From Flavimobilis soli (GTDB taxonomy: Bacteria; Actinomycetota; Actinomycetes; Actinomycetales; Cellulomonadaceae), in NCBI RefSeq assembly GCF_002564025.1, contig NZ_PDJH01000001.1:2822688-2886687 (forward strand): a stretch of DNA of 64,000 bases. The letters are read 5' to 3'. This document shows, piece after piece, positions 1 through 64,000 of the stretch; position 1 is the stretch's first letter, and each line of letters begins with the position of its first letter. Below the pieces are notes generated by a model. The model did not search any database and was not told the DNA's origin. It worked only from the letters and a program-made list of their open reading frames with translations. The position numbers and the translations under genes are program-made.

Positions 1-1
1 C

Positions 2-454
2 GTCGTCGGCGCGGTCAACGCGGTCCAGGCGAGCGCCCGTGCCCACCTGAACCTCCGCGTCCCGCCGGGCACCGACCCGGCCGAGGCGCAGGACCTCCTC
101 GTCGCGCACCTCGAGCGGCGCGTGCCGTGGGGCGCCCACCTGAAGATCGACCGCGACGCTCCCGGCAAGCCGTTCAGCGCCCGCACCGACGGCCCCGCGT
201 TCGCGGTGCTCGGCCGGGCGCTCGCCGATGCGTTCGGCGTCGACTCGACGGTCACCGCGGGCGAGGGCGGGTCCATCCCGCTGTGCTCGGTGTTCCAGGA
301 GGTCAACCCCGACGCGGAGATCGTGCTCATGGGCTGCGAGGAGCCTGCTGCGCTCATCCACGCGCCCAACGAGAGCGTGTCCCCGCACGAGATCGAGAAG
401 CTGGCCCTCGGCGAGGCGCTCTTCCTCACGCGACTCGGCGCCGCGACCGCCTGA
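2..454 (+). CDS. M20-family metallopeptidase/dipeptidase, C-terminal part (5' end outside window)
   Basis: The reading frame is open from the first bases of the window and ends at a TGA at 452-454, giving about 150 residues with no start visible. The sequence passes from a dimerisation-domain segment (VNAVQASARAHLNLRVPPG) into the C-terminal catalytic lobe with GEGGSIPLCSVFQ and a closing HAPNESV motif. The GGSIP and HxPNE motifs are typical of M20 zinc dipeptidases of the PepV/DapE/CNDP group, where the histidine is a late metal ligand. These enzymes hydrolyse dipeptides or N-acyl amino acids in the cytoplasm. It converges with the sensor kinase gene across a hairpin. The exact substrate cannot be told from this fragment. 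Confidence 0.85.
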   Translation, partial: VVGAVNAVQASARAHLNLRVPPGTDPAEAQDLLVAHLERRVPWGAHLKIDRDAPGKPFSARTDGPAFAVLGRALADAFGVDSTVTAGEGGSIPLCSVFQEVNPDAEIVLMGCEEPAALIHAPNESVSPHEIEKLALGEALFLTRLGAATA

Positions 455-487
455 GCCGGGCTGGCCGCGAGGCCTGGAGCCGCGGTG

Positions 488-511
488 CTGGAGCGCCCAC
501 GGGCGCTCCAG
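488..511. terminator. Hairpin between convergent M20 peptidase and histidine kinase genes
   Basis: An 11-bp perfect inverted repeat (CTGGAGCGCCC / GGGCGCTCCAG) with a 2-base centre sits in the 69-bp gap between two convergent genes. There is no T-tract on either side, which is common for actinobacterial terminators. It probably serves both genes. Confidence 0.55.
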
Positions 512-523
512 CGTGCACCAGGA

Positions 524-2230
524 TCAGCCGAGCGGCGCCTGCCAGCGGATGACGGCGCCCTGACCCTCCGGGTTCGGCATGAGCTCGAACGTCCCGCCGT
601 GCTGGCGGGCACGCGCCGCGAGGTTGCCCGTGCCCGAGCGGCGCCCGGACACCGAACCGAGGCCCACGCCGTCGTCGGTGACCGTCACGCACACCTCGCC
701 GGGCAGGATCACGCCCGGCAGGGCGTCAGGGCGCGTGCTCGTGACGTCGATGCTCACCTGGACCGACGACGCGTGCGCGTGCCGGGCGGCGTTCGCGAGG
801 CCCTCGCGCACGACCGCGACGACGTCGTCCGCGAGACCGTCGGCCACGAGGTCGTCGATCACGTCCTCGTCGACCTGCAGCCCCTCGGTGTTCTCCGAGC
901 CGATGACGTGGCCGTCGAGCGTGATGACCATCGAGGGCGCGAAGCTCAGGCCCGTGCGAGCGAGCGACGCCTCGCGTCGCAGACGCTCCACGACGCTCGT
1001 CGCTGCGTCCGGGTCGCGCAGCGCGTGCACGATCGCGCGGATCTGGCGCACGGTCGAGTCGACGTTGTCGAGCGCCTCCTCGACGATGCTCACGAGCTCG
1101 CTCGGGTCGACGCCGCGCGCGGCGCGTCGGCGCACCGTCTCGAGCTGCATGCCGGTCGCGAAGAGCTGCTGGATCGCGAGGTCGTGCAGGTCGCGTGCGA
1201 TGCGGTCGCGCTCGCCCGCGAGCTCCGCCTCTGCCTGCGCCTGGCGCGCCGACGCGAGGATCATCGCGATCGCGGCCTGACCCGCGAAGGTCTCGGCGGT
1301 CGCCAGGTCGGACTCGTCGAACGGCTCAGCACCCGGCTGGCGGAGCAGCACGAGCACGCCCACAGGGTCCTCGACGGTGCCCATCGGCGCGTAGAGCGCG
1401 GGGCCGAAGCGCCGCATGACGGGCACACGGATACCCGGCGCGGTCGACAGGTCGAGCAGCGTGCCCCACCCGGACGCGAGCGCCGTCCCCGCGACGCCGT
1501 CGGCCGGCACCTCCGTGCCGATGATGTCCTGCGCCGACCAGCCCTCGGCGAACTCGATGAACAACCGGCCGCGCACGCCCGGGAGGATCAGCGCCGCCGT
1601 GTCCGCCCCCGAGATGTACCGCGACGTCGAGACGATCTCCTGGAGGACCTCCTCCTCGTCCTTCTCTCCCGACAGAAGCAGCGTCGTCAGCTCCTGGCCC
1701 GCGCGCAGCCAGCGCTCACGGCGCGCCGCGAGGTCGTACAGCTGCGCGTTCTCGACCGCGACGCTCGCCGCGGCGGCGAGCGCCATGACGATCCGCGAGT
1801 CCTCCTCTGTGAAGCCGCCGGGCTTCTCCGCGAGGTAGAGGTGCCCATAGACGGAGTCCTGGACGCGGATCGCCGCACCGAGGAACTGGTGCATCGGCGG
1901 GTGCCCGGGCGGGAAACCCTTGAACGCCGGGTCCTTCATGAGGTCGAACAGGACGAGCGTGCCGCGCGACGGGATCGTCGCGAGAACGCCGTGGTGGCCA
2001 GGCGGGTGCTCGAGCTGCGCCGCGGTGCGCTCGTCGACGCCGACCTGGACGAACGTCGTCGACTTGTCGTTCTTGTCGGTGACGTTGATCGCCGCGTAGG
2101 GCGCGCCCGTGAGGCGCGAGCACGTCTCGACGAACGTCTGGAGCACGTCGGGCAGCTCGAGGTTGGCCGCGAGGGCCAGGACCGCGTCGAGCAGCTCCTG
2201 CTCGGTGCGGCGCGGGTCGGTGAAGCTCAT
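524..2230 (-). CDS. Two-GAF sensor histidine kinase, DosS/DevS-like, in the cyd operon
   Basis: This 568-aa protein has no membrane segment. GAF-1 spans about 15-165 and GAF-2 about 180-325. The HisKA_3 dimerisation helix has RDLHD with phospho-acceptor His349. The HATPase domain has its N-box at Asn480 (EGLANAARHAHA), DDGVG at 519-523 and GTGNL at 533-537. GAF-1 contains GFPPGHPPM; the histidine (His110) matches the position that ligates haem in mycobacterial DosS, so a gas or redox sensing role is inferred. The start overlaps the cydC stop by ATGA, implying translational coupling. No response regulator gene lies in the window. By family it should phosphorylate a NarL/DosR-type regulator. 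Kinase class is secure; haem binding is a hypothesis. Confidence 0.9.
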   Translation of the reverse strand: MSFTDPRRTEQELLDAVLALAANLELPDVLQTFVETCSRLTGAPYAAINVTDKNDKSTTFVQVGVDERTAAQLEHPPGHHGVLATIPSRGTLVLFDLMKDPAFKGFPPGHPPMHQFLGAAIRVQDSVYGHLYLAEKPGGFTEEDSRIVMALAAAASVAVENAQLYDLAARRERWLRAGQELTTLLLSGEKDEEEVLQEIVSTSRYISGADTAALILPGVRGRLFIEFAEGWSAQDIIGTEVPADGVAGTALASGWGTLLDLSTAPGIRVPVMRRFGPALYAPMGTVEDPVGVLVLLRQPGAEPFDESDLATAETFAGQAAIAMILASARQAQAEAELAGERDRIARDLHDLAIQQLFATGMQLETVRRRAARGVDPSELVSIVEEALDNVDSTVRQIRAIVHALRDPDAATSVVERLRREASLARTGLSFAPSMVITLDGHVIGSENTEGLQVDEDVIDDLVADGLADDVVAVVREGLANAARHAHASSVQVSIDVTSTRPDALPGVILPGEVCVTVTDDGVGLGSVSGRRSGTGNLAARARQHGGTFELMPNPEGQGAVIRWQAPLG

Positions 2231-4008
2231 GCGGTGGGGCTCCCGTGCTCCGGGGCGGGCCGCGCGGCGGCCTGCTCGTGGTCGTAGGCCCCACGGTACG
2301 CAGGATCGTGGCTCAGGAGGTATTCGTGCGTGCCGCGTCGGGCGACGTGCGCGACGCCGTCGTCACGCCGCTCGAGGACGAGCACCTCGTCGGCGGCTTC
2401 GAGCCCGGAGAGGCGGTGCGTTGCGAGGATGACGCCGCGGCCGTCGGCGACGAGCCGGGGAAGGACCTCGGCGAAAAGGGAGCGTGCCGCGTCGTCGTCC
2501 ATGTGCTCGGCAGGCTCGTCGACCGCGACGAGCGGTGCCCGGGTGAGCAGGGCGCGGGCGAGGAGCAGACGGCGTCGCTCGCCGCCCGAGACCGTGGCCC
2601 CGCCGGGGCCGAGGTCGGTGTCGAGACCGTCGGGCAGGCCGGAGAGCCACGTGTCGAGGCCGACGGCCTCGAGCGCCTCTCGCGCCTCGTCGGGGGTGAC
2701 GTCGCCGCGGGCGACGCGCAGGTTCTCGAGGAGCGTCGTGCGGAAGACGTGCGCGTCCTCGGGGGTGACGGCGACGTCCGCGCGCCGGGTCGTCAGGTCG
2801 CCGGCGTGCGGCGGGAGCAGGCCGGCGAGCGTGAGGAGCGTCGTCGTCTTGCCGGCGCCGCTCGGGCCGACGAGCGCGACGAGGCGGCCGGGGGAGAGGT
2901 CGACGTCGAGACCGCCGAGGACCGGGGCGTGCCCCGGCCAGCCGGCGGTGACGCCCTTCGCGCGGATGTGGGCGGGGCCGTCGGCCGGTGCCTCGACGGC
3001 CGCGTCGAGCGCGTCCGCCGCGGGGGCGTCGGCTGCGCCGTCGAGCAGCTCGAGGACGCGCGCGGCTGCCTCGCGCGACCGCAGCACCTGCACGGCGGCC
3101 GCGGGCAGGACGCTCGTCGCCTCGAACATCGCGAGAGGGGAGAGGACGACGACGGCGAGCTCGACGGGCGCGAGGGTGCCGGCGCCGACGGCGGGAATGC
3201 CGAGCAGGATCGCGCCGAGCACCGCGACGCCGACGGCGGCGTTCGCGAGCGCTGCGCTCGTCGCGAGCGGTCGCGCGCCGTGGTCGACGGCGTCCGCGAG
3301 GTCGTCCTCCGCGGCCTGCAGCCGCGCGAGCTGTGCGGGGAGCTGGCCCGAGACGCGCAGGGCTGCGGAGTCCTCGAGGACGGTGAGCGCGGCGTCGGAC
3401 ATCTCGGCGCGCGCCGCCGCGGACGCGATCTCGGTCGCGCGCGTCGCGCGGGCCGTGAGCCAGGGCGAGAGCACGCCTGCGACGAGGAGGCACACGAGCA
3501 GCACGACGGCGGCCGACGGCAGGAACGCCGCGACGAGCGCGACGGACCCGACGCCGAGGACCGCGGCGACGCCCGCGGGCACGAGTGCTCGCACGACGAC
3601 GTCGCCGACCGCGTCGACGTCCGCGCCGACGCGCGCGAGCAGGTCGCCGCGGCGCAGCGCCGCGACCGCGTCGAGGCGGCCGGCGGCCAGGCGCTCGTAC
3701 ACGGTCGTGCGGAGGTTGGCCATGCCGCGCAGCGCGACCTCGTGCGACGCGAGCCGCTCGAGGTACCGGAACACGCCGCGCGAGATGCCGAACGCGCGCA
3801 CGGAGACGGTCGCGACCGACAGCGTCAGGACGGGTGGCATCTGCGACGCGCGCGCGATGAGCCATGCCGAGACGGCGGCGAGGGCGATGGCCGAGCCGAG
3901 GGCGAGGCTGCCGAGCAGCACGGCGCTGACGACGCGGCGGCGGTCGACGTCGAGCAGCGCGATCGCGCGGCGCAGCACGTCGTCACGGGCGGGTGCGGGC
4001 GTGCTCAT
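2227..4008 (-). CDS. cydC: Thiol reductant ABC exporter subunit CydC
   Basis: The protein is 593 aa with an ABC transmembrane domain in the first 300 residues and a nucleotide-binding domain after it. Walker A GPSGAGKTT is near residue 380, the signature is SGGERRRLLLARAL, and Walker B precedes VDEPAEHMDDD. CydC pairs with CydD to export cysteine/glutathione-type thiols (here probably mycothiol-linked cysteine) needed to assemble cytochrome bd. The ATG at 4008 is chosen because it overlaps the cydD stop (ATGA) and begins MSTPAPARDD; the frame stays open upstream but that extension is antisense-like arginine-rich sequence. Its own stop overlaps the kinase start in the same way. Confidence 0.92.
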   Translation of the reverse strand: MSTPAPARDDVLRRAIALLDVDRRRVVSAVLLGSLALGSAIALAAVSAWLIARASQMPPVLTLSVATVSVRAFGISRGVFRYLERLASHEVALRGMANLRTTVYERLAAGRLDAVAALRRGDLLARVGADVDAVGDVVVRALVPAGVAAVLGVGSVALVAAFLPSAAVVLLVCLLVAGVLSPWLTARATRATEIASAAARAEMSDAALTVLEDSAALRVSGQLPAQLARLQAAEDDLADAVDHGARPLATSAALANAAVGVAVLGAILLGIPAVGAGTLAPVELAVVVLSPLAMFEATSVLPAAAVQVLRSREAAARVLELLDGAADAPAADALDAAVEAPADGPAHIRAKGVTAGWPGHAPVLGGLDVDLSPGRLVALVGPSGAGKTTTLLTLAGLLPPHAGDLTTRRADVAVTPEDAHVFRTTLLENLRVARGDVTPDEAREALEAVGLDTWLSGLPDGLDTDLGPGGATVSGGERRRLLLARALLTRAPLVAVDEPAEHMDDDAARSLFAEVLPRLVADGRGVILATHRLSGLEAADEVLVLERRDDGVAHVARRGTHEYLLSHDPAYRGAYDHEQAAARPAPEHGSPTA

Positions 4009-5765
4009 CGGGTCACCTCCGCGCCGGTGTCGTCGACCGCGTCCGCTGCGGGGTCGAGCGCTCGGGCGCTGACCTCGACGACGTCGTCGGCGAGCTCGAC
4101 GAGCGCTGCGCGGTGTGCGACGACGAGCACGGCGCGCCCTGCGGCGCGCATCGTGGCGACGGCGTCGAGCACCTGCTGCTCGGACAGCGCGTCGAGGTGG
4201 GCGGTCGGCTCGTCGAGGACGACGAGCGGCTTGGCGGTGACGAGGGCGCGCGTGAGGACGACACGCTGGCGCTGGCCGAGGCTCAGACCCACCCCGCCGG
4301 TGCCGACGCGCGTGGCCCAGCCCGCGGGGAGAGACTCGACGACGCGGTCGAGGCCGGTGAGGCGGGCGGCGTCGAGCACCTCGGGGGAGGGCGCGTGCTC
4401 CGCGGAGGTGTCCTCGGTTGGACCAGTCGTGCCGCGGACGGCGTCGAGGACGGTCCCGGGCGTGAGGACGGCGCGCTGCGGCACCCAGGCGACCTGGCGG
4501 TGCCACGCGGCGAGGTCGAGGTCGTCGAGCGAGGTCTCGGACACCTGGCCGCCCGGGTCGGCCGTGCGGACGGCGATGGTCCCGGCGTCGACGGGCTCGA
4601 GGCCGAGGAGCGCGAGGACCGCGGTCGACTTCCCGGCCCCGTTGGGGCCGACGAGCGCGACGACGCGACCGGGCGCGACGTCGAGGTCGAGGCTGTCGGG
4701 CGCGACGACGTCGCGCCCCGGCGCCCGCACGCTCACACCGGTGAGACGGACGCCTGCGAACGTGCCGCCGTCGAACGGGTCAGCGGCGCCCGGGTGCTCC
4801 GGCCGCGCCTCGGGGGACTCGATGACGGCGAATGCGGCGTCGGCGGCCGCGAGGCCGTCGGTCGACGCGTGGAAGTGCAGGCCCACCTGCCGCAGCGGCA
4901 GGAACACCTCGGGTGCGAGCACGATGACGACGAGGCCCGTCTGCAGGTCGAAGCCGCCGGAGACGAGGCGCAGGCCGACCGAGACGGCGACGACCGCGAC
5001 GCACAGCGTCGTCAGCAGCTCGAGGACCATCCCCGACAGGAACGCGACGCGCAGCGTGCCCATCGTCGCGCGGCGGTGCGCGTCGCCGAGCGCGCGGACG
5101 CGGGCGGCCGGGCCCTTCTCGCGGCCGAGCGCGCGCAGCGTCGGCAGGCCCGCGACGAGGTCGAGGACCTGAGAGCCGAGCCGCTGCATCGTTGCGAGGC
5201 GCCGGTCGGAGACGCCTTGCGTGAGCTGGCCGACGAGGGTCATGAAGATCGGCACGAGCGGGATCGTCGCGAGGATGATCACGCCCGCCACCCAGTCGTG
5301 CCACCAGACGACGGCGAGCGTCGCTGGCGTGAGCGTCGCCGCGAGCAGCAGCTGGGGGAGGTAGCGCACGAAGTACGGCTCGAGGTCCTCGAGCCCGCGC
5401 GTCGCGAGCGTGACGGTCGCGGGACCTTCGCCGCCCGCGAGCCAGCGCGGCCCGCGCGCGACGGCGGCGGTGACGACCTGGCGGCGCAGGTCGATGATCG
5501 TGCGCGTCGCGGCGCGGTGCGCGAACCGCTCCTGCAGGTGCACGACGCCGGCGCGCACCGTGACGACCGCGGCGAGCCACGCGACGAGGTGCCACGCGTC
5601 CGCGAGCGGACGCGCGTCCGACACGGCAGGCGCGAGGATCGCGGCGACCAGGATCGCCTGGGCGACGACGAGCCCCGTCGTGGCGACGCCCGTCGCCGCC
5701 GTCAGCAGTACGTAGCGTCGGGCGGGACGGGCGTGCCGGAGGAGTCGAGGGTCGAGGGGCTTCAC
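4005..5765 (-). CDS. cydD: Thiol reductant ABC exporter subunit CydD
   Basis: The protein is 586 aa: six predicted membrane helices in residues 1-320, then an ATPase domain with Walker A GPNGAGKST near residue 372, signature LSLGQRQRVVLTRAL and Walker B VLDEPTAHLD. It forms a heterodimeric inner-membrane exporter with CydC. It starts 13 bp after the cydB stop and overlaps cydC by 4 bases, so cydB, cydD and cydC are one transcript. The cydABDC order is the usual actinobacterial one. The signature lacks the second glycine of LSGGQ (LSLGQ), a change worth noting because one of the two sites is often degenerate in CydDC. Confidence 0.92.
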   Translation of the reverse strand: MKPLDPRLLRHARPARRYVLLTAATGVATTGLVVAQAILVAAILAPAVSDARPLADAWHLVAWLAAVVTVRAGVVHLQERFAHRAATRTIIDLRRQVVTAAVARGPRWLAGGEGPATVTLATRGLEDLEPYFVRYLPQLLLAATLTPATLAVVWWHDWVAGVIILATIPLVPIFMTLVGQLTQGVSDRRLATMQRLGSQVLDLVAGLPTLRALGREKGPAARVRALGDAHRRATMGTLRVAFLSGMVLELLTTLCVAVVAVSVGLRLVSGGFDLQTGLVVIVLAPEVFLPLRQVGLHFHASTDGLAAADAAFAVIESPEARPEHPGAADPFDGGTFAGVRLTGVSVRAPGRDVVAPDSLDLDVAPGRVVALVGPNGAGKSTAVLALLGLEPVDAGTIAVRTADPGGQVSETSLDDLDLAAWHRQVAWVPQRAVLTPGTVLDAVRGTTGPTEDTSAEHAPSPEVLDAARLTGLDRVVESLPAGWATRVGTGGVGLSLGQRQRVVLTRALVTAKPLVVLDEPTAHLDALSEQQVLDAVATMRAAGRAVLVVAHRAALVELADDVVEVSARALDPAADAVDDTGAEVTR

Positions 5766-5778
5766 AAGGTCGATCGAA

Positions 5779-6816
5779 TCACGCGGACGTGAGGTCGTCC
5801 GTCTTCTTGAGCGACAGACCGATCGGCTCGGGGATGTGGGCGACCGTGATGCGCTTCTTGAACACCCAGTACGTCCAGCTCTGGTAGAGCAGGACGACCG
5901 GCACGAGCGCGACGGCGACCCAGGTCATCACGGTGAGCGTGTAGTCCGTCGAGCTCGCGTTGCGGATGTTGAGCGAGTTCGCCGGGTCGATCGCGGGCAT
6001 GACGTCGGGGTACATCGAGCCGAAGATCAGCACGACGGCCGCGACGATGCCGAGCGCCGAGAAGATGAACGCCCAGCCCTCGCGGTCCTTGGCGACCATG
6101 ACGACGACGAGCACGAGGCTCACGGCAGCGACGAGGACGGCGGCCCAGGTCCACGCGACCGAGTAGGCGAGCTGCGCCCAGACCGCCCACAGGCCGGCGG
6201 CGACGGTCGTGCCGGTCGAGAGCTTCAGGCCGAGGGCGCGAGCGCGGGTGCGGATGTCACCGTCGGTCTTGAGCGCGAGGAACACTGCGCCGTGCGTGAG
6301 GAACAGGCCGAGCGTCACGGCACCGCCGAGGAGGGCGAACGGGCTCAGCAGCGAGAAGAACCCGCCGGTGAACGTGTGCGACGCGTCGAGCTCGACGCCG
6401 CGGACCAGGTTGGCGAACGCGACGCCCCACAGGATCGCGGGCAGCCACGAGCCCACGATGATGCCGCGGTCGCACCAGGCTGCCCAGCGCGGGTCGGAGA
6501 TCTTGCCGCGGTACTCGAAGGAGACGCCGCGGACGATGAGCGCGAGCAGGATCAGCAGCAGCGGCAGGTAGAACCCGGAGAAGAGGGTCGCGTACCACTC
6601 GGGGAACGCGGCGAACGTCGCGCCGCCTGCCGTGAGCAGCCACACCTCGTTGCCGTCCCAGACGGGCCCGATGGTGTTGATGATCGCGCGGCGGTCCTTG
6701 TCCTTGCGGCCGAGGACGGGCAGGAGCATGCCCACGCCAAAGTCGAATCCCTCGAGGACGAGGTAGCCGGCCCACAGGACGGCGATGAGGATGAACCAGA
6801 GGACGGGGAGGTCCAT
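5779..6816 (-). CDS. cydB: Cytochrome bd ubiquinol/menaquinol oxidase subunit II
   Basis: The protein is 345 aa, the usual CydB length, starting MDLPVLWFILIAVLWAGY and containing the family signature LEGFDFGVGMLLP, then GPVWDGNEVWLL and about nine membrane helices. With CydA it forms the high-affinity quinol oxidase that reduces oxygen to water under low oxygen and resists inhibitors such as nitric oxide. It follows cydA by 30 bp and precedes cydD by 13 bp. The C-terminal charged tail is short. Confidence 0.95.
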   Translation of the reverse strand: MDLPVLWFILIAVLWAGYLVLEGFDFGVGMLLPVLGRKDKDRRAIINTIGPVWDGNEVWLLTAGGATFAAFPEWYATLFSGFYLPLLLILLALIVRGVSFEYRGKISDPRWAAWCDRGIIVGSWLPAILWGVAFANLVRGVELDASHTFTGGFFSLLSPFALLGGAVTLGLFLTHGAVFLALKTDGDIRTRARALGLKLSTGTTVAAGLWAVWAQLAYSVAWTWAAVLVAAVSLVLVVVMVAKDREGWAFIFSALGIVAAVVLIFGSMYPDVMPAIDPANSLNIRNASSTDYTLTVMTWVAVALVPVVLLYQSWTYWVFKKRITVAHIPEPIGLSLKKTDDLTSA

Positions 6817-6846
6817 GATCGCTTCTTCTCTCGTTTCTCGGTCGGC

Positions 6847-8388
6847 TCAGTAGGCGAAGGACAGCGGGGCGTCCTCGTCCTTGTCGGGGTTCGCCTCGGG
6901 CGACTCGTCGTGGACCTCGGTCGGGACGCCCTCGATCGCGTAGCGGTGCATGAGCTTGCCCCAGACGACGGCGAGGGCGCCGTAGACGAGGGTGAAGGCC
7001 ACGAGCGAGGTGATGACCGAGCCGGAGCCGACGGCGGTCGAGACGCCGCGCCACGTCATCATCCAGACGCCGTCGACGCCGCTCGGGTTCGGGTTGGGGT
7101 ACACGACCCAGGGCTGGCGGCCCATCTCGGTGAAGATCCAGCCGAACGCGGAGGCGAGGAACGGCGCCGGGATGGCGACGAGAGCGATGCGCTTGATCCA
7201 CCTCGAGTCGCTGACGCCGCCCTTGCGGGTGACCCAGAGGCCGCCGAGCGCGAGAGCTGCGGAGAAGATGCCGAAGCCGATCATCAGGCGGAAGGACCAG
7301 TAGGTGACCGCGAGGTTCGGGATGTAGCTGAGCTCCTGGTCGGCGGTGCCGTCCGTGGGGGCGTCGACGCCGACGATCTCGGAGTGCTCGCCGCGGGTCG
7401 CGCCGAACTTCTGGGTCATCTCGTCCTGGATCTGGATCGTGCCCTTGATCTCGGCGTCGAACGTGTTCGTCGCGAGGAACGAGGTGAGGTTGGGCAGCGC
7501 GATGAGGTGGCGGACGCTCTCGCAGTCGCCGTTGAGGTTGCCGATCGTCAGGATCGAGAAGTCGGCGCCCTGCTCCGTGTGGCACAGGCCCTCGGCCGCG
7601 GCCATCTTGGCGGGCTGCTGCTCGAACATGAGCTGCGCCTGCCAGTGGCCGGTGAAGGCGACGCCCACACCGGCGACGAGCATGACCCACATGCCCAGGC
7701 GCAGGCCCGAGCGGTAGACCGTCTTGGCGAGGGTGACGTTCTCGGCCTTCTTGGAGCGGACGAGGCGGACCATCCACCAGGCGCTGATCGCAGCGACGAA
7801 CGTGCCGGCCGTGACGAACGCGGCGGTGATCGTGTGCGGGAACGCGGCGAGCACCGTGTTGTTGGTGAGCACGGCCCAGATGTCGACGAGCTCGGCGCGG
7901 CCGGTCTCCTCGTTGAAGATCGCACCGACGGGGTGCTGCATCCACGAGTTGGCCGCGAGGATGAAGTACGCGGAGAGGTTGGTCGCGAGGGCGACGGCCC
8001 AGATGCACGCGAGGTGGATCTTCTTGGGCAGGCGACCCCACCCGAAGATCCACAGACCGAGGAACGTCGACTCGATGAAGAAGGCGGCGAGCGCCTCCAT
8101 CGCGAGCGGCGCGCCGAAGACGTCACCGACGAAGCGCGAGTACTCGCTCCAGTTCATGCCGAACTGGAACTCCTGGACGATGCCCGTCACGACACCGATC
8201 GCGAAGTTGATGAGCAGCAGCTTGCCGAAGAACTTCGTGAGCTTGAGCCACTTCTCGTCCCCGGTCCTGACCCACGCGGTCTGGAGGCCGGCCACGAGCG
8301 GCGACAGGCCGATCGTGAGCGGGACGAAGATGAAGTGGTAGACGGTCGTGATGCCGAACTGCCATCTGCCGAGGTCGAGTACGTCCAC
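6847..8388 (-). CDS. cydA: Cytochrome bd quinol oxidase subunit I
   Basis: CydA carries the haem b558, b595 and d sites. The sequence from the chosen GTG is 513 aa and starts with the DLGRWQFGITTVYHFIFVPL helix, whose histidine is an expected haem ligand. The EFQFGMNWSEYSRFVGDVFG stretch and the GRQPW-like segment (EMGRQPWVVYP) are family hallmarks. A longer frame to an ATG at 8451 exists, but the GTG at 8388 has an AAGGAAG ribosome site just upstream and fits the family N-terminus. It is the first gene of cydA-cydB-cydD-cydC-kinase. The quinol-binding loop is the short type, as in most Gram-positive CydA. Confidence 0.95.
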   Translation of the reverse strand: MDVLDLGRWQFGITTVYHFIFVPLTIGLSPLVAGLQTAWVRTGDEKWLKLTKFFGKLLLINFAIGVVTGIVQEFQFGMNWSEYSRFVGDVFGAPLAMEALAAFFIESTFLGLWIFGWGRLPKKIHLACIWAVALATNLSAYFILAANSWMQHPVGAIFNEETGRAELVDIWAVLTNNTVLAAFPHTITAAFVTAGTFVAAISAWWMVRLVRSKKAENVTLAKTVYRSGLRLGMWVMLVAGVGVAFTGHWQAQLMFEQQPAKMAAAEGLCHTEQGADFSILTIGNLNGDCESVRHLIALPNLTSFLATNTFDAEIKGTIQIQDEMTQKFGATRGEHSEIVGVDAPTDGTADQELSYIPNLAVTYWSFRLMIGFGIFSAALALGGLWVTRKGGVSDSRWIKRIALVAIPAPFLASAFGWIFTEMGRQPWVVYPNPNPSGVDGVWMMTWRGVSTAVGSGSVITSLVAFTLVYGALAVVWGKLMHRYAIEGVPTEVHDESPEANPDKDEDAPLSFAY

Positions 8389-8839
8389 TGGTCTTCCTTG
8401 GTCCGGTTCCGGTTGCGCAGGCAGCCATGAGGTGACGCGCTGTCGTGTCATGTCGAACCTAGGACCTCGGTACTAGGAGGCCCGGGACCAAGGTCCCGAA
8501 ATCGTCGGGCTGTGAGCCGCGTCGCTTCCCGGGCGCGACAGGGGTGCTGTGAGATACTTGGCCGAGCGGGGGCCCGTCACACCACGGACCTTCGCGACGA
8601 GCTCGCAGCAGGCACCGGTCCACCCGATCGGTTCGCGGGGCGCGGGATCGGCGTGAGTCGCCGTCCTCGACGCCCGTGGACCCGTCGTCGCGGAACGCAG
8701 CCGTCGACATCGACGCGCGACCGCCCCGCGTGCGCTGCCGAGCCGTCTCGACGACTTCCGTCGCCGCCCGCGGGTGAGCGACGACCGAGCTTCTCGGGCC
8801 CGCCCGGTGTGTGGCGCAGCCTGGGGCAGGAGTACCCGA
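8389..8839. other. 451-bp divergent intergenic region between cydA and rne
   Basis: No credible gene is present. On the cydA side there is a TAGGTT box on the minus strand (8456-8461) and two palindromes (8458-8498). On the rne side GATACT at 8553-8558 is a possible -10, which would leave a 5' leader of about 280 nt before the rne GTG. Long rne leaders are known in other bacteria as autoregulatory targets; that is inference here. Confidence 0.5.
8456..8498. promoter_or_regulatory. Probable cyd operon promoter with two palindromes
   Basis: On the minus strand TAGGTT (8461 to 8456) could be the -10 of cydA, giving a leader of about 60 nt to the GTG start. Just upstream lie CCTAGG...CTAGG-type repeats (8458-8477) and a perfect 7-bp-arm palindrome CGGGACC-AA-GGTCCCG (8483-8498). 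The second is placed where a -35-region repressor or activator would bind. No match to a known regulator motif is claimed. Confidence 0.4.
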
Positions 8840-11800
8840 GTGAACCTCGACAACAGCACCACGAACGCCGAGGGCTCAGCCGAGCCGGTGAAGAAGACGC
8901 GTCGCCGCGTCGTGCGGTCGGCAGGAACGCCGACCCCCGTGCAGAGCGAGGCCGTGGCGCCTGTGAGTGTCCCGGCCTCTGCTGCGTCGGAGCCGACGGA
9001 CGCGCCGCAGGAGAAGGCCCCGCGCACCCGCAAGGCGCGCCCCAAGACCGAGTCGCCCGCCGTCGAGTCGCCGGCTGCCGAGACCCCCGCGGCCGAGGAG
9101 AAGCCCGCGCCGAAGCGCCGCACCCGTGCCACCCGGGCGACCGCTCCAGCCGCGACGGCTGAGGCTGCGCCCGAGGCGGCGACTGTTGCTGCACCCACGC
9201 CTGCCGCCGACGCCGAGGCGCCCGCGCCGAAGAAGTCCACGCGCAGCCGCCGCGCCACCAAGCCGGCCGCCGAGCCTGCGGAGACGAAGTCCGAGGCACC
9301 CGCAGCCGACGAGACGGTTGCGGACGACAGGGCCGCAGAGGACAAGAGCACGGAGAAGGCGGCCCCGCGTCGCCGCTCTGGCCGTGCCAAGGCTGCACCT
9401 GCCGAGGCCCCCGAGGCCCCCGCGGCCGAGACGGCGACGGAGGAGCAGGCGGAGAAGCCGGCGCGCCGCTCGCGCCGCGCGACCAAGCCGAGCGCCGTCG
9501 AGGCGCCCACCGAGACCACCGCACCCGTCGAGGCTGTCGAAGCCGCGGCCGAGGAGGGCGAGCAGGCGCCGGTCGTCGAGACCCGCCTGCCGATGACCGC
9601 TCTCCTCTTCCAGGCTCCGGACCCGACCAAGGGCCGTGCACGCCGCCGCCGGGTCTCCGCGCCCGCGGGCCCGCCCGAGGCGATCGTCCCCGTCCCCGTG
9701 GAGGAGGCCGACGACGAGACCGAGGAGGTCGTCGACGCGGCTGCCGAGGTCGAGGCCCCGGAGGACGTCGAGACGCCCGAGGCGCAGGACGACGCGACGC
9801 CGCAGGACGAGACCGAGGACGACGAGCCGAGCGACGAGCAGGAGTCCGGCTCCGCCTCGGGCCAGCGCCGTCGTCGCCGCCGGGGCGGCCGGGGCCGTCG
9901 CCGCAGCTCCGCGCAGAACGGCGACCAGGCCGAGGGCGACACGGACGCCGAGGCGTCCGACGAGACCGACGCGACCGAGGTCGAGCAGGACGACGAGGGT
10001 GACACGGAGAAGACCTCGGGTCGCTCGCGCAACCGCTCGCGTCGGGGTTCGGGCCGCTCTGCCGAGGCGTCCGACGCCGAGAGCGAGTCGGACGACGAGG
10101 CTCAGGACCAGGACGAGGACACCTCTGACGAGGCGGGCGAGGACAGCGAGGGCACCGGTTCCTCGAGCCGCCGCCGTCGTCGCCGCCGCCGCACGGCTGG
10201 CAGCCGCGAGGGCGAGCCGGCCAGCACCTCGACCGCGACCCGTGCCCGTCGCGGCACCGGGGCCGACGAGGTCACCGCGCTCAAGGGCTCGACGCGCCTC
10301 GAGGCGAAGCGCCAGCGTCGCCGCGAGGGCCGCGACGCGGGCCGCCGTCGCCAGATCATCACCGAGGCCGAGTTCCTCGCCCGCCGCGAGTCTGTCGAGC
10401 GGTCGATGGTCGTGCGCGAGCGCGACGGCCGCACGCAGATCGCCGTGCTCGAGGACGGCGTGCTCGTCGAGCACTACGTCTCGCAGCAGGAGCAGGCCTC
10501 GATGGCCGGCAACGTCTACCTCGGTCGCGTGCAGAACGTGCTGCCGAGCATGGAGGCCGCGTTCATCGACGTCGGCAAGGGCCGCAACGCCGTGCTCTAC
10601 GCCGGTGAGGTCAACTGGGACGCTGCGGGCCTCGAGGGCCAGCCGCGCCGCATCGAGCAGGCGCTCAAGTCGGGCGACTCGGTCCTCGTGCAGGTCACGA
10701 AGGACCCGATCGGCCACAAGGGCGCTCGCCTCACCTCCCAGATCACGCTCGCGGGCCGCTACCTCGTGTACGTCCCCGGCGGCGGCATGACGGGCATCTC
10801 CCGCAAGCTCCCCGACACGGAGCGTGCGCGCCTGAAGAAGATCCTCAAGGAGATCGTCCCCGACCACGCAGGCGTCATCGTCCGCACCGCGGCCGAGGGA
10901 GCGAGCGAGGAAGAGCTCCGCGCCGACGTCGCCCGCCTGCAGGACCAGTGGGCGAAGATCGAGAAGAAGTCCAAGACCGCATCGGCGCCCGCGCTGCTGC
11001 AGGGCGAGCCGGACCTCGCGATCCGCGTCGTGCGCGACATCTTCAACGACGACTTCTCGTCGCTCGTCGTCCAGGGCGACTCCGCTTGGGACGAGATCTC
11101 GAGCTATGTCGGCGAGCTCGCTCCCGACCTCGCCGAGCGCGTCACGCGCTGGACGGGGGAGAAGGACGTCTTCGCGTCGCATCGCATCGACGAGCAGCTC
11201 GCCAAGGGCATGGACCGCAAGGTCTGGCTCCCGTCCGGCGGCTCGCTCGTGATCGACCGCACCGAGGCGATGACCGTCGTCGACGTCAACACGGGCAAGT
11301 TCACCGGCTCCGGTGGCACGCTCGAGGAGACGGTGACGCGCAACAACCTCGAGGCTGCCGAGGAGATCGTCCGCCAGCTCCGCCTGCGGGACATCGGCGG
11401 CATCATCGTCATCGACTTCATCGACATGGTCCTCGAGTCGAACCGTGACCTCGTGCTGCGTCGTCTCGTCGAGTGCCTCGGACGCGACCGGACGAAGCAC
11501 CAGGTCGCGGAGGTGACGTCGCTCGGCCTCGTCCAGATGACGCGCAAGCGTGTCGGCCAGGGCCTCGTCGAGGCCTTCAGCACGACGTGCGAGCACTGCA
11601 ACGGCCGTGGCTTCATCGTGCACGCCGAGCCGATCGAGAAGGGCAACGGCGGCCAGAACGGTGGCGGCCAGGACCGTCCCGAGGGCGAGTCGAAGCGGTC
11701 GCGCCGCAAGCGTGGCGGCGGTGACAAGGACGAGTCCTCGTCGTCGGCCCCCGCGGTGCCGGTCCTCCCCAAGGAGGAGGCGCGCAAGGCGGTCAAGGAG

Positions 11801-12319
11801 ACGCTCGCGACGATCGCCGCCGCTGCGGCGCACGCGCACGAGCACGAGCACGACCACGCGGTCGAGAAGCCGGCTGCCGAGAAGGTGGCCGTCGAGGCTG
11901 CTCCGGCGCTGCAGGCCGACGCTGAGCCCGCGCCTGTCGCGGAGGACGCCGTCGAGCCCGCGGCCGAGCCGGTCGTCGCCGAGCCCGTCGCTGCCGAGCC
12001 GAAGCGCCGCCGTCGTGCGGCGACGCGTCCGGCTGCCCCGGCCGTCGAGGTCGAGGCGCCGGCGTCCGAGAGTGCAGAGGCGTCGTCGGAGGCCCCGGTC
12101 CTCGACGTCCTCGCGGAGCTCGCTTCCGTCCGTCGGGTCCACGCTCCCGAGGTGCCCGCCGCGCCGAGCAGCGACACGATCACGTCGGTCGACGACATCG
12201 CGGTCCCCGCGGGCCCGTCGGAGCCGTCGACGACGGCGCCCAAGCGGCGCCGGGCCTCGTCGCGCGGCCGGTCGACGCGCGCCGCCGGCGCACCGAGCAA
12301 CAGCCCCGACGAGGGCTGA
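8840..12319 (+). CDS. rne: Ribonuclease E/G family endoribonuclease with long disordered N- and C-terminal arms
   Basis: The protein is 1159 aa. The first 520 residues are low-complexity Ala/Glu/Pro with basic clusters ([21 protein letters not shown]). The catalytic part covers about 520-930: S1 domain with GNVYLGRVQNVLPSMEAAF, DNase-I-like region with VDVNTGKFTG and the FIDMV segment carrying the magnesium-binding aspartates, then a Zn-link with TCEHCNGRG near 917. The last 200 residues are again disordered with a histidine cluster HAHEHEHDHA near 997. It cleaves mRNA and rRNA precursors. Having the catalytic core in the middle is the actinobacterial arrangement. The GTG at 8840 follows GGCAGGAG at 7-base spacing; the frame is open 22 codons further up without a site. 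Confidence 0.93.
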   Translation: MNLDNSTTNAEGSAEPVKKTRRRVVRSAGTPTPVQSEAVAPVSVPASAASEPTDAPQEKAPRTRKARPKTESPAVESPAAETPAAEEKPAPKRRTRATRATAPAATAEAAPEAATVAAPTPAADAEAPAPKKSTRSRRATKPAAEPAETKSEAPAADETVADDRAAEDKSTEKAAPRRRSGRAKAAPAEAPEAPAAETATEEQAEKPARRSRRATKPSAVEAPTETTAPVEAVEAAAEEGEQAPVVETRLPMTALLFQAPDPTKGRARRRRVSAPAGPPEAIVPVPVEEADDETEEVVDAAAEVEAPEDVETPEAQDDATPQDETEDDEPSDEQESGSASGQRRRRRRGGRGRRRSSAQNGDQAEGDTDAEASDETDATEVEQDDEGDTEKTSGRSRNRSRRGSGRSAEASDAESESDDEAQDQDEDTSDEAGEDSEGTGSSSRRRRRRRRTAGSREGEPASTSTATRARRGTGADEVTALKGSTRLEAKRQRRREGRDAGRRRQIITEAEFLARRESVERSMVVRERDGRTQIAVLEDGVLVEHYVSQQEQASMAGNVYLGRVQNVLPSMEAAFIDVGKGRNAVLYAGEVNWDAAGLEGQPRRIEQALKSGDSVLVQVTKDPIGHKGARLTSQITLAGRYLVYVPGGGMTGISRKLPDTERARLKKILKEIVPDHAGVIVRTAAEGASEEELRADVARLQDQWAKIEKKSKTASAPALLQGEPDLAIRVVRDIFNDDFSSLVVQGDSAWDEISSYVGELAPDLAERVTRWTGEKDVFASHRIDEQLAKGMDRKVWLPSGGSLVIDRTEAMTVVDVNTGKFTGSGGTLEETVTRNNLEAAEEIVRQLRLRDIGGIIVIDFIDMVLESNRDLVLRRLVECLGRDRTKHQVAEVTSLGLVQMTRKRVGQGLVEAFSTTCEHCNGRGFIVHAEPIEKGNGGQNGGGQDRPEGESKRSRRKRGGGDKDESSSSAPAVPVLPKEEARKAVKETLATIAAAAAHAHEHEHDHAVEKPAAEKVAVEAAPALQADAEPAPVAEDAVEPAAEPVVAEPVAAEPKRRRRAATRPAAPAVEVEAPASESAEASSEAPVLDVLAELASVRRVHAPEVPAAPSSDTITSVDDIAVPAGPSEPSTTAPKRRRASSRGRSTRAAGAPSNSPDEG

Positions 12320-12330
12320 ACGAGACGTCG

Positions 12331-12355
12331 CACCGGGGTCCCGAGGACCCCGGTG
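12331..12355 (+). terminator. rne terminator hairpin
   Basis: An 11-bp perfect inverted repeat CACCGGGGTCC / GGACCCCGGTG with a CGA loop begins 12 bases after the rne stop. No T-tract follows. Confidence 0.65.
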
Positions 12356-12464
12356 TGACGCCTCACACGGGCGGATCGGCGCGTCGCACCTGGTGCGGGA
12401 GCCGATCGTCCGAGATGATGGAGGGGCGAGCGACGCCCAGGGCGTCGTGGGGGACCCGAGCAAT

Positions 12465-12493
12465 TTGACCCCCCGCTCCAAGTTCCGTAACCT
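12465..12493 (+). promoter_or_regulatory. rplU-rpmA promoter
   Basis: TTGACC (12465-12470), a 17-base spacer and TAACCT (12488-12493) form a good housekeeping sigma promoter about 100 bases before rplU. The AT-rich stretch stands out in this GC-rich sequence. Confidence 0.7.
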
Positions 12494-12591
12494 TGAACGT
12501 CGGCGCGTATTGGTTCGCGCCTGTTCCCGTGTGCTCCCGGCCCCGTCCGGTGATGAGCACGCCGAGAAGACCTAGAGAGATGAGCAGCAAC

Positions 12592-12900
12592 GTGGTGTAC
12601 GCGATCGTCAAGGCTGGTGGCCGCCAGGAGAAGGTCTCTGTTGGTGACGTCGTCGTCGTCGACCGTCTCTCCGGCAAGTCCGGTGAGTCCGTTCAGTTGC
12701 CCGCACTCCTCCTTGTGGACGGTGAGAAGGTGACCTCCGACGCTGCGGCTCTGGCCAAGGTGACGGTGACCGCCGAGATCGTTCGGGACGAGAAGGGCCC
12801 GAAGATCGACATCCTCAAGTACAAGAACAAGACCGGCTACCGCAAGCGCATCGGCCACCGCCAGGCCCTCACGCGCCTCAAGGTCACCGGCATCAAGTGA
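12592..12900 (+). CDS. rplU: 50S ribosomal protein L21
   Basis: From the GTG at 12592 the product is 102 aa, [19 protein letters not shown] and onwards, matching the usual 101-104 aa L21. The C-terminal [14 protein letters not shown] is the conserved rRNA-binding motif. An ATG at 12580 would add four residues (MSSN); I prefer the GTG because of family length and a GATGAG site 7 bases upstream, but both are possible. L21 binds 23S rRNA in the large subunit. It is followed by rpmA and obg, the near-universal ribosome assembly cluster. Confidence 0.95.
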
Positions 12901-12971
12901 TCTTCCTCCGGGCCGCGTCTCAGCGGCTCGGGGCACGTCCTATTCGTTCAGCAAGAAGGTAGGTTGCCGTC

Positions 12972-13226
12972 ATGGCACACAAGAAGGGTGCGAGCTCCTC
13001 TCGCAACGGTCGTGACTCCAACGCTCAGCGTCTCGGCGTCAAGCGCTTCGGTGGCCAGGTCGTCAAGGCCGGCGAGATCATCGTCCGCCAGCGCGGCACG
13101 CACTTCCACCCCGGCGTCAACGTCGGTCGTGGCAAGGACGACACGCTGTTCGCCCTCGAGGCCGGCGCCGTGAAGTTCGGCACCCGTCGCGGCCGCAAGG
13201 TCGTCGACATCGAGGCTGCTGCCTGA
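12972..13226 (+). CDS. rpmA: 50S ribosomal protein L27
   Basis: The product is 84 aa beginning [20 protein letters not shown], the typical L27 start whose N-terminal tail reaches the peptidyl transferase centre. There is no Firmicutes-type cleavable N-terminal extension. A GAAGGTAGG site precedes the ATG. It lies 71 bp after rplU and before a T-tract terminator, so rplU-rpmA can be a two-gene transcript. Confidence 0.97.
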
Positions 13227-13243
13227 TCGTCAGATCATCTTCG

Positions 13244-13281
13244 AGAGGGGCGTACCGTACGGTGCGCCCCTCTTGCCTTTT
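13244..13281 (+). terminator. Intrinsic terminator after rpmA
   Basis: The stem GAGGGGCGTACC / GGTGCGCCCCTC (one G-T pair, 4-base loop) is followed by TTGCCTTTTTC, a rare T-tract in this window. It separates the ribosomal genes from obg, possibly with partial read-through. Confidence 0.75.
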
Positions 13282-13306
13282 TCACCGCAAGCATTGAGGA
13301 ACCCCC

Positions 13307-14827
13307 ATGGCCAGCTTTGTCGACCGCGTCGTCCTTCACGCCTTCGGCGGTGACGGCGGCAACGGCTGTGCGTCGATCCGCCGGGAGAAGTTCAAGCCCC
13401 TCGCAGGTCCGGACGGCGCCAACGGCGGCGACGGCGGATCGGTCCGCCTCGTCGTCGACCCCCAGGTGACGACGCTGCTCGAGTACCACCACTCGCCGCA
13501 CCGTCGTGCCGAGAAGGGTGCGATGGGCATGGGGGACTACCGCCAGGGGGCGCACGGCCAGGACCTCGTGCTGCGCGTCCCTGACGGCACCGTCGTCAAG
13601 GACCTCGACGGCAACATCCTCGCCGACCTCGTCGGTGACGGTGCCGAGTACACGGTCGCGGCCGGCGGCCGCGGCGGGCTCGGCAACATGTCGCTCGCCT
13701 CGGCCAAGCGCAAGGCGCCCGGCTTCGCGCTCCTCGGCGAGCCCGGTGAGGAGGCGGACGTCGTCCTCGAGCTCAAGACGATCGCCGACGTCGCGCTCGT
13801 CGGCTACCCGAGCGCGGGCAAGTCCTCGCTCATCGCAGCGATCTCGGCCGCGCGGCCCAAGATCGCGGACTACCCGTTCACGACGCTCGTGCCGAACCTC
13901 GGCGTCGTCCAGGCGGGCGACTCGCGCTACACGGTCGCCGACGTCCCCGGGCTCATCCCTGGCGCGAGCGAGGGCAAGGGCCTCGGGCTCGAGTTCCTCC
14001 GCCACGTCGAGCGTTGCGCCGTCCTCGTGCACGTCCTCGACTGCGCGACCCTCGAGCCCGGCCGTGACCCGATCTCGGACCTCGACGTCATCGAGGCGGA
14101 GCTCGCCGCCTACTCGGCGGACCTCGACATCGACGGTTCGCGCGTCCCGCTCGCCGAGCGTCCGCGCCTCGTCGTGCTCAACAAGATCGACGTTCCCGAG
14201 GCGCGCGAGCTCGCCGACTTCGTGACCGCCGAGCTCGAGGGGCGCGGCCTGCGGGTCTTCGAGATCTCCGCCGTCAGCCACGAGGGCCTCAAGCAGCTCA
14301 CGTACGCGCTCGCCGAGCTCGTCGAGCAGGCGCGCAAGGACGCTCCGGCTCCCGAACCTGCTCGCATCGTCCTGCGTCCCAAGGCCGTCGACGACTCCGG
14401 CTTCACCGTCACGCGCGTCGAGGAGAACGGCCAGGAGTACTTCCGCGTCACGGGTTCCAAGCCTGTGCGCTGGGTGCGCCAGACCGACTTCAACAACGAC
14501 GAGGCCGTCGGTTACCTCGCGGACCGTCTCGCGCGTCTCGGCGTCGAGGAGGCCCTTCTCAAGGCTGGCGCTCGCGCCGGCGCCGAGGTGCTCATCGGCA
14601 CGGGTGACAACGCGGTCGTGTTCGACTGGGAGCCCACGCTCATGACGGGTGCCGAGCTGCTCACGGGTCCGCGCGGCACCGACCTGCGTCTCGAGGACCA
14701 CTCTCGTCCGAGCCGCTCCGAGAAGCGCGAGCGCTACCACGACCGCATGGACGCCAAGGCTGAGGCTCGCAGCGAGCTGTGGACCGAGCGCGAGGCAGGC
14801 AAGTGGACGGACGCTGCCGAGGACTGA
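13307..14827 (+). CDS. obg: GTPase Obg/CgtA
   Basis: The protein is 506 aa with three domains: a glycine-rich Obg fold at 1-158 ([16 protein letters not shown]), a GTPase domain at 159-335 with G1 GYPSAGKSS near 166, G3 DVPGL and G4 NKID, and a C-terminal OCT domain from about 360 ([18 protein letters not shown]). The tail from 440 is charged and probably disordered. Obg acts in late 50S assembly and stringent response. Its place after rpmA and before proB is conserved in actinobacteria. The ATG has an AGGAA site 6 bases upstream. Confidence 0.96.
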
Positions 14828-14836
14828 CGATCGCCT

Positions 14837-14872
14837 GACGACGGCGCCGCTGGGAACAGCGGCGCCGTCGTC
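14837..14872 (+). terminator. obg terminator hairpin
   Basis: A 15-bp perfect inverted repeat GACGACGGCGCCGCT / AGCGGCGCCGTCGTC around a GGGAAC centre starts 10 bases after the obg stop. This is one of the strongest hairpins in the window. Confidence 0.75.
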
Positions 14873-14922
14873 GCGTCCGGGCAGGGGCACGGGCGTGGGA
14901 CGCTCTCCGACCATGAGCACCG

Positions 14923-16203
14923 GTGGTGGACAATGTGGGCGTGGTGAACGACCAGGTGGAGCACGAGAGCCCCGACGTCCAGGGCGGCGACGCGAACGCG
15001 TCGAGCGCTGACCAGCCGAGCGCTGATCAGCCGAGCTCTGATCAGCCGAGCTCTGATCAGCAGACCGCGGTGCAGTCGCGCGCCCAGATCGCCGACGCGC
15101 GCCGCGTCGTCGTGAAGATCGGCTCGTCGTCGCTCACGCAGGCGGACGGTCACCTCTCCCTCGACGCGCTCGGCGCGCTCGTGGGCGTGCTCGCCGAACG
15201 ACGTCGGGCCGGTGTCGAGGTCGTCCTCGTGACGTCGGGTGCCGTCGCTGCGGCGCTCCTGCCGCTGGGCCTGACGTCGCGCCCGCGCGACGTCGCGACC
15301 CAGCAGGCGGCTGCGTCCGTCGGGCAGGGCCAGCTCATCGCCCGCTACACCGAGGCGTTCGCGTACCACGGCATCCGCGTCGGGCAGATCCTCCTGACAG
15401 CTGAGGACACGATCCGTCGGTCGCGCTACCGCAACGCGCAGCGCGCGCTCGAGCGCCTGCTGGCGCTCGGCGTCGTCCCGATCATCAACGAGAACGACGC
15501 CGTGACGACGGACGAGCTGCGCTTCGGCGACAACGACCGCCTCGCCGCGCTCGTGTCGCACCTCGTGCGCGCCGACGCGATGGTCCTGCTGACCGACGTC
15601 GACGGTCTGTACGACGCCCCGCCGTCGCGTCCCGGCGCTCGGCGCATCGCCGAGGTGCGCTCCGCCGCGGACCTCGCCGGCATCGAGGTCACGGGCCGTG
15701 GTTCGGCGGTCGGCACGGGCGGGATGCTCACGAAGCTCGACTCGGTGCGCATGGCGACGAGCTCCGGCATCCCCGTCGTCCTCACGTCCGCGCCGAACGT
15801 GCGTCAGGCCCTCGCCGGCGAGGACACGGGCACGTGGTTCTCGCCGTTCGGCAAGCGCGGCTCGGCCCGCGCGATGTGGCTCGCGCACGCGGCGCGCGCT
15901 CACGGCGTGCTCACGCTCGACGACGGCGCGGTGCGCGCGGTCGAGGGCGGCAAGGCTTCGCTCCTCGCCGCGGGCGTGACGGCGGTCGCGGGGGAGTTCG
16001 GTGCGGGCGAGGTCGTCGAGCTGCACGACGGCGCCGGGCGTGTGGTCGCGCGCGGCGTCGTGTCGTTCGGGTCGAGCGAGCTGCCCGCCCTCCTCGGCCG
16101 GACGACCGCCGAGCTGCGCGAGAAGTTCGGCGAGGGTTACGACCGCACGGTCGTGCACCGTGACGACCTCGTCGTCGTGCGACGTCGCCCGAGCAAGGTC
16201 TGA
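14923..16203 (+). CDS. proB: Glutamate 5-kinase with PUA domain and repeat-bearing N-terminal extension
   Basis: The frame gives 426 aa. Kinase motifs start near residue 60 (RRVVVKIGSSSLT, VTSGAVAAA, NENDAV, LLTDVDGLY, GTGGMLTKL) and a PUA domain fills about 330-415 (DDGAVRAVEGGKASLLAAGV). It phosphorylates glutamate in the first step of proline synthesis; proA follows about 100 bp downstream. The first 55 residues are extra to the family and carry a five-residue repeat (SADQP). Several in-frame GTG codons exist (14923, 14926, 14935, 14938, 14941), and the true start is uncertain; a GACAAT box before 14941 would suit a leaderless start there. Confidence 0.92.
   Translation: MVDNVGVVNDQVEHESPDVQGGDANASSADQPSADQPSSDQPSSDQQTAVQSRAQIADARRVVVKIGSSSLTQADGHLSLDALGALVGVLAERRRAGVEVVLVTSGAVAAALLPLGLTSRPRDVATQQAAASVGQGQLIARYTEAFAYHGIRVGQILLTAEDTIRRSRYRNAQRALERLLALGVVPIINENDAVTTDELRFGDNDRLAALVSHLVRADAMVLLTDVDGLYDAPPSRPGARRIAEVRSAADLAGIEVTGRGSAVGTGGMLTKLDSVRMATSSGIPVVLTSAPNVRQALAGEDTGTWFSPFGKRGSARAMWLAHAARAHGVLTLDDGAVRAVEGGKASLLAAGVTAVAGEFGAGEVVELHDGAGRVVARGVVSFGSSELPALLGRTTAELREKFGEGYDRTVVHRDDLVVVRRRPSKV
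15003..15062 (+). repeat. Four copies of a 15-bp tandem repeat in proB
   Basis: The unit GAGCGCTGATCAGCC occurs four times with one or two changes per copy and encodes (S/A)DQPS repeats in the N-terminal extension. Because the unit is a multiple of three, copy number can change without breaking the frame. Confidence 0.9.
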
Positions 16204-16292
16204 CGCGCCGATAGCAGGCCCCACCTGCGGCGACGCGCTTCGGCGCGCGTCCGGGCGGTGGACCGCCCCTGCCCAGATCCGCGACCGCGGAC

Positions 16293-16298
16293 TAGGCT
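16293..16298 (+). promoter_or_regulatory. Leaderless promoter -10 (TAGGCT) of proA
   Basis: TAGGCT lies 7 bases before the proA ATG and there is no ribosome site, so transcription probably starts at the start codon. Confidence 0.6.
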
Positions 16299-16305
16299 CG
16301 CCCGC

Positions 16306-17613
16306 ATGAGCGTCGACTCCACCACCCTGTCCGAGAAGGCCGCGACGTCCGACGACGTCACCGAGCAGGTCTTCGACGTCGCCCGCCGCGCGAAGGTCGC
16401 CTCGCGCGCCCTCGCGACCGCGCCGCGCGGCGTCAAGGACGCGGCGCTGCACGCGCTCGCCGACGCGCTCGTCGCACAGGCCGACGTGATCGTCGCGGCC
16501 AACGCCGATGACGTCGAGCGGGGCCGGACGAACGGCATGACGGCCGGTCTGCTCGACCGCCTCACCCTGACGCCCGAGCGGGTCGGCGCGATCGCCGACG
16601 CGCTGCGCGAGCTCGCGGCCCTGCCCGACCCGGTCGGCGAGGTCGTGCGCGGCTCGACCCTCCCCAACGGCCTGCGTCTGCGTCAGCTGCGCGTGCCCAT
16701 GGGTGTGGTCGGCATGATCTACGAGGCGCGTCCGAACGTCACGGTGGACGCCGCAGGGCTCGCGCTCAAGAGCGGCAACGCGGTCGTGCTGCGTGGTGGC
16801 TCGGCTGCCGCGAGCTCGAACGAGGTGATCGTGCGCGTCCTCGGCGAGGCGCTCGAGGAGCAGGGGCTGCCCGCTGACCTGGTGCAGTCGATCGACCGCT
16901 TCGGGCGCCCGGGCGGTGTCGCGCTCATGCGTGCGCGGGGCCTCGTCGACGTGCTCGTGCCCCGTGGCGGCGCGGACCTCATCCAGACGGTCGTGCGCGA
17001 GTCGATCGTTCCCGTGATCGAGACGGGCGTCGGCAACTGCCACCTGTTCGTCGACGCGAGCGCGGACCGCGACATGGCGCTGCAGATCCTGCTCAACGCG
17101 AAGCTGCAGCGCGTCGGCGTGTGCAACGCCGTCGAGACGCTGCTCGTCCACCGCGAGGCGGCGGACTTCCTGCCGGTCGCGCTCAGCGCGCTCGCGTCCG
17201 CCGGCGCCGTCGTGCACGGCGACGAGCAGACCGCGTCGCTCGCGCCCACGGGCGTCGAGGTGATCCCTGCGACCGATGTCGACTGGGAGACCGAGTACCT
17301 GGCCGCCGAGATCGCGGTGAAGGTGGTCGACGACCTCGACGCGGCGATCGAGCACATCCGCACGTGGAGCTCCGGTCACACCGAGGCGATCGTCACGAAG
17401 GACCTCGCGTCCTCGGAGCGTTTCGTCGCGGAGCTCGACTCGGCCGTGGTCAACGTCAACGCCTCCACCCGCTTCACCGACGGTGGGCAGTTCGGCCTCG
17501 GCGCCGAGATCGGTATCTCGACGCAGAAGCTCCACGCGCGCGGCCCGATGGGCCTCGCCGAGCTCACGACGACCAAGTGGATCGTCAACGGCGACGGTCA
17601 GGTCCGCTCCTGA
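16306..17613 (+). CDS. proA: Gamma-glutamyl phosphate reductase
   Basis: From the ATG at 16306 the protein is 435 aa. It is an aldehyde-dehydrogenase-fold enzyme that reduces glutamyl phosphate with NADPH in the second step of proline synthesis. Visible motifs are the cofactor region [31 protein letters not shown] and the catalytic cysteine in VGNCHLFVD (Cys245). The start was chosen because TAGGCT sits 7 bases upstream; an upstream in-frame extension reads [11 protein letters not shown] and lacks family similarity. It lies just after proB. Confidence 0.95.
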
Positions 17614-17739
17614 ACCTGCCGGTCAGCGGTGAGCGTGGCGCGTCTTCGCGTGCCGCACGACCCGTGAGAGACTGGTGACTTGCCCCGCCGCGGGACCTTG
17701 CCGCAGCGGTCGAACCCCTGATCTACCTTGGAGGATCCG

Positions 17740-17889
17740 ATGGTCGCGGCCACCCTGCTCGCTTCCGAGAGCGCAGTCGTCACCGAGCTCCCGATCGAGC
17801 CGAGCGCCTACGGGGTCATCACGTTCGTGGGGTTGGTCTCGCTGCTCCTCGTCACCTTCGCGTTCCGGAGCGTCGGCAAGCGTCACTGA
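17740..17889 (+). CDS. 49-aa single-helix membrane microprotein between proA and nadD
   Basis: An ATG with a TTGGAGGA site 5 bases upstream opens a 49-aa frame: a short luminal/external-type N-terminus ([20 protein letters not shown]), one hydrophobic helix at about 24-42 ([18 protein letters not shown]) and a basic end RSVGKRH, which by the positive-inside rule places the C-terminus in the cytoplasm. I recall small proteins of this kind in the same place in other actinobacteria but give no family name. The frame is fully open, has normal third-position GC and ends 31 bases before nadD, so it may be co-transcribed with nadD. Confidence 0.75.
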
Positions 17890-17920
17890 CGTAGCGCGAC
17901 TGTCCGACCTGGATAACTCA

Positions 17921-18553
17921 GTGAGCATCTCGGGGGAGAGCGGCACGCCGAGGCGCACCCGTCTCGGGGTGATGGGCGGCACCTTCGACCCGATCCACCA
18001 CGGGCACCTCGTCGCCGCGAGCGAGGTCGCGGCGCGCTTCGACCTCGACGAGGTCGTCTTCGTGCCGACCGGCCGCCCGTCCTTCAAGCAGGACACGACG
18101 GTCACGCCGGCCGAGCACCGCTACCTCATGACGGTCGTCGCGACGGCCTCCAACCCGCGCTTCACGGTCAGCCGCGTGGACATCGACCGTGAAGGTCTGA
18201 CGTACACGATCGACACGCTGCGGGACCTTCGCCGGGAACGTCCACATTCGGACCTCTTCTTCATCACCGGGGCCGACGCGATCGCGCAGATACTGTCGTG
18301 GAAGGATGCTCCGGAGCTCTTCGATCTGGCACACTTCGTCGCGGTGACGCGTCCAGGGCACACGATGTCGTTGGAGGGTCTGAACCCGGAGTCGGTGACG
18401 GCTGTCGAGGTCCCGGCTCTCGCGATCTCGTCGACCGAGTGCCGTGAGCGCGCAGCGTCCGGTCAGCCGGTCTGGTACCTCGTCCCGGACGGCGTCGTGC
18501 AGTACATCAGCAAGCATCGTCTCTACCGGGAATCGATCGATGGCCAGTTCTGA
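17921..18553 (+). CDS. nadD: Nicotinate-nucleotide adenylyltransferase
   Basis: NadD joins nicotinate mononucleotide and ATP to make deamido-NAD. The 210-aa product has the nucleotidyltransferase motif [11 protein letters not shown] at 19-29 and ISSTECR near the C-terminus. The GTG at 17921 is the first plausible start after the microprotein stop; a later GTG nearer the motif (VMGGTFDP) cannot be excluded. It overlaps the next gene by 14 bp. Confidence 0.94.
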
Positions 18554-20051
18554 GAACGACCGCGCAGCGGCGCCCCTGACGCGCCGCCAGCTGCGCGAGC
18601 GTGCGATGAGCCAGCAGGCCGCGCAAGCCACGGGACCGACGGGCGCTGCCTCGGCAGTGCCGTCGGACACCGTCTCGTCGCAGGACGCGGCGCCGCTCTC
18701 GCGGCGCGCGCTGCGCGAGCACTCCCACGACCACGACCCTCACGAGAGTGGCGCACATCCCGCGCGCCCCACGCAGGCCCAGGCCACGCAGGCGGCCCAG
18801 CGTCCCACCGCACCGGCCCCGCAGCGCCCGGCCGACCCCGCAGTTCCCGCGCAGCGTCCCGCTCCGGTGCGTCCGCAGCAGGCGCCGCAGACGGCCCCGG
18901 CACGGCCGAACGCTGCGCCCGCCTCGGGTGCAACGCCCGCCCCGGGTGTCGCGCCCGCCCCGGGTGTCGCGCCCGTCCCGGGCGCCGCCGGTGCCGCCGT
19001 GCAGCGCCCGGCCGCGGCGGCCGCACCCGCGCCGCAGGGCGTGCGCGCTCCGGCCCAGCCGCAGCAGCGCCCGACGCCGTCGGCGTCGCCGCAGCAGCAG
19101 TCCCCTCTTCCGCAGCGCCCGGTCGAACCGCCGTCGCGTACCGCGCAGACGGCAGCGCGCGCGCAGGCTGAGCGCGCCGCAGCGCAGGCACGTCCGCAGC
19201 AGGCCCCCGTCGTCGCGCCCCCGGCCGTCACGGGCGCGGTGCGCCGCATCGACGAGACCGGACGGCTGACGCCCGCCGTCGCCGTGAACAGCGACGGCGT
19301 CCCTGCGGTCGAGCCGGACCGACGCCCCGCGTCGGGCCAGCCCAACCGTGTCGGGGTGCGCGACGCCGTCGCGAAGGCCCAGCAGGGCTCGGCACCCCGC
19401 GTCTACCCCGCGGGCACGACGCCGTACCCGGCCGAACCGAACCAGCCGTCGCGCCTCAGCTCGCAGCCCGCGCGGCCGGTCGCGCCACGCACGCCGGCGC
19501 CGCACGTCGCTGCCGCGCCCGCTGTCGCGCAGGCGCCCGTCCAGCAGGCGCCGGTCCAGCAGGTGCCCACGCAGCCTGCCGCGTCCCAGCAGACGCAGGC
19601 GTGGGCCCCGCCGGCCCAGCCCGCTCCAGGACGGCCGTTCGAGCCAGCGCAGGCCGCGGCGCAGCCCCTTCCCACCGTCGGCTACCCGTCCGCGACGACG
19701 CAGCAGCCGCCTGCCTTCCAGCCCGCGACCCAGCCGCAGGACGAGCCCGACGTGACCGTCCCGAGCTGGGACGCCGTCCTGGGCGGGGGAGCCGAGCAGC
19801 CCGCCGCCGAGGCGTCGCCCTTCTCGCCGGTCGCGTCGTCCGAGCCGGTCGCGGAGATCGAGGACGAGGAACCCGCGTCGAGCGACTCGTGGCTCGGCTA
19901 CACACCGTTCCACTACGTCATCCTCGTCGTCATCGGTCTCGTGCTCGGGTTCGTGTGCTGGCAGCTGCTGTCCGGTACGTCCGACGCCGGCACGCCCGCC
20001 GCGCAGGCCGTCGTCGCCGCCGTGCAGGGGCTCGCGCCCGGTCTCGCCTGA
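18540..20051 (+). CDS. Proline/alanine/glutamine-rich protein with one C-terminal membrane helix
   Basis: The protein is 503 aa. The N-terminus has two TRRQLRER / SRRALREH basic repeats (residues 14-21 and 57-64), followed by about 380 residues of Pro/Ala/Gln-rich disorder with many QRPxAPxP units. An acidic stretch ([13 protein letters not shown]) precedes one membrane helix at about 457-478 ([19 protein letters not shown]). It starts inside the nadD stop region (14-bp overlap), so translation is coupled. The same position between nadD and rsfS is often filled by such a protein in Cellulomonas-like genomes (recollection). The function is unknown; an envelope or division role is only a guess from the architecture. 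Confidence 0.8.
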
Positions 20052-20111
20052 CGGCTGCCGCCCTGCGGCAGGCATACTTGTGGGTACACACCCACGTATC
20101 TGAGGAGAACC

Positions 20112-20528
20112 GTGCCCGCCACCCAGCGCGCCACCGAGCTTGCCATCGTCGCCGCCCGCGCGGCCAGCGACCTGAAGGCCGAGGAGATCATCGCCCTCGA
20201 CGTCAGCGAGCAGCTCGTCCTGACCGACGTCTTCCTGATCGCCTCGGCGAGCAACGAGCGTCAGGTCGTCGCGATCGTCGACGCCGTCGAGGAGGCGATG
20301 CACAAGGCTGGCGCCAAGGCGCTGCGCCGCGAGGGTAAGTCCGAGGCCCGCTGGGTCCTCATCGACTTCGGCGACGTCGTCGTGCACGTCCAGCATTCCG
20401 AGGACCGCGTCTACTACGCGCTCGAGCGCCTCTGGAAGGACTGCCCCGTCGTCGAGCTGCCCGCCGACGTGCACGGCACGACGGCTGACGCCGAGCCGAC
20501 CGACGGCGAGGCTGGCGGCCAGGAGTGA
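20112..20528 (+). CDS. rsfS: Ribosomal silencing factor RsfS
   Basis: The protein is 138 aa with the RsfS/Iojap core: LKAEEIIALDVSEQLVLTD, FLIASASNERQVVAI, and the GKSEARWVLIDFGDVVVHV segment. It binds L14 and blocks subunit joining when nutrients are short. The GTG start follows TGAGGAGAACC, a strong ribosome site, and CATACT at 20071-20076 may be the -10. The next gene overlaps it by 4 bp (GTGA). About 25 residues of acidic tail extend past the family domain. Confidence 0.94.
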   Translation: MPATQRATELAIVAARAASDLKAEEIIALDVSEQLVLTDVFLIASASNERQVVAIVDAVEEAMHKAGAKALRREGKSEARWVLIDFGDVVVHVQHSEDRVYYALERLWKDCPVVELPADVHGTTADAEPTDGEAGGQE

Positions 20529-21205
20529 CCGCCGGGACGCTCGTGCTCGTGCGCCACGGGCGCACCGAGTACAACGCGGCGCAGCGCCTGCAGGGGCAGG
20601 TCGACATCCCGCTCGACGACGTCGGGCGTTGGCAGGCCGAGGTCGGTGCGCAGGCGTTGCTCGCACGCTTCTCGCCGACGGCGATCGTGTCGTCGGACCT
20701 GCAGCGCGCCGCGGCGACCGCGCAGTACCTGGGCGACGCCGTCGGCCTCGAGGTCACGTACGACGTACGGCTGCGCGAGCGCAGCTTCGGCGCGTGGGAG
20801 GGGCTGACGGCGGACGAGATGGTCGCCGGCTGGCCCGACGAGTACGCGGGCTGGAAGAGCGGCAGCGAGCCGACGTCGATCGGCGCCGAGCGCCGCGGGG
20901 ACGTGGGGGAGCGGTTTGCCGCTGCTGTCGCGGAGCACGCCGAGGCCCTCGGGCCGAAGGACGTCCTGGCGGTCGTGTCGCACGGCGCCGCGATCTCGAT
21001 CGCGATCACCGCGCTGCTCGGTATCGACCCCGACACGTGGAAGGGCATCCAGGGGATGCACAACGCGCACTGGTCCGTCCTGCGAGCGTCCGGCCCTGGA
21101 GCGACGCCCGCGTGGCGGCTCACGGCGCACAACGTCGGGCCTGACTACCCGGTCGAGCACTGGGTCGCGGGACCCGATTTCGCGATCGAGCGAGGATCGG
21201 TCTAA
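20525..21205 (+). CDS. Histidine phosphatase (phosphoglycerate mutase-like)
   Basis: The protein is 226 aa with the phosphohistidine motif LVRHGRTEYN (His11), SSDLQRAAATA, RERSFGAWEGL and the second histidine in VVSHGAAISI. This fold includes phosphatases and cofactor-dependent mutases; members coupled to rsfS are usually annotated as broad phosphatases or glucosyl-3-phosphoglycerate phosphatases. The GTG start overlaps the rsfS stop by 4 bp, so the two are translated together. The substrate cannot be read from the sequence. Confidence 0.88.
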   Translation: MTAGTLVLVRHGRTEYNAAQRLQGQVDIPLDDVGRWQAEVGAQALLARFSPTAIVSSDLQRAAATAQYLGDAVGLEVTYDVRLRERSFGAWEGLTADEMVAGWPDEYAGWKSGSEPTSIGAERRGDVGERFAAAVAEHAEALGPKDVLAVVSHGAAISIAITALLGIDPDTWKGIQGMHNAHWSVLRASGPGATPAWRLTAHNVGPDYPVEHWVAGPDFAIERGSV

Positions 21206-21269
21206 GATTACGGAGTCCCGCTGAGGCGGGGCCGGAACGGTAGTGATCTTCCCGATCGTTGCTGGTCCC

Positions 21270-21342
21270 GGGGCTGTGGCGCAGCTGGTAGCGCACCTGC
21301 ATGGCATGCAGGGGGTCAGGGGTTCGAGTCCCCTCAGCTCCA
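21270..21342 (+). tRNA. tRNA-Ala (anticodon GGC)
   Basis: The 73-nt gene folds as a cloverleaf: acceptor GGGGCTG / CAGCTCC with a G3-U70 pair, which is the alanine identity element; D arm GCGC-AGCTGGTA-GCGC; anticodon arm CCTGC-ATGGCAT-GCAGG giving GGC; T arm with GGTTCGAGTCC; discriminator A. CCA is not encoded. It reads GCC, the commonest alanine codon in this sequence. Confidence 0.97.
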
Positions 21343-21347
21343 CAATT

Positions 21348-21378
21348 CGAGGTCCGACCCCAGCGGGGTCGGGCCTCG
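21348..21378 (+). terminator. Terminator hairpin after tRNA-Ala
   Basis: A 14-bp stem CGAGGTCCGACCCC / GGGGTCGGGCCTCG with one T-G pair and an AGC loop begins 6 bases after the tRNA and is followed by TTTGT. Confidence 0.75.
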
Positions 21379-21455
21379 TTTGTCGTTCACCCGGCGGCGA
21401 CGCCGCAGGCGGGGGACAGGGACGTCGGGCCCGGGACGTGCCGGCCCCGGCTGGC

Positions 21456-21461
21456 TAGGGT
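21456..21461 (+). promoter_or_regulatory. Leaderless promoter -10 (TAGGGT)
   Basis: TAGGGT ends 6 bases before the ATG at 21468, and no ribosome site is present between them. Confidence 0.5.
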
Positions 21462-21467
21462 CGTCCC

Positions 21468-21923
21468 ATGGGAGCAGCGGCACTCGCACCGACAGGCACC
21501 AGGGCGGCACGCCTGGTCCGGGTCGCTGCCCTGCGCGCCCTCCTCGCAGCCGCGATCGTCGCCGGGCTGCTGTCGATGCACGGCCCGAGCGCGCTCGCGC
21601 CTCCCGCGGCCGCAGCACCAGACGGTTCGGCGGCGACCGCGATCACGCACCACGCCCAGCAGAGCCTCGACGCAGCCGTCAGCAGCGGCGCCATCCCGGG
21701 CGACCTCAACGACCTGTGTGGCGGGTGCGGAGCGGCCGGTCACGTGACCGTTGCGACGGCTTGCGCGCTCGGACTGCTGCTCGCGCTCGTCGTTCTCGTC
21801 GTCCCTCGCGCTCCGACCAGATGGCTGCCTCAGGCCGCACGTGTCGCCCGGCGCACAGGCCCGACGTCGCACGTGCTGCGGCGACCGCCGTCGCTTCACG
21901 TCCTCTGCATCAGCCGGACCTGA
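21468..21923 (+). CDS. Small membrane protein, DUF6153-like, next to cueP
   Basis: The protein is 151 aa. Helix 1 is about residues 20-42 (VAALRALLAAAIVAGLLSM), a loop of 45 residues contains the cysteine motif DLCGGCGAAGH, and helix 2 spans about 88-110 (VTVATACALGLLLALVVLVV). The end LRRPPSLHVLCISRT resembles the conserved tail of small actinobacterial membrane proteins of the DUF6153 type (recollection). The CxxC plus adjacent histidine between two helices could bind a metal. It is directly upstream of the CueP-like lipoprotein, so a copper-related role is plausible but unproven. Confidence 0.65.
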   Translation: MGAAALAPTGTRAARLVRVAALRALLAAAIVAGLLSMHGPSALAPPAAAAPDGSAATAITHHAQQSLDAAVSSGAIPGDLNDLCGGCGAAGHVTVATACALGLLLALVVLVVPRAPTRWLPQAARVARRTGPTSHVLRRPPSLHVLCISRT

Positions 21924-22059
21924 CGCCGCCAGGGGTGCCCGTGCCTCGCCGCCCGCGTCCTGTGAGCCGCAGGCTCGACGTGCCCCATCTCGCCCCTCGA
22001 CTCCTCGGCGCTCGGTGCCCAGTCCCGAGTCGCTACACCCTTCACAGCTGGAGCTCACC

Positions 22060-22683
22060 ATGCCTTACCTCGCCATGCCCTACGCCGCCACGCCTCGGCG
22101 GCGGATCCTCGCCACTGCTGCACTTCTGGCCTCCGGACTCGCCTTCGCGGGCTGCGCCTCGCCCAACCCTTCGCCAGCGCCGTCGTCCACCTCGTCTCCC
22201 GCGACGAGCATCCTGTCCGAGCACGGACTCGACGGGCTCGACGCCCGCGCCGTCGTCGACCGGCTCGACGCCATGGCCGTCGCAGATCGTCCCGCTGACC
22301 TCATGGCGTCGGTGCGACCAGACGTCCTGATCCTCACCGACGACCAGGACCGCGAGACTCGCCTGCCGATGCCAGAAGACCAGGTGTACGTCTCGGTCGC
22401 GCCGTACCGCGACGAGACCCACGACTGCTACTTCCACAGCCTCACGACGTGCCGCGGCGAGATGGCCAACGAGGACGTGCAGGTCGTGCTGACGAGCGCG
22501 GACGGCACCGTGGTCCTCGACGAGACGCGCACCACCTACGACAACGGGTTCATGGGCTTCTGGCTGCCTCGGGACTTCTCGGGCGAGCTCGTCGTGAGCC
22601 AGGACGGCGTCAGCGGGTCTGCGAAGATCTCCACGACGAGCGTGGAGGACCCGACCTGCGTCACGACCATGCAGCTCACCTGA
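22060..22683 (+). CDS. cueP: CueP-family periplasmic copper-binding lipoprotein
   Basis: The 207-aa product has a lipoprotein signal (LASGLAFAGC, lipid Cys32). The mature part contains HDCYFHSLTTCRGE with Cys123 and Cys131, and a late Cys200. The spacing of these three cysteines (8 and 69) is essentially that of Salmonella CueP, which binds periplasmic copper and supplies it to SodC. The start is the ATG at 22060 with GGAG 7 bases upstream; a second ATG at 22075 would also keep the signal. In a Gram-positive cell it would sit outside the membrane. Cysteine spacing makes the family call good; the copper role is by homology. Confidence 0.85.
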   Translation: MPYLAMPYAATPRRRILATAALLASGLAFAGCASPNPSPAPSSTSSPATSILSEHGLDGLDARAVVDRLDAMAVADRPADLMASVRPDVLILTDDQDRETRLPMPEDQVYVSVAPYRDETHDCYFHSLTTCRGEMANEDVQVVLTSADGTVVLDETRTTYDNGFMGFWLPRDFSGELVVSQDGVSGSAKISTTSVEDPTCVTTMQLT

Positions 22684-22687
22684 GATC

Positions 22688-23111
22688 TCAGGACGGCCCT
22701 GCGCCTGGAGCGCGCCCTGCGGGGACGCGCTCCACGGCGCTGGGCGCGCGCAGCGCCTGGGGGATCTCCGCGACCGCGTCGACCCTGGCGAGCAGGTCGT
22801 CGACGGCAGACGCGGGAGCTGGGCTGTCGACGTCGACCGTGTAACGGATCCCTTCCGACCGCCACGTCTCCTCGGAGAGACGGCCGACAGCCCCTGACCT
22901 GCACCCCCTCGACGGGGACGTCGAGCGCGGCTGCTTCCCGGTACACGTCGTTGAGGACGCACCCCGCAGGGGCGAGCACCCAGAGATGCCCACCCGTGAA
23001 CTGAGCCTCGACCGTGACGCCCTCGCTCGTCCAGCGGTGCGGGAAGCGCACGGCCGTCCCGGACGGGCTGCGCAGCGTCCCGGCGCCGACGACCACCTCA
23101 AAATCGACCAT
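22688..23111 (-). pseudogene. OsmC-like protein gene broken by a +1 frameshift
   Basis: Read from 23111 the frame begins MVDFEVVVGAGTLRSPSG and carries the OsmC-type segment WVLAPAGCVLNDVYREA (the reactive cysteine) up to VPVEGVQV. The continuation RLSEETWRSEGIRYTVDVD, ending at the TGA at 22688, is in the next frame. Removing one base from the four-C run at 22891-22894 joins the two into one 140-aa protein. OsmC/Ohr proteins reduce peroxides by a thiol mechanism; this short type may have only one cysteine. The run position favours a sequencing error over true decay. Confidence 0.75.
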
Positions 23112-23250
23112 GGTGACACCGTGCGGCCCGCTGCGCGAGACCGACAGGGTGGTTCAGCGTGCCCACCCCGACGACGGTGGGCAGTGCCGGGCTTCGCTCG
23201 GCAGCCCGGTTCGCCCTTCGGCGCGACGGGATCTTCGGCACAATGGCGAC

Positions 23251-23838
23251 GTGACGACCGCGGCTCCGACCCCGACCGACTATCTCCGTGCCAACGCCTG
23301 GGTCGAGTCCGACCACCCCGACGTGGTCAGGCTCGGCACCGAGCTGCGCGCCGAGCACCCGGACGACGTCGACTTCGCGCGCGCGTCGTTCGAGTGGGTG
23401 CGTGACGAGGTCGCGCACTCGTACGACGTGCAGGACCCGCGGGTGACGCTCTCCGCCACCGCCGTCCTGCGCGAGCGGGTAGGGCTCTGCTACGCGAAGT
23501 CGGTCCTGTATGCCGCCGTGCTGCGCAGCCAGGGCGTCCCAGCGGCTCTCGGCTATCAGCGCCTCAGGTCGTCGAGCGCCGGGTTCGTGCTCCACGGGCT
23601 CGTGTCGGTGCACCTCGACGGCGCATGGCACCGGCAGGACCCGCGAGGGAACAAGCCGGGCGTCGGCGCGCAGTTCTCGATCGGCACCGAGAGCCTCGTC
23701 TACCGCGTCGACGAGAGCCTGGGGGAACGGGACTACCGGACGCTCTACGACGAGCCCGCACCCGAAGTCGTCGCGGCGCTCACCGGCACCTCCGACCTGC
23801 TCGTGTGCCAGCTCCCCGCGGAGCTGGCGCAGCCGTAG
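23251..23838 (+). CDS. Transglutaminase-like cysteine hydrolase family protein
   Basis: The 195-aa protein has the transglutaminase-core catalytic set: Cys80 in RVGLCYAKSVL, His115 in VLHGLVSVHL and Asp130 in HRQDPRG. It has no signal peptide, so it is probably cytoplasmic. Actinobacterial members are usually annotated as transglutaminase-domain proteins of unknown substrate. The GTG at 23251 is preceded by CACAAT at 6-base spacing, so it could be leaderless. Confidence 0.8.
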   Translation: MTTAAPTPTDYLRANAWVESDHPDVVRLGTELRAEHPDDVDFARASFEWVRDEVAHSYDVQDPRVTLSATAVLRERVGLCYAKSVLYAAVLRSQGVPAALGYQRLRSSSAGFVLHGLVSVHLDGAWHRQDPRGNKPGVGAQFSIGTESLVYRVDESLGERDYRTLYDEPAPEVVAALTGTSDLLVCQLPAELAQP

Positions 23839-23874
23839 GGGGCCGCCGCTGCGCCCATGGCCCCGGACCGCCGA

Positions 23875-23880
23875 TATCGT
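23875..23880 (+). promoter_or_regulatory. Leaderless promoter -10 (TATCGT)
   Basis: TATCGT lies 7 bases before the ATG at 23888; no ribosome site is seen. Confidence 0.45.
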
Positions 23881-23887
23881 CGGACGC

Positions 23888-24124
23888 ATGGCGAGCCGAC
23901 GAGCACCCGTCCACTTCGAGCTCTACGCCGAGGGCCCCTACCTCCACAGGACCAGAGCAGACCTCGCCCCCGGCAACCCGACGCGCTCCTACCGCAGCAC
24001 CGCCCCCGTCCGGGTGATCGGGGAGATCGACGACTGGCAGGGGCACCCGCCCGAGCAGGTTGAGACGATGCTCGCGAACCTTCGACGCCTGCGCGAGGCC
24101 GGCGCGGCCCCGATCATCGACTGA
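23888..24124 (+). CDS. 78-aa conserved-looking hypothetical protein
   Basis: The product MASRRAPVHFELYAEGPYLH and onwards is 78 aa, soluble, with no membrane segment or cysteine. The middle has TRSYRSTAPVRVIGEIDDWQGHPPEQVETMLANL in two short halves, suggesting a small beta strand plus helix fold. It ends 10 bases before the M23 peptidase gene, whose ribosome site (GAGGAGG) overlaps the stop of this gene, so the two are probably co-transcribed. I do not recognise the family. Confidence 0.65.
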   Translation: MASRRAPVHFELYAEGPYLHRTRADLAPGNPTRSYRSTAPVRVIGEIDDWQGHPPEQVETMLANLRRLREAGAAPIID

Positions 24125-24134
24125 GGAGGCGAGC

Positions 24135-24749
24135 GTGTCCCGCACCGTCGACCTCGCCTACCCGTTCACCGGGCGGTGGCTCGTGCAGAACAGCCCCGCC
24201 GATCGCGTGCCCAGCCATGGCACGACGCTCTTCGCGTCGTCGCGGGCGATCGACTTCGTGCCTGTCGGCGCACGTGATCGCACGGCACCGTTCACCCTCC
24301 GGTCAGCCGTTTTGCCCGAGCCGCCTGACGCATTCCCCGGGTTCGGACGTGAGGTGCTGGCTCCGCTCGACGGGGAGGTCGTCGCAGCCGAGAACGACGA
24401 GCGAGACCACCCCGCCTACCGCGGGCTGCCGTCGATCGGGTATGCCCTGACGCAGCGACGTCGGGTGCGCCGCGGCTGGCGCGCGCTCGCGGGGAACCAC
24501 GTGCTCGTCGCAGGCGAGGGCGTCGTCGTCGCGCTGTGCCACCTCGCGCACGGCAGCCTGCGCGTGCAGGTGGGGCAGCAGGTGAGGGCAGGCGACGTCC
24601 TCGGGAGGTGCGGGAGCACGGGGAACTCCACCGAGCCGCACCTCCACGTGCAGGCCGTCGTCCGGGTCGACGTCGCCCGCGCCTCCGCCGTGCCGGTCAC
24701 CTTCCGAGGGGTGATTCCCCGCAACGGGGAGATCGTCGACGCAGGCTGA
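24135..24749 (+). CDS. M23-family (LytM-like) metallopeptidase domain protein
   Basis: The 204-aa product has an M23 core in its C-terminal half: GREVLAPLDGEVVAAEND, LAGNHVLVAGEGVVVALCHL with the HxxHG-like turn HLAHGS, GQQVRAGDVLGRCGSTGNST and the HLHVQ motif that supplies a zinc ligand. M23 enzymes cut glycine or peptide cross-links in cell wall. There is no signal peptide or membrane anchor, so either export is unusual or it is a cytoplasmic relative. The GTG start follows TGAGGAGGCGAGC. Confidence 0.82.
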   Translation: MSRTVDLAYPFTGRWLVQNSPADRVPSHGTTLFASSRAIDFVPVGARDRTAPFTLRSAVLPEPPDAFPGFGREVLAPLDGEVVAAENDERDHPAYRGLPSIGYALTQRRRVRRGWRALAGNHVLVAGEGVVVALCHLAHGSLRVQVGQQVRAGDVLGRCGSTGNSTEPHLHVQAVVRVDVARASAVPVTFRGVIPRNGEIVDAG

Positions 24750-24803
24750 CGCTCTGGACTGCGCCCCTGGGACCGTCGGCCCGGACGGTCCCCAGGAACC
24801 GCC

Positions 24804-25631
24804 CTAGCTCCCGAGGATCGGGAAGCAGACGTCCGTGACCCACGCGCTCGGGTCGGGATCCTGCGACGGGCTCACGCGGTAGATGTTGAACATCGGTCCC
24901 GTCCGGAGCTGGTGCTCGGCGAGATGCGCACCGATGGCGCCGGTGACCACCGGCATCTGCGAGTAGTCGCCGACGAGCGTGGCCGTGACGATCTCCTGGG
25001 CCGGCTGGTGGCGGCAGGAGAGCGGCGCCACGGGTGCGAACGGCGCTGTGACCTGCATCCAGACCTCGACGTCGACGTCCGACTCGCGGTACTCCGGGTC
25101 GTGGAACGTGGCGCCTGAGATGCCGTCCGGCGCGAGCTCTGCGTCTGACTGCGTCGCGAGCGGTACGAGGTCCTGCCAGAGCAGGCCCTCGTCGCCGTAG
25201 CCGGGCAGCGTCCTGCGGAGGCTGGCGAACGTCATCTCGGGAAGGTGCGCGACGGTCACGTCGATCGTGCTCATGATGGTCTGTCCTCTCAGTGCGGTGC
25301 TGACACGATCCAGGGCGGCGAGCTTGCCGCGGAGGTCCTCACGCTGCTGCGAGAGGACAACGCGCTGCGCGCTGAGCGCAGCATCGATCCTGGAAGGATC
25401 GGTCGACCCGAGGAGCTGAGCGATCGTCGCGACCGGGAAGCCCGCGTCGCGCAGCTGGGCCGCCAGCTGAGCGGTGGCGAGCTGTTCCGGTCGGTAGAAC
25501 CGATGACCCGAGAGAGGGTCGACCCAGGCCGGGGCGATCACCCCGTGCTCCTGGTAGTGGCGCAGCATCCGCACGCTGATCCTCGACAACGTCGAGAACG
25601 TGCCGATCCGCAGCAACCTGTCGTGATCCAT
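24804..25631 (-). CDS. MerR-family regulator with GyrI-like effector domain
   Basis: The 275-aa protein begins MDHDRLLRIGTFSTLSRISV with a MerR helix-turn-helix (VRMLRHYQEHGVIAPAWVD, then GHRFYRPEQLATAQ), a dimerisation coiled coil to about 115, and a GyrI-like/effector-binding domain in 120-275. That layout matches BmrR/TipA-type sensors of small hydrophobic or cationic compounds. It has no metal-binding cysteine pair. It is divergent from the DUF4260 gene, which may be its target. The ATG at 25631 fits the MerR N-terminus; the frame is open far upstream without similarity. Confidence 0.88.
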   Translation of the reverse strand: MDHDRLLRIGTFSTLSRISVRMLRHYQEHGVIAPAWVDPLSGHRFYRPEQLATAQLAAQLRDAGFPVATIAQLLGSTDPSRIDAALSAQRVVLSQQREDLRGKLAALDRVSTALRGQTIMSTIDVTVAHLPEMTFASLRRTLPGYGDEGLLWQDLVPLATQSDAELAPDGISGATFHDPEYRESDVDVEVWMQVTAPFAPVAPLSCRHQPAQEIVTATLVGDYSQMPVVTGAIGAHLAEHQLRTGPMFNIYRVSPSQDPDPSAWVTDVCFPILGS

Positions 25632-25707
25632 GCCCTCACTGCACACCCTGACACCATGGCAGAAGCAAGCCTGGCGCGGCACCGCGCACGCGCCGCCGCC
25701 GCCCGGT

Positions 25708-25722
25708 GCACCAGACTGGTGC
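25708..25722. promoter_or_regulatory. Inverted repeat in the MerR/DUF4260 divergent region
   Basis: A perfect 7-bp-arm palindrome GCACCAG-A-CTGGTGC lies 34 bases before the DUF4260 start. Its place between divergent genes makes it a candidate MerR operator. Confidence 0.45.
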
Positions 25723-25755
25723 TGGACCGACCACCACCGAGGACGGAGCCCCACC

Positions 25756-26181
25756 ATGAGCACACCGGAGACCGTGGACGACGGCGCGCCGACGGGCGCG
25801 CGCGACGTCGTCGTCCTGCAGCGCCTCGAGAACGGCGCGATCGCCGCCATGATCGTCGTCGCGCTCGTCGCGCTCGACCTGCCCGCATGGTGGCTCGCCG
25901 CGTCGTTCCTGCTCTTCGATCTCTCGATGGTCGGATACGCGCGCAGCCCGCGCCTCGGCGCGGTCACCTACAACGTCGTGCACAACTACACGGGCCCCGC
26001 TGCCGCACTCGCCGGCTACTTCCTCGCCGGGGACGCGCGACCCGACTGGCTCGTCGTTCTCGCCGCCTGCTGGGCGTTCCACGTCTCCGTCGACCGGGCG
26101 CTCGGGTTCGGGCTCAAGCTCCACGGGTTCGCGCACACGCACCTCGGCAGCCTCCAGGCTGCAGAGAAGGACGCTGCCTGA
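25756..26181 (+). CDS. DUF4260 family membrane protein
   Basis: The 141-aa product has four hydrophobic stretches (about 27-43, 44-62, 73-92 and 97-115) and the typical DUF4260 features LPAWWLAASFLLFDLSMVGY, NVVHNYTGP and the ending GFGLKLHGFAHTHLGSL. The function of the family is unknown. It is divergent from the MerR regulator, which suggests induction by a small molecule. The start is the ATG at 25756; the earlier in-frame codons belong to the regulator's upstream region. Confidence 0.85.
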   Translation: MSTPETVDDGAPTGARDVVVLQRLENGAIAAMIVVALVALDLPAWWLAASFLLFDLSMVGYARSPRLGAVTYNVVHNYTGPAAALAGYFLAGDARPDWLVVLAACWAFHVSVDRALGFGLKLHGFAHTHLGSLQAAEKDAA

Positions 26182-26283
26182 CGTCATGACGCGCCCCACC
26201 CGTGGTCGGCGCTCTCCCCGGATGCCGTCTGCGCAGGTCATGCCTACGTTGGAAAGGAAGCGACCCGACCCGTAGGAGGACGC

Positions 26284-26799
26284 ATGACTGCTCAGGACGT
26301 CACGACCGTCGCCCACCTGAACCTCGAGAGGTACCTCGGGCTCTGGTACGAGATCGGGCGGCTCCCGCTCAAGTACGAGGAAGACGGGGCGCGCGACGTC
26401 ACCGCCGAGTACTCGCTCGACGAGGACGGTTCGATCCGAGTCGACAACAGGTGCATCGGCGAGGACGGCAAGCCCACGCAGGCGCTCGGCCGTGCCAAGC
26501 CCGTCGACGACGCCGACCCCACTCGTCTGACCGTCTCCTTCCTGCCGAAGTACCTACGCTGGATCCCCTTCACGGAGGGCGACTACTGGGTCCTCAAGCT
26601 GGACGAGGGCTACACGGCGGCGCTCGTCGGCACGCCCGACCGCTCCAACCTCTGGCTGCTCGCCCGGGCCCCGCACATCGACGCGTGCACCGAGCAGGAC
26701 TACCTCGACGAGGCACGTCGCCAGGGCTTCGACCTGACCGACTGGATCCGCCCGGATCAGTCCGGCAGCCGCGTCACAGACGACATGATCGACGACTGA
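26284..26799 (+). CDS. Lipocalin family protein (Blc-like)
   Basis: The 171-aa protein has the lipocalin signature GLWYEIGRLPLKYE (Gly19, Trp21), then the strand RLTVSFLPKYLRWIPF, GDYWVLKLDEGY and a C-terminal LWLLARAPHID with the conserved arginine. Bacterial lipocalins of the Blc type bind fatty acids or lysophospholipids. Unlike E. coli Blc it has no lipoprotein signal, so it is probably cytoplasmic. The ATG has AGGAGG six bases upstream. It is a single gene with no clear operon partner. Confidence 0.9.
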   Translation: MTAQDVTTVAHLNLERYLGLWYEIGRLPLKYEEDGARDVTAEYSLDEDGSIRVDNRCIGEDGKPTQALGRAKPVDDADPTRLTVSFLPKYLRWIPFTEGDYWVLKLDEGYTAALVGTPDRSNLWLLARAPHIDACTEQDYLDEARRQGFDLTDWIRPDQSGSRVTDDMIDD

Positions 26800-26864
26800 C
26801 TCCGCGCGCGGGGCCCCGTCGCTAGGCTGCAGGTCGAGCAGCCACCGAGCGTCGGGAGGACGAC

Positions 26865-27293
26865 ATGACTCTGCCCCCGCTCGCGATCACGCGCCGGGAG
26901 GCGGCGGGGCGGTGCACGAGCGACGGCGCCACGCTCGTCACTCTCGCGGCCGGGCTCGCGTTCGGGAAGAACCAGCCGATCGTCGCCGAGGGTGCGCTCG
27001 ACGGCCCGTTCGGCGCGCGTCTTGCCGAGAACGTCGCGGCAGGTCCGTGGTCGGCGCCCCTCTTCGTCGCGCACGGCGACGCCGACACCGTGGTACCTGC
27101 GCGGCTGAGCGACGACCTCGCCTCGCGTGCGTGCGCGGCGGGGGAGCAGATCGAACTCTTGCGCATCCCGGACGGCGGCCACCTCGACGTTCTTGCCGAC
27201 GGTTCCCCGCTCGGCGAACGCCTCGAGAGCTGGACCCTGGAGCGGTTCGCGGGCTCCGCGCCGTCGAGCACGTGCGGTGCGGACGGGGCGTGA
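26865..27293 (+). pseudogene. C-terminal remnant of an alpha/beta hydrolase (secreted lipase-like)
   Basis: The 142-aa frame has a good ribosome site (GGGAGG) and ATG. From residue 40 it reads like the end of an actinobacterial secreted lipase: DGPFGARLAENVAAG, PLFVAHGDADTVVPA (catalytic acid) and LRIPDGGHLDVLADGSP (catalytic histidine). The nucleophile elbow GxSxG and the core before it are absent, and the first 38 residues match nothing I recognise. It may be a truncated pseudogene or a re-used fragment. TAGGCT at 26822-26827 may be a promoter. Confidence 0.6.
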
Positions 27294-27394
27294 GCGTCGG
27301 CTGAGCAGGGCCCGGGGGCTAAAACCCCCGCGCCCGCTAGGTGGTGTTTCGCCTAGTCTGTCGGAATTGTGGCATCCGGTCCGGGGGGACGTTG

Positions 27395-29539
27395 ATGGCA
27401 ACCGACACGACAGCAGGGGCGAGCGCGACGGCGACGGTCGACGCGGCTGAGCAGCGCCCGCCAGCCGCGGGCGCTGAGCGACGGCGCACCGTCCGCAAGG
27501 ACATCGAGGGCCTCCGCGCGCTCGCCGTCACGCTCGTCGTCGTCTACCACCTGTGGCCCGGCGTCGTCACCGGCGGCTTCATCGGCGTCGACGTCTTCCT
27601 CGTCGTGTCGGGCTTCCTCATCACGTCCCACCTGCTGCAGCACCCGCCGCGCACACCGCGTGACCTCGCCGAGTTCTGGGGCCGGCGAATCCGCCGCCTC
27701 CTGCCGGCGTCCTTCCTCGTCCTCGCCGTGACGCTCGTGGCGTCGTGGCTCGTCGCGCCCCCGACGCAGTGGGCCGAGACGACGCGCCAGATCATCGCGT
27801 CGACCTTCTACCTCGAGAACTGGGCCCTCGCGAAGCGCGCGGTCGACTACCTCGCCGCAGACTCCACGCCGACGCCGGTCCAGCACTTCTGGTCCCTCGG
27901 CGTCGAGGAGCAGTTCTACCTCGGCTGGCCCGTGCTCGTCCTGGTCCTCGCCGCCGTCGCACGCGTCGTCGCCCGCCGCAGCGGGCGAGCCGGGCGCATG
28001 CGGCTGTGGGTCACGGGAGGTCTCGCTGGCGTCGTCGCCCTGTCCTTCTCGGCGTCCGTCCTCGTAACCGCGAAGGACCCCGCGCAGGCCTACTTTGCGA
28101 CGCACGTGCGCGTGTGGGAGCTGGGCGCAGGGGCTCTGCTCGCAGGAGCGGCACCCGTCGTCGCGCGGGCGCTCGACCGGAGGCGCGTCGCCCGAGCCGT
28201 CCTCGCGTGGGCAGGGCTCGCCGCGATCGTCGCCGCCGCGCTCGTCCTGGACGCATCGGCACCGTTCCCGGGCGCCGTCGCGCTCGCGCCCGTGCTCGGG
28301 ACCGTCGCCGTGATCGCCGCCCACAGCGAGGGGAGAGGCTCGCCCGAGCCGCTGCTGACGCCCGGGCCGGTCCAGTACGTCGGGTCCGTCTCGTACGCGA
28401 TCTACCTGTGGCACTGGCCGCTCATCGTGCTCCTCCCGCTCGCGCTCGGGCGCGACCGGACGCTGCTCGACGCCGTCGTCATCGTCGCCCTGACCCTCGC
28501 CCTCGCCGCTGCCACGAAGGTGTGCGTCGAGGACCCGCTGCGGGGGCGCCACCCGCTCGGCGTCCCGTTGCGGCGGACCTACGTCTTCATGGCGCTCGGC
28601 ATGGTCGTGCTCGTGTCGCTCGCGCTGCTCGTGCGGGCGGACCTGCGGCGGGTCGTCGACGCGGGCGAGCAGCGGCTCGCCACCGCCTTCGCACAGCCGG
28701 ACCCGTGCTTCGGTGCCGCGGCCCTCGTGACGCCGGGGTGTGCCCCGCACGGCGCCGAGCTCGTGCACGAGCCGGTCGTCGCGATGGACGACATGCCCGA
28801 CCCGTACGAGGACGACTGCTGGGTCCTCGGCCCCCTGACGCGGCAGAAGGTCTGCACGTACGGGTCGACGGCGCCCGACGCGCGGGACATCGCCCTGGTC
28901 GGCAACTCGCACGGCGGCCACTGGCTGCCCGCTCTGCAGGAGCTCGCCGAAGAGGAGAACCTGCGGATCCACACGTATCTGGTGTCCCGGTGCTTCACGG
29001 TCACCGAGCCGCTCGCGTTCGGTGACGCGCGCACGCAGGCCTGCCAGTCGTGGAACGAGCGGGTCCTGTCGGAAACGTCCGACGGGCGGTACGACCTCGT
29101 GGTCGTGTCCAACCTGTTCGGGATGCGCCTCGCAGGGGTGCCCGAGGACGAGCAGGAAGCGGCCGCTCGCGCGGCGTACACGCGCTCGCTCGACCGCTGG
29201 GTAGCCGGCGGCGTCCCGACGATCGTCGTGCGCGACACACCGCACTCCGACCTGCCGAGCGTCCCGGACTGCGTGGCCGCGCACCTCGACGACCTCGGGG
29301 CGTGCGACGGCGGCCGCGACCGCGAGCAGGTCGACCCGCTCGCCGACGCCGCCGAGGAGCACCCGAGCCCGCTCGTCACGGTCCTCGACCTCACCGACCG
29401 CTTCTGCCGGGACGACACGTGCTACTCGACGATCGGCGGTCTCATCGCCTACTTCGACGGTGGGCACATGAGCGCGTCGTTCGCGCGCACGCTCGCGCCC
29501 GCGCTCGCTGGGGAGGTGCGAGCTGCGCTCAGCCGCTGA
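27395..29539 (+). CDS. OatA-like acyltransferase 3 with C-terminal SGNH domain
   Basis: The protein is 714 aa. Residues 30-420 form the acyltransferase-3 membrane domain with ten or so helices (RKDIEGLRALAVTLVVVYHL, FIGVDVFLVVSGFLITSHLL, FWSLGVEEQFYL). Residues 470-714 form an extracytoplasmic SGNH hydrolase-like domain with VGNSHGGHW (nucleophile Ser505; Asn replaces the usual Asp of GDSH) and DGGHMS near the end with the Asp/His pair. Such enzymes acetylate cell-wall or surface polysaccharides. The ATG follows GGGGGGAC. It stands alone, so the sugar target is unknown. Confidence 0.92.
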   Translation: MATDTTAGASATATVDAAEQRPPAAGAERRRTVRKDIEGLRALAVTLVVVYHLWPGVVTGGFIGVDVFLVVSGFLITSHLLQHPPRTPRDLAEFWGRRIRRLLPASFLVLAVTLVASWLVAPPTQWAETTRQIIASTFYLENWALAKRAVDYLAADSTPTPVQHFWSLGVEEQFYLGWPVLVLVLAAVARVVARRSGRAGRMRLWVTGGLAGVVALSFSASVLVTAKDPAQAYFATHVRVWELGAGALLAGAAPVVARALDRRRVARAVLAWAGLAAIVAAALVLDASAPFPGAVALAPVLGTVAVIAAHSEGRGSPEPLLTPGPVQYVGSVSYAIYLWHWPLIVLLPLALGRDRTLLDAVVIVALTLALAAATKVCVEDPLRGRHPLGVPLRRTYVFMALGMVVLVSLALLVRADLRRVVDAGEQRLATAFAQPDPCFGAAALVTPGCAPHGAELVHEPVVAMDDMPDPYEDDCWVLGPLTRQKVCTYGSTAPDARDIALVGNSHGGHWLPALQELAEEENLRIHTYLVSRCFTVTEPLAFGDARTQACQSWNERVLSETSDGRYDLVVVSNLFGMRLAGVPEDEQEAAARAAYTRSLDRWVAGGVPTIVVRDTPHSDLPSVPDCVAAHLDDLGACDGGRDREQVDPLADAAEEHPSPLVTVLDLTDRFCRDDTCYSTIGGLIAYFDGGHMSASFARTLAPALAGEVRAALSR

Positions 29540-29593
29540 GGGGAAGCGGCCAGCGCGCAGCTCGCAGGAGCGAGGCGGGCGCGGGCGGGTTCG

Positions 29594-29917
29594 TCAGATC
29601 TGCGCGGACGGCGGAGGTGCGGGCGCCTCCGCGGAGTCGCTCTCGTCGTCGTGGTGGCGGAGCGACGAGACCTTCGACTTGAGCGCCTCGCCGGCCTCCG
29701 ACGCCGTCTCTGCGACCTTGTCCTTCACGGCACCGCCCGCCGCACCAGCGACGTCACCCAGCTTGTCCTTCGCGGTCGCGACAGCGCTCTGGACGCGCTC
29801 GTCCTGCATGAAGTGGTCGGCCTTGTTCTTGATCTGCTCGTAGCGGGCACGACCTGCCTTCGTGCCGAGGACGTAGCCCACGCCCGCGCCGAGGAGAAAT
29901 GCTGCCTTGGAACCCAT
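29594..29917 (-). CDS. YtxH-like small membrane-anchored protein
   Basis: The 107-aa product begins MGSKAAFLLGAGVGYVLGT, one short glycine-rich helix followed by KAGRARYEQIKNKAD and a long amphipathic Ala/Lys/Glu-rich region (TAKDKLGDVAGAAGGAVKD), ending in a Pro-rich tail. This is the general design of YtxH/stress-response proteins of actinobacteria; the exact function is unknown. The ATG at 29917 has GGAAGGAC 7 bases upstream; the upstream extension to 30022 is not supported. Confidence 0.75.
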   Translation of the reverse strand: MGSKAAFLLGAGVGYVLGTKAGRARYEQIKNKADHFMQDERVQSAVATAKDKLGDVAGAAGGAVKDKVAETASEAGEALKSKVSSLRHHDDESDSAEAPAPPPSAQI

Positions 29918-30093
29918 CGATCGTCCTTCCGTCGGCCTGCTTCGGTCCCTCCATCCTGCGGGCGCACCGGTGGACCTGCACGTCGGGCCGGAGCGGTCGT
30001 AGGCGCGTAGGGTGCGGGTCACACCGGCCCGGCTCGCGCGCCGCTCACGACAGGGCGATCATCGTTCCAGACCGCTGACCTGGGAGGACACGC

Positions 30094-30855
30094 ATGACGG
30101 AGATCTACGGAACGGTGCGGCTGACCGGGGCCCACGGGGGGGACGTGCTGCGCGACGCCGCACTCTCCCGTCTCGAGGCAGCTCGGTCTGTCGACGACGC
30201 GCTCGCGGCCGCACCTGAGCTTCCGCCGGGCCTTCGCCCGGGAGGCGCCGGGACGGTCGCGCTCTGGGAGGTGCTGGCGACCGTCGCGTCGCGCGACCTT
30301 GCGCTCGCCCGCGTGATCGAGACGCACCTCGACGCGCTCGCGATCCTCGACCAGGCGGGCGTCGACGGCGACGCGCTGGCCTCCGTCGTCGGCCCCGCGG
30401 CGGGGCGCACCTGGGGGGTGTTCGCCGCCGAGGGGCCGGGCGTGCGCGTGGACGCGACCGAGGGCGCCGACGGCACCTACCGCCTCGACGGCACCAAGCC
30501 GTGGTGCTCGCTCGCTGGCAACCTCACGTCTGCGCTCGTCACGGCACACCTGCACGACGGCGAGCGAGCGCTCTTCGCGATCGACCTGCGCCACGCGGGC
30601 GTGCGGCAGGGCGACGAGGCCTGGGCGGCGCGAGGCCCTACCGAGATCTCCAGCACGTCCATCCACCTCGACGGCGTACCCGCCGTCCCGGTCGGCGGTC
30701 CCGGCTGGTACCTGCGCCGTCCCGGCTTCGCGTGGGGCGGAGCGGGCGTCGCGGCCTGCTGGTACGGCGGTGCGGTCGGCCTCGCCCGGACGCTCGCGAC
30801 GTCGGTCGCGAAGCGTCCCGACGCTGAGCTGCTGCTCATGCACCTGGGCGAGAGG
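30094..30855 (+). pseudogene. Acyl-CoA dehydrogenase-like gene, 3' end lost at a fusion point
   Basis: The first 250 residues (MTEIYGTVRLTGAHGGDV and onwards) look like an acyl-CoA dehydrogenase N-terminal and middle domain: TVASRDLALARVIETHLDAL, WGVFAAEGPGV, YRLDGTKPWCSLAGNLTSAL, then GGVAACWYGGAVGLARTL at the start of the C-terminal helical domain. After MHLGE the similarity stops, and a rhodanese begins in another reading frame. Typical members have about 380 residues, so about one third is missing, including the rest of the helical domain. The chimaeric frame stays open to 31443 by chance. It may be a real deletion or an assembly collapse. Confidence 0.75.
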
Positions 30856-31487
30856 GGCTCGGGATCGGCGACGACACGCAGGTCGTCGTCTACGACAACG
30901 TCGGCAACGCGTGGGCGACGCGCGTGTGGTGGCTCCTGCGCTACTTCGGCCACGACAAGGTCTCCGTGCTCGACGGCGGCCTCGGCGCGTGGAAGGCCGC
31001 CGGGCTCCCGGTCGTGTCCGGCACGGACGACGCGGAGGCGGTCGCCACGGCACCCGCGGTCACCTTCACCCCGTCGCCCAGGCCGCACCTGCTTGCGACG
31101 CGTGACGAGATCGTCGCGACCCTGCCCGGCTCCGGCAACGAGGGGACCGTCGTCGTCAACGCGCTCGACCCCGCCACGTTCGCCGGCACGCCCGAGCTCA
31201 ACCCGTACCCGCGTCGCGGCCGGATCCCCGGCAGCGTCAACCTGCCGCTGTTCACGCTGCTCGACCCCGCGACCGGGCGCTTCCTCCCCGAGGAGCAGCT
31301 CGTCGAGAAGCTCCAGGAGCAGGGCGTGCTCGACGCCGACCGCGCGGTCACGTACTGCGGCGGCGGCATCGCGGCGACACTGCCGGCGTTCGCGGCGTTC
31401 CACGCCGCGGGCGTCGAGGTCGCCGTCTACGACGGCTCGCTGACCGAGTGGACGAGCGACCCGTCGCTCCCGGTCGAGGTCGGCTGA
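30856..31487 (+). pseudogene. Thiosulfate sulfurtransferase (rhodanese), 5' half lost
   Basis: From about 30856 the frame reads GLGIGDDTQVVVYDNVGN, WWLLRYFGHDKVSVLDGGLG, then the second rhodanese domain with the active-site loop VTYCGGGIAATLPAF and a C-terminal VAVYDGSLTEWTSDP. This is the last 210 residues of a two-domain sulfurtransferase that would normally have about 280-290. There is no start codon or ribosome site at the junction, so it cannot be translated normally here. The catalytic cysteine is intact. The missing front and the missing back of the preceding gene point to one deletion event. Confidence 0.8.
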
Positions 31488-31504
31488 GCGCGCACAAGGC
31501 GAGA

Positions 31505-31543
31505 CACGAGGCCTGGGGCAGCCGATGCTGCCCGGGCCTCGTG
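31505..31543 (+). terminator. Terminator hairpin after the rhodanese
   Basis: CACGAGGCC / GGCCTCGTG with an inner CTGGGGCAGC / GCTGCCCGG stem (one bulge) begins 18 bases after the stop. Confidence 0.6.
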
Positions 31544-31583
31544 CTAGCGACGAGATGCGACGAGCACGCTGCGTCCGCGGCTG

Positions 31584-31919
31584 TCAGTTTTCAGTCTGCG
31601 CGACAGGCTGGACGGCGACGGTCCCGTCGCGGCGGATGACGATCTCCTCGTCGGGACAGACCGGACCGGGGACCGCTTCTGTGCGCCCCGGCGCCAGCTC
31701 GATCGTGACGTCGCCCTTCGAGCAGCCGTACCCGAGGAAAACCACTCCTCCGTTCGGCTCGACGACGGAGTCCTCAAGCCCGCCCCCGACGTGGACCTTC
31801 ACGGTCGCGTCGCTCCCGTTGCGCACGCTCAGGTCCCCCGCCCCGGAGCAGGCGGTCAGCAGCGCCAGCGCCGCGGCTGCGAGGGCGCCGCCCGCGACCT
31901 GGTTCGATCGAGCCGTCAT
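31584..31919 (-). CDS. Small secreted lipoprotein of unknown function
   Basis: The 111-aa product has a lipoprotein signal (residues 1-24, LALLTAC, lipid Cys24) and a mature part of about 87 residues made mostly of beta strands (DLSVRNGSDATVKVHVGGG, VVEPNGGVVFLGYGC). Two further cysteines (in GYGCSKG and GPVCPDE) could form a disulfide. The start ATG at 31919 has GAGGGGGAAC upstream; an ATG six codons earlier is the alternative. It lies between the rhodanese remnant and the oxidoreductase on the opposite strand to the former. I do not recognise the family. Confidence 0.7.
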   Translation of the reverse strand: MTARSNQVAGGALAAAALALLTACSGAGDLSVRNGSDATVKVHVGGGLEDSVVEPNGGVVFLGYGCSKGDVTIELAPGRTEAVPGPVCPDEEIVIRRDGTVAVQPVAQTEN

Positions 31920-32040
31920 AGTGTTCCCCCTCGTCATCGGCCTGCTCCCCCCTTCGACTGTAGTCCCGGGGAACCGCTCAGGAGCCACGCTCACGAGGCC
32001 ACCACATGATCGGCACAGCGGGGCCAGGACGAGGGGCGGG

Positions 32041-33033
32041 TCAGGAACAGGCGCGGTACCCGGCGAGCAGCGCGTCGACCACCTCGGCCGTGCGCAGCGC
32101 TGAGCGGCCGGTGCTCGGGCAGGTCCCGCGCCCGGTGAGCTCGTCGACGACCGTCTGGATGAGCGGCTGCTGCACGACGTCGGGGTAGGGCGCCTCGATC
32201 CGCCGCTCGGCACCCTCGCTGCGCAGCACGAGCGGGTCCTCCCCGAACATCGAGAACGTTAGCCTGCCCCTCGTCCCGACGAGCTCGACCTGGTCCGTGC
32301 GCCCGTCGGCGTCGTAGCCCCACGTGCCCGTCCCGACCGCGCCTCCCGACCAGCGGAACGCCGCGACGACGTGGTCCTCGGCGTCGTACGTCCCTGCGCG
32401 ATTGACCGCGAGGCCATGCACCTCCTCGACGGGCCCGAGCAGCAGGTCGAGGAAGTCGAGCGCGTGCGACCCGAGGTCCACGAAGAGCCCGCCGCCCGAG
32501 ATCTCCGGCTGCACGCGCCAGGGGGCGTGCCCCGGCTCCCACATCTGCCCCGGCGAGAGGTTCTGGACGGTGACCGTGCGGACGTCGCCGATCGCGCCGT
32601 CGCGCACGAGGCTCACGATCGTCTGGAAGCGCGGCATCGCGCGGCGGTAGTACGCGACGAACAACGGGACCGACGCCACGTCGCACGCCTCGATCATCGA
32701 ACGCGCCTCGGTCGCGGTCCGCGCCATCGGCTTCTCGACGTAGACAGGCTTCCCGGCTGCGGCGACGCGCCGCGCGTAGTCGGAGTGGGAGTCGGGCGGC
32801 GTCGCGACGTACACCGCGTCCACCTCAGGGTCGTGGATGAGGGCGTCTGCGTCGTCGTACGAGCGCGGCACACCGTGCCGACGCGCGAAGTCGGCCGCCT
32901 TCGCGCCGTCGCGCCGCATCACCGCGACGAGCGAGGACCGCTCCGCCCTCTGCAGGCCCGGCCCGGACTTGCGCTCCGTGACGTCGCCGACGCCGATGAT
33001 CCCCCAGCGGACATGGTCGAGGTGTGTCGTCAT
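32041..33033 (-). CDS. Gfo/Idh/MocA-family NAD(P)-dependent oxidoreductase
   Basis: The 330-aa protein has an N-terminal Rossmann domain (VRWGIIGVGDVTERKSGPG, then VDAVYVATPPDSH and the conserved YVEKPMARTATEA) and a C-terminal substrate domain with GGGLFVDLGSHALDFLDLLLG, where the histidine is expected to be catalytic. The family oxidises or reduces sugars and cyclitols with NAD(P). There is no sugar-specific neighbour. I use ATG 33033; a TTG at 33045 has a GGAG site nearer to it and is possible. Confidence 0.88.
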   Translation of the reverse strand: MTTHLDHVRWGIIGVGDVTERKSGPGLQRAERSSLVAVMRRDGAKAADFARRHGVPRSYDDADALIHDPEVDAVYVATPPDSHSDYARRVAAAGKPVYVEKPMARTATEARSMIEACDVASVPLFVAYYRRAMPRFQTIVSLVRDGAIGDVRTVTVQNLSPGQMWEPGHAPWRVQPEISGGGLFVDLGSHALDFLDLLLGPVEEVHGLAVNRAGTYDAEDHVVAAFRWSGGAVGTGTWGYDADGRTDQVELVGTRGRLTFSMFGEDPLVLRSEGAERRIEAPYPDVVQQPLIQTVVDELTGRGTCPSTGRSALRTAEVVDALLAGYRACS

Positions 33034-33152
33034 GTCGACACTCAACCATCTCCTGCGCGCTCAGGTTGCGGGGCGCATCGGCGTGCCTGAGCGTGGAAGC
33101 CAGGCCGGTGCGCGCGGAAGCCTGGCCTTCCCCGCACGACGAGGAGGACGCC

Positions 33153-34016
33153 ATGACTGATCACCCGAGCTCGTTCCCGGCCCAGCAGCAGGAGCCCCCC
33201 GGCCTCACGGCGCCCATGGAACCGCAGCCCGACCACGGCGAGACGAGCTACGTGGGCCACGGCAGGCTCGACGGCAAGCGCGCCCTCATCACCGGAGGCG
33301 ACTCCGGCATCGGACGCGCCGTCGCGATCGCCTACGCACGCGAGGGCGCCGACGTCGCGCTCTCGTACCTCGCCGAGGAGCAGGAGGACGCCGAGGAGAC
33401 CGCACGGTGGGTGCGCGAGGCGGGACGCAACGTGACGCTGCTGCCCGGCGACCTGCGCGACGAGGAGACGGCCCGCAAGGTGGTGCGCGACGCCGTCGAG
33501 GCGCTCGGTGGGCTCGACGTCCTCGTCAACAACGCAGGCTTCCAGATGGCCCGCCGCGACTCGATCGCGGACGTCACGACCGACGAGCTGGACCGGGTGT
33601 TCAAGACGAACCTGTACTCCCTGTTCTGGGTCACGCAGGAGGCGCTCAAGCACCTGCGCGAGGGGGCGAGCATCATCAACGTGTCGTCGATCCAGGCGTA
33701 CCAGCCGTCGACGACGCTGTTCGACTACGCGTCGACCAAGGCGGCGATCAACAACTTCACCGTCAACCTCGCCGCTGAGGTGGGGGAGCGCGGCATCCGC
33801 GTCAATGCCGTCGCCCCCGGTCCGATCTGGACGCCGCTCCAGCCTGCGACGCAGTCCGAGGAGAAGATCGAGAAGTTCGGCCAGGACACGCCGCTGGGCC
33901 GCGCCGGTCAGCCGGCAGAGTGCGCCCCGGCGTTCGTCTTCCTGGCGAACGACGCCGACGCAAGCTTCGTCTCCGCGACCGTCCTCGGCGTCACGGGCGG
34001 CAAGCCCGTCTTCTGA
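33153..34016 (+). CDS. Short-chain dehydrogenase/reductase, general-stress type (YdaD/YhdF-like)
   Basis: The 287-aa protein starts with a Gln/Pro-rich lead (FPAQQQEPPGLTAPMEPQPD) typical of the Gsp39/YhdF group, then the dinucleotide motif TGGDSGIG at 47-54, NNAG at 126-129, Ser178/179 and Tyr192/Lys196 (DYASTK). These are NAD(P)-dependent oxidoreductases of unknown natural substrate, often under general stress control. The ATG follows GAGGAGG. It converges with a 45-aa gene across a strong hairpin. Confidence 0.9.
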   Translation: MTDHPSSFPAQQQEPPGLTAPMEPQPDHGETSYVGHGRLDGKRALITGGDSGIGRAVAIAYAREGADVALSYLAEEQEDAEETARWVREAGRNVTLLPGDLRDEETARKVVRDAVEALGGLDVLVNNAGFQMARRDSIADVTTDELDRVFKTNLYSLFWVTQEALKHLREGASIINVSSIQAYQPSTTLFDYASTKAAINNFTVNLAAEVGERGIRVNAVAPGPIWTPLQPATQSEEKIEKFGQDTPLGRAGQPAECAPAFVFLANDADASFVSATVLGVTGGKPVF

Positions 34017-34031
34017 CGAGGCAGCACGAGA

Positions 34032-34074
34032 GAGGCCGGTGGGCCGACGCGAGGAGCGTCGGCCCACCGGCCTC
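34032..34074. terminator. Bidirectional terminator hairpin after the SDR gene
   Basis: A 19-bp perfect stem GAGGCCGGTGGGCCGACGC / GCGTCGGCCCACCGGCCTC with a GAGGA loop lies between convergent genes. It is among the longest perfect stems in the window. Confidence 0.8.
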
Positions 34075-34091
34075 GGTCGTGTCCGCCAGGC

Positions 34092-34229
34092 TCACCCGGC
34101 GTCGAAACGCTCGTCCGGCGTCTCGTCGACCTTCTCGTTGTGCAGGTCCGTCTCCGGCGGGCCCGGCGTCGTCTCCGGCGTCGTGGCACCGTCCGTGTCC
34201 GGCTGCGGGGTCTCCTTCTCGCCGCTCAT
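34092..34229 (-). CDS. 45-aa acidic, proline/threonine-rich hypothetical protein
   Basis: The ATG at 34229 has AGGAGGAG seven bases upstream and opens a 45-codon frame: MSGEKETPQPDTDG, then PETTPGPPETDLHNE and a closing DETPDERFDAG. It is fully disordered by composition, strongly acidic and has no membrane helix. It resembles the short acidic proteins found near stress genes in Micrococcales (loose impression). The ribosome site is the main support; no function is proposed. Confidence 0.55.
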   Translation of the reverse strand: MSGEKETPQPDTDGATTPETTPGPPETDLHNEKVDETPDERFDAG

Positions 34230-34355
34230 GCTTCGCTCCTCCTGGTCGTGGGGGACGTCGTGCCTCCACCCTGCGCCGCGCCGACGCGCCCCGCATCCCG
34301 AACGATGCTCGTGCGACGTGCGCCGACGCTTTTCGTGCGCGGCGCGCACGCCGCG

Positions 34356-34361
34356 TAGAGT
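34356..34361 (+). promoter_or_regulatory. Leaderless promoter -10 (TAGAGT)
   Basis: TAGAGT lies 6 bases before the ATG at 34368 with no ribosome site between. Confidence 0.55.
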
Positions 34362-34367
34362 GCCGCC

Positions 34368-35459
34368 ATGCACGACAGCAACGAGGCTGGTCAGGCCGCA
34401 CACGAGCCCACGGACGCCGTCCCCGCACCACGCGCCGCCCCGATGACGCGGCACCTGGACGAGCGGGAGCTCACCGCGCCCGTCTCCCTCACCCGGCCTG
34501 ACGGCCGCCTGAACCCCGACGCGGTCGGCTGGACCCGCACCCCGCTCCACGACACCGACGGCATCGGTCGCGGCCGCGTGGGCTTCGGGCGCAACAAGCG
34601 CTGGGAGTACTGGGCCGTCACGACGCCGTCGCACGTGCTCGCGCTCGTGATCTCCGACGTCGGCTACGCCGCCGTGCCGAGCATGTACCTGCTCGACCGC
34701 ACGACGGGCGAGGAGATCGACCTCGAGGCCGTGCGGCCCTTCGGCCGTGGCACGTCGCTGCCCGGGACGCTCGGGCACGGCCCGGCGCGCGCCACGACGA
34801 AGGCGTTCCGCCTCGCCGTCGACGAGGTCGACGGCGGCACGCGCCTGCGCGGGCAGTCCGCGCGCCTGCGCTTCGACGTCGTCGCGCACCGTCCGGAGGG
34901 GCACGAGCACCTCGGGGTGGTCGTGCCGTGGGACGACCGGCGCTTTCAGTACACCGTCAAGGACGTCGCCCGTCCCGCGAGCGGCACGATCTGGGTCGAC
35001 GGCACGGCGCACGCCCTGCCCGACGGGGACTCGTGGGCGACCCTCGACCACGGCCGCGGTCGCTGGCCCTACGACATCGCCTGGAACTGGGGCGCCGGGT
35101 CGGGACACACCGACGGTCACGTCGTCGGCATCCAGGTCGGCGGGCGCTGGACCGACGGGACCGGCGCTGTCGAGAACTCGCTCCTCGTCGACGGTCACCT
35201 CACCAAGATCAGCGAAGAGCTCGTCTGGACGTACGACACCGAGGACTGGATGCGCCCCTGGCGCGTCGAGGGGGAGAGTGTCGACCTGACGCTGACGCCG
35301 TTCCACGTCAAGTCGTCCGCGATGGACCTGAAGATCGTCTCCGGGACCACGCACCAGTGCTTCGGCACGTGGTCCGGACGCGTGCGCGACGACGCGGGCA
35401 CCTGGGTGCGCGTCGCCGACGTCGTCGGCTGGGCCGAGGACGTGCATCACCGCTGGTGA
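34368..35459 (+). CDS. DUF2804 domain-containing protein
   Basis: The 363-aa soluble protein matches the DUF2804 pattern: LTAPVSLTRPDGRLNPDAVG, GRGRVGFGRNKRWEYWAVTT, VVPWDDRRFQYTVKD, the glycine/tryptophan-rich RWPYDIAWNWGAGSG and the closing QCFGTWSGRVRDDAG. The fold is related to beta-barrel lipocalin-like hydroxyneurosporene synthase/CrtC-type proteins; the biochemical role is not known. It is probably leaderless and monocistronic. Confidence 0.85.
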   Translation: MHDSNEAGQAAHEPTDAVPAPRAAPMTRHLDERELTAPVSLTRPDGRLNPDAVGWTRTPLHDTDGIGRGRVGFGRNKRWEYWAVTTPSHVLALVISDVGYAAVPSMYLLDRTTGEEIDLEAVRPFGRGTSLPGTLGHGPARATTKAFRLAVDEVDGGTRLRGQSARLRFDVVAHRPEGHEHLGVVVPWDDRRFQYTVKDVARPASGTIWVDGTAHALPDGDSWATLDHGRGRWPYDIAWNWGAGSGHTDGHVVGIQVGGRWTDGTGAVENSLLVDGHLTKISEELVWTYDTEDWMRPWRVEGESVDLTLTPFHVKSSAMDLKIVSGTTHQCFGTWSGRVRDDAGTWVRVADVVGWAEDVHHRW

Positions 35460-35645
35460 CGGCGCTCTCGCCGGGTTTCACCCTGCCCGACGGCGCACGA
35501 GGCGCGGATTCACCCCGCACCGCGACGCCTCGGCACGCTAGCCTGTGCGCGGGCCCGGAGGCCCGACAGTGCGGCGACAGGGCGAGGAACGTCGTGCTGC
35601 AGGAGCGGCGTCGAGGACGTCGACATGCTCGCCGAGGAGCACTAC

Positions 35646-37718
35646 GTGAACCGGACCAGGGGGATCGCAGCCGCGTGCGTCGTCGCACTGGCTGCTGTCG
35701 CGCTTCCCGCGACCGCAACGGCAGCAGAGGTCGGCGCGGCCGCGCCGAGCCTCGCGCGCGAGGTGCGCGCGACGATCGAGGGCGAGCTGCTCGTCGCCGT
35801 CGCGCACGGGCCGGGCGTCGAGAAGACGGTCGTGTCGGTGCGCACCGACGAGGGCGCGATCGTCCCGATCGACGCGGAGAGCGCCCCCGAGGAGCTTGCG
35901 CACGCCACCTCGGGCGCCGAGGTCGCCGTGACCGTCGTCGTCCCCGAGGACGTGCGCGCCGAGCTGCGCGCCGACGGGTTGAGCGACGCCGCGCTCGCGA
36001 GCGAGGCAGCGGCTGACGCGGTCGCCGAGGCACTCGACGAGGCGGCGGCCCCGGTCGTCGCGACGAGCGCGACCGTCGTCGGCGAGGACGCGCGCGTCGA
36101 CCTGCCCGGAGACGTCGCCGTCGGCGGTGCGGTCGCCGCGGCTACCGCTGCGAAGAACCACAGCGCGTACGTCGCGATCATCGACGACACCAAGGCATCG
36201 GGCGACTACACCGAGGCGCAGGCCCGCGCGACGATCGCTGCGGGAGCCGCCTACTGGAAGCGCGAGAGCGGGGGCGTCCTCCAGGGCATCTCCGTCAAGC
36301 AGGTCGTCAAGCACAAGACCGCAGACGTGTGCACCACGCTGACGCAGGGGGACGGCAGCGGGATCGAGCAGGTGTGGAGCCAGGTCTGGTCCAAGTACTT
36401 CCCGAGCCAGGACTTCAACCGCACGAACGCCAACCACCTCGTCGTCTTCGTGCCGCGCGGCTGCTTCGACGGCGGGTACGTCGGCTGGACCGGCATGGCC
36501 CGGATCAACGAGGACCTCTCCTCAGGCGGTGAGGTCATGCTCACCATGAGCGACGACCACACGATCGCGCACGAGCTCGGCCACAACTTCGGCCTCGGGC
36601 ACTCCGACATCCTGCGCGACGGCGTGGAGGAGACGTACTACGGCGTGCACAGCGTCCAGGGCATCGCGATGTTCTACGACGAGTCCTACACGACCACGTA
36701 CGCGACGCCGTCGCTCGACGTCGCCTACGAGTGGCTCTTCGAGACCGTCCCGACGTCGGCGGTGACGACAGGCACCGCGAACGGCACGACCACGCTGAGC
36801 GCCGTCACCGCCTCGTCGGGCACGAAGGGCCTCGCGTTCTTCGACACCAAGAAGCGCATGTACTTCGTCGAGTACCGCGACGGTAGCGGCACCGACGCGA
36901 GCACCTTCTACAACCAGTACGGGTATGGCGGTTGGCAGCGCCTCGACTCGAGCCCCGGCATCCGCGTCTACGAGCTCGAGTACAAGTTCGGGTGGCGCGT
37001 GCTGACGCTCGGCTCGTGGCGTGGCGACAACTGGCACTCGACCCTCCAGGCAGGTCAGTCGCTCAAGACGCGTGACGGCAAGATGACGATCACCGCGCAG
37101 GCGATCAGCGGCGGCACAGCGACCGTCAAGGTCAGCGGCAGCGGCGCCAGCAAGACGTCCGTCTCGACCGCCAAGGCGACCCACGGCAAGAAGACCAAGG
37201 TCTCCGTCGCGGTGACCGGTGCCGCGCCCGCGCTCGGCGGCGTCACGCTGTACGACGGCGCGACGAAGATCGGTGCCTCCGCGCTCTCGTCCGAGGGCAC
37301 GGCGACCTTCTACCTGCCCGCCAAGACGGCGGCAGGCAAGCACACGCTCAAGGCCGTGTACGCAGGCTCGACCGCGCTGGCGGGATCCACGGGCACGCGA
37401 ACCATCACGGTCGCCAAGGCCAAGGTCAAGGCGAAGATCCTCTCGGCCAAGAACCTCAAGGCCAAGAAGAAGGCGACGCTCAAGATCCGGGTGACCGGCA
37501 CCTCCTCCACCGCGCCCCAGGGCAAGATCGCGGTCAAGGTGGGCTCGAAGACGGTGTCGAAGGCCGTGAAGCTCAAGAAGTCCAAGGGACGCTGGATCGC
37601 CGTCGTCAAGACGAAGAAGCTCCCGAAGGGCAAGGTCAAGGTGGTCTACGCGCCCGCCAAGGCCTCCAAGAAGAACCTGACGAAGACGACGGTCACGACG
37701 ACCAAGCGGGTCCGGTAA
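35646..37718 (+). CDS. Secreted zinc metallopeptidase (HExxHxxGxxH) with Ig-like repeat and lysine-rich tail
   Basis: From GTG 35646 (GAGGAG 8 bases upstream) the product is 690 aa. A signal peptide covers about 1-27 (AALPATATAA). A propeptide-like acidic region follows to about 170. The catalytic domain has HELGHNFGLGH at 309-319, the reprolysin/metzincin-type zinc motif, and a downstream SVQGIAMFYDES that may be the Met-turn. Residues 500-600 form a bacterial Ig-like (Big_3-type) domain with GGVTLYDGATKIGAS, and the last 100 residues are very rich in lysine (AKVKAKILSAKNLKAKKKA). The tail may bind cell-wall polymers. It is followed by another secreted protein gene. Confidence 0.85.
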   Translation: MNRTRGIAAACVVALAAVALPATATAAEVGAAAPSLAREVRATIEGELLVAVAHGPGVEKTVVSVRTDEGAIVPIDAESAPEELAHATSGAEVAVTVVVPEDVRAELRADGLSDAALASEAAADAVAEALDEAAAPVVATSATVVGEDARVDLPGDVAVGGAVAAATAAKNHSAYVAIIDDTKASGDYTEAQARATIAAGAAYWKRESGGVLQGISVKQVVKHKTADVCTTLTQGDGSGIEQVWSQVWSKYFPSQDFNRTNANHLVVFVPRGCFDGGYVGWTGMARINEDLSSGGEVMLTMSDDHTIAHELGHNFGLGHSDILRDGVEETYYGVHSVQGIAMFYDESYTTTYATPSLDVAYEWLFETVPTSAVTTGTANGTTTLSAVTASSGTKGLAFFDTKKRMYFVEYRDGSGTDASTFYNQYGYGGWQRLDSSPGIRVYELEYKFGWRVLTLGSWRGDNWHSTLQAGQSLKTRDGKMTITAQAISGGTATVKVSGSGASKTSVSTAKATHGKKTKVSVAVTGAAPALGGVTLYDGATKIGASALSSEGTATFYLPAKTAAGKHTLKAVYAGSTALAGSTGTRTITVAKAKVKAKILSAKNLKAKKKATLKIRVTGTSSTAPQGKIAVKVGSKTVSKAVKLKKSKGRWIAVVKTKKLPKGKVKVVYAPAKASKKNLTKTTVTTTKRVR

Positions 37719-37755
37719 GAACCACCCCGGATCTCATTCGCGGGTCGGATGTCAC

Positions 37756-37788
37756 GTATGGGGCGACACGGATAGCGTCGCCCCATAC
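37756..37788. promoter_or_regulatory. Perfect 12-bp-arm inverted repeat between the two secreted-protein genes
   Basis: GTATGGGGCGAC and GTCGCCCCATAC flank ACGGATAGC. It ends 41 bases before the hydrolase start. It may be an operator or a terminator of the metallopeptidase; the AT-containing ends and position near a start favour an operator. Confidence 0.45.
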
Positions 37789-37829
37789 GGGACGCAGGGG
37801 GCGTTCCCCTCACAGGGACAGAGGAACAC

Positions 37830-40676
37830 ATGCGCGTGCGCTCATCGCTCGATCCGACCCTTCGCAGCCGGCGGCCAGCCAGGCCGACAGGGAGGCGAGG
37901 AGCGCTCGTCGTCGCGATGACGATCGCCCTCGGCACGTCCGGTGGTATCGCCGCCGCGAGCCCTGTGCCGGTTGCCGCACCGCTCGGGCAGAGCGTCGCG
38001 CACGACGCCGGCGCGACCACCCACGGTCGCGTCAGGGTGGCTACCGACGAGTACGGCTCGACGATCACCTGGCGTTACGAGGACGACCTCCCGCTCGGGG
38101 ACGCACGCCCGGAGTTCTTCGCTCACGGTGCCTCGCTCGGCGCTCCGACCAAGGTCGGGTCCGTCATGCGGCTGCGTGTCTCCGGGGTCACCGACCTGCA
38201 CGCGTCCGACGTCGCGGTCATGGCTTCCGGTCGGCTGCTCGACGGTCCCGCCAGCGCAGGAGCCGCAGGTGCTCGCGCCTCGGTCGGCTCCGTCGCCGCC
38301 GGCAGCGCCGGGAGCACCGCGGGTGCCAAGACCGCGACCCCCGCGGTCAAGGCACCCGCCAAGGTCCTCTCGACCGACCCCGGCAAGCCCGGGAAGCTCA
38401 AGACGAAGAGCTTCAGCTACAAGCTGCCGAGCGTGAAGGTCCAGGGCTACGGCGCCAAGGTCGAGATGAAGGGCCACGTGGTCATGCCCGTCGGTGCACG
38501 CGGCGAGCGCCCCGTCGTCGTGTTCCTCCACGGCCGCCACGCCACGTGCTACGCCAAGGGCGAGGTCACGGGCGACTGGCCGTGCGTCGCCCCGGCCAAG
38601 GCCATCCCGAGCCACCTCGGCTACGTCTACGCCCAGAAGCTCCTCGCGAGCCAGGGCTACGTCACCGTGTCGATCTCGGCGAACGGCATCAACGGCCAGG
38701 ACTGGCAGGACGCTGACGGCGGCGCGAAGGCGCGCGGCGAGCTCGTCCGTCGTCACCTCGACGTCCTCGCCGACTGGCAGGTCGGCAAGGGCAGCGGCCC
38801 CGCAGAGCGCAAGAAGCTCAAGGGCGCGATGAACCTGCGCAAGGTCATGACCGTCGGCCACTCCCGCGGTGGCGAGGGCGTCGTCCGCGCCGCCATCAAG
38901 GCGAAGGCCGGCGACCGCTTCACGATCAAGGGTCAGGTGCTCGTCGCGCCGACCGACTTCGGCCGCCAGGTCGCGGTCGGCATCCCCACCACCGTCCTCC
39001 TGCCGTTCTGCGACGGCGACGTCTCCGACCTTCAGGGCCAGCTGTACGTCGACCAGGGCGCCCACATCGCCGCGGGCGACCGCTCCCAGAAGTCGTCGGT
39101 CATGGTCATGGGCGCGAACCACAACTTCTTCAACACCGAGTGGACGCCGGGCGTCGCCAAGGCGCCTGCCGACGACGACGTGTGGGGCGACGACCCGCTC
39201 TGCGGGAAGGACGCGAAGACCCGCCTGAGCGGCAAGCAGCAGCGCGCCGTCGGTGCGACCTACATCGCGGCCGCAGCGAAGACCTACCTGACGTCCAACC
39301 GCAGCGCCGCACCGCTCCTCGACGGGACCCCCGTCCGAGCGCGCTCCGCGGGAAAGGCAGTCACCCTCGTCCACGCGACCGGCGGGAACCGCCGCTCGAT
39401 CGTCCGTCCGAAGCCGGGCACGACGGTCAAGGCGACCAAGGGCGCGAAGGCTGTGGTCTGCGAGGGCGGCGGACGCTCGGGTGGTCAGGCGTGCGACAAG
39501 ACGCAGAGCCTCTCGTCGCCGCACTGGCCGTCTCCCGTCTTCGACACCACGGCAGACCCGGTCCACGGCGTGCTCATCTCCTGGAACAAGGTCGGCGGAC
39601 GCGTGACGTTCCCCGACGTCCCGAACCTCGCCGGGAAGAAGTACCTCGACCTGCGCCTCGTCGTCATGCCCGGTCGTGGCACACCCGACCTCTCGGTCGT
39701 GCTCAAGGACGCCAAGGGCCGAACCGTGACCCTGCGCCCCGAGGCCGACGCCCAGCGCCTGCCCTCGGGCGCGTGGAACCACGCCTGGGCGCAGAACGTC
39801 CGCTACCGGCTCCCAGCGTCGTCGAAGATCGACCTCGCGACGGTCGAGAACCTGACGCTCAAGGCGCGCTCTGCCTCAGGCAAGGTCGTCCTGCTCGACG
39901 CGACCGGGTGGAAGGCGCGGCCGGCGAGGACGACCGCGAACGTGCGCAACGTCGCGTTCCTCGACGTCCCCGCCTCGACGGTCGTGACCGCGACGGACGA
40001 CGGCGAGCAGACCGCGAAGGTCCGCATCCCCGTGCGCAACTCGTTCGCCAGCACGGCGAAGGTCTGGATCGACGTGATCGACCAGCAGCGCGGCACGGCG
40101 AGCGCCGACTCCGGGCTGCACACGATCCGGCCCGGGCAGAAGTACGTCGACGTCAGCGTCACGTACTTCGGCGACGACGCGTACGTGGACGAGGAGCAGG
40201 GCTACCTCTCGGGGTACTCGGTCGTCGCCACCGCGAAGCGCAACGCCGTGGTCGACGGGTACGTCGGGATGCTCAGCACGCGCTCCACCACCCCGCGTCC
40301 CACGTTGACCGTCGCCCAGACGGACGCGACCGCGGCGCCCGGAGGCTCGCTCACCTGGAAGGCGCAGCTCTCGGGACCGGTCAGCCAGGAGACGTACGTC
40401 GTGGCGCACGCCAAGCCGGTGACCGGCACGCCGATCCGCGTCGGCGACCTCGTCCCGACCTGGGTGATGCCGCGAGTCTGGTTCTACGACGCGAGCGCAC
40501 CCCTTGCTGACCTGGACGTCTACGTCGAGGCAGTCATCCCCGCAGGCGCGTTGACGACCGTCCTCGAGATCCCGCTGCGCCGGACGGCCAAGAGCGGCGG
40601 GACCACGCGCCTCGAGCTGCCTCAAGAGGGCTTCGTCACCGCACCCATCACGCTCACCGGCAAGATCACGGGCTGA
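37830..40676 (+). CDS. Large secreted alpha/beta hydrolase with C-terminal beta domains
   Basis: The 948-aa protein has a long basic signal peptide (cleavage after about residue 43), a 120-residue Ala-rich lead, then an alpha/beta hydrolase domain (about 205-490): VVVFLHGRHATCY (oxyanion), VGHSRGGEGVV with nucleophile Ser345, and GANHNFF with the probable catalytic histidine. Residues 500-948 are beta-rich: a WPSPVFDTTADPVHG segment resembling a sugar-binding jelly-roll, then NAVVDGYVGMLSTRSTTPRP and a Calx-beta/bacterial-Ig-like end. The GHSRGG elbow is typical of chlorophyllase/dienelactone-type esterases. AGAGGAAC precedes the ATG. Substrate unknown; extracellular ester hydrolysis is inferred. 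Confidence 0.85.
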   Translation: MRVRSSLDPTLRSRRPARPTGRRGALVVAMTIALGTSGGIAAASPVPVAAPLGQSVAHDAGATTHGRVRVATDEYGSTITWRYEDDLPLGDARPEFFAHGASLGAPTKVGSVMRLRVSGVTDLHASDVAVMASGRLLDGPASAGAAGARASVGSVAAGSAGSTAGAKTATPAVKAPAKVLSTDPGKPGKLKTKSFSYKLPSVKVQGYGAKVEMKGHVVMPVGARGERPVVVFLHGRHATCYAKGEVTGDWPCVAPAKAIPSHLGYVYAQKLLASQGYVTVSISANGINGQDWQDADGGAKARGELVRRHLDVLADWQVGKGSGPAERKKLKGAMNLRKVMTVGHSRGGEGVVRAAIKAKAGDRFTIKGQVLVAPTDFGRQVAVGIPTTVLLPFCDGDVSDLQGQLYVDQGAHIAAGDRSQKSSVMVMGANHNFFNTEWTPGVAKAPADDDVWGDDPLCGKDAKTRLSGKQQRAVGATYIAAAAKTYLTSNRSAAPLLDGTPVRARSAGKAVTLVHATGGNRRSIVRPKPGTTVKATKGAKAVVCEGGGRSGGQACDKTQSLSSPHWPSPVFDTTADPVHGVLISWNKVGGRVTFPDVPNLAGKKYLDLRLVVMPGRGTPDLSVVLKDAKGRTVTLRPEADAQRLPSGAWNHAWAQNVRYRLPASSKIDLATVENLTLKARSASGKVVLLDATGWKARPARTTANVRNVAFLDVPASTVVTATDDGEQTAKVRIPVRNSFASTAKVWIDVIDQQRGTASADSGLHTIRPGQKYVDVSVTYFGDDAYVDEEQGYLSGYSVVATAKRNAVVDGYVGMLSTRSTTPRPTLTVAQTDATAAPGGSLTWKAQLSGPVSQETYVVAHAKPVTGTPIRVGDLVPTWVMPRVWFYDASAPLADLDVYVEAVIPAGALTTVLEIPLRRTAKSGGTTRLELPQEGFVTAPITLTGKITG

Positions 40677-40702
40677 CGCCTGCAAGAGTCCGCTCATACG
40701 AA

Positions 40703-40734
40703 GGCGGCGCCGACCCGGGAGGGGCGGCGCCGCC
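40703..40734. terminator. Terminator between convergent genes
   Basis: Stem GGCGGCGCC / GGCGCCGCC with a 14-base loop, in the 81-bp gap between the hydrolase and the next convergent gene. Confidence 0.5.
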
Positions 40735-40757
40735 GTCGTCGGTGAGAGCGTCGCGTG

Positions 40758-41420
40758 TCAGGCGTAGTCCTTGAGCCGCTTCTGCAGGTCCTCGCGGACG
40801 TCCGAGACCTTCACGCCCATCGACCCGCGGTCGTACAGCATCACCAGGTGCGGGGAACCGCTGATCTGCTGGACCTCGAAGAGCTCGGCGCGACGCGGGT
40901 GGCGCCCCACGCCGAGCATCGGCTCGTTCTCCTGGTCGATGTAGATGTACGCACCGCCCGGCGTCACACCCGCGTCCGTGAGGTCCTGCCAGCGCTGCGC
41001 GTACTCCTTGGAGTTCGCGTCGCCGAACAGCCTCTGGTGGCGGGGCTTGTCGAGCTTGTGCGTGCGACCGATCGTGTGCGGCACCCAGGTGCCGTCCTCG
41101 AGCACGCACAACCGCGGTCCGATCATCCAGCCGCGCAGCTCCGTCGCCCGCCACGAGACGTCGGGGACGCCAGGCTTCGGGTTCGGTACCGGAACCGCGA
41201 CCAGGATCGGTGCGGGCGCGTGCTTGCTGCGCGCGAGGGCCTTCGCCGTGTGGCGCAGCTCGAGCTCGAACTCGTAGAGAAGATCGGCGCGGATCTGCTC
41301 CGGCTGCGTGCCGGAGGGAACGACCGGCTGCGGGCCGGTCGTGGGGCGGGCATACGGCGAGGTCGCCGCGGGTGCTGCATGTCCCGACGTCATGGCCGGG
41401 GAGACGTCATCGGCTCTCAT
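40758..41420 (-). CDS. 220-aa protein of unknown family
   Basis: The product begins MRADDVSPAMTSGHAAPAAT (disordered lead to about 40), then a soluble domain: DLLYEFELELRHTAKALARS, PAPILVAVPVPNPKPGVPD, RATELRGWMIGPRL and VEQQIS-type ending LVMLYDRGSMGVKVSDVRED. There are no cysteine motifs or membrane helices. The pattern of a long helix followed by alternating short strands suggests an alpha/beta fold. TATGGT lies 6 bases before the ATG, marking a leaderless start. I do not recognise it. Confidence 0.75.
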   Translation of the reverse strand: MRADDVSPAMTSGHAAPAATSPYARPTTGPQPVVPSGTQPEQIRADLLYEFELELRHTAKALARSKHAPAPILVAVPVPNPKPGVPDVSWRATELRGWMIGPRLCVLEDGTWVPHTIGRTHKLDKPRHQRLFGDANSKEYAQRWQDLTDAGVTPGGAYIYIDQENEPMLGVGRHPRRAELFEVQQISGSPHLVMLYDRGSMGVKVSDVREDLQKRLKDYA

Positions 41421-41426
41421 GCGCAC

Positions 41427-41432
41427 ACCATA
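41427..41432 (-). promoter_or_regulatory. Leaderless promoter -10 (TATGGT)
   Basis: TATGGT on the minus strand is 6 bases before the ATG at 41420. Confidence 0.55.
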
Positions 41433-41505
41433 GTCCGTGCCCTCAAGATGCGGAAACCCATCCCGTGAGGGAGAATCGCGCGCCGACCGGCGGCAGGCGG
41501 CCGAC

Positions 41506-41511
41506 TACGAT
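41506..41511 (+). promoter_or_regulatory. Leaderless promoter -10 (TACGAT) of rnhA
   Basis: TACGAT lies 6 bases before the rnhA ATG at 41518. Confidence 0.55.
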
Positions 41512-41517
41512 GGTCGG

Positions 41518-42006
41518 ATGCTCGACGACCCCGCCATGACGCAGTCCACCAGCCCCGCGCCGAGCACCACGGTCGTCGAGATGTGGACCGACGGTGCGTG
41601 CAAGGGGAACCCCGGTTCCGGCGGCTGGGGAGCCTGGATGCGGGCCGGCAGCCACGAGCGCGAGCTCTGGGGCGGCGAGGCGCACACGACCAACAACCGC
41701 ATGGAGCTCATGGCGGTGATCCAGGGTCTGCGAGCGCTCAACCGGCCGTGCCAGGTCACGCTGCACGTCGACTCGTCCTACGTCATGAACGGCATGACGA
41801 AGTGGCTCGCGGGCTGGAAGCGCAACGGCTGGCGCACGGGCGACAAGAAGCCGGTGAAGAACAAGGAGCTCTGGCAGGAGCTCGAGGCCGAGGTCGCGCG
41901 GCACGACGTCCGATGGATCTGGGTCAAGGGCCACGCCGGTGATCCCGGGAACGAGCGGGCCGACCAGCTCGCGAACCGCGGCGTCGACGAGGTGCGCGGG
42001 GCCTGA
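41518..42006 (+). CDS. rnhA: Ribonuclease HI
   Basis: The 162-aa protein carries the RNase H catalytic residues: Asp25 in [11 protein letters not shown], Glu63 in [11 protein letters not shown], Asp85 in [10 protein letters not shown] and Asp149 in NERADQLA, plus the WVKGHAG loop histidine. It removes RNA from RNA-DNA hybrids. The N-terminus has about 20 extra residues with a [12 protein letters not shown] lead. The start is fixed by the TACGAT promoter; a frame further upstream is open but unsupported. Confidence 0.95.
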
Positions 42007-42097
42007 CCGGGCGCCGCCGGGCCCGGTTCCTGACGCCGCGCCCCTGCGCAGGCCCTGAGCGGGCGCGCCGCCGCGGCCCCGGTCCCTGAAGCCGCGC
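42004..42097 (+). repeat. Imperfect direct repeat in the rnhA-flavodoxin gap
   Basis: Two copies of about 40 bp (42004-42041 and 42056-42097) share CGGGCGC...CCGG(T)(T/C)CCTGA(C/A)GCCGCGC with small indels. The 202-bp gap holds no gene I can support. Confidence 0.5.
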
Positions 42098-42208
42098 GTC
42101 GTGCCGGACCGGCGACGGGACCGTGAGCGAGAACCGGGCCCAAAGTCTCTGTCTTTCCCGGGCGGCCCCGAGACATCGTGGACGTACATCTCGATGGGGA
42201 GGCGCGCG

Positions 42209-42715
42209 ATGAGGATCGCTGTAGCGGTGGCGAGCAAGCACGGAGCCACGAAGGAGATCGGCCACGCGGTCGTGGAGCGGCTGCGCGAGCTCGGGCACGA
42301 CGTGTCCGAGCACGACATGGCCTCGACGAGCGCAGAGGACCTCGACGACGCTCAGGCGCTCGTGCTCGGTGGGGCGGTCTACTTCGGCCGGTGGCCCAAC
42401 GAGGCGAACGACCTCGTCGACGGCCTGGCAGACCGTGTCGACGGCCGGCCGGTGTGGCTGTTCTCGAGCGGCCCGGTGGCACGTGAGGACGAGCCGCCGA
42501 GCGTCGAGGAGCCGACGATCGCGATCGACGGGACGATGCAGGCGCTCGACGCGCGCGAGCACGTCATGTTCGGCGGTCGCCTCGACAAGAACACGCTGTC
42601 GTTCGTGGAACGTGCCGTCGCGCGGGCGCTGCGGGCACCCGACGCCGACACGCGCGACTGGACCGTCATCCGCGAGTGGGCGGACAAGATCGACTCGGCC
42701 CTCAAGGCCTCGTAG
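42209..42715 (+). CDS. Flavodoxin-fold protein
   Basis: The 168-aa product begins MRIAVAVASKHGATKEIGHA, the FMN phosphate loop (TxGxTxx-like SKHGATKEI), then ALVLGGAVYFGRWPNEA and WLFSSGPV, which line the flavin site. It belongs with the flavodoxin-domain proteins related to menaquinone-dependent protoporphyrinogen oxidase HemG, a common Actinobacteria protein. The ATG has GGGGAGG upstream. It is preceded by 200 bp of GC-rich sequence with an imperfect direct repeat. Confidence 0.85.
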   Translation: MRIAVAVASKHGATKEIGHAVVERLRELGHDVSEHDMASTSAEDLDDAQALVLGGAVYFGRWPNEANDLVDGLADRVDGRPVWLFSSGPVAREDEPPSVEEPTIAIDGTMQALDAREHVMFGGRLDKNTLSFVERAVARALRAPDADTRDWTVIREWADKIDSALKAS

Positions 42716-42779
42716 CGGTCAGCCCCGCGTACCGGTCAGGCACGCACCGCGCGAACGGTAGGCCCGCACGCGGGGACGC

Positions 42780-44267
42780 TCAGGCGCCCGGCTCCGCGGC
42801 GACCTCGAACGACTCGAGCGCGTCGCGCTCCTCAGGCGTGTCCCACGAACCGGCGTGGCTCGACGGCGCGATCGCGGCGATGGTCGGCGCCCAGCGCAGG
42901 CTGTCCTCGGGGAAGCAGCGCTGGAGCAGGTCGATCATCGCGCTCGTCGCGGTCGACGCGCCCGGCGAGGCACCGAGCAGACCGGCGATCGTGCCGTCGG
43001 CCGACGTCACGACGTCGGTGCCGAACTCGAGGCGACCACCCTTGGCCTTGTCGCGCTTCATCACCTGGACGCGCTGGCCCGCGGTGATGAGCTCCCAGTC
43101 CTTCGGGTGCGCCGTCGGCATGAAGGAGCGCAGCGTGCGGAACTTCGCCTCGGGGGTCTTCGCGACCTCCTTGACGAGGTACGCCGTGAGGTCGATGTTG
43201 TCGAGGCCCGCGCCGACCATCGTGACGATGTTGCCGGGGCGGATCGACGTGAACAGGTCGAGCAGCGAGCCGCGCTTGAGGTACTTGGTCGAGAAGCCGG
43301 CGTACGGGCCGAACATGACCGAGGCCTGGCCGTCGACGACGCGCGTGTCGAGGTGCGGGACGGACATCGGGGGAGCGCCGACGTCGGCCTTGCCGTAGAC
43401 CTTCGCGTGGTGCTTCGCGACGATCTCGGGGTTGGTCGTGCGAAGGAACTGTCCCGAGATCGGGAAGCCGCCGTAGCCGCGGATCTCCTTGATGCCGGAC
43501 TTCTGCAGGAGCGGCAGCGCGCCGCCGCCCGCGCCGACGAAGACGAAGCGCGCGTTGACCGTGCGACGCGCGGGGGAGGCGTTCCACGAGAGGTCGCGGA
43601 CCTTGACGTCCCAGCTGCCGTCGCGGCGCTTGCGCAGGTCGCGGACCTCGTGCTGCAGGTTGAGGTGGTGGCCCTGCGAGGTCAGGTGGTCGAAGAGGGA
43701 GCGCGTGAGCTTGCCGAAGTCGACGTCGGTGCCCGACGCCGCACGCGTCGCAGCGACGGGCTCGTCGCCGTGGCGGTCCTCCATGAGGAGCGGGGCCCAC
43801 TGCGCGATGACCTCGGGGTCGTCGGAGAACTCGAGGTCCGAGAAGAGGGGGTGCGCGACGAGGGTCGCGTGGCGGCGGCGGAGGAAGTCGACGTTCTTCT
43901 CGCCGCGCACGAACGTCATGTGCGGGGTCGAGGTGAGGAACGTGCTCTGGTCGCCGATCAGGCCGGCGGTCACGAGGTGGTTCCAGAACTCCCGCGAGAC
44001 CTGGAACTGCTCGTTGATCGTCACAGCCTTGGAGATGTCGATCGAGCCGTCCGGGAGCTCACGCGTGTAGTTGAGCTCGCAGTGGGCGGCGTGACCGGTG
44101 CCCGCGTTGTTCCAGGGGTTGGAGCTCTCGAGCGCGACGTCGTCGAGCCGCTCGAAGATCTCGATCTTCCACGTCGGCTCGAGGAGGGAGATCAGGGAGC
44201 CCAGCGTGGCGCTCATGATTCCGCCGCCGATGAGGACGACATCCACCGTGTTGTTCGCCTTGGCCAT
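42780..44267 (-). CDS. mqo: Malate:quinone oxidoreductase
   Basis: The 495-aa protein has an N-terminal FAD motif DVVLIGGGIMSATLGSL and the MQO signature regions SSNPWNNAGTGHAAHCELNY, GAGGGALPLLQKSG and a C-terminal GEDSLRWAP-like segment. MQO is a peripheral membrane flavoenzyme that oxidises malate to oxaloacetate and feeds electrons to menaquinone, so it can supply the cytochrome bd oxidase encoded earlier. The start is set by TAATAT six bases upstream. Confidence 0.96.
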   Translation of the reverse strand: MAKANNTVDVVLIGGGIMSATLGSLISLLEPTWKIEIFERLDDVALESSNPWNNAGTGHAAHCELNYTRELPDGSIDISKAVTINEQFQVSREFWNHLVTAGLIGDQSTFLTSTPHMTFVRGEKNVDFLRRRHATLVAHPLFSDLEFSDDPEVIAQWAPLLMEDRHGDEPVAATRAASGTDVDFGKLTRSLFDHLTSQGHHLNLQHEVRDLRKRRDGSWDVKVRDLSWNASPARRTVNARFVFVGAGGGALPLLQKSGIKEIRGYGGFPISGQFLRTTNPEIVAKHHAKVYGKADVGAPPMSVPHLDTRVVDGQASVMFGPYAGFSTKYLKRGSLLDLFTSIRPGNIVTMVGAGLDNIDLTAYLVKEVAKTPEAKFRTLRSFMPTAHPKDWELITAGQRVQVMKRDKAKGGRLEFGTDVVTSADGTIAGLLGASPGASTATSAMIDLLQRCFPEDSLRWAPTIAAIAPSSHAGSWDTPEERDALESFEVAAEPGA

Positions 44268-44273
44268 TCTTCG

Positions 44274-44279
44274 ATATTA
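44274..44279 (-). promoter_or_regulatory. Leaderless promoter -10 (TAATAT) of mqo
   Basis: TAATAT, the closest match to consensus in the window, lies 6 bases before the mqo ATG. Confidence 0.65.
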
Positions 44280-44404
44280 GGTGGGACGATTGGGACCTTG
44301 GGCCTTGATCTCACGACTGCATGCGTGAGAAATCCCACCCTGACCAAGATGTCACAACGGCTTGACCACGGGCCTCGCGCGCTCGTATGAGCCGATCGCG
44401 AGCC

Positions 44405-44410
44405 TAGGCT
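44405..44410 (+). promoter_or_regulatory. Leaderless promoter -10 (TAGGCT) of pip
   Basis: TAGGCT lies 6 bases before the ATG at 44417. Confidence 0.6.
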
Positions 44411-44416
44411 CGGACC

Positions 44417-45406
44417 ATGAGCACACGCGCGGACGAGCAGCCGGCAGACGCATTCCTGTACCCGGACATCGAGCCCTACGACCAGGGGCGTCTCGACGTC
44501 GGTGACGGTCAGCAAGTCTATTACGAGCAGTGCGGCAACCCCGCCGGAAAGCCCGCGGTCTTCCTGCACGGCGGGCCGGGAGGCGGCGCCTCGCCGCGCC
44601 ACCGGCGCGTCTTCGACCCGGCGCGCTACCGGATCGTCGTCCTCGACCAGCGCGGCTGCGGGCGCAGCCTGCCGCACGCGAGCACGCCCGACGCCGACCT
44701 GTCGACGAACACGACGTGGCACCTCGTCGGCGATCTCGAGAAGCTGCGCACCCACCTCGGGATCGATCGCTGGCAGGTGTTCGGCGGCTCGTGGGGCAGC
44801 GCGCTCGCCCTCGCGTACGCGCAGACCTACCCCGAGCGCGTGACCGAGCTCGTCCTGCGGGGCATCTTCACGCTGCGTCGCGCCGAGCTCGAGTGGTTCT
44901 ACCAGCACGGCACCTCGATGATGTTCCCCGAGCTGTGGGAGAAGTACCTCGCGCCCGTCCCCGAGGAGGAGCGCGGAGACCTCATGGCGGCGTACCACCG
45001 TCTGCTGAGCGACCCCGACCCTGAGGTGCACGTCCCGGCCGGGGTCGCGTGGACCACGTGGGAGGCGTCGACCGTCCGCCTGGTCCCCGACGCGGAGTCG
45101 ATCGCGAAGGCCGCCGACCCGAAGCACGCGACGGCGTTCGCCCGCATCGAGAACCACTACTTCGTGCACGGCGGCTGGTTCGAGGAGGGGCAGCTCATCG
45201 CCGACGCCCCGACGCTCGCGGGTATCCCGGGCGTGATCGTGCAGGGGCGCTACGACGTCGTCTGCCCCGCAGTCTCGGCATGGGAGCTGCACCAGGCGTG
45301 GCCCGGCTCGGAGCTCGTCATGGTGCCGGACGCCGGTCACTCGCTCGAGGAGCCGGGGATCCTCGCGGAGCTCGTCGCCGCGACCGACAGGTTCGCGGAC
45401 CGCTGA
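44417..45406 (+). CDS. pip: Proline iminopeptidase
   Basis: The 329-aa alpha/beta hydrolase of the S33 family has LHGGPGGGASPRHRRVFDP (oxyanion region), DQRGCGRS, FGGSWGSALALAYAQ (nucleophile Ser125), RGIFTLRRAELEWFYQHG of the cap domain, GRYDVVCP (acid) and DAGHSLEEP (His). It frees N-terminal proline from peptides and is cytoplasmic. TAGGCT upstream sets the start. It converges with ku across a hairpin. Confidence 0.94.
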   Translation: MSTRADEQPADAFLYPDIEPYDQGRLDVGDGQQVYYEQCGNPAGKPAVFLHGGPGGGASPRHRRVFDPARYRIVVLDQRGCGRSLPHASTPDADLSTNTTWHLVGDLEKLRTHLGIDRWQVFGGSWGSALALAYAQTYPERVTELVLRGIFTLRRAELEWFYQHGTSMMFPELWEKYLAPVPEEERGDLMAAYHRLLSDPDPEVHVPAGVAWTTWEASTVRLVPDAESIAKAADPKHATAFARIENHYFVHGGWFEEGQLIADAPTLAGIPGVIVQGRYDVVCPAVSAWELHQAWPGSELVMVPDAGHSLEEPGILAELVAATDRFADR

Positions 45407-45444
45407 GCACTTCGCGGTGCCGACGGCCCCGCGCACGTCAGGGG

Positions 45445-45469
45445 GGCGCCGCTCAGCCCGAGCGGCGCC
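45445..45469. terminator. Hairpin overlapping the ku stop
   Basis: A 10-bp perfect stem GGCGCCGCTC / GAGCGGCGCC with an AGCCC loop contains the ku stop codon. It may end both pip and ku transcripts. Confidence 0.55.
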
Positions 45470-46256
45470 GGGCCTCCTCGACGCTGCGCTTGAGGGCGTC
45501 CATGAGGGAGACGACGGTCCCGCCGCCTTCCTCGTCGCCGTCCTCGGTCGCGCCGAACGTCGCCTCGGTGTCGAGCGCCTCGCCCTTCTCGAGCTTCGCG
45601 TCGATGAGCTTGCGCAGCTCCGCCTGGTAGTCGTCCGTGTACTGCTCGGGGTGGAAGTCGCCAGCGTAGGACTCCACGAGCGACGCCGACATCTTCAGCT
45701 CTTGCGGCGTCACCTTCGCGCCCGAGCCGCCCTCGAGCTCGTCCGGGCTGCGCACCTCGTCCGCCCACAGGAGCGTCTGCAGCGTGAGGATGTCACCGCG
45801 CGCCCGCAGCGCCGCGAGCCGGGTCTTCTGCCGCATCGCGAACCGCGTGATCGCCGTGAGCTCGGACTGCTGGAGCGTCTTGAGCAGGAGCGCATACGGC
45901 TTGCGCGTCTTCGGGTCGGCCTCAAGGTAGTAGGTCCGGTCGAGCAGGATCGGGTCGATCTGATCCGACGGCACGAACTCGACGACCTCGATCTCGCGGC
46001 TGTGCTCGGAGGGGAGCGACGCGAGCTCCTCCTTCGTCACGACGACCGTCTTCTCGCCGTCGTCGTACGCCTTGTCGATGTGCTGGAACTCGACCACCTC
46101 GCCGCACACCTCGCAGCGGCGCTGGTAACGGATGCGCCCGCCGTCGGCGTCGTGCACCTGGTGCAGGGGCACGTCGTGCTCCTCGAGCGCGCTGAAGAGC
46201 CGGACCGGCACGTTGACCAGCCCGAACGAGATCGCGCCCTTCCACACAGACCGCAC
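45453..46256 (-). CDS. ku: Ku protein of bacterial non-homologous end joining
   Basis: The 267-aa product starts MRSVWKGAISFGLVNVPVRL, the Ku core hallmark, with the zinc-ribbon-like CEVCGEVVEF, YYLEADPKTRKPYALL and a C-terminal region with DALKRSVEEARRRSG that recruits LigD. Ku forms a ring on DNA ends. It is divergent from ligD, with a 44-bp gap. The GTG at 46256 gives the family N-terminus; a longer frame from 46301 would overlap the ligD start. CACACT, six bases upstream, may be a weak leaderless -10. Confidence 0.95.
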   Translation of the reverse strand: MRSVWKGAISFGLVNVPVRLFSALEEHDVPLHQVHDADGGRIRYQRRCEVCGEVVEFQHIDKAYDDGEKTVVVTKEELASLPSEHSREIEVVEFVPSDQIDPILLDRTYYLEADPKTRKPYALLLKTLQQSELTAITRFAMRQKTRLAALRARGDILTLQTLLWADEVRSPDELEGGSGAKVTPQELKMSASLVESYAGDFHPEQYTDDYQAELRKLIDAKLEKGEALDTEATFGATEDGDEEGGGTVVSLMDALKRSVEEARRRSG

Positions 46257-46300
46257 GGTCTCAGTGTGCGACGTTTCTGCCGAGGTCGCAGGATGGAGCA

Positions 46301-48985
46301 ATGGCGCGCACCACCACGGTCGAGGTCGACGGGCGGTCCCTGCGTGTCACGAACCTCGACAAGGTCATCTACCCGGTCACGGGCACGACCAAGGGCGAGG
46401 TCATCGACTACTACCTGGCGATCGCGCCCGTGATGATCCCGCACGTCGCCGGCCGTCCGGTGACGCGCAAGCGGTGGGTGAACGGCGTCGGCACGGCCGA
46501 CGAGCCGGGGCAGGTCTTCTTCGAGAAGAACCTCGCCGCGTCAGCGCCACGCTGGGTGCACCGCCACGACCTCGCGCACAGCGACCACACGAACACCTAC
46601 CCTCTCGTCGAGGAGCAGGACGGCGCCGCGACCCTCGCGTGGTTCGCGCAGCTCGCCGCGCTCGAGGTGCACGTGCCGCAGTGGCGCTTCGCGGACGACA
46701 CGACGTCGCGCGGCAAGGTCGTGCACCATCCCGACCGGATGGTCCTCGACCTCGACCCTGGCCCGGGCGCGGGACTGCCCGAGTGCGTCGCGGTCGCGCG
46801 GCTGTGCCGCGAGATCGTCTCCGGCATGGGCCTCGACCTCGTCCCCGTGACGAGCGGCTCGAAGGGCATCCACCTCTACGCGCGGCTCGACGGGACGCTC
46901 GCGAGCGACGACGTGTCCGCCGTCGCGCACGAGCTCGCGCGGTCGCTCGAGGCGGACCACCCCGACCTCGTCGTGAGCGACATGAAGAAGTCCCTGCGCA
47001 AGGGGCGCGTCCTCGTCGACTGGAGCCAGAACAGCGGCAACAAGACGACCGTCGCGCCGTACTCGCTGCGCGGCCGCGAACGCCCCGCGGTCGCGGCGCC
47101 TCGCACGTGGGACGAGCTCGACGACGACCTCACACAGCTCGGGCCGCACGAGGTTCTCGACCGTGTCGCCCGCCTCGGCGACCCGATGGCCGTCGCGGGG
47201 ACGGGGGAGGGCGCCGAGGACCGGCTCGCGCAGTACCGCGCCAAGCGCGACGAGGCGCGCACGCCCGAGCCGTTCACGTCGTCGCGTCGCGATGGCGACG
47301 GCCGCCCGACGTTCGTCATCCAGGACCACCACGCGAGCCGCCACCATCACGACTTCCGCCTCGAGCACGACGGCGTGCTGCTCAGCTGGGCGCTGCCGCG
47401 CCTGACGCCGTCGAGCACCGGTCGCAACAACCTCGCGGTCCAGACCGAGGACCACCCCCTCGACTACGGCTCGTTCGAGGGCACCATCCCCAAGGGCGAG
47501 TACGGGGCGGGCACCGTGACGATCTGGGACGCCGGGACGTACGAGGCCGAGAAGATGCGCGACGACGAGATCATCGTCGAGCTCGCAGGGCGCCCAGACG
47601 GAGGGCTCGCGAACGACGGCGGCCCGCAGCCGCCGATGTTCGTGCTCATCCGCACGGACGCGGAGAAGCGGCAGTGGCTCATCCACCGCATGGACAAGCG
47701 CAAGCACCTCGAGTCGCTGCGTCGCCGGGGGCTGAAGCCGGGGCGGAGCGAGGACGACGCGGCCGACGGCGCGGCGAAGGACGGCGAGGCGAGGGAAGGC
47801 GCCGCGCAGGAAGGCGCGGCGAAGGAAGGCGAGGCGAAGGACGGCGTCGCGAAGGGCGCGACGACCGGCCGCACCTCGGGCAAGGCAGCGACGCGCGCCG
47901 CGAAGGGCGGTGCGCACGGAGGTGACGAAGTCGCCGTCGCGGGCGGCGACGAGCGCGGCAGCACTGCACACGTCGCCGCCGCCGCGCCGTCTGACCTGCC
48001 GCAGGACGTCTCGCCGATGCTCGCGTCGTCGACCGACGCCGTCGCGCGCCGGGACCTCGCCCGCGCGGGCACGGACGACAGCCCGTGGGTGCTCGAGATG
48101 AAGTGGGACGGCATCCGCGCGATCCTCTCGGTCGACCCGGCCGCGAGGACGTGGTCCGTGCGCACCCGCGGCGGGCACGACGTGACGGCGGGCTACCCCG
48201 AGCTCGCCGAGATCCTCGACCGCGTGCACGTCCCTGCCGTCCTCGACGGCGAGATCATCGCCCCCGGCCCGGACGGCACGCCCGAGTTCGGACGCCTCCA
48301 GACCCGCCTGGGGCTGACCGCCCCCCGCGACGTCGAGCGCGCCCGCCGCGCCGCGCCCGTCGAGCTCGTGCTGTTCGACGTCCTGCACGCGGGAGGGCAA
48401 GACCTGACCTCGCTGCCGTACTCGCAGCGGCGCGAGGCGCTCGAGATGGTGGTCGACGCGGGCGGGACGATCCAGGTGCCCGACGCCGTCGCGCTCCCGC
48501 TCGACGAGGCGCTCGCGGTCTCGGAGAAGCTCGGGCTCGAGGGCGTCGTCGCAAAGCGTCGCGACTCCGCGTACCGGCCCGGGGTTCGGTCGACGGACTG
48601 GCGCAAGATCAAGCACGCGCAGCACACGGACGTCGTCGTCGTGGGATGGCGGCCGGGGCGCGGCGAGCGCGCAGGGTCGATCGGCTCGCTCCTCGTCGTG
48701 ACGCGCACGCCCGACGGCCTGCGGTACGCAGGCCGCGTCGGCGCGGGACTGTCCGACCGTGACCTCGCGAGGCTCGAGAAGAAGATCGCGGCGCTCGCTG
48801 CGGACGAGCCGATCGTCGACGACGTCCCCGCGGCCGAGTCGCGCGACGCCCGCTGGTTGTCGCGGGGACTCGCCGCCGAGGTCGAGCACGGTGGCTGGAC
48901 GGGCAGCAAGCGGCTGCGCCACCCCGTGTGGCGAGGCCTGCGCCCCGACCTGGCGTCGTCGCCCGACGGGACCGTCGACGCCTGA
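46301..48985 (+). CDS. ligD: Multifunctional ATP-dependent DNA ligase LigD (polymerase, phosphoesterase, ligase)
   Basis: The 894-aa protein has the domains in order: primase-polymerase at about 10-290 with DLD at 150-152 (VLDLDPGPGA), 3'-phosphoesterase at about 325-490 with FVIQDHHASRHHHDFRLEHD, and ATP-dependent ligase at about 565-894 with the lysine in EMKWDGIRA (Lys601) and downstream EGVVAKR. This is the mycobacterial order Pol-PE-Lig. With Ku it repairs double-strand breaks. A disordered linker at about 490-560 contains 5-residue repeats. The gene ends 6 bases before a convergent gene. Confidence 0.95.
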   Translation: MARTTTVEVDGRSLRVTNLDKVIYPVTGTTKGEVIDYYLAIAPVMIPHVAGRPVTRKRWVNGVGTADEPGQVFFEKNLAASAPRWVHRHDLAHSDHTNTYPLVEEQDGAATLAWFAQLAALEVHVPQWRFADDTTSRGKVVHHPDRMVLDLDPGPGAGLPECVAVARLCREIVSGMGLDLVPVTSGSKGIHLYARLDGTLASDDVSAVAHELARSLEADHPDLVVSDMKKSLRKGRVLVDWSQNSGNKTTVAPYSLRGRERPAVAAPRTWDELDDDLTQLGPHEVLDRVARLGDPMAVAGTGEGAEDRLAQYRAKRDEARTPEPFTSSRRDGDGRPTFVIQDHHASRHHHDFRLEHDGVLLSWALPRLTPSSTGRNNLAVQTEDHPLDYGSFEGTIPKGEYGAGTVTIWDAGTYEAEKMRDDEIIVELAGRPDGGLANDGGPQPPMFVLIRTDAEKRQWLIHRMDKRKHLESLRRRGLKPGRSEDDAADGAAKDGEAREGAAQEGAAKEGEAKDGVAKGATTGRTSGKAATRAAKGGAHGGDEVAVAGGDERGSTAHVAAAAPSDLPQDVSPMLASSTDAVARRDLARAGTDDSPWVLEMKWDGIRAILSVDPAARTWSVRTRGGHDVTAGYPELAEILDRVHVPAVLDGEIIAPGPDGTPEFGRLQTRLGLTAPRDVERARRAAPVELVLFDVLHAGGQDLTSLPYSQRREALEMVVDAGGTIQVPDAVALPLDEALAVSEKLGLEGVVAKRRDSAYRPGVRSTDWRKIKHAQHTDVVVVGWRPGRGERAGSIGSLLVVTRTPDGLRYAGRVGAGLSDRDLARLEKKIAALAADEPIVDDVPAAESRDARWLSRGLAAEVEHGGWTGSKRLRHPVWRGLRPDLASSPDGTVDA
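47774..47857 (+). repeat. 15-bp tandem repeat in the ligD linker
   Basis: About 5.6 copies of GCGAAGGACGGCGAG-like units encode A(K/R/Q)(D/E)G(E/A/V) repeats between the phosphoesterase and ligase domains. The unit keeps the frame. Confidence 0.85.
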
Positions 48986-48991
48986 GCCCGC

Positions 48992-49981
48992 TCAGCCGAT
49001 CGCGGGCGGAGCCTCCTCGCGGCGCACGGGCGGCGGCGCGGTGCCGTCGCCGAACGGACGCCCGCCGAGCGACTCACGCCCGTGCTCCGTGAGCCAGCCC
49101 GAGAGGTCCGGGCCGGCCGGGACGACGCCCGACGGGTTCACGTCGCGGTGGACCTTGTAGTAGTGGTCCTTGATCTGGCCGAAGTCGATCGTGTCGCCGA
49201 AGCCCGGCGTCTGGAACAGGTCGCGCGCGTACGCCCACAGCACCGGCATCTCGGTGAGCTTGGTCCGGTTGCACTTGAAGTGCCCGTGGTAGACGGCGTC
49301 GAACCGCACGAGCGTCGGGAACAGACGGACGTCCGCCTCGGTGATCGTGTCGCCGACGAGGTAGCGCTGCACCGCGAGCCGGTCGCTCAACCGGTCGAGC
49401 TGGGTGAACAACCGGTCGTACGCCCGCTCGTACGACTCCTGCGACGTCGAGAAGCCGCACCGGTACACGCCGTTGTTCACGTCGCGGTAGATGTCCTCGA
49501 CGAGCGCGTCGATCTCGTCGCGGCGGTCCTCCGGGTAGAGGTCGGGCGCGCCCTCGCGGTGCAGGGCCGTCCACTCGGTGCTCATGTCGAGCGTGATCTG
49601 CGCGAAGTCGTTCGTGACGACGGCGCCGTCGCGCGTGTCCACGATCGCCGGCACCGTGATGCCGCGCTCGTAGCCGGGCACCCGCTTGAAGTACGCCTCC
49701 TGCAGGCGCTCGATGCCCAGGACGGGGTCCACACCGCCCGGGTCGAGGTCGAAGGTCCATGACCGCTCGTCGTGCGTCGGGCCGCACAGGCCGAGCGAGA
49801 TCGCGTCCTCGAGGCCGAGGAGCCGGCGCACGATCAGCGTCCGGTTCGCCCACGGGCAGGCGCGAGCGGCGACGAGGCGGTAGCGACCTGCCTCGACGGG
49901 GTAGCCGTCCCTGCCATCCGCGGTGATCCGCGTGGCGATGTACCGGGCGTCACGGGTGTACTCGGGAGAGGCGTAGGTCAT
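48992..49981 (-). CDS. Glutathione-transferase-fold quinone reductase (Xi class), probably mycothiol-dependent
   Basis: The 329-aa product has the Xi-class site ARACPWANR (catalytic Cys42 in CPWA), GLCGPTHDERSWTFD, and a C-terminal helical domain with SERAYDRLF-like NGVYRCGFSTSQESYERAY and FPTLVRFDAVYHGHFKCN. In glutathione users this is glutathionyl-hydroquinone reductase (YqjG); actinobacteria use mycothiol, and their homologue is reported to act on S-mycothionyl-hydroquinones (established for related proteins). It reduces quinone-thiol adducts. TAGCCT 6 bases upstream sets the ATG as leaderless. Confidence 0.9.
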   Translation of the reverse strand: MTYASPEYTRDARYIATRITADGRDGYPVEAGRYRLVAARACPWANRTLIVRRLLGLEDAISLGLCGPTHDERSWTFDLDPGGVDPVLGIERLQEAYFKRVPGYERGITVPAIVDTRDGAVVTNDFAQITLDMSTEWTALHREGAPDLYPEDRRDEIDALVEDIYRDVNNGVYRCGFSTSQESYERAYDRLFTQLDRLSDRLAVQRYLVGDTITEADVRLFPTLVRFDAVYHGHFKCNRTKLTEMPVLWAYARDLFQTPGFGDTIDFGQIKDHYYKVHRDVNPSGVVPAGPDLSGWLTEHGRESLGGRPFGDGTAPPPVRREEAPPAIG

Positions 49982-49987
49982 CTCAGC

Positions 49988-49993
49988 AGGCTA
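49988..49993 (-). promoter_or_regulatory. Leaderless promoter -10 (TAGCCT)
   Basis: TAGCCT on the minus strand is 6 bases before the ATG at 49981. Confidence 0.55.
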
Positions 49994-50066
49994 GACGCCG
50001 GACACCGCCCGCGCCGCCCGGGACGGGCGGTTACGCTCGTGGCTGCAGCACGAAAGAGGTGGACCG

Positions 50067-51896
50067 ATGGACGAGAGCGGGCCGACGCGTACCAAGCGGT
50101 GGCGCCCGGGCCACCGGGTCCCGCCCCGATGGTTCCGGTGGTCGTCCGTCGCGCTCGCGGTCGTCCTCGTGTGCGCGCTCGTCGCGCTCGTGACCGCACG
50201 CACCGACCTGAGCCTGGGGCCGCACGAGGCCCGCTACGAGGTGACGATCGACGGTCAGGTCACGGTCGACCTAGGGCCGCTCGGCACGGTCGAGCTCGAC
50301 TCGCCCGCGCCAGCAGGGATCGGCGTGCTCGTGACGGTCAAGGAGATCCCGTCCGACCTGTCGGCGCTCGAGCAGAGCCCCACGCTCGAGGCTCTGACGC
50401 AGGACCTCCAGGCCTACCTGCAGTTCTTCGGCGGGCCGTCCGCGACGATCCAGGACGCGATCGACGGTCTTGCCCGCGACGCGCTCACGAGGTTCTTCCT
50501 GCTGCTCGTGGGAGCCGCGGCCGTGCTCGGGCTCGCGCTCCTGCTCGCCGGCTCGCCCCGCAGCCACGAGCTCGCGCACGCGTTCGCCCCGCACTCCGCG
50601 ACCGTCTCGTGGGCCGTCGTCCTGCTCGTCGTGACGCTCGTCGTGACGAACCCGTCGACGGTCGAGCGCAACACGGCGGGCAAGCGGGAGACGACCGTGT
50701 TCGCCGGCACGGCGCTCGAGGGCGCGCGCATCACCGGGCGCCTCGCCGGCGTGGTCGAGACGTACGGCGGCCAGCTCGTGAAGGTCTACGAGGACAACGA
50801 GACCTACTACGAGAGGCTCACCGCGGCAGCCGAGGCTGCGTGGGTCGAGCGTTCCGAGGCAGAGTTCGCCGCCGCCGCGCTGCGCCTGCCGCGTCCGACG
50901 GCGGACGCGGGCGACGGGGACGACGACGGCACGAGCGTGGACGACCTGGCGGGCACGGACGGCGAGACGTCGCCCGACCCGTCGACCACAGGCGACGGGG
51001 CCGTGCCGACCGACGCGACGCCGTCGGCCGAGGAGACGGCCGAGGAGCCTGCCGAGACCCCGACGGAGGAGGCCGGCGACGTCGTCACGCTCCTGCACGT
51101 CTCCGACCTGCACTGCAACGTCGGCATGGCTCCCGTCATCCGGAAGGTCGCCGAGCTCTCGGGAGCGTCGGCGATCCTCGACACGGGGGACCTCACGATG
51201 AACGGCACCGCCGTCGAGCGGTTCTGCGTGACGACGTTCGCGAACGCCGCGCCCGACGGCGCACCGTACGTCCTGGTGACCGGCAACCACGACTCGGCCG
51301 AGACGGCCAGCCAGGCGCGTGCGGCGGGCATGACCGTCCTCGACGGCGGGGTCGTCGACGTCGAGGGCGTGCGGATCCTCGGTGACAGCGACCCGAACGA
51401 GACGCGGCCCGGCATCGGGACGGCGCAGGTCAGCGAGGAGGACGTCGAGGCCTTCGCCGACCGGATGATGCAGGTCGCGTGCGGCGAGGACGAGCGGGTC
51501 GACCTGCTCATGGTCCACACCCCGCGCGCCGGCACCTCGGCGCTCAGCAGCGGCTGCGTCGCGACGCAGCTCTCCGGGCACGTGCACCGGCGCATCGGCC
51601 CCGCGCGCGTCGGGCTGGGCGTGCGGTACGTCAGCTCGACGACGGCCGGCGCGGCCGAGGGGCAGCTCACGGTCGGTCCGCTGCGCGGCGAGTCGCAGAT
51701 GACGGTGCTGCGCTTCGACCGGGAGACGCGCCGGATGCTCGACATGCGCGTCGTCGTCGCCCGCCCGGACGGCAGCGTGTCCGTAGGCGGCGCGGTCGCG
51801 TTCCCGGCGCCGCTCCCGCAGGCCGAGGCCGAAGGCGGCGCGGAGAGCGCGCCGTCACCCGACAGCGAGCAGCAGGAGCAGGACGTGCCTGAGTGA
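50067..51896 (+). CDS. Membrane-anchored metallophosphoesterase
   Basis: The 609-aa protein has helix 1 at about 28-48 (SVALAVVLVCALVALVTA), an extracytoplasmic segment, two more helices at about 140-165 and 177-198, a disordered acidic region at 280-335 (GDGDDDGTSVDD) and a C-terminal calcineurin-like phosphoesterase: HVSDLHC at 344-350, DTGDLTMNG, GNHDS at 406-410 and GHVH at 504-507. The four metal sites are present. The topology with three helices puts the enzyme domain outside the membrane if the N-terminus is inside. The substrate is unknown. A GAAAGAGGTGGACC site precedes the ATG. Confidence 0.85.
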   Translation: MDESGPTRTKRWRPGHRVPPRWFRWSSVALAVVLVCALVALVTARTDLSLGPHEARYEVTIDGQVTVDLGPLGTVELDSPAPAGIGVLVTVKEIPSDLSALEQSPTLEALTQDLQAYLQFFGGPSATIQDAIDGLARDALTRFFLLLVGAAAVLGLALLLAGSPRSHELAHAFAPHSATVSWAVVLLVVTLVVTNPSTVERNTAGKRETTVFAGTALEGARITGRLAGVVETYGGQLVKVYEDNETYYERLTAAAEAAWVERSEAEFAAAALRLPRPTADAGDGDDDGTSVDDLAGTDGETSPDPSTTGDGAVPTDATPSAEETAEEPAETPTEEAGDVVTLLHVSDLHCNVGMAPVIRKVAELSGASAILDTGDLTMNGTAVERFCVTTFANAAPDGAPYVLVTGNHDSAETASQARAAGMTVLDGGVVDVEGVRILGDSDPNETRPGIGTAQVSEEDVEAFADRMMQVACGEDERVDLLMVHTPRAGTSALSSGCVATQLSGHVHRRIGPARVGLGVRYVSSTTAGAAEGQLTVGPLRGESQMTVLRFDRETRRMLDMRVVVARPDGSVSVGGAVAFPAPLPQAEAEGGAESAPSPDSEQQEQDVPE

Positions 51897-52035
51897 CCGG
51901 TCGCGCCAACGCCGGCCGAGCTAGCCGCCGGGCGGGTCGCAGCGCCCAGGCGGCATCGGTCGAGAGGCGCTCGCGGGGCGAGACGGTACGAGGGAGGGGT
52001 CGGCAGCGTGCCCCGCGCGGTGCGACCATGGCGAC

Positions 52036-52710
52036 ATGAGCCGCCGCACCGTCATCATCCTCGTGTCCGTCGTCGTGGCAGTGCTGGTCGCGGTGCTCGC
52101 GGGCCCCCCGCTCTACTCGCGCTGGCAGGAGAGCCGCAACCCGGAGCCGATCGCGCTCACGAGCGCTCCCGTCGAGCCGCCCGCCGCCGGGCCGTTCGAG
52201 CCTGACGGGACGTGGACCGTGACGCAGGGTTCGGAAGCCGGGTACCGCGTCGAGGAGGTGCTGCGCGGCGAGGACGTGACCGTCGTCGGGCGCAGCAAGG
52301 ACGTCACGGGCGAGGTCGTGATCACCGAGGGCGAGCTGACGGCGGCGACGGTGACGGTCCAGGCGGCGACGATCGAGACAGGCGTCGGCCCCCGCGACAG
52401 CTTCCTGCGCGACACCCTCCAGACCGAGACGTTCCCGACCGCGACCTTCGAGCTCGGCGCGCCGGTCGCGCTGCCCGAGCTCACCGGGGAGCCGGTCGAC
52501 CTCGAGGTCGTCGGCACGCTCACGATCCGCGACGTCGCGCGCGAGGTGACGGTCAGCATGCAGGCGCAGCGCTCGGGCGACGGCGTGCGCGTGGGCGGGT
52601 CCATCCCGGTGACCTTCACCGACTTCGAGATCGAGGCGCCGAACCTCGGGTTCGTGCAGGTTGAGGACGCCGGGACGATCGAGATGTTGCTGGTGCTCGC
52701 CCGGGCCTGA
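52036..52710 (+). CDS. YceI-family polyisoprenoid-binding-like protein with N-terminal anchor
   Basis: The 224-aa protein has a membrane helix at about 4-24 (VIILVSVVVAVLVAVLAG) and a YceI beta-barrel domain from about 58: GTWTVTQGSEAGYRVEEVL, RDSFLRDTLQTETFPTATFEL and LTIRDVAREVTVSMQA. YceI-like domains carry isoprenoid lipids such as quinones. It is anchored outside the membrane. It is upstream of the manganese operon but separated by 131 bp, with no sign of co-regulation. Confidence 0.88.
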   Translation: MSRRTVIILVSVVVAVLVAVLAGPPLYSRWQESRNPEPIALTSAPVEPPAAGPFEPDGTWTVTQGSEAGYRVEEVLRGEDVTVVGRSKDVTGEVVITEGELTAATVTVQAATIETGVGPRDSFLRDTLQTETFPTATFELGAPVALPELTGEPVDLEVVGTLTIRDVAREVTVSMQAQRSGDGVRVGGSIPVTFTDFEIEAPNLGFVQVEDAGTIEMLLVLARA

Positions 52711-52829
52711 CCCGGGGCACGGCCCCGCGACGACGGGACGGCTGCGCGGCGCTCGGCGGGACTCATGGCGCGCGTCCCGGTGCGCCTCCTGGCCGACCCC
52801 GCGCGGATTGCGGACCGTCCGCCGCCGTG

Positions 52830-52855
52830 CAAAAGTTCGGTATGTCGAACTTTTG
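52830..52855. promoter_or_regulatory. Palindromic operator over the mntA start codon
   Basis: CAAAAGTTCG and CGAACTTTTG form a perfect 10-bp-arm palindrome around GTATGT, which contains the mntA ATG (52842). It is AT-rich against a GC-rich background and lies at the head of an operon that encodes a DtxR/MntR-type repressor, so it is the best MntR operator candidate. Confidence 0.75.
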
Positions 52856-53777
52856 GATTCGAACGTTCGAACGGGCGGCAGCCGCCGCGCTCGTGAGCGC
52901 CTCGCTCACGGCATGCAGCGGTGGCCCGGCCGCCGCGCCGCCCGCCGCCGACGACCGGCTCCACGTCGTCACGACCTTCACCGTCCTCGCCGACATGGTC
53001 GCCGAGGTGGGCGGAGCGAGGGTCCGCGTCGAGTCGATCACCAAGCCCGGCGCCGAGATCCACGGGTACGAACCGACACCCGCCGACCTCGTCCGCGCGC
53101 AGGGGGCCGACCTCGTGGTCGACAACGGGCTCGGCCTCGAGGCATGGTTCGCGCAGCTCCTCGCCGACGTCGACGCCCCGCACGTGACGGTCAGCGACGG
53201 CGTCGACCCGCAGCCGATCACCTCCGGGGAGGCCGCAGGCCACCCGAACCCCCACGCCTGGATGTCGCCGACCGCAGGCCAGACCTACGTCGCGAACATC
53301 GCCGACGCGCTCGCGAGCGCCGACCCCGAGGGCGAGGCGCTCTACTGGGCCAACGCGGCCGCGTACCGCGCGCAGCTCGAGCAGATCGCGGACGACCTCG
53401 CCGACGCCGTGGCCGCGGTCCCCGAGCCTGCGCGGCTCCTCGTGACGTGCGAGGGCGCGTTCTCCTACCTCGCGCGCGACGCGGGCCTGCGCGAGGCCTA
53501 CCTCTGGCCCGTCAACGCCGAGCAGCAGGCGACACCACGCTCGACGATCGCCGTCGTCGAGGCCGTCCGCCGCGACCGTCCGCGGGCAGTGTTCTGCGAG
53601 TCGACCGTGCCCGACGTCGCGCAGCGGCAGGTCGCCCGCGAGACAGGCACGCCGCTCGCCGGTCCGCTCTACGTCGACTCCCTGTCGGGCCCCGACGGTC
53701 CCGTGCCGAGCTACCTCGACCTGCTCCGCCACACGACGACCACGATCGTCGCCGGACTGACCGCGGAGGACCGATGA
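52842..53777 (+). CDS. mntA: Manganese ABC transporter substrate-binding lipoprotein
   Basis: The 311-aa protein has a lipoprotein signal ending SLTAC (Cys25). The metal ligands His74 (EIHGYEPTP), His138 (NPHAWMSP), Glu204 (CEGAFSYL) and Asp279 (YVDSLS) form the HHED set of manganese/iron binders such as PsaA, almost at the same numbers; zinc binders use three histidines. The start is the ATG at 52842; a GTG at 52827 is the alternative. No later start keeps the signal peptide, so the operator overlaps the first codons. It overlaps mntB by 4 bp. Confidence 0.92.
   Translation: MSNFWIRTFERAAAAALVSASLTACSGGPAAAPPAADDRLHVVTTFTVLADMVAEVGGARVRVESITKPGAEIHGYEPTPADLVRAQGADLVVDNGLGLEAWFAQLLADVDAPHVTVSDGVDPQPITSGEAAGHPNPHAWMSPTAGQTYVANIADALASADPEGEALYWANAAAYRAQLEQIADDLADAVAAVPEPARLLVTCEGAFSYLARDAGLREAYLWPVNAEQQATPRSTIAVVEAVRRDRPRAVFCESTVPDVAQRQVARETGTPLAGPLYVDSLSGPDGPVPSYLDLLRHTTTTIVAGLTAEDR
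52858..52871. promoter_or_regulatory. Second palindrome in the mntA 5' coding region
   Basis: TTCGAACGTTCGAA, a perfect 14-bp palindrome, starts 2 bases after the first operator and encodes part of mntA (IRTFER). It shares the TTCG/CGAA half-site with the first palindrome, so it may be a second binding site. Confidence 0.5.
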
Positions 53778-54679
53778 GCCCCACCCAGGCACCGCCGCCC
53801 GCCGCACCGCGAGCGCAGACGCCCGCGCTCGACGTGCGTGACCTCTCCGTCCGCTACGGCGACGTGCACGCCCTCGACTCCGCGAGCCTCACGCTGCCGC
53901 GCGGCTCCGTCACGGGGCTCGTCGGCGTCAACGGCTCCGGCAAGTCCACGCTCATGCGAGCCGTCGTCGGCGCCGTCCGCCCCACGAGCGGGACGGTCAC
54001 GATCCTCGGGCGCCCCGCTGACGTCGCGCGCCGCGAGGGCGCGCTCGCACACCTGCCGCAGAGCCAGGACGTCGACTGGACGTTCCCCGTCGTCGTGCGC
54101 GACGTCGTCGAGACCGGCAGGTACCCGCACCTCGGCCCGCTGCGGCGCCTGCGCGCGCACGACCGCGCGGTCGTCGCCGACGCCCTCGAGCGCGTCGGGC
54201 TCGCCGACCTCGCCGACCGGCAGGTCGGTCGGCTCTCGGGCGGGCAGCGCCAGCGCGTGTTCCTCGCCCGCGCGATCGCGCAGGAGGCCGACGTCCTGCT
54301 GCTCGACGAGCCGTTCTCCGGCGTCGACAAGACGCAGGAGGCCGGGATGCTCACGCTCCTGCGCGAGCTCGCCGCCGAGGGCACGTCCGTCCTCGTCTCG
54401 ACGCACGACCTGCCGACCCTGCCCGGCCTCGTCGACCAGGTCGTCCTCCTGCAGCGCCGCGTCCTGTTCGCGGGCCCGCCCGACGAGGCGTTCGCGCCCG
54501 AACGCCTCGTCGAGGCCTTCACCGGGCTCGACCTCGGCCGGATCGGGCGCCTCGGTACGCAGGCGGGGACGGGCGCGGCCGACGAGGCTGCGCCAGCGGT
54601 GGCCAGCCCGGCAGGGACCAGCGCGGCGGTGGCCAGCCCGACGAGCACCAGCCCGACGACGCGGGGGAGCGCCCGATGA
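53774..54679 (+). CDS. mntB: Manganese ABC transporter ATP-binding protein
   Basis: The 301-aa ATPase has Walker A GVNGSGKST, the Q-loop HLPQSQDVDWTFPV (typical of the metal family), signature LSGGQRQRVFLARA, Walker B VLLLDEPFSG and the switch histidine in STHDLPT. It powers uptake through MntC. ATGA overlaps on both sides couple it to mntA and mntC. After residue 250 there is a disordered Ala/Ser/Thr/Pro tail with two AVASP repeats, longer than usual. Confidence 0.93.
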   Translation: MSPTQAPPPAAPRAQTPALDVRDLSVRYGDVHALDSASLTLPRGSVTGLVGVNGSGKSTLMRAVVGAVRPTSGTVTILGRPADVARREGALAHLPQSQDVDWTFPVVVRDVVETGRYPHLGPLRRLRAHDRAVVADALERVGLADLADRQVGRLSGGQRQRVFLARAIAQEADVLLLDEPFSGVDKTQEAGMLTLLRELAAEGTSVLVSTHDLPTLPGLVDQVVLLQRRVLFAGPPDEAFAPERLVEAFTGLDLGRIGRLGTQAGTGAADEAAPAVASPAGTSAAVASPTSTSPTTRGSAR

Positions 54680-55509
54680 CCGACCTCCTCGCGACCCTCG
54701 TCGAGCCCTTCCAGTACGGCTTCCTCCAGCGGGCGTTCGCCGTCACCCTCGTCGCGTCGATCGTGTGCGCGCTGCTCTCGTGCTGGCTCGTGCTCGTCGG
54801 CTGGTCCCTCATGGGCGACGCCGTCTCGCACGCCGTCCTGCCCGGCGTCGTGCTGTCCTACCTCGCCGGCGTGCCCTTCGCCGTCGGCGCCCTCGTCTTC
54901 GGCATCGGCTCGGTCGCGCTCATCGGCACGGTCCGCGACACGTCGAAGCTCAAGGAGGACACCGCGATCGGCGTCGTCTTCACGAGCCTCTTCGCGCTCG
55001 GCCTCGTGCTCGTCTCCGTGACGCCGAGCCAGGTCGACCTCAGCCACATCCTGTTCGGCAACGTCCTCGGCGTCGCGCCCGCCGACCTCGCCCAGGTCGC
55101 CGCGCTCGGCGCGGTCGTCGTCGTCGTGCTCCTCGCCAAGCGGCGCGACCTCACGTTGTACGCGTTCGACCCTGCGCACGCCCACGCGATCGGCCTCTCG
55201 CCGCGGCGGCTCGGAGCGCTGCTGCTCGGCCTGCTCGCCGTGACCGTCGTCGTCGCGCTCCAGGCGGTCGGTGTCATCCTCGTCGTCGCGATGCTGATCA
55301 TCCCCGGCGCGACCGCCTACCTCCTGAGCGACCGCATCGACCGGATGCTCGTCGTCGCACCCCTCGTCGCGGCCGTGTGCGCCGTCGTCGGCTTCGCCGC
55401 GTCGTACGCGCTCGACGCGTCGCCCGCCGGCATGGTCGTCCTCGCGCAGGGCGTCGTGTTCACGTGCGTGCACCTCGGCACGTGGTTCACGCGCCGACGG
55501 TTATCGTGA
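54676..55509 (+). CDS. mntC: Manganese ABC transporter permease
   Basis: The 277-aa membrane protein of the ABC-3 family has about eight helices, including FLQRAFAVTLVASIVCALLS, the DAVSHAVLPGVVLSYLAG loop and DLSHILFGNVLG, typical of ZnuB/MntC. It is the pore of the MntABC importer. It starts within the mntB stop (ATGA), and ends 4 bases before mntR. From 54791 onward it lies inside the left arm of the inverted repeat; a damaged copy is in the right arm. The left copy is intact. Confidence 0.93.
   Translation: MTDLLATLVEPFQYGFLQRAFAVTLVASIVCALLSCWLVLVGWSLMGDAVSHAVLPGVVLSYLAGVPFAVGALVFGIGSVALIGTVRDTSKLKEDTAIGVVFTSLFALGLVLVSVTPSQVDLSHILFGNVLGVAPADLAQVAALGAVVVVVLLAKRRDLTLYAFDPAHAHAIGLSPRRLGALLLGLLAVTVVVALQAVGVILVVAMLIIPGATAYLLSDRIDRMLVVAPLVAAVCAVVGFAASYALDASPAGMVVLAQGVVFTCVHLGTWFTRRRLS
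55502..55507 (+). promoter_or_regulatory. Internal leaderless promoter -10 (TATCGT) of mntR
   Basis: TATCGT overlaps the mntC stop and lies 6 bases before the mntR GTG, so mntR could be made separately from the operon. Confidence 0.5.
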
Positions 55510-55513
55510 GCCT

Positions 55514-56220
55514 GTGCGCCGCGACATCGACATCACCCCCGTCGTCGAGGACTACCTCAAGGTCGTGTGGTCGGCCCAGGAGTGGTCCGACACCCCCGTG
55601 ACGACCAAGCTGCTCGCCGAGCGCCTGGGGGTCGGCGCGTCCACCGTCTCCGAGACCGTCCGCCGCATGTGCGGCATGGGCCTCCTCGAGCACGAGCGCT
55701 ACGGCGCGATCTCGTTGACCGACGAGGGACGCGACCTCGCCGTCGCCATGGTCCGCAGGCACCGCCTGCTCGAGACCTATCTCGTCGAACGCCTCGGCTA
55801 CCAGTGGGACGAGGTCCACGAGGAGGCCGAGGTGCTCGAGCATGCCGTCTCCGACCTGCTCATCGACCGCATGGACGCAGCGCTGGCCACCCCCGCCGCG
55901 ACCCGCACGGCGACCCCATCCCGACCGCGCAGGGCGAGCTCGAGCCGAGCTCTGCCCGCACGATCGACGAGCTGCCGCAGGGGGGCGCTGGCGTCGTCAC
56001 CCGCATCTCCGATGCCGACGGCGACATGCTGCGCTGGTTCGCCGACCTCGGCCTCGGCCTCGACGCCCGCGTCGAGGTCCGCGCCCGCCGCGAGTTCGCC
56101 GGAGTCGTCACCGTCGCCTGGACGGCAGACGACGGAGGACCCGAGCGGCAGGCCGACCTGGGCCTGCCTGCGGCACGCGCCGTGTGGGTCGACGTCGAGG
56201 ACGCCGAGGCGGGGGAGTGA
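55514..56220 (+). pseudogene. mntR: DtxR/MntR-family metalloregulator, frameshifted in this copy (probable sequencing error)
   Basis: The protein would be 235 aa: winged helix at 1-75 (TPVTTKLLAERLGVGASTVSE), metal-binding dimer domain to about 140 and an SH3/FeoA-like domain at 155-235 (GGAGVVTRISDADGDMLRWF). Ligand positions follow MntR, not DtxR: Asp13 (DtxR has Met10), His83, Glu106 (DtxR has Cys102), Glu109 and His110. The frame breaks after DRMDAAL because two Gs at 55885-55886 stand where the right arm has three. Restoring the G yields one frame ending at 56220. It should repress mntABC when manganese is high. Confidence 0.88.
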
Positions 56221-57458
56221 CCGCCGCGACGGACGGCCAGACGGCCGGGCTGCGGGCAGCGATGCCCGCGCTCCTCGCGCTCGCGGTCGGCGGGTTCACG
56301 ATCGGCACGACCGAGTTCGCCTCCATGGGGCTCGTCCCGCTCATCGCCGACGACCTCGCCGTCTCCGTCCCGACGGCCGGGCACGCGGTCACCGCGTACG
56401 CCGTCGGCGTCGTCGCGGGCGCGCCGACCCTCACCGTCCTCGCCGCGCGCGTCGAACGCACCCGGCTGCTGCTGATCCTCATGGGGATGTTCGTCGTCGG
56501 TCACGTGCTGTCCGCGCTCGCGGGCTCGATGGGGCTGCTGATCGTGGCCCGCTTCCTCGCCGGGCTGCCGCACGGCGCGTTCTTCGGGGTCGGTGCGGTC
56601 GTGGGCGCGGCCGTCGCAGGGCCGCGCAACCGTGGCAAGGCGATCGGCATGATGATGGCCGGCCTGACGATCGCGAACATGATCGGGGTGCCGCTCACGA
56701 CGCGCGTCGGGCAGGTCTGGGGGTGGCGCGCGACCTTCTGGATCGTCGCGGTCCTCGCGCTGCTCACGATGCTCTCGCTGTGGCGCCTCGTGCCGCGAGG
56801 CGCGGGCGGCGAGGGCTCGTCCGTGCGTGACGAGGTGCGCGCCCTGCGCAACGGCCCGCTCTGGATCGCCTTCGCCGCGGGAGCGATCGGCTTCGGCGGT
56901 CTGTTCGCGGTGTACACGTACGTCGGACCGCTCGTCACCGAGGTCGGCCGCATGTCGACGGAGAGCATCCCGCTCGTCATGGGCCTGTTCGGCCTCGCGA
57001 TGACCGTCGGGGTGCTCGTCGGCGGGCGGCTCGTCGACCGTGGCGTGCTCCGCACCGTCGTGCTCGGCTTCGTCACGACCCTCCTCGCGCTCGTCCTCCT
57101 CGGCGCAACCGGATCCGCGCCGGTGATGCTCGTCGTCGGGCTCGTCGCGCTCGGCGTGACCTCGCAGGTGCTCGGCCTCGCGATGCAGGCCCGCCTCATG
57201 GACCTGTCGCCGCTCGCGCCCTCGCTCGGGGCGGCCCTGTGCCACTCGGCGCTCAACGCGGGCAACGCGGAGGGCGCGTTCGTCGGCGGTCTCGTGATCG
57301 ACGCCGGCTGGGGCTACCTCGCGACCGCGTGGGTCGGTGCGGCTCTGACCGCCGTCGGGCTGCTCGTCGTGCTCGCCGTCGGGCGGCAGCGCACCGGCCT
57401 CCCGGTCGCGGAGCGGGTGCGTCGCAGCCTCGAGGACACGCCCGCCGACGAGGTGTGA
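56217..57458 (+). CDS. MFS transporter, DHA1-like exporter
   Basis: The 413-aa protein has 12 helices and MFS motifs: FTIGTTEFASMGLVPLIADD at helix 1, the loop ARVERTRLLLILMGMFVVG, LAGLPHGAFFGVGAVVG and GKAIGMMMAGLTIANMIGVP, as in AraJ/YdeA-type sugar or drug exporters. The GTG start overlaps the mntR stop (GTGA), so it is translationally coupled. Substrate unknown; a manganese operon position alone does not make it a metal exporter. Both arms contain the same intact frame. Confidence 0.88.
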   Translation: MTAATDGQTAGLRAAMPALLALAVGGFTIGTTEFASMGLVPLIADDLAVSVPTAGHAVTAYAVGVVAGAPTLTVLAARVERTRLLLILMGMFVVGHVLSALAGSMGLLIVARFLAGLPHGAFFGVGAVVGAAVAGPRNRGKAIGMMMAGLTIANMIGVPLTTRVGQVWGWRATFWIVAVLALLTMLSLWRLVPRGAGGEGSSVRDEVRALRNGPLWIAFAAGAIGFGGLFAVYTYVGPLVTEVGRMSTESIPLVMGLFGLAMTVGVLVGGRLVDRGVLRTVVLGFVTTLLALVLLGATGSAPVMLVVGLVALGVTSQVLGLAMQARLMDLSPLAPSLGAALCHSALNAGNAEGAFVGGLVIDAGWGYLATAWVGAALTAVGLLVVLAVGRQRTGLPVAERVRRSLEDTPADEV

Positions 57459-57537
57459 CGCCTCCAGCGGGCGTCCAGAAACGCGTGGGACCATGGTCCC
57501 GGCCGCAGCCGGGCGGCCGCCGACCGAGGAGCGTCCC

Positions 57538-58199
57538 GTGACCGACCCGACAGCCGACCACGTGCCCGACGGCGCGTCGCAGCTCGACGAGATCGACGAC
57601 GGCGTCATCGCGCCGCGCCCGCTCGCGGACCGCACCCTCGGCCGGATCCTCGTGATCCTCGGGCTCGTCGGCCTCGCGGGCTCGCTCGCCCTCGCGATCG
57701 AGCGCTATCTGTCGCTCGTCGACCCGGACCACCAGCCGACGTGCTCGATCAACGCGCTGCTCACGTGCAGCCCGGCGATGGCGTCCGACGCGGGCAGCCT
57801 GCTGGGCTTCCCCAACCCGTACATCGGCCTCGGCGCGTTCCCGGTCGTCGTGACGATCGGCGTCGTGCTCCTCGCCGTTCCCGGTATCGCGTTCCCGCGC
57901 TGGTTCTGGCGCACTTTCCTCGTCGTGGCGACGGCTGCCACGGGCCTTATCGCCTACCTCGTGTACACGAGCCTCGAGGTCCTCGTCGCGCTGTGCCCCT
58001 ACTGCATGGTCGTGTGGTTCGCGACGCTCCGATCTTCTGGTTCCTGCTCGTGCGCAACGTCCAGGACGGCCTGTTCGGCGGCAGCGCGTCGTCGGGCATC
58101 GTGCGTCAGCGCGGCCTGCTGCTCGCGGCGATGTTCGTCGCGCTGCTCGCGTGGATCGTCGTCGGCCTCGGCCCGAGCATCGCGGGCGCGTTCGCCTGA
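57538..58199 (+). pseudogene. Vitamin K epoxide reductase (VKOR)-family gene, frameshifted in this copy
   Basis: VKOR proteins reoxidise DsbA-like partners using quinone. The intact version (right arm) has 220 aa, with loop cysteines Cys69 and Cys77 (TCSINALLTC) and the active pair CPYC at 153-156, within about five helices. Here the frame breaks after VVWFATL because two Cs at 58029-58030 replace the three of the right arm. The GTG at 57538 has GAGGAG 6 bases upstream. Confidence 0.9.
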
Positions 58200-58264
58200 G
58201 CGGCTGCTCCGCGGCAGGCTGCCTGCGCCACCCGGGCGTGCGCTCGGAGGTCCCTGCGGCCCGG

Positions 58265-58270
58265 TAAACT
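58265..58270 (+). promoter_or_regulatory. Leaderless promoter -10 (TAAACT) of leuS
   Basis: TAAACT lies 7 bases before the leuS GTG at 58278; the right arm repeats it. Confidence 0.55.
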
Positions 58271-58277
58271 CGCGAGA

Positions 58278-59338
58278 GTGACTGACAAGCCCAACGTCCC
58301 GAACCAGCCTGCTCCCGCGCGCTCCGGCGCCCCGTCCCCGGAGGAGCCGCGACTGCGCTACACGCCGCAGCTCGCCGAGGAGATCGAGCTCCGCTGGCAG
58401 GACCGCTGGGCCGAGCGCGGGACGTTCTGGGCGGCCAACCCGAGCGGGCCGCTCACCGACGGCAAGGGCCGCCACGCGGACCCGGCTCGCCGAGCTTCTT
58501 CGTCATGGACATGTTCCCCTACCCCTCGGGTGCGGGCCTGCACGTCGGCCACCCGCTCGGCTACATCGCGACCGACGTCGTCGGCCGCTTCCGCCGCATG
58601 TGTGGCGACAACGTGCTGCACGCGCTCGCGTTCGACGCGTTCGGCCTGCCCGCCGAGCAGTACGCGGTCCAGACCGGTCAGCACCCGCGCATCACGACCG
58701 AGCAGAACATCGCGAACATGCAGCGCCAGCTCCGCCGCCTGGGCCTCGCCCACGACGAGCGCCGCTCCTTCGCGACGACGGACAGCGAGTACGTGCGCTG
58801 GACGCAGTGGATCTTCCTTCAGATCTTCAACTCCTGGTACGACGAGACGGCCGTGCGGCCGACGGCGGCACCGGCAAGGCCCGCCCGATCGCCGAGCTCG
58901 AGGCCGAGCTCGCCGACGGCACGCGTCCCACCCCGGACGGCACGCCGTGGGCCGAGATGGACGCCGTCGCACGCCGCCGCGTCATCGACTCCTACCGCCT
59001 CGCCTACGTCTCCGAGTCGCCCGTGAACTGGTGCCCCGGGCTGGGCACCGTCCTCGCGAACGAGGAGGTCACCGCCGACGGCCGGTCCGAGCGCGGCAAC
59101 TTCCCCGTCTTCCAGCGCAGCCTGCGCCAGTGGAACATGCGCATCACCGCGTACGCCGACCGCCTCGCGGACGACCTCGAGCTCATCGACTGGCCCGACA
59201 AGGTCAAGGCGATGCAGCGCAACTGGATCGGCCGCTCGCAGGGCGCCAAGGTCCGGTTCGACGTCCAGGGCGGCAGCGAGGTCGAGGTCTTCACGACCCG
59301 CCCCGACACCCTGTTCGGCGCGACCTCTGGTCGTCGCC
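58278..59338 (+). pseudogene. leuS: Leucyl-tRNA synthetase, 5' third, with two single-base losses
   Basis: The start [20 protein letters not shown] leads to the class I motif HVGH (89-92 in [10 protein letters not shown]) after a frameshift at 58481-58483 (CCC; right arm CCCC). A second loss is at 58859-58860 (CC; right arm CCC). The sequence then reaches [16 protein letters not shown], the start of the editing domain, and ends at the fold-back point. A complete LeuS has about 950 residues; the KMSKS part is absent from the window. Confidence 0.9.
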
Positions 59339-59455
59339 CCGAGCACCCCCGCTCGAGCGAGTCCGCGGGCTGCCGGCGCGGCGACCGCCGCGGCAGGGTG
59401 CCCGGAAGCGCCGTCGCGCGCGCGGCCGGGCCCTCGCGGCCCCTCGCGGCGGCTC
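59339..59455. other. 117-bp centre of the inverted repeat
   Basis: A very GC-rich stretch with no clear leuS coding sequence on either strand. It is where the two arms turn back. Its two halves are only weakly complementary. It may be degraded leuS sequence from a turning read. Confidence 0.6.
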
Positions 59456-60518
59456 GGCGACGACCATGAAGGTCGCGCGACAGGGTGTCGGGGCGGGTCG
59501 TGAAGACCTCGACCTCGCTGCCGCCCTGGACGTCGAACCGGACCTTGGCGCCCTGCGAGCGGCCGATCCAGTTGCGCTGCATCGCCTTGACCTTGTCGGG
59601 CCAGTCGATGAGCTCGAGGTCGTCCGCGAGGCGGTCGGCGTACGCGGTGATGCGCATGTTCCACTGGCGCAGGCTGCGCTGGAAGACGGGGAAGTTGCCG
59701 CGCTCGGACCGGCCGTCGGCGGTGACCTCCTCGTTCGCGAGGACGGTGCCCAGCCCGGGGCACCAGTTCACGGGCGACTCGGAGACGTAGGCGAGGCGGT
59801 AGGAGTCGATGACGCGGCGGCGTGCGACGGCGTCCATCTCGGCCCACGGCGTGCCGTCCGGGGTGGGACGCGTGCCGTCGGCGAGCTCGGCCTCGAGCTC
59901 GGCGATCGGGCGGGCCTTGCCGGTGCCGCCGTCGGGCCGCACGGCCGTCTCGTCGTACCAGGAGTTGAAGATCTGAAGGAAGATCCACTGCGTCCAGCGC
60001 ACGTACTCGCTGTCCGTCGTCGCGAAGGAGCGGCGCTCGTCGTGGGCGAGGCCCAGGCGGCGGAGCTGGCGCTGCATGTTCGCGATGTTCTGCTCGGTCG
60101 TGATGCGCGGGTGCTGACCGGTCTGGACCGCGTACTGCTCGGCGGGCAGGCCGAACGCGTCGAACGCGAGCGCGTGCAGCACGTTGTCGCCACACATGCG
60201 GCGGAAGCGGCCGACGACGTCGGTCGCGATGTAGCCGAGCGGGTGGCCGACGTGCAGGCCCGCACCCGAGGGGTAGGGGAACATGTCCATGACGAAGAAG
60301 CTCGGCGAGCCGGGGTCCGCGTGGCGGCCCTTGCCGTCGGTGAGCGGCCCGCTCGGGTTGGCCGCCCAGAACGTCCCGCGCTCGGCCCAGCGGTCCTGCC
60401 AGCGGAGCTCGATCTCCTCGGCGAGCTGCGGCGTGTAGCGCAGTCGCGGCTCCTCCGGGGACGGGGCGCCGGAGCGCGCGGGAGCAGGCTGGTTCGGGAC
60501 GTTGGGCTTGTCAGTCAC
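59456..60518 (-). CDS. leuS: Leucyl-tRNA synthetase, 5' third, mirror copy
   Basis: From GTG 60518 this copy reads cleanly for about 345 residues, including [24 protein letters not shown] at 89-92 and [15 protein letters not shown], until DTLxRD near 59474, where small losses break it. It corrects both frameshifts of the left copy. The rest of leuS is missing here too. I treat it as the same gene as 58278-59338, read from the other strand. Confidence 0.9.
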
Positions 60519-60596
60519 TCTCGCGAGTTTACCGGGCCGCAGGGACCTCCGAGCGCACGCCCGGGTGGCGCAGGCAGCCTGCCGCGGAGCAGCCGC

Positions 60597-61259
60597 TCAG
60601 GCGAACGCGCCCGCGATGCTCGGGCCGAGGCCGACGACGATCCACGCGAGCAGCGCGACGAACATCGCCGCGAGCAGCAGGCCGCGCTGACGCACGATGC
60701 CCGACGACGCGCTGCCGCCGAACAGGCCGTCCTGGACGTTGCGCACGAGCAGGAACCAGAAGATCGGGAGCGTCGCGAACCACACGACCATGCAGTAGGG
60801 GCACAGCGCGACGAGGACCTCGAGGCTCGTGTACACGAGGTAGGCGATAAGGCCCGTGGCAGCCGTCGCCACGACGAGGAAAGTGCGCCAGAACCAGCGC
60901 GGGAACGCGATACCGGGAACGGCGAGGAGCACGACGCCGATCGTCACGACGACCGGGAACGCGCCGAGGCCGATGTACGGGTTGGGGAAGCCCAGCAGGC
61001 TGCCCGCGTCGGACGCCATCGCCGGGCTGCACGTGAGCAGCGCGTTGATCGAGCACGTCGGCTGGTGGTCCGGGTCGACGAGCGACAGATAGCGCTCGAT
61101 CGCGAGGGCGAGCGAGCCCGCGAGGCCGACGAGCCCGAGGATCACGAGGATCCGGCCGAGGGTGCGGTCCGCGAGCGGGCGCGGCGCGATGACGCCGTCG
61201 TCGATCTCGTCGAGCTGCGACGCGCCGTCGGGCACGTGGTCGGCTGTCGGGTCGGTCAC
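60597..61259 (-). CDS. VKOR-family protein, mirror copy (intact frame)
   Basis: This copy encodes the full 220 aa with Cys69, Cys77 and CPYC at 153-156, ending GLGPSIAGAFA. It shows what the 57538 copy should be. VKOR enzymes sit in the membrane and regenerate disulfide-forming proteins of the envelope with quinone as acceptor; the family call is from the cysteine pattern and helices. Most likely not an extra gene. Confidence 0.88.
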   Translation of the reverse strand: MTDPTADHVPDGASQLDEIDDGVIAPRPLADRTLGRILVILGLVGLAGSLALAIERYLSLVDPDHQPTCSINALLTCSPAMASDAGSLLGFPNPYIGLGAFPVVVTIGVVLLAVPGIAFPRWFWRTFLVVATAATGLIAYLVYTSLEVLVALCPYCMVVWFATLPIFWFLLVRNVQDGLFGGSASSGIVRQRGLLLAAMFVALLAWIVVGLGPSIAGAFA

Positions 61260-61338
61260 GGGACGCTCCTCGGTCGGCGGCCGCCCGGCTGCGGCCGGGA
61301 CCATGGTCCCACGCGTTTCTGGACGCCCGCTGGAGGCG

Positions 61339-62580
61339 TCACACCTCGTCGGCGGGCGTGTCCTCGAGGCTGCGACGCACCCGCTCCGCGACCGGGAGGC
61401 CGGTGCGCTGCCGCCCGACGGCGAGCACGACGAGCAGCCCGACGGCGGTCAGAGCCGCACCGACCCACGCGGTCGCGAGGTAGCCCCAGCCGGCGTCGAT
61501 CACGAGACCGCCGACGAACGCGCCCTCCGCGTTGCCCGCGTTGAGCGCCGAGTGGCACAGGGCCGCCCCGAGCGAGGGCGCGAGCGGCGACAGGTCCATG
61601 AGGCGGGCCTGCATCGCGAGGCCGAGCACCTGCGAGGTCACGCCGAGCGCGACGAGCCCGACGACGAGCATCACCGGCGCGGATCCGGTTGCGCCGAGGA
61701 GGACGAGCGCGAGGAGGGTCGTGACGAAGCCGAGCACGACGGTGCGGAGCACGCCACGGTCGACGAGCCGCCCGCCGACGAGCACCCCGACGGTCATCGC
61801 GAGGCCGAACAGGCCCATGACGAGCGGGATGCTCTCCGTCGACATGCGGCCGACCTCGGTGACGAGCGGTCCGACGTACGTGTACACCGCGAACAGACCG
61901 CCGAAGCCGATCGCTCCCGCGGCGAAGGCGATCCAGAGCGGGCCGTTGCGCAGGGCGCGCACCTCGTCACGCACGGACGAGCCCTCGCCGCCCGCGCCTC
62001 GCGGCACGAGGCGCCACAGCGAGAGCATCGTGAGCAGCGCGAGGACCGCGACGATCCAGAAGGTCGCGCGCCACCCCCAGACCTGCCCGACGCGCGTCGT
62101 GAGCGGCACCCCGATCATGTTCGCGATCGTCAGGCCGGCCATCATCATGCCGATCGCCTTGCCACGGTTGCGCGGCCCTGCGACGGCCGCGCCCACGACC
62201 GCACCGACCCCGAAGAACGCGCCGTGCGGCAGCCCGGCGAGGAAGCGGGCCACGATCAGCAGCCCCATCGAGCCCGCGAGCGCGGACAGCACGTGACCGA
62301 CGACGAACATCCCCATGAGGATCAGCAGCAGCCGGGTGCGTTCGACGCGCGCGGCGAGGACGGTGAGGGTCGGCGCGCCCGCGACGACGCCGACGGCGTA
62401 CGCGGTGACCGCGTGCCCGGCCGTCGGGACGGAGACGGCGAGGTCGTCGGCGATGAGCGGGACGAGCCCCATGGAGGCGAACTCGGTCGTGCCGATCGTG
62501 AACCCGCCGACCGCGAGCGCGAGGAGCGCGGGCATCGCTGCCCGCAGCCCGGCCGTCTGGCCGTCCGTCGCGGCGGTCAC
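61339..62580 (-). CDS. MFS transporter, mirror copy
   Basis: The 413-aa product appears the same as that of 56217-57458, from VTAATDGQTAGL to RRSLEDTPADEV. No frame break was seen. It is listed for completeness and should be counted once with the left copy. Confidence 0.88.
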   Translation of the reverse strand: MTAATDGQTAGLRAAMPALLALAVGGFTIGTTEFASMGLVPLIADDLAVSVPTAGHAVTAYAVGVVAGAPTLTVLAARVERTRLLLILMGMFVVGHVLSALAGSMGLLIVARFLAGLPHGAFFGVGAVVGAAVAGPRNRGKAIGMMMAGLTIANMIGVPLTTRVGQVWGWRATFWIVAVLALLTMLSLWRLVPRGAGGEGSSVRDEVRALRNGPLWIAFAAGAIGFGGLFAVYTYVGPLVTEVGRMSTESIPLVMGLFGLAMTVGVLVGGRLVDRGVLRTVVLGFVTTLLALVLLGATGSAPVMLVVGLVALGVTSQVLGLAMQARLMDLSPLAPSLGAALCHSALNAGNAEGAFVGGLVIDAGWGYLATAWVGAALTAVGLLVVLAVGRQRTGLPVAERVRRSLEDTPADEV

Positions 62581-63282
62581 TCCCCCGCCTCGGCGTCCTC
62601 GACGTCGACCCACACGGCGCGTGCCGCAGGCAGGCCCAGGTCGGCCTGCCGCTCGGGTCCTCCGTCGTCTGCCGTCCAGGCGACGGTGACGACTCCGGCG
62701 AACTCGCGGCGGGCGCGGACCTCGACGCGGGCGTCGAGGCCGAGGCCGAGGTCGGCGAACCAGCGCAGCATGTCGCCGTCGGCATCGGAGATGCGGGTGA
62801 CGACGCCAGCGCCCCCCTGCGGCAGCTCGTCGATCGTGCGGCAGAGCTCGGCTCGAGCTCGCCCTGCGCGGTCGGGATGGGGTCGCCGTGCGGGTCGCGG
62901 CGGGGGTGGCCCAGCGCTGCGTCCATGCGGTCGATGAGCAGGTCGGAGACGGCATGCTCGAGCACCTCGGCCTCCTCGTGGACCTCGTCCCACTGGTAGC
63001 CGAGGCGTTCGACGAGATAGGTCTCGAGCAGGCGGTGCCTGCGGACCATGGCGACGGCGAGGTCGCGTCCCTCGTCGGTCAACGAGATCGCGCCGTAGCG
63101 CTCGTGCTCGAGGAGGCCCATGCCGCACATGCGGCGGACGGTCTCGGAGACGGTGGACGCGCCGACCCCCAGGCGCTCGGCGAGCAGCTTGGTCGTCACG
63201 GGGGTGTCGGACCACTCCTGGGCCGACCACACGACCTTGAGGTAGTCCTCGACGACGGGGTGATGTCGATGTCGCGGCGCAC
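62577..63282 (-). pseudogene. mntR: MntR-like regulator, mirror copy with two frameshifts
   Basis: This copy has lost one base in the fifth-codon region run (GGGG at 63257-63260; left arm five) and one at 62840-62841 (GG; left arm three). It keeps the base missing from the left copy (MDAALGHPRRDPHGDPIP). The two copies together define a single intact 235-aa gene: 706 bp here, 707 on the left, 708 after correction. Confidence 0.88.
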
Positions 63283-63286
63283 AGGC

Positions 63287-64000
63287 TCACGATAACCGTC
63301 GGCGCGTGAACCACGTGCCGAGGTGCACGCACGTGAACACGACGCCCTGCGCGAGGACGACCATGCCGGCGGGCGACGCGTCGAGCGCGTACGACGCGGC
63401 GAAGCCGACGACGGCGCACACGGCCGCGACGAGGGGTGCGACGACGAGCATCCGGTCGATGCGGTCGCTCAGGAGGTAGGCGGTCGCGCCGGGGATGATC
63501 AGCATCGCGACGACGAGGATGACACCGACCGCCTGGAGCGCGACGACGACGGTCACGGCGAGCAGGCCGAGCAGCAGCGCTCCGAGCCGCGCGGCGAGAG
63601 GCCGATCGCGTGGCGTGCGCAGGGTCGAACGCGTACAACGTGAGGTCGCGCGCTTGGCGAGGAGCACGACGACGACGACCGCGCCGAGCGCGGCGACCTG
63701 GGCGAGGTCGGCGGCGCGACGCCGAGGACGTTGCCGAACAGGATGTGGCTGAGGTCGACCTGGCTCGGCGTCACGGAGACGAGCACGAGGCCGAGCGCGA
63801 AGAGGCTCGTGAAGACGACGCCGATCGCGGTGTCCTCTTGAGCTTCGACGTGTCGCGGACCGTGCCGATGAGCGCGACCGAGCCGATGCCGAAGACGAGG
63901 GCGCCGACGGCGAAGGGCACGCCGGCGAGGTAGGACAGCACGACGCCGGGCAGGACGGCGTGCGAGACGGCGTCGCCCATGAGGGACCAGCCGACGAGCA
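63287..64000 (-). pseudogene. mntC: mntC permease, mirror copy, partial and frameshifted
   Basis: The last 80 or so codons (from GLLAVTVVVALQAVGVILVV) are in frame, but upstream there are at least four single-base losses, for example within TCCTC at 63835-63838 and in GGCGGCG near 63711. The first 38 codons lie beyond the window. It has the densest errors of the mirror copy. Confidence 0.88.

Follow-up and report, generated by a model that had tools for sequence, protein, structure and literature searches.

The single contig of the Flavimobilis soli assembly (C1) comprises 2,886,687 bases, and its final 64 kb (C1:2822688-2886687) form the stretch analysed here, hereafter the window; coordinates preceded by C1: refer to the contig, all others to the window. 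Two mirror-image arms of about 4.52 kb each (54791-59314 and 59480-64000) lie at its far end, and 11 ungapped pairs at 99-100% complementarity connect them. A gapped alignment of the two arms contains 0 mismatches and 11 single-base indels, a similarity far beyond chance. The first-pass annotation had described an inverted repeat of about 4.5 kb extending to the first third of leuS, which this alignment bears out, around a centre of 117 bp, which has to be corrected to the 165 nt that separate the arms (59315-59479). Measured against an intact copy near the contig start, the unaligned core is the 94-nt turn listed in Table 1.

The outer edge of the left arm falls inside a metal ABC permease gene (54676-55509), for which SloB- and AztB-type permeases are the top NCBIfam models, each scoring under its cut-off. 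This edge had previously been placed within mntC; its position inside a gene of this transporter holds, but the name is apt only in those nomenclatures in which mntC denotes a permease, as it does in some. The regulator gene of the arm is one that we take to be MntR-type, and the VKOR family protein is assigned by an NCBIfam match that is likewise under cut-off. For the MFS transporter (55842-57458), the top NCBIfam model is the Cmx/CmrA chloramphenicol efflux family, at 297.5 bits against a curated cut-off of 400 bits. As the window is the final 64 kb of the contig, the outer edge of the right arm is the last base of the contig, and this coincidence deprives it of biological meaning. The remainder of leuS had been reported as absent from both arms, correctly so, since in each of them leuS breaks off at about codon 363 of 975.

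Table 1 Features at the end of the Flavimobilis soli contig (window positions).
Feature	Position	Strand	Description
Untrimmed circular overlap	40726..59361	+	Direct repeat of C1:1-18635, 99.9% identity, 0 mismatches, 17 indel events
Left arm	54791..59314	+	ABC permease, presumed MntR-type regulator, MFS transporter, VKOR family protein, first third of leuS
leuS head, left copy	58278..59361	+	Broken off by the fold-back
Turn	59362..59455	-	Resembles leuS C1:18638-18735; 18-nt exact match 59377-59394 = C1:18696-18713
Fold-back arm	59456..64000	-	Reverse complement of C1:14058-18611, 99.8% identity, 0 mismatches, runs to the contig end

A search of the whole genome revealed one more strong match, the third copy, close to the contig start at C1:17268-18635; the seven other matches are all short (at most 57.2 bits). 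In this region, outside the window, leuS is complete: it has 975 codons (C1:17547-20474, with its stop at C1:20474) and matches TIGR00396 in a single frame at 864.2 bits (cut-off 548.4). Leaving aside the two window pieces, other leuS-family matches in the genome do not exceed 64.6 bits, and this weakness indicates that the chromosome has one normal leuS. The leuS head likewise has one strong match in each of 5 same-genus genomes, all other matches there being at or below 61.7 bits. A complete leuS elsewhere had been set down beforehand as part of what would count against an artefact; the gene does exist, but as the contig-start side of an overlap between the contig ends it supports an artefact instead. 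In Sanguibacter hominis, the VKOR family gene and leuS are separated by about 3.9 kb of extra sequence relative to Flavimobilis soli (L116, about 711-4635).

Alignment of the window to the opening 40 kb of C1 gave two matches with E values no higher than 1e-10. The end of the contig repeats its start directly and without a single mismatch, as an untrimmed circular overlap would. The circle would naturally close after window position 40725 (C1:2,863,412) and measure about 2.863 Mb. A 2001-base query spanning the join at 40725/40726 (window 39726-41726) was run against 19 genomes, among them that of Flavimobilis soli itself, and was matched end to end, at 80%, in one of the 18 others, S. hominis, whilst in the remaining 17 the match was partial or absent; in the remaining four same-genus genomes, the right half of the query was matched in parts only, with short matches elsewhere. 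Window positions 38657-41998, with the join inside them, form one 3.3-kb alignment to S. hominis ATCC BAA-789 (82%), so that end and start of the contig are contiguous in this related genome. Being colinear there, the join behaves like a genuine circular closure. The only dnaA copy lies mid-contig on the minus strand (C1:1783222-1784586); the assembly was thus not rotated to dnaA, and the contig does not begin at the dnaA end of the chromosome. For Canu and NextDenovo, an overlap of thousands of bases between contig start and contig end is described as usual (PMC6966772), and the present case resembles such long-read assemblies of circular genomes in the direct repetition of the contig start over thousands of bases, but differs from them in that the overlap continues into a fold-back.

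These data bear directly on the idea that the contig ends in the hairpin telomere of a linear chromosome, where reads would turn at the tip and continue on the complementary strand. Hairpin telomeres of linear bacterial chromosomes give a palindrome at the contig end, which is what is seen here. However, the turn sits inside leuS, an essential gene; the same sequence continues straight through leuS at the contig start as far as C1:20474, so that a continuation past the turn is present elsewhere in the genome; and the contig ends overlap directly, with a join that is colinear in S. hominis. We consider a telomere extremely improbable.

A genuine recent inverted duplication, leaving a truncated leuS beside the intact one, had also been entertained in the first-pass annotation. 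The repeat is perfect save for single-base indels, and the cell would be viable given the intact leuS. Such an event would, however, also require a real, mismatch-free direct duplication of 18.6 kb sited at both contig ends, and the fold-back would have to stop precisely at the last base of the contig. The proposal finds no support, as the contig end directly repeats the contig start, where the third copy is intact. The overlap between the contig ends and the undisturbed copy at the contig start led us to reject both the real inverted duplication and the hairpin telomere; the duplication, too, is very improbable.

The distribution of indels speaks further to this point. Relative to the start copy, the direct overlap carries 17 indel events and the fold-back arm 9, and 21 of these 26 are single G or C bases. 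Seven of the overlap events fall at C1:831-1408, one at C1:7589 and nine within the last 3.5 kb before the turn; in the fold-back arm, each of the nine consists of bases missing from the arm. We compared 14 of the 17 left-copy events with S. hominis, dropping one that lies beside a listed event and two at the break, and all nine events of the right arm. Of the 18 events by which the arms differ from the start copy, this covers 16 (7/9 left, 9/9 right), and at all 16 the start copy agrees with S. hominis in net length whilst the arm copy departs from it, contrary to what an inverted duplication would lead one to expect. The agreement is gap-free at 15 of them; at the remaining one, at 58481, the start copy needs two compensating gaps against S. 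hominis, and the left arm attains the higher local score (143, against 136 for the start copy), yet its net length is off.

The start copy is not free of departures either. At a single-base indel between 48321 and C1:7589, the end copy fits S. hominis and the start copy departs from it; the reading frame of DNA ligase D stays open for 922 codons in the former and for 729 in the latter. Six events close to the contig start were also set against S. hominis: one clearly favours the end copy, and the other five receive no assignment, S. hominis being divergent there. The indel pattern is that of ordinary consensus errors in both copies rather than evolutionary divergence, which would have added substitutions, and none are present.

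The turn itself offers a view of how the contig came to double back. The left copy ends at C1:18635 and the right copy begins at C1:18611. Read on the minus strand, the turn aligns to leuS with a local score of 47, a score reached by none of 500 dinucleotide-preserving shuffles (mean 38.1), although the margin over the best shuffle (46) is small. On the plus strand, the match to leuS does not stand out, its score being reached by 92 of 500 shuffles, and no 16-mer or longer is common to the turn and the 54 kb of window used as background. The turn is also asymmetric, in that an outgoing reading of leuS C1:18636-18735 is mostly missing. Judged from these alignments, the turn has the look of the following 100 or so bases of leuS, read with many errors on the returning strand.

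One possible trigger would be a short inverted repeat through which the strand primed itself at the turn, but this is unsupported: the best complementarity between the two sides is 8 nt, and complementarity of at least 8 nt is commonplace, occurring in 32 of 95 comparable stretches at the contig start. The leuS stretch at the turn is, as DNA, more stable than 200 shuffles (z -3.2), and stable folding of this kind allows for a hairpin as trigger without showing one.

Taken together, these observations make it almost certain that the mirror repeat is an assembly artefact, however the molecule folded, and not a feature of the chromosome. A chimaeric read or a fold-back at the contig end had been the preferred explanation from the outset, and it is now backed by the position at the contig end, the terminal overlap and the undisturbed third copy with its complete leuS. 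We envisage two layers. The first would be the linear assembly, with an untrimmed end, of a circular chromosome of about 2.863 Mb, so that the last part of the contig repeats the first 18.6 kb. In the second, the read or reads at the contig end would have run into leuS, turned near codons 363-396 and gone back along the complementary strand for 4.5 kb, their end becoming the contig end. The fold-back probably derives from a single molecule, and we infer that it arose in library preparation or sequencing and not in the cell.

The arrangement agrees with the definition of fold-back reads in PMC12870357, in which the second segment of a read maps back to the locus of the first, on the opposite strand and no more than about 200 bases away; it also shares with the long-read artefact a short turn, and differs in being known from a contig and not from a raw read. 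Such an artefact would be carried by few palindromic reads, with other reads passing straight through leuS, and the intact copy at the contig start is indirect evidence of this. Fold-backs are put there at approximately 0.55-0.6% of ONT gDNA reads and are attributed, in the opinion of the authors, to library preparation, whilst three PacBio samples are described in which HiFi data contain virtually none (PMC12870357). Poor base calls have been described for nanopore inverted duplicates (PMC7229812), but eight ONT reads presented in PMC12870357 have breakpoints without signal noise; given these reads and the near absence of fold-backs from the HiFi samples, not every platform would typically give a turn rich in errors.

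A variant of the same explanation holds that a PacBio SMRTbell adapter was missed, so that template and complement passes were joined in one read. We searched the window for the adapter ends, using a pattern that we take to be correct and allowing up to 3 mismatches but no indels, and found nothing adapter-like, though a badly read adapter could escape such a search; the turn, moreover, resembles leuS instead. Single-base indels would fit such data, and palindromic reads of this origin are described in PMC6218980, where an unamplified PacBio control is given as containing 0.5% palindromic reads. We regard a missed adapter as unlikely. It is also conceivable, albeit with very low probability, that in a few of the cells or molecules of the culture the chromosome was broken in leuS and bore a folded-back end or an inverted duplication there, and that the assembler captured this variant at the contig end, the majority chromosome being the normal circle.

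With an assembly artefact as the preferred reading, the value of the observation is one of quality control only. About 23.3 kb of the contig (40726-64000) are redundant, made up of 18,636 bases of direct overlap, 94 of turn and 4,545 of fold-back, which swells the genome to 2.887 Mb, against about 2.863 Mb for the circle. When gene content or copy number is compared between genomes, false duplicates and breaks would appear, namely two extra leuS fragments and duplicated transporter genes. The quality figures for the genome (completeness 100%, contamination 0.68%) flag nothing and do not expose the redundancy. Second copies of the DNA ligase D gene and of the metal ABC transporter gene set are likewise produced by the 18.6-kb overlap.
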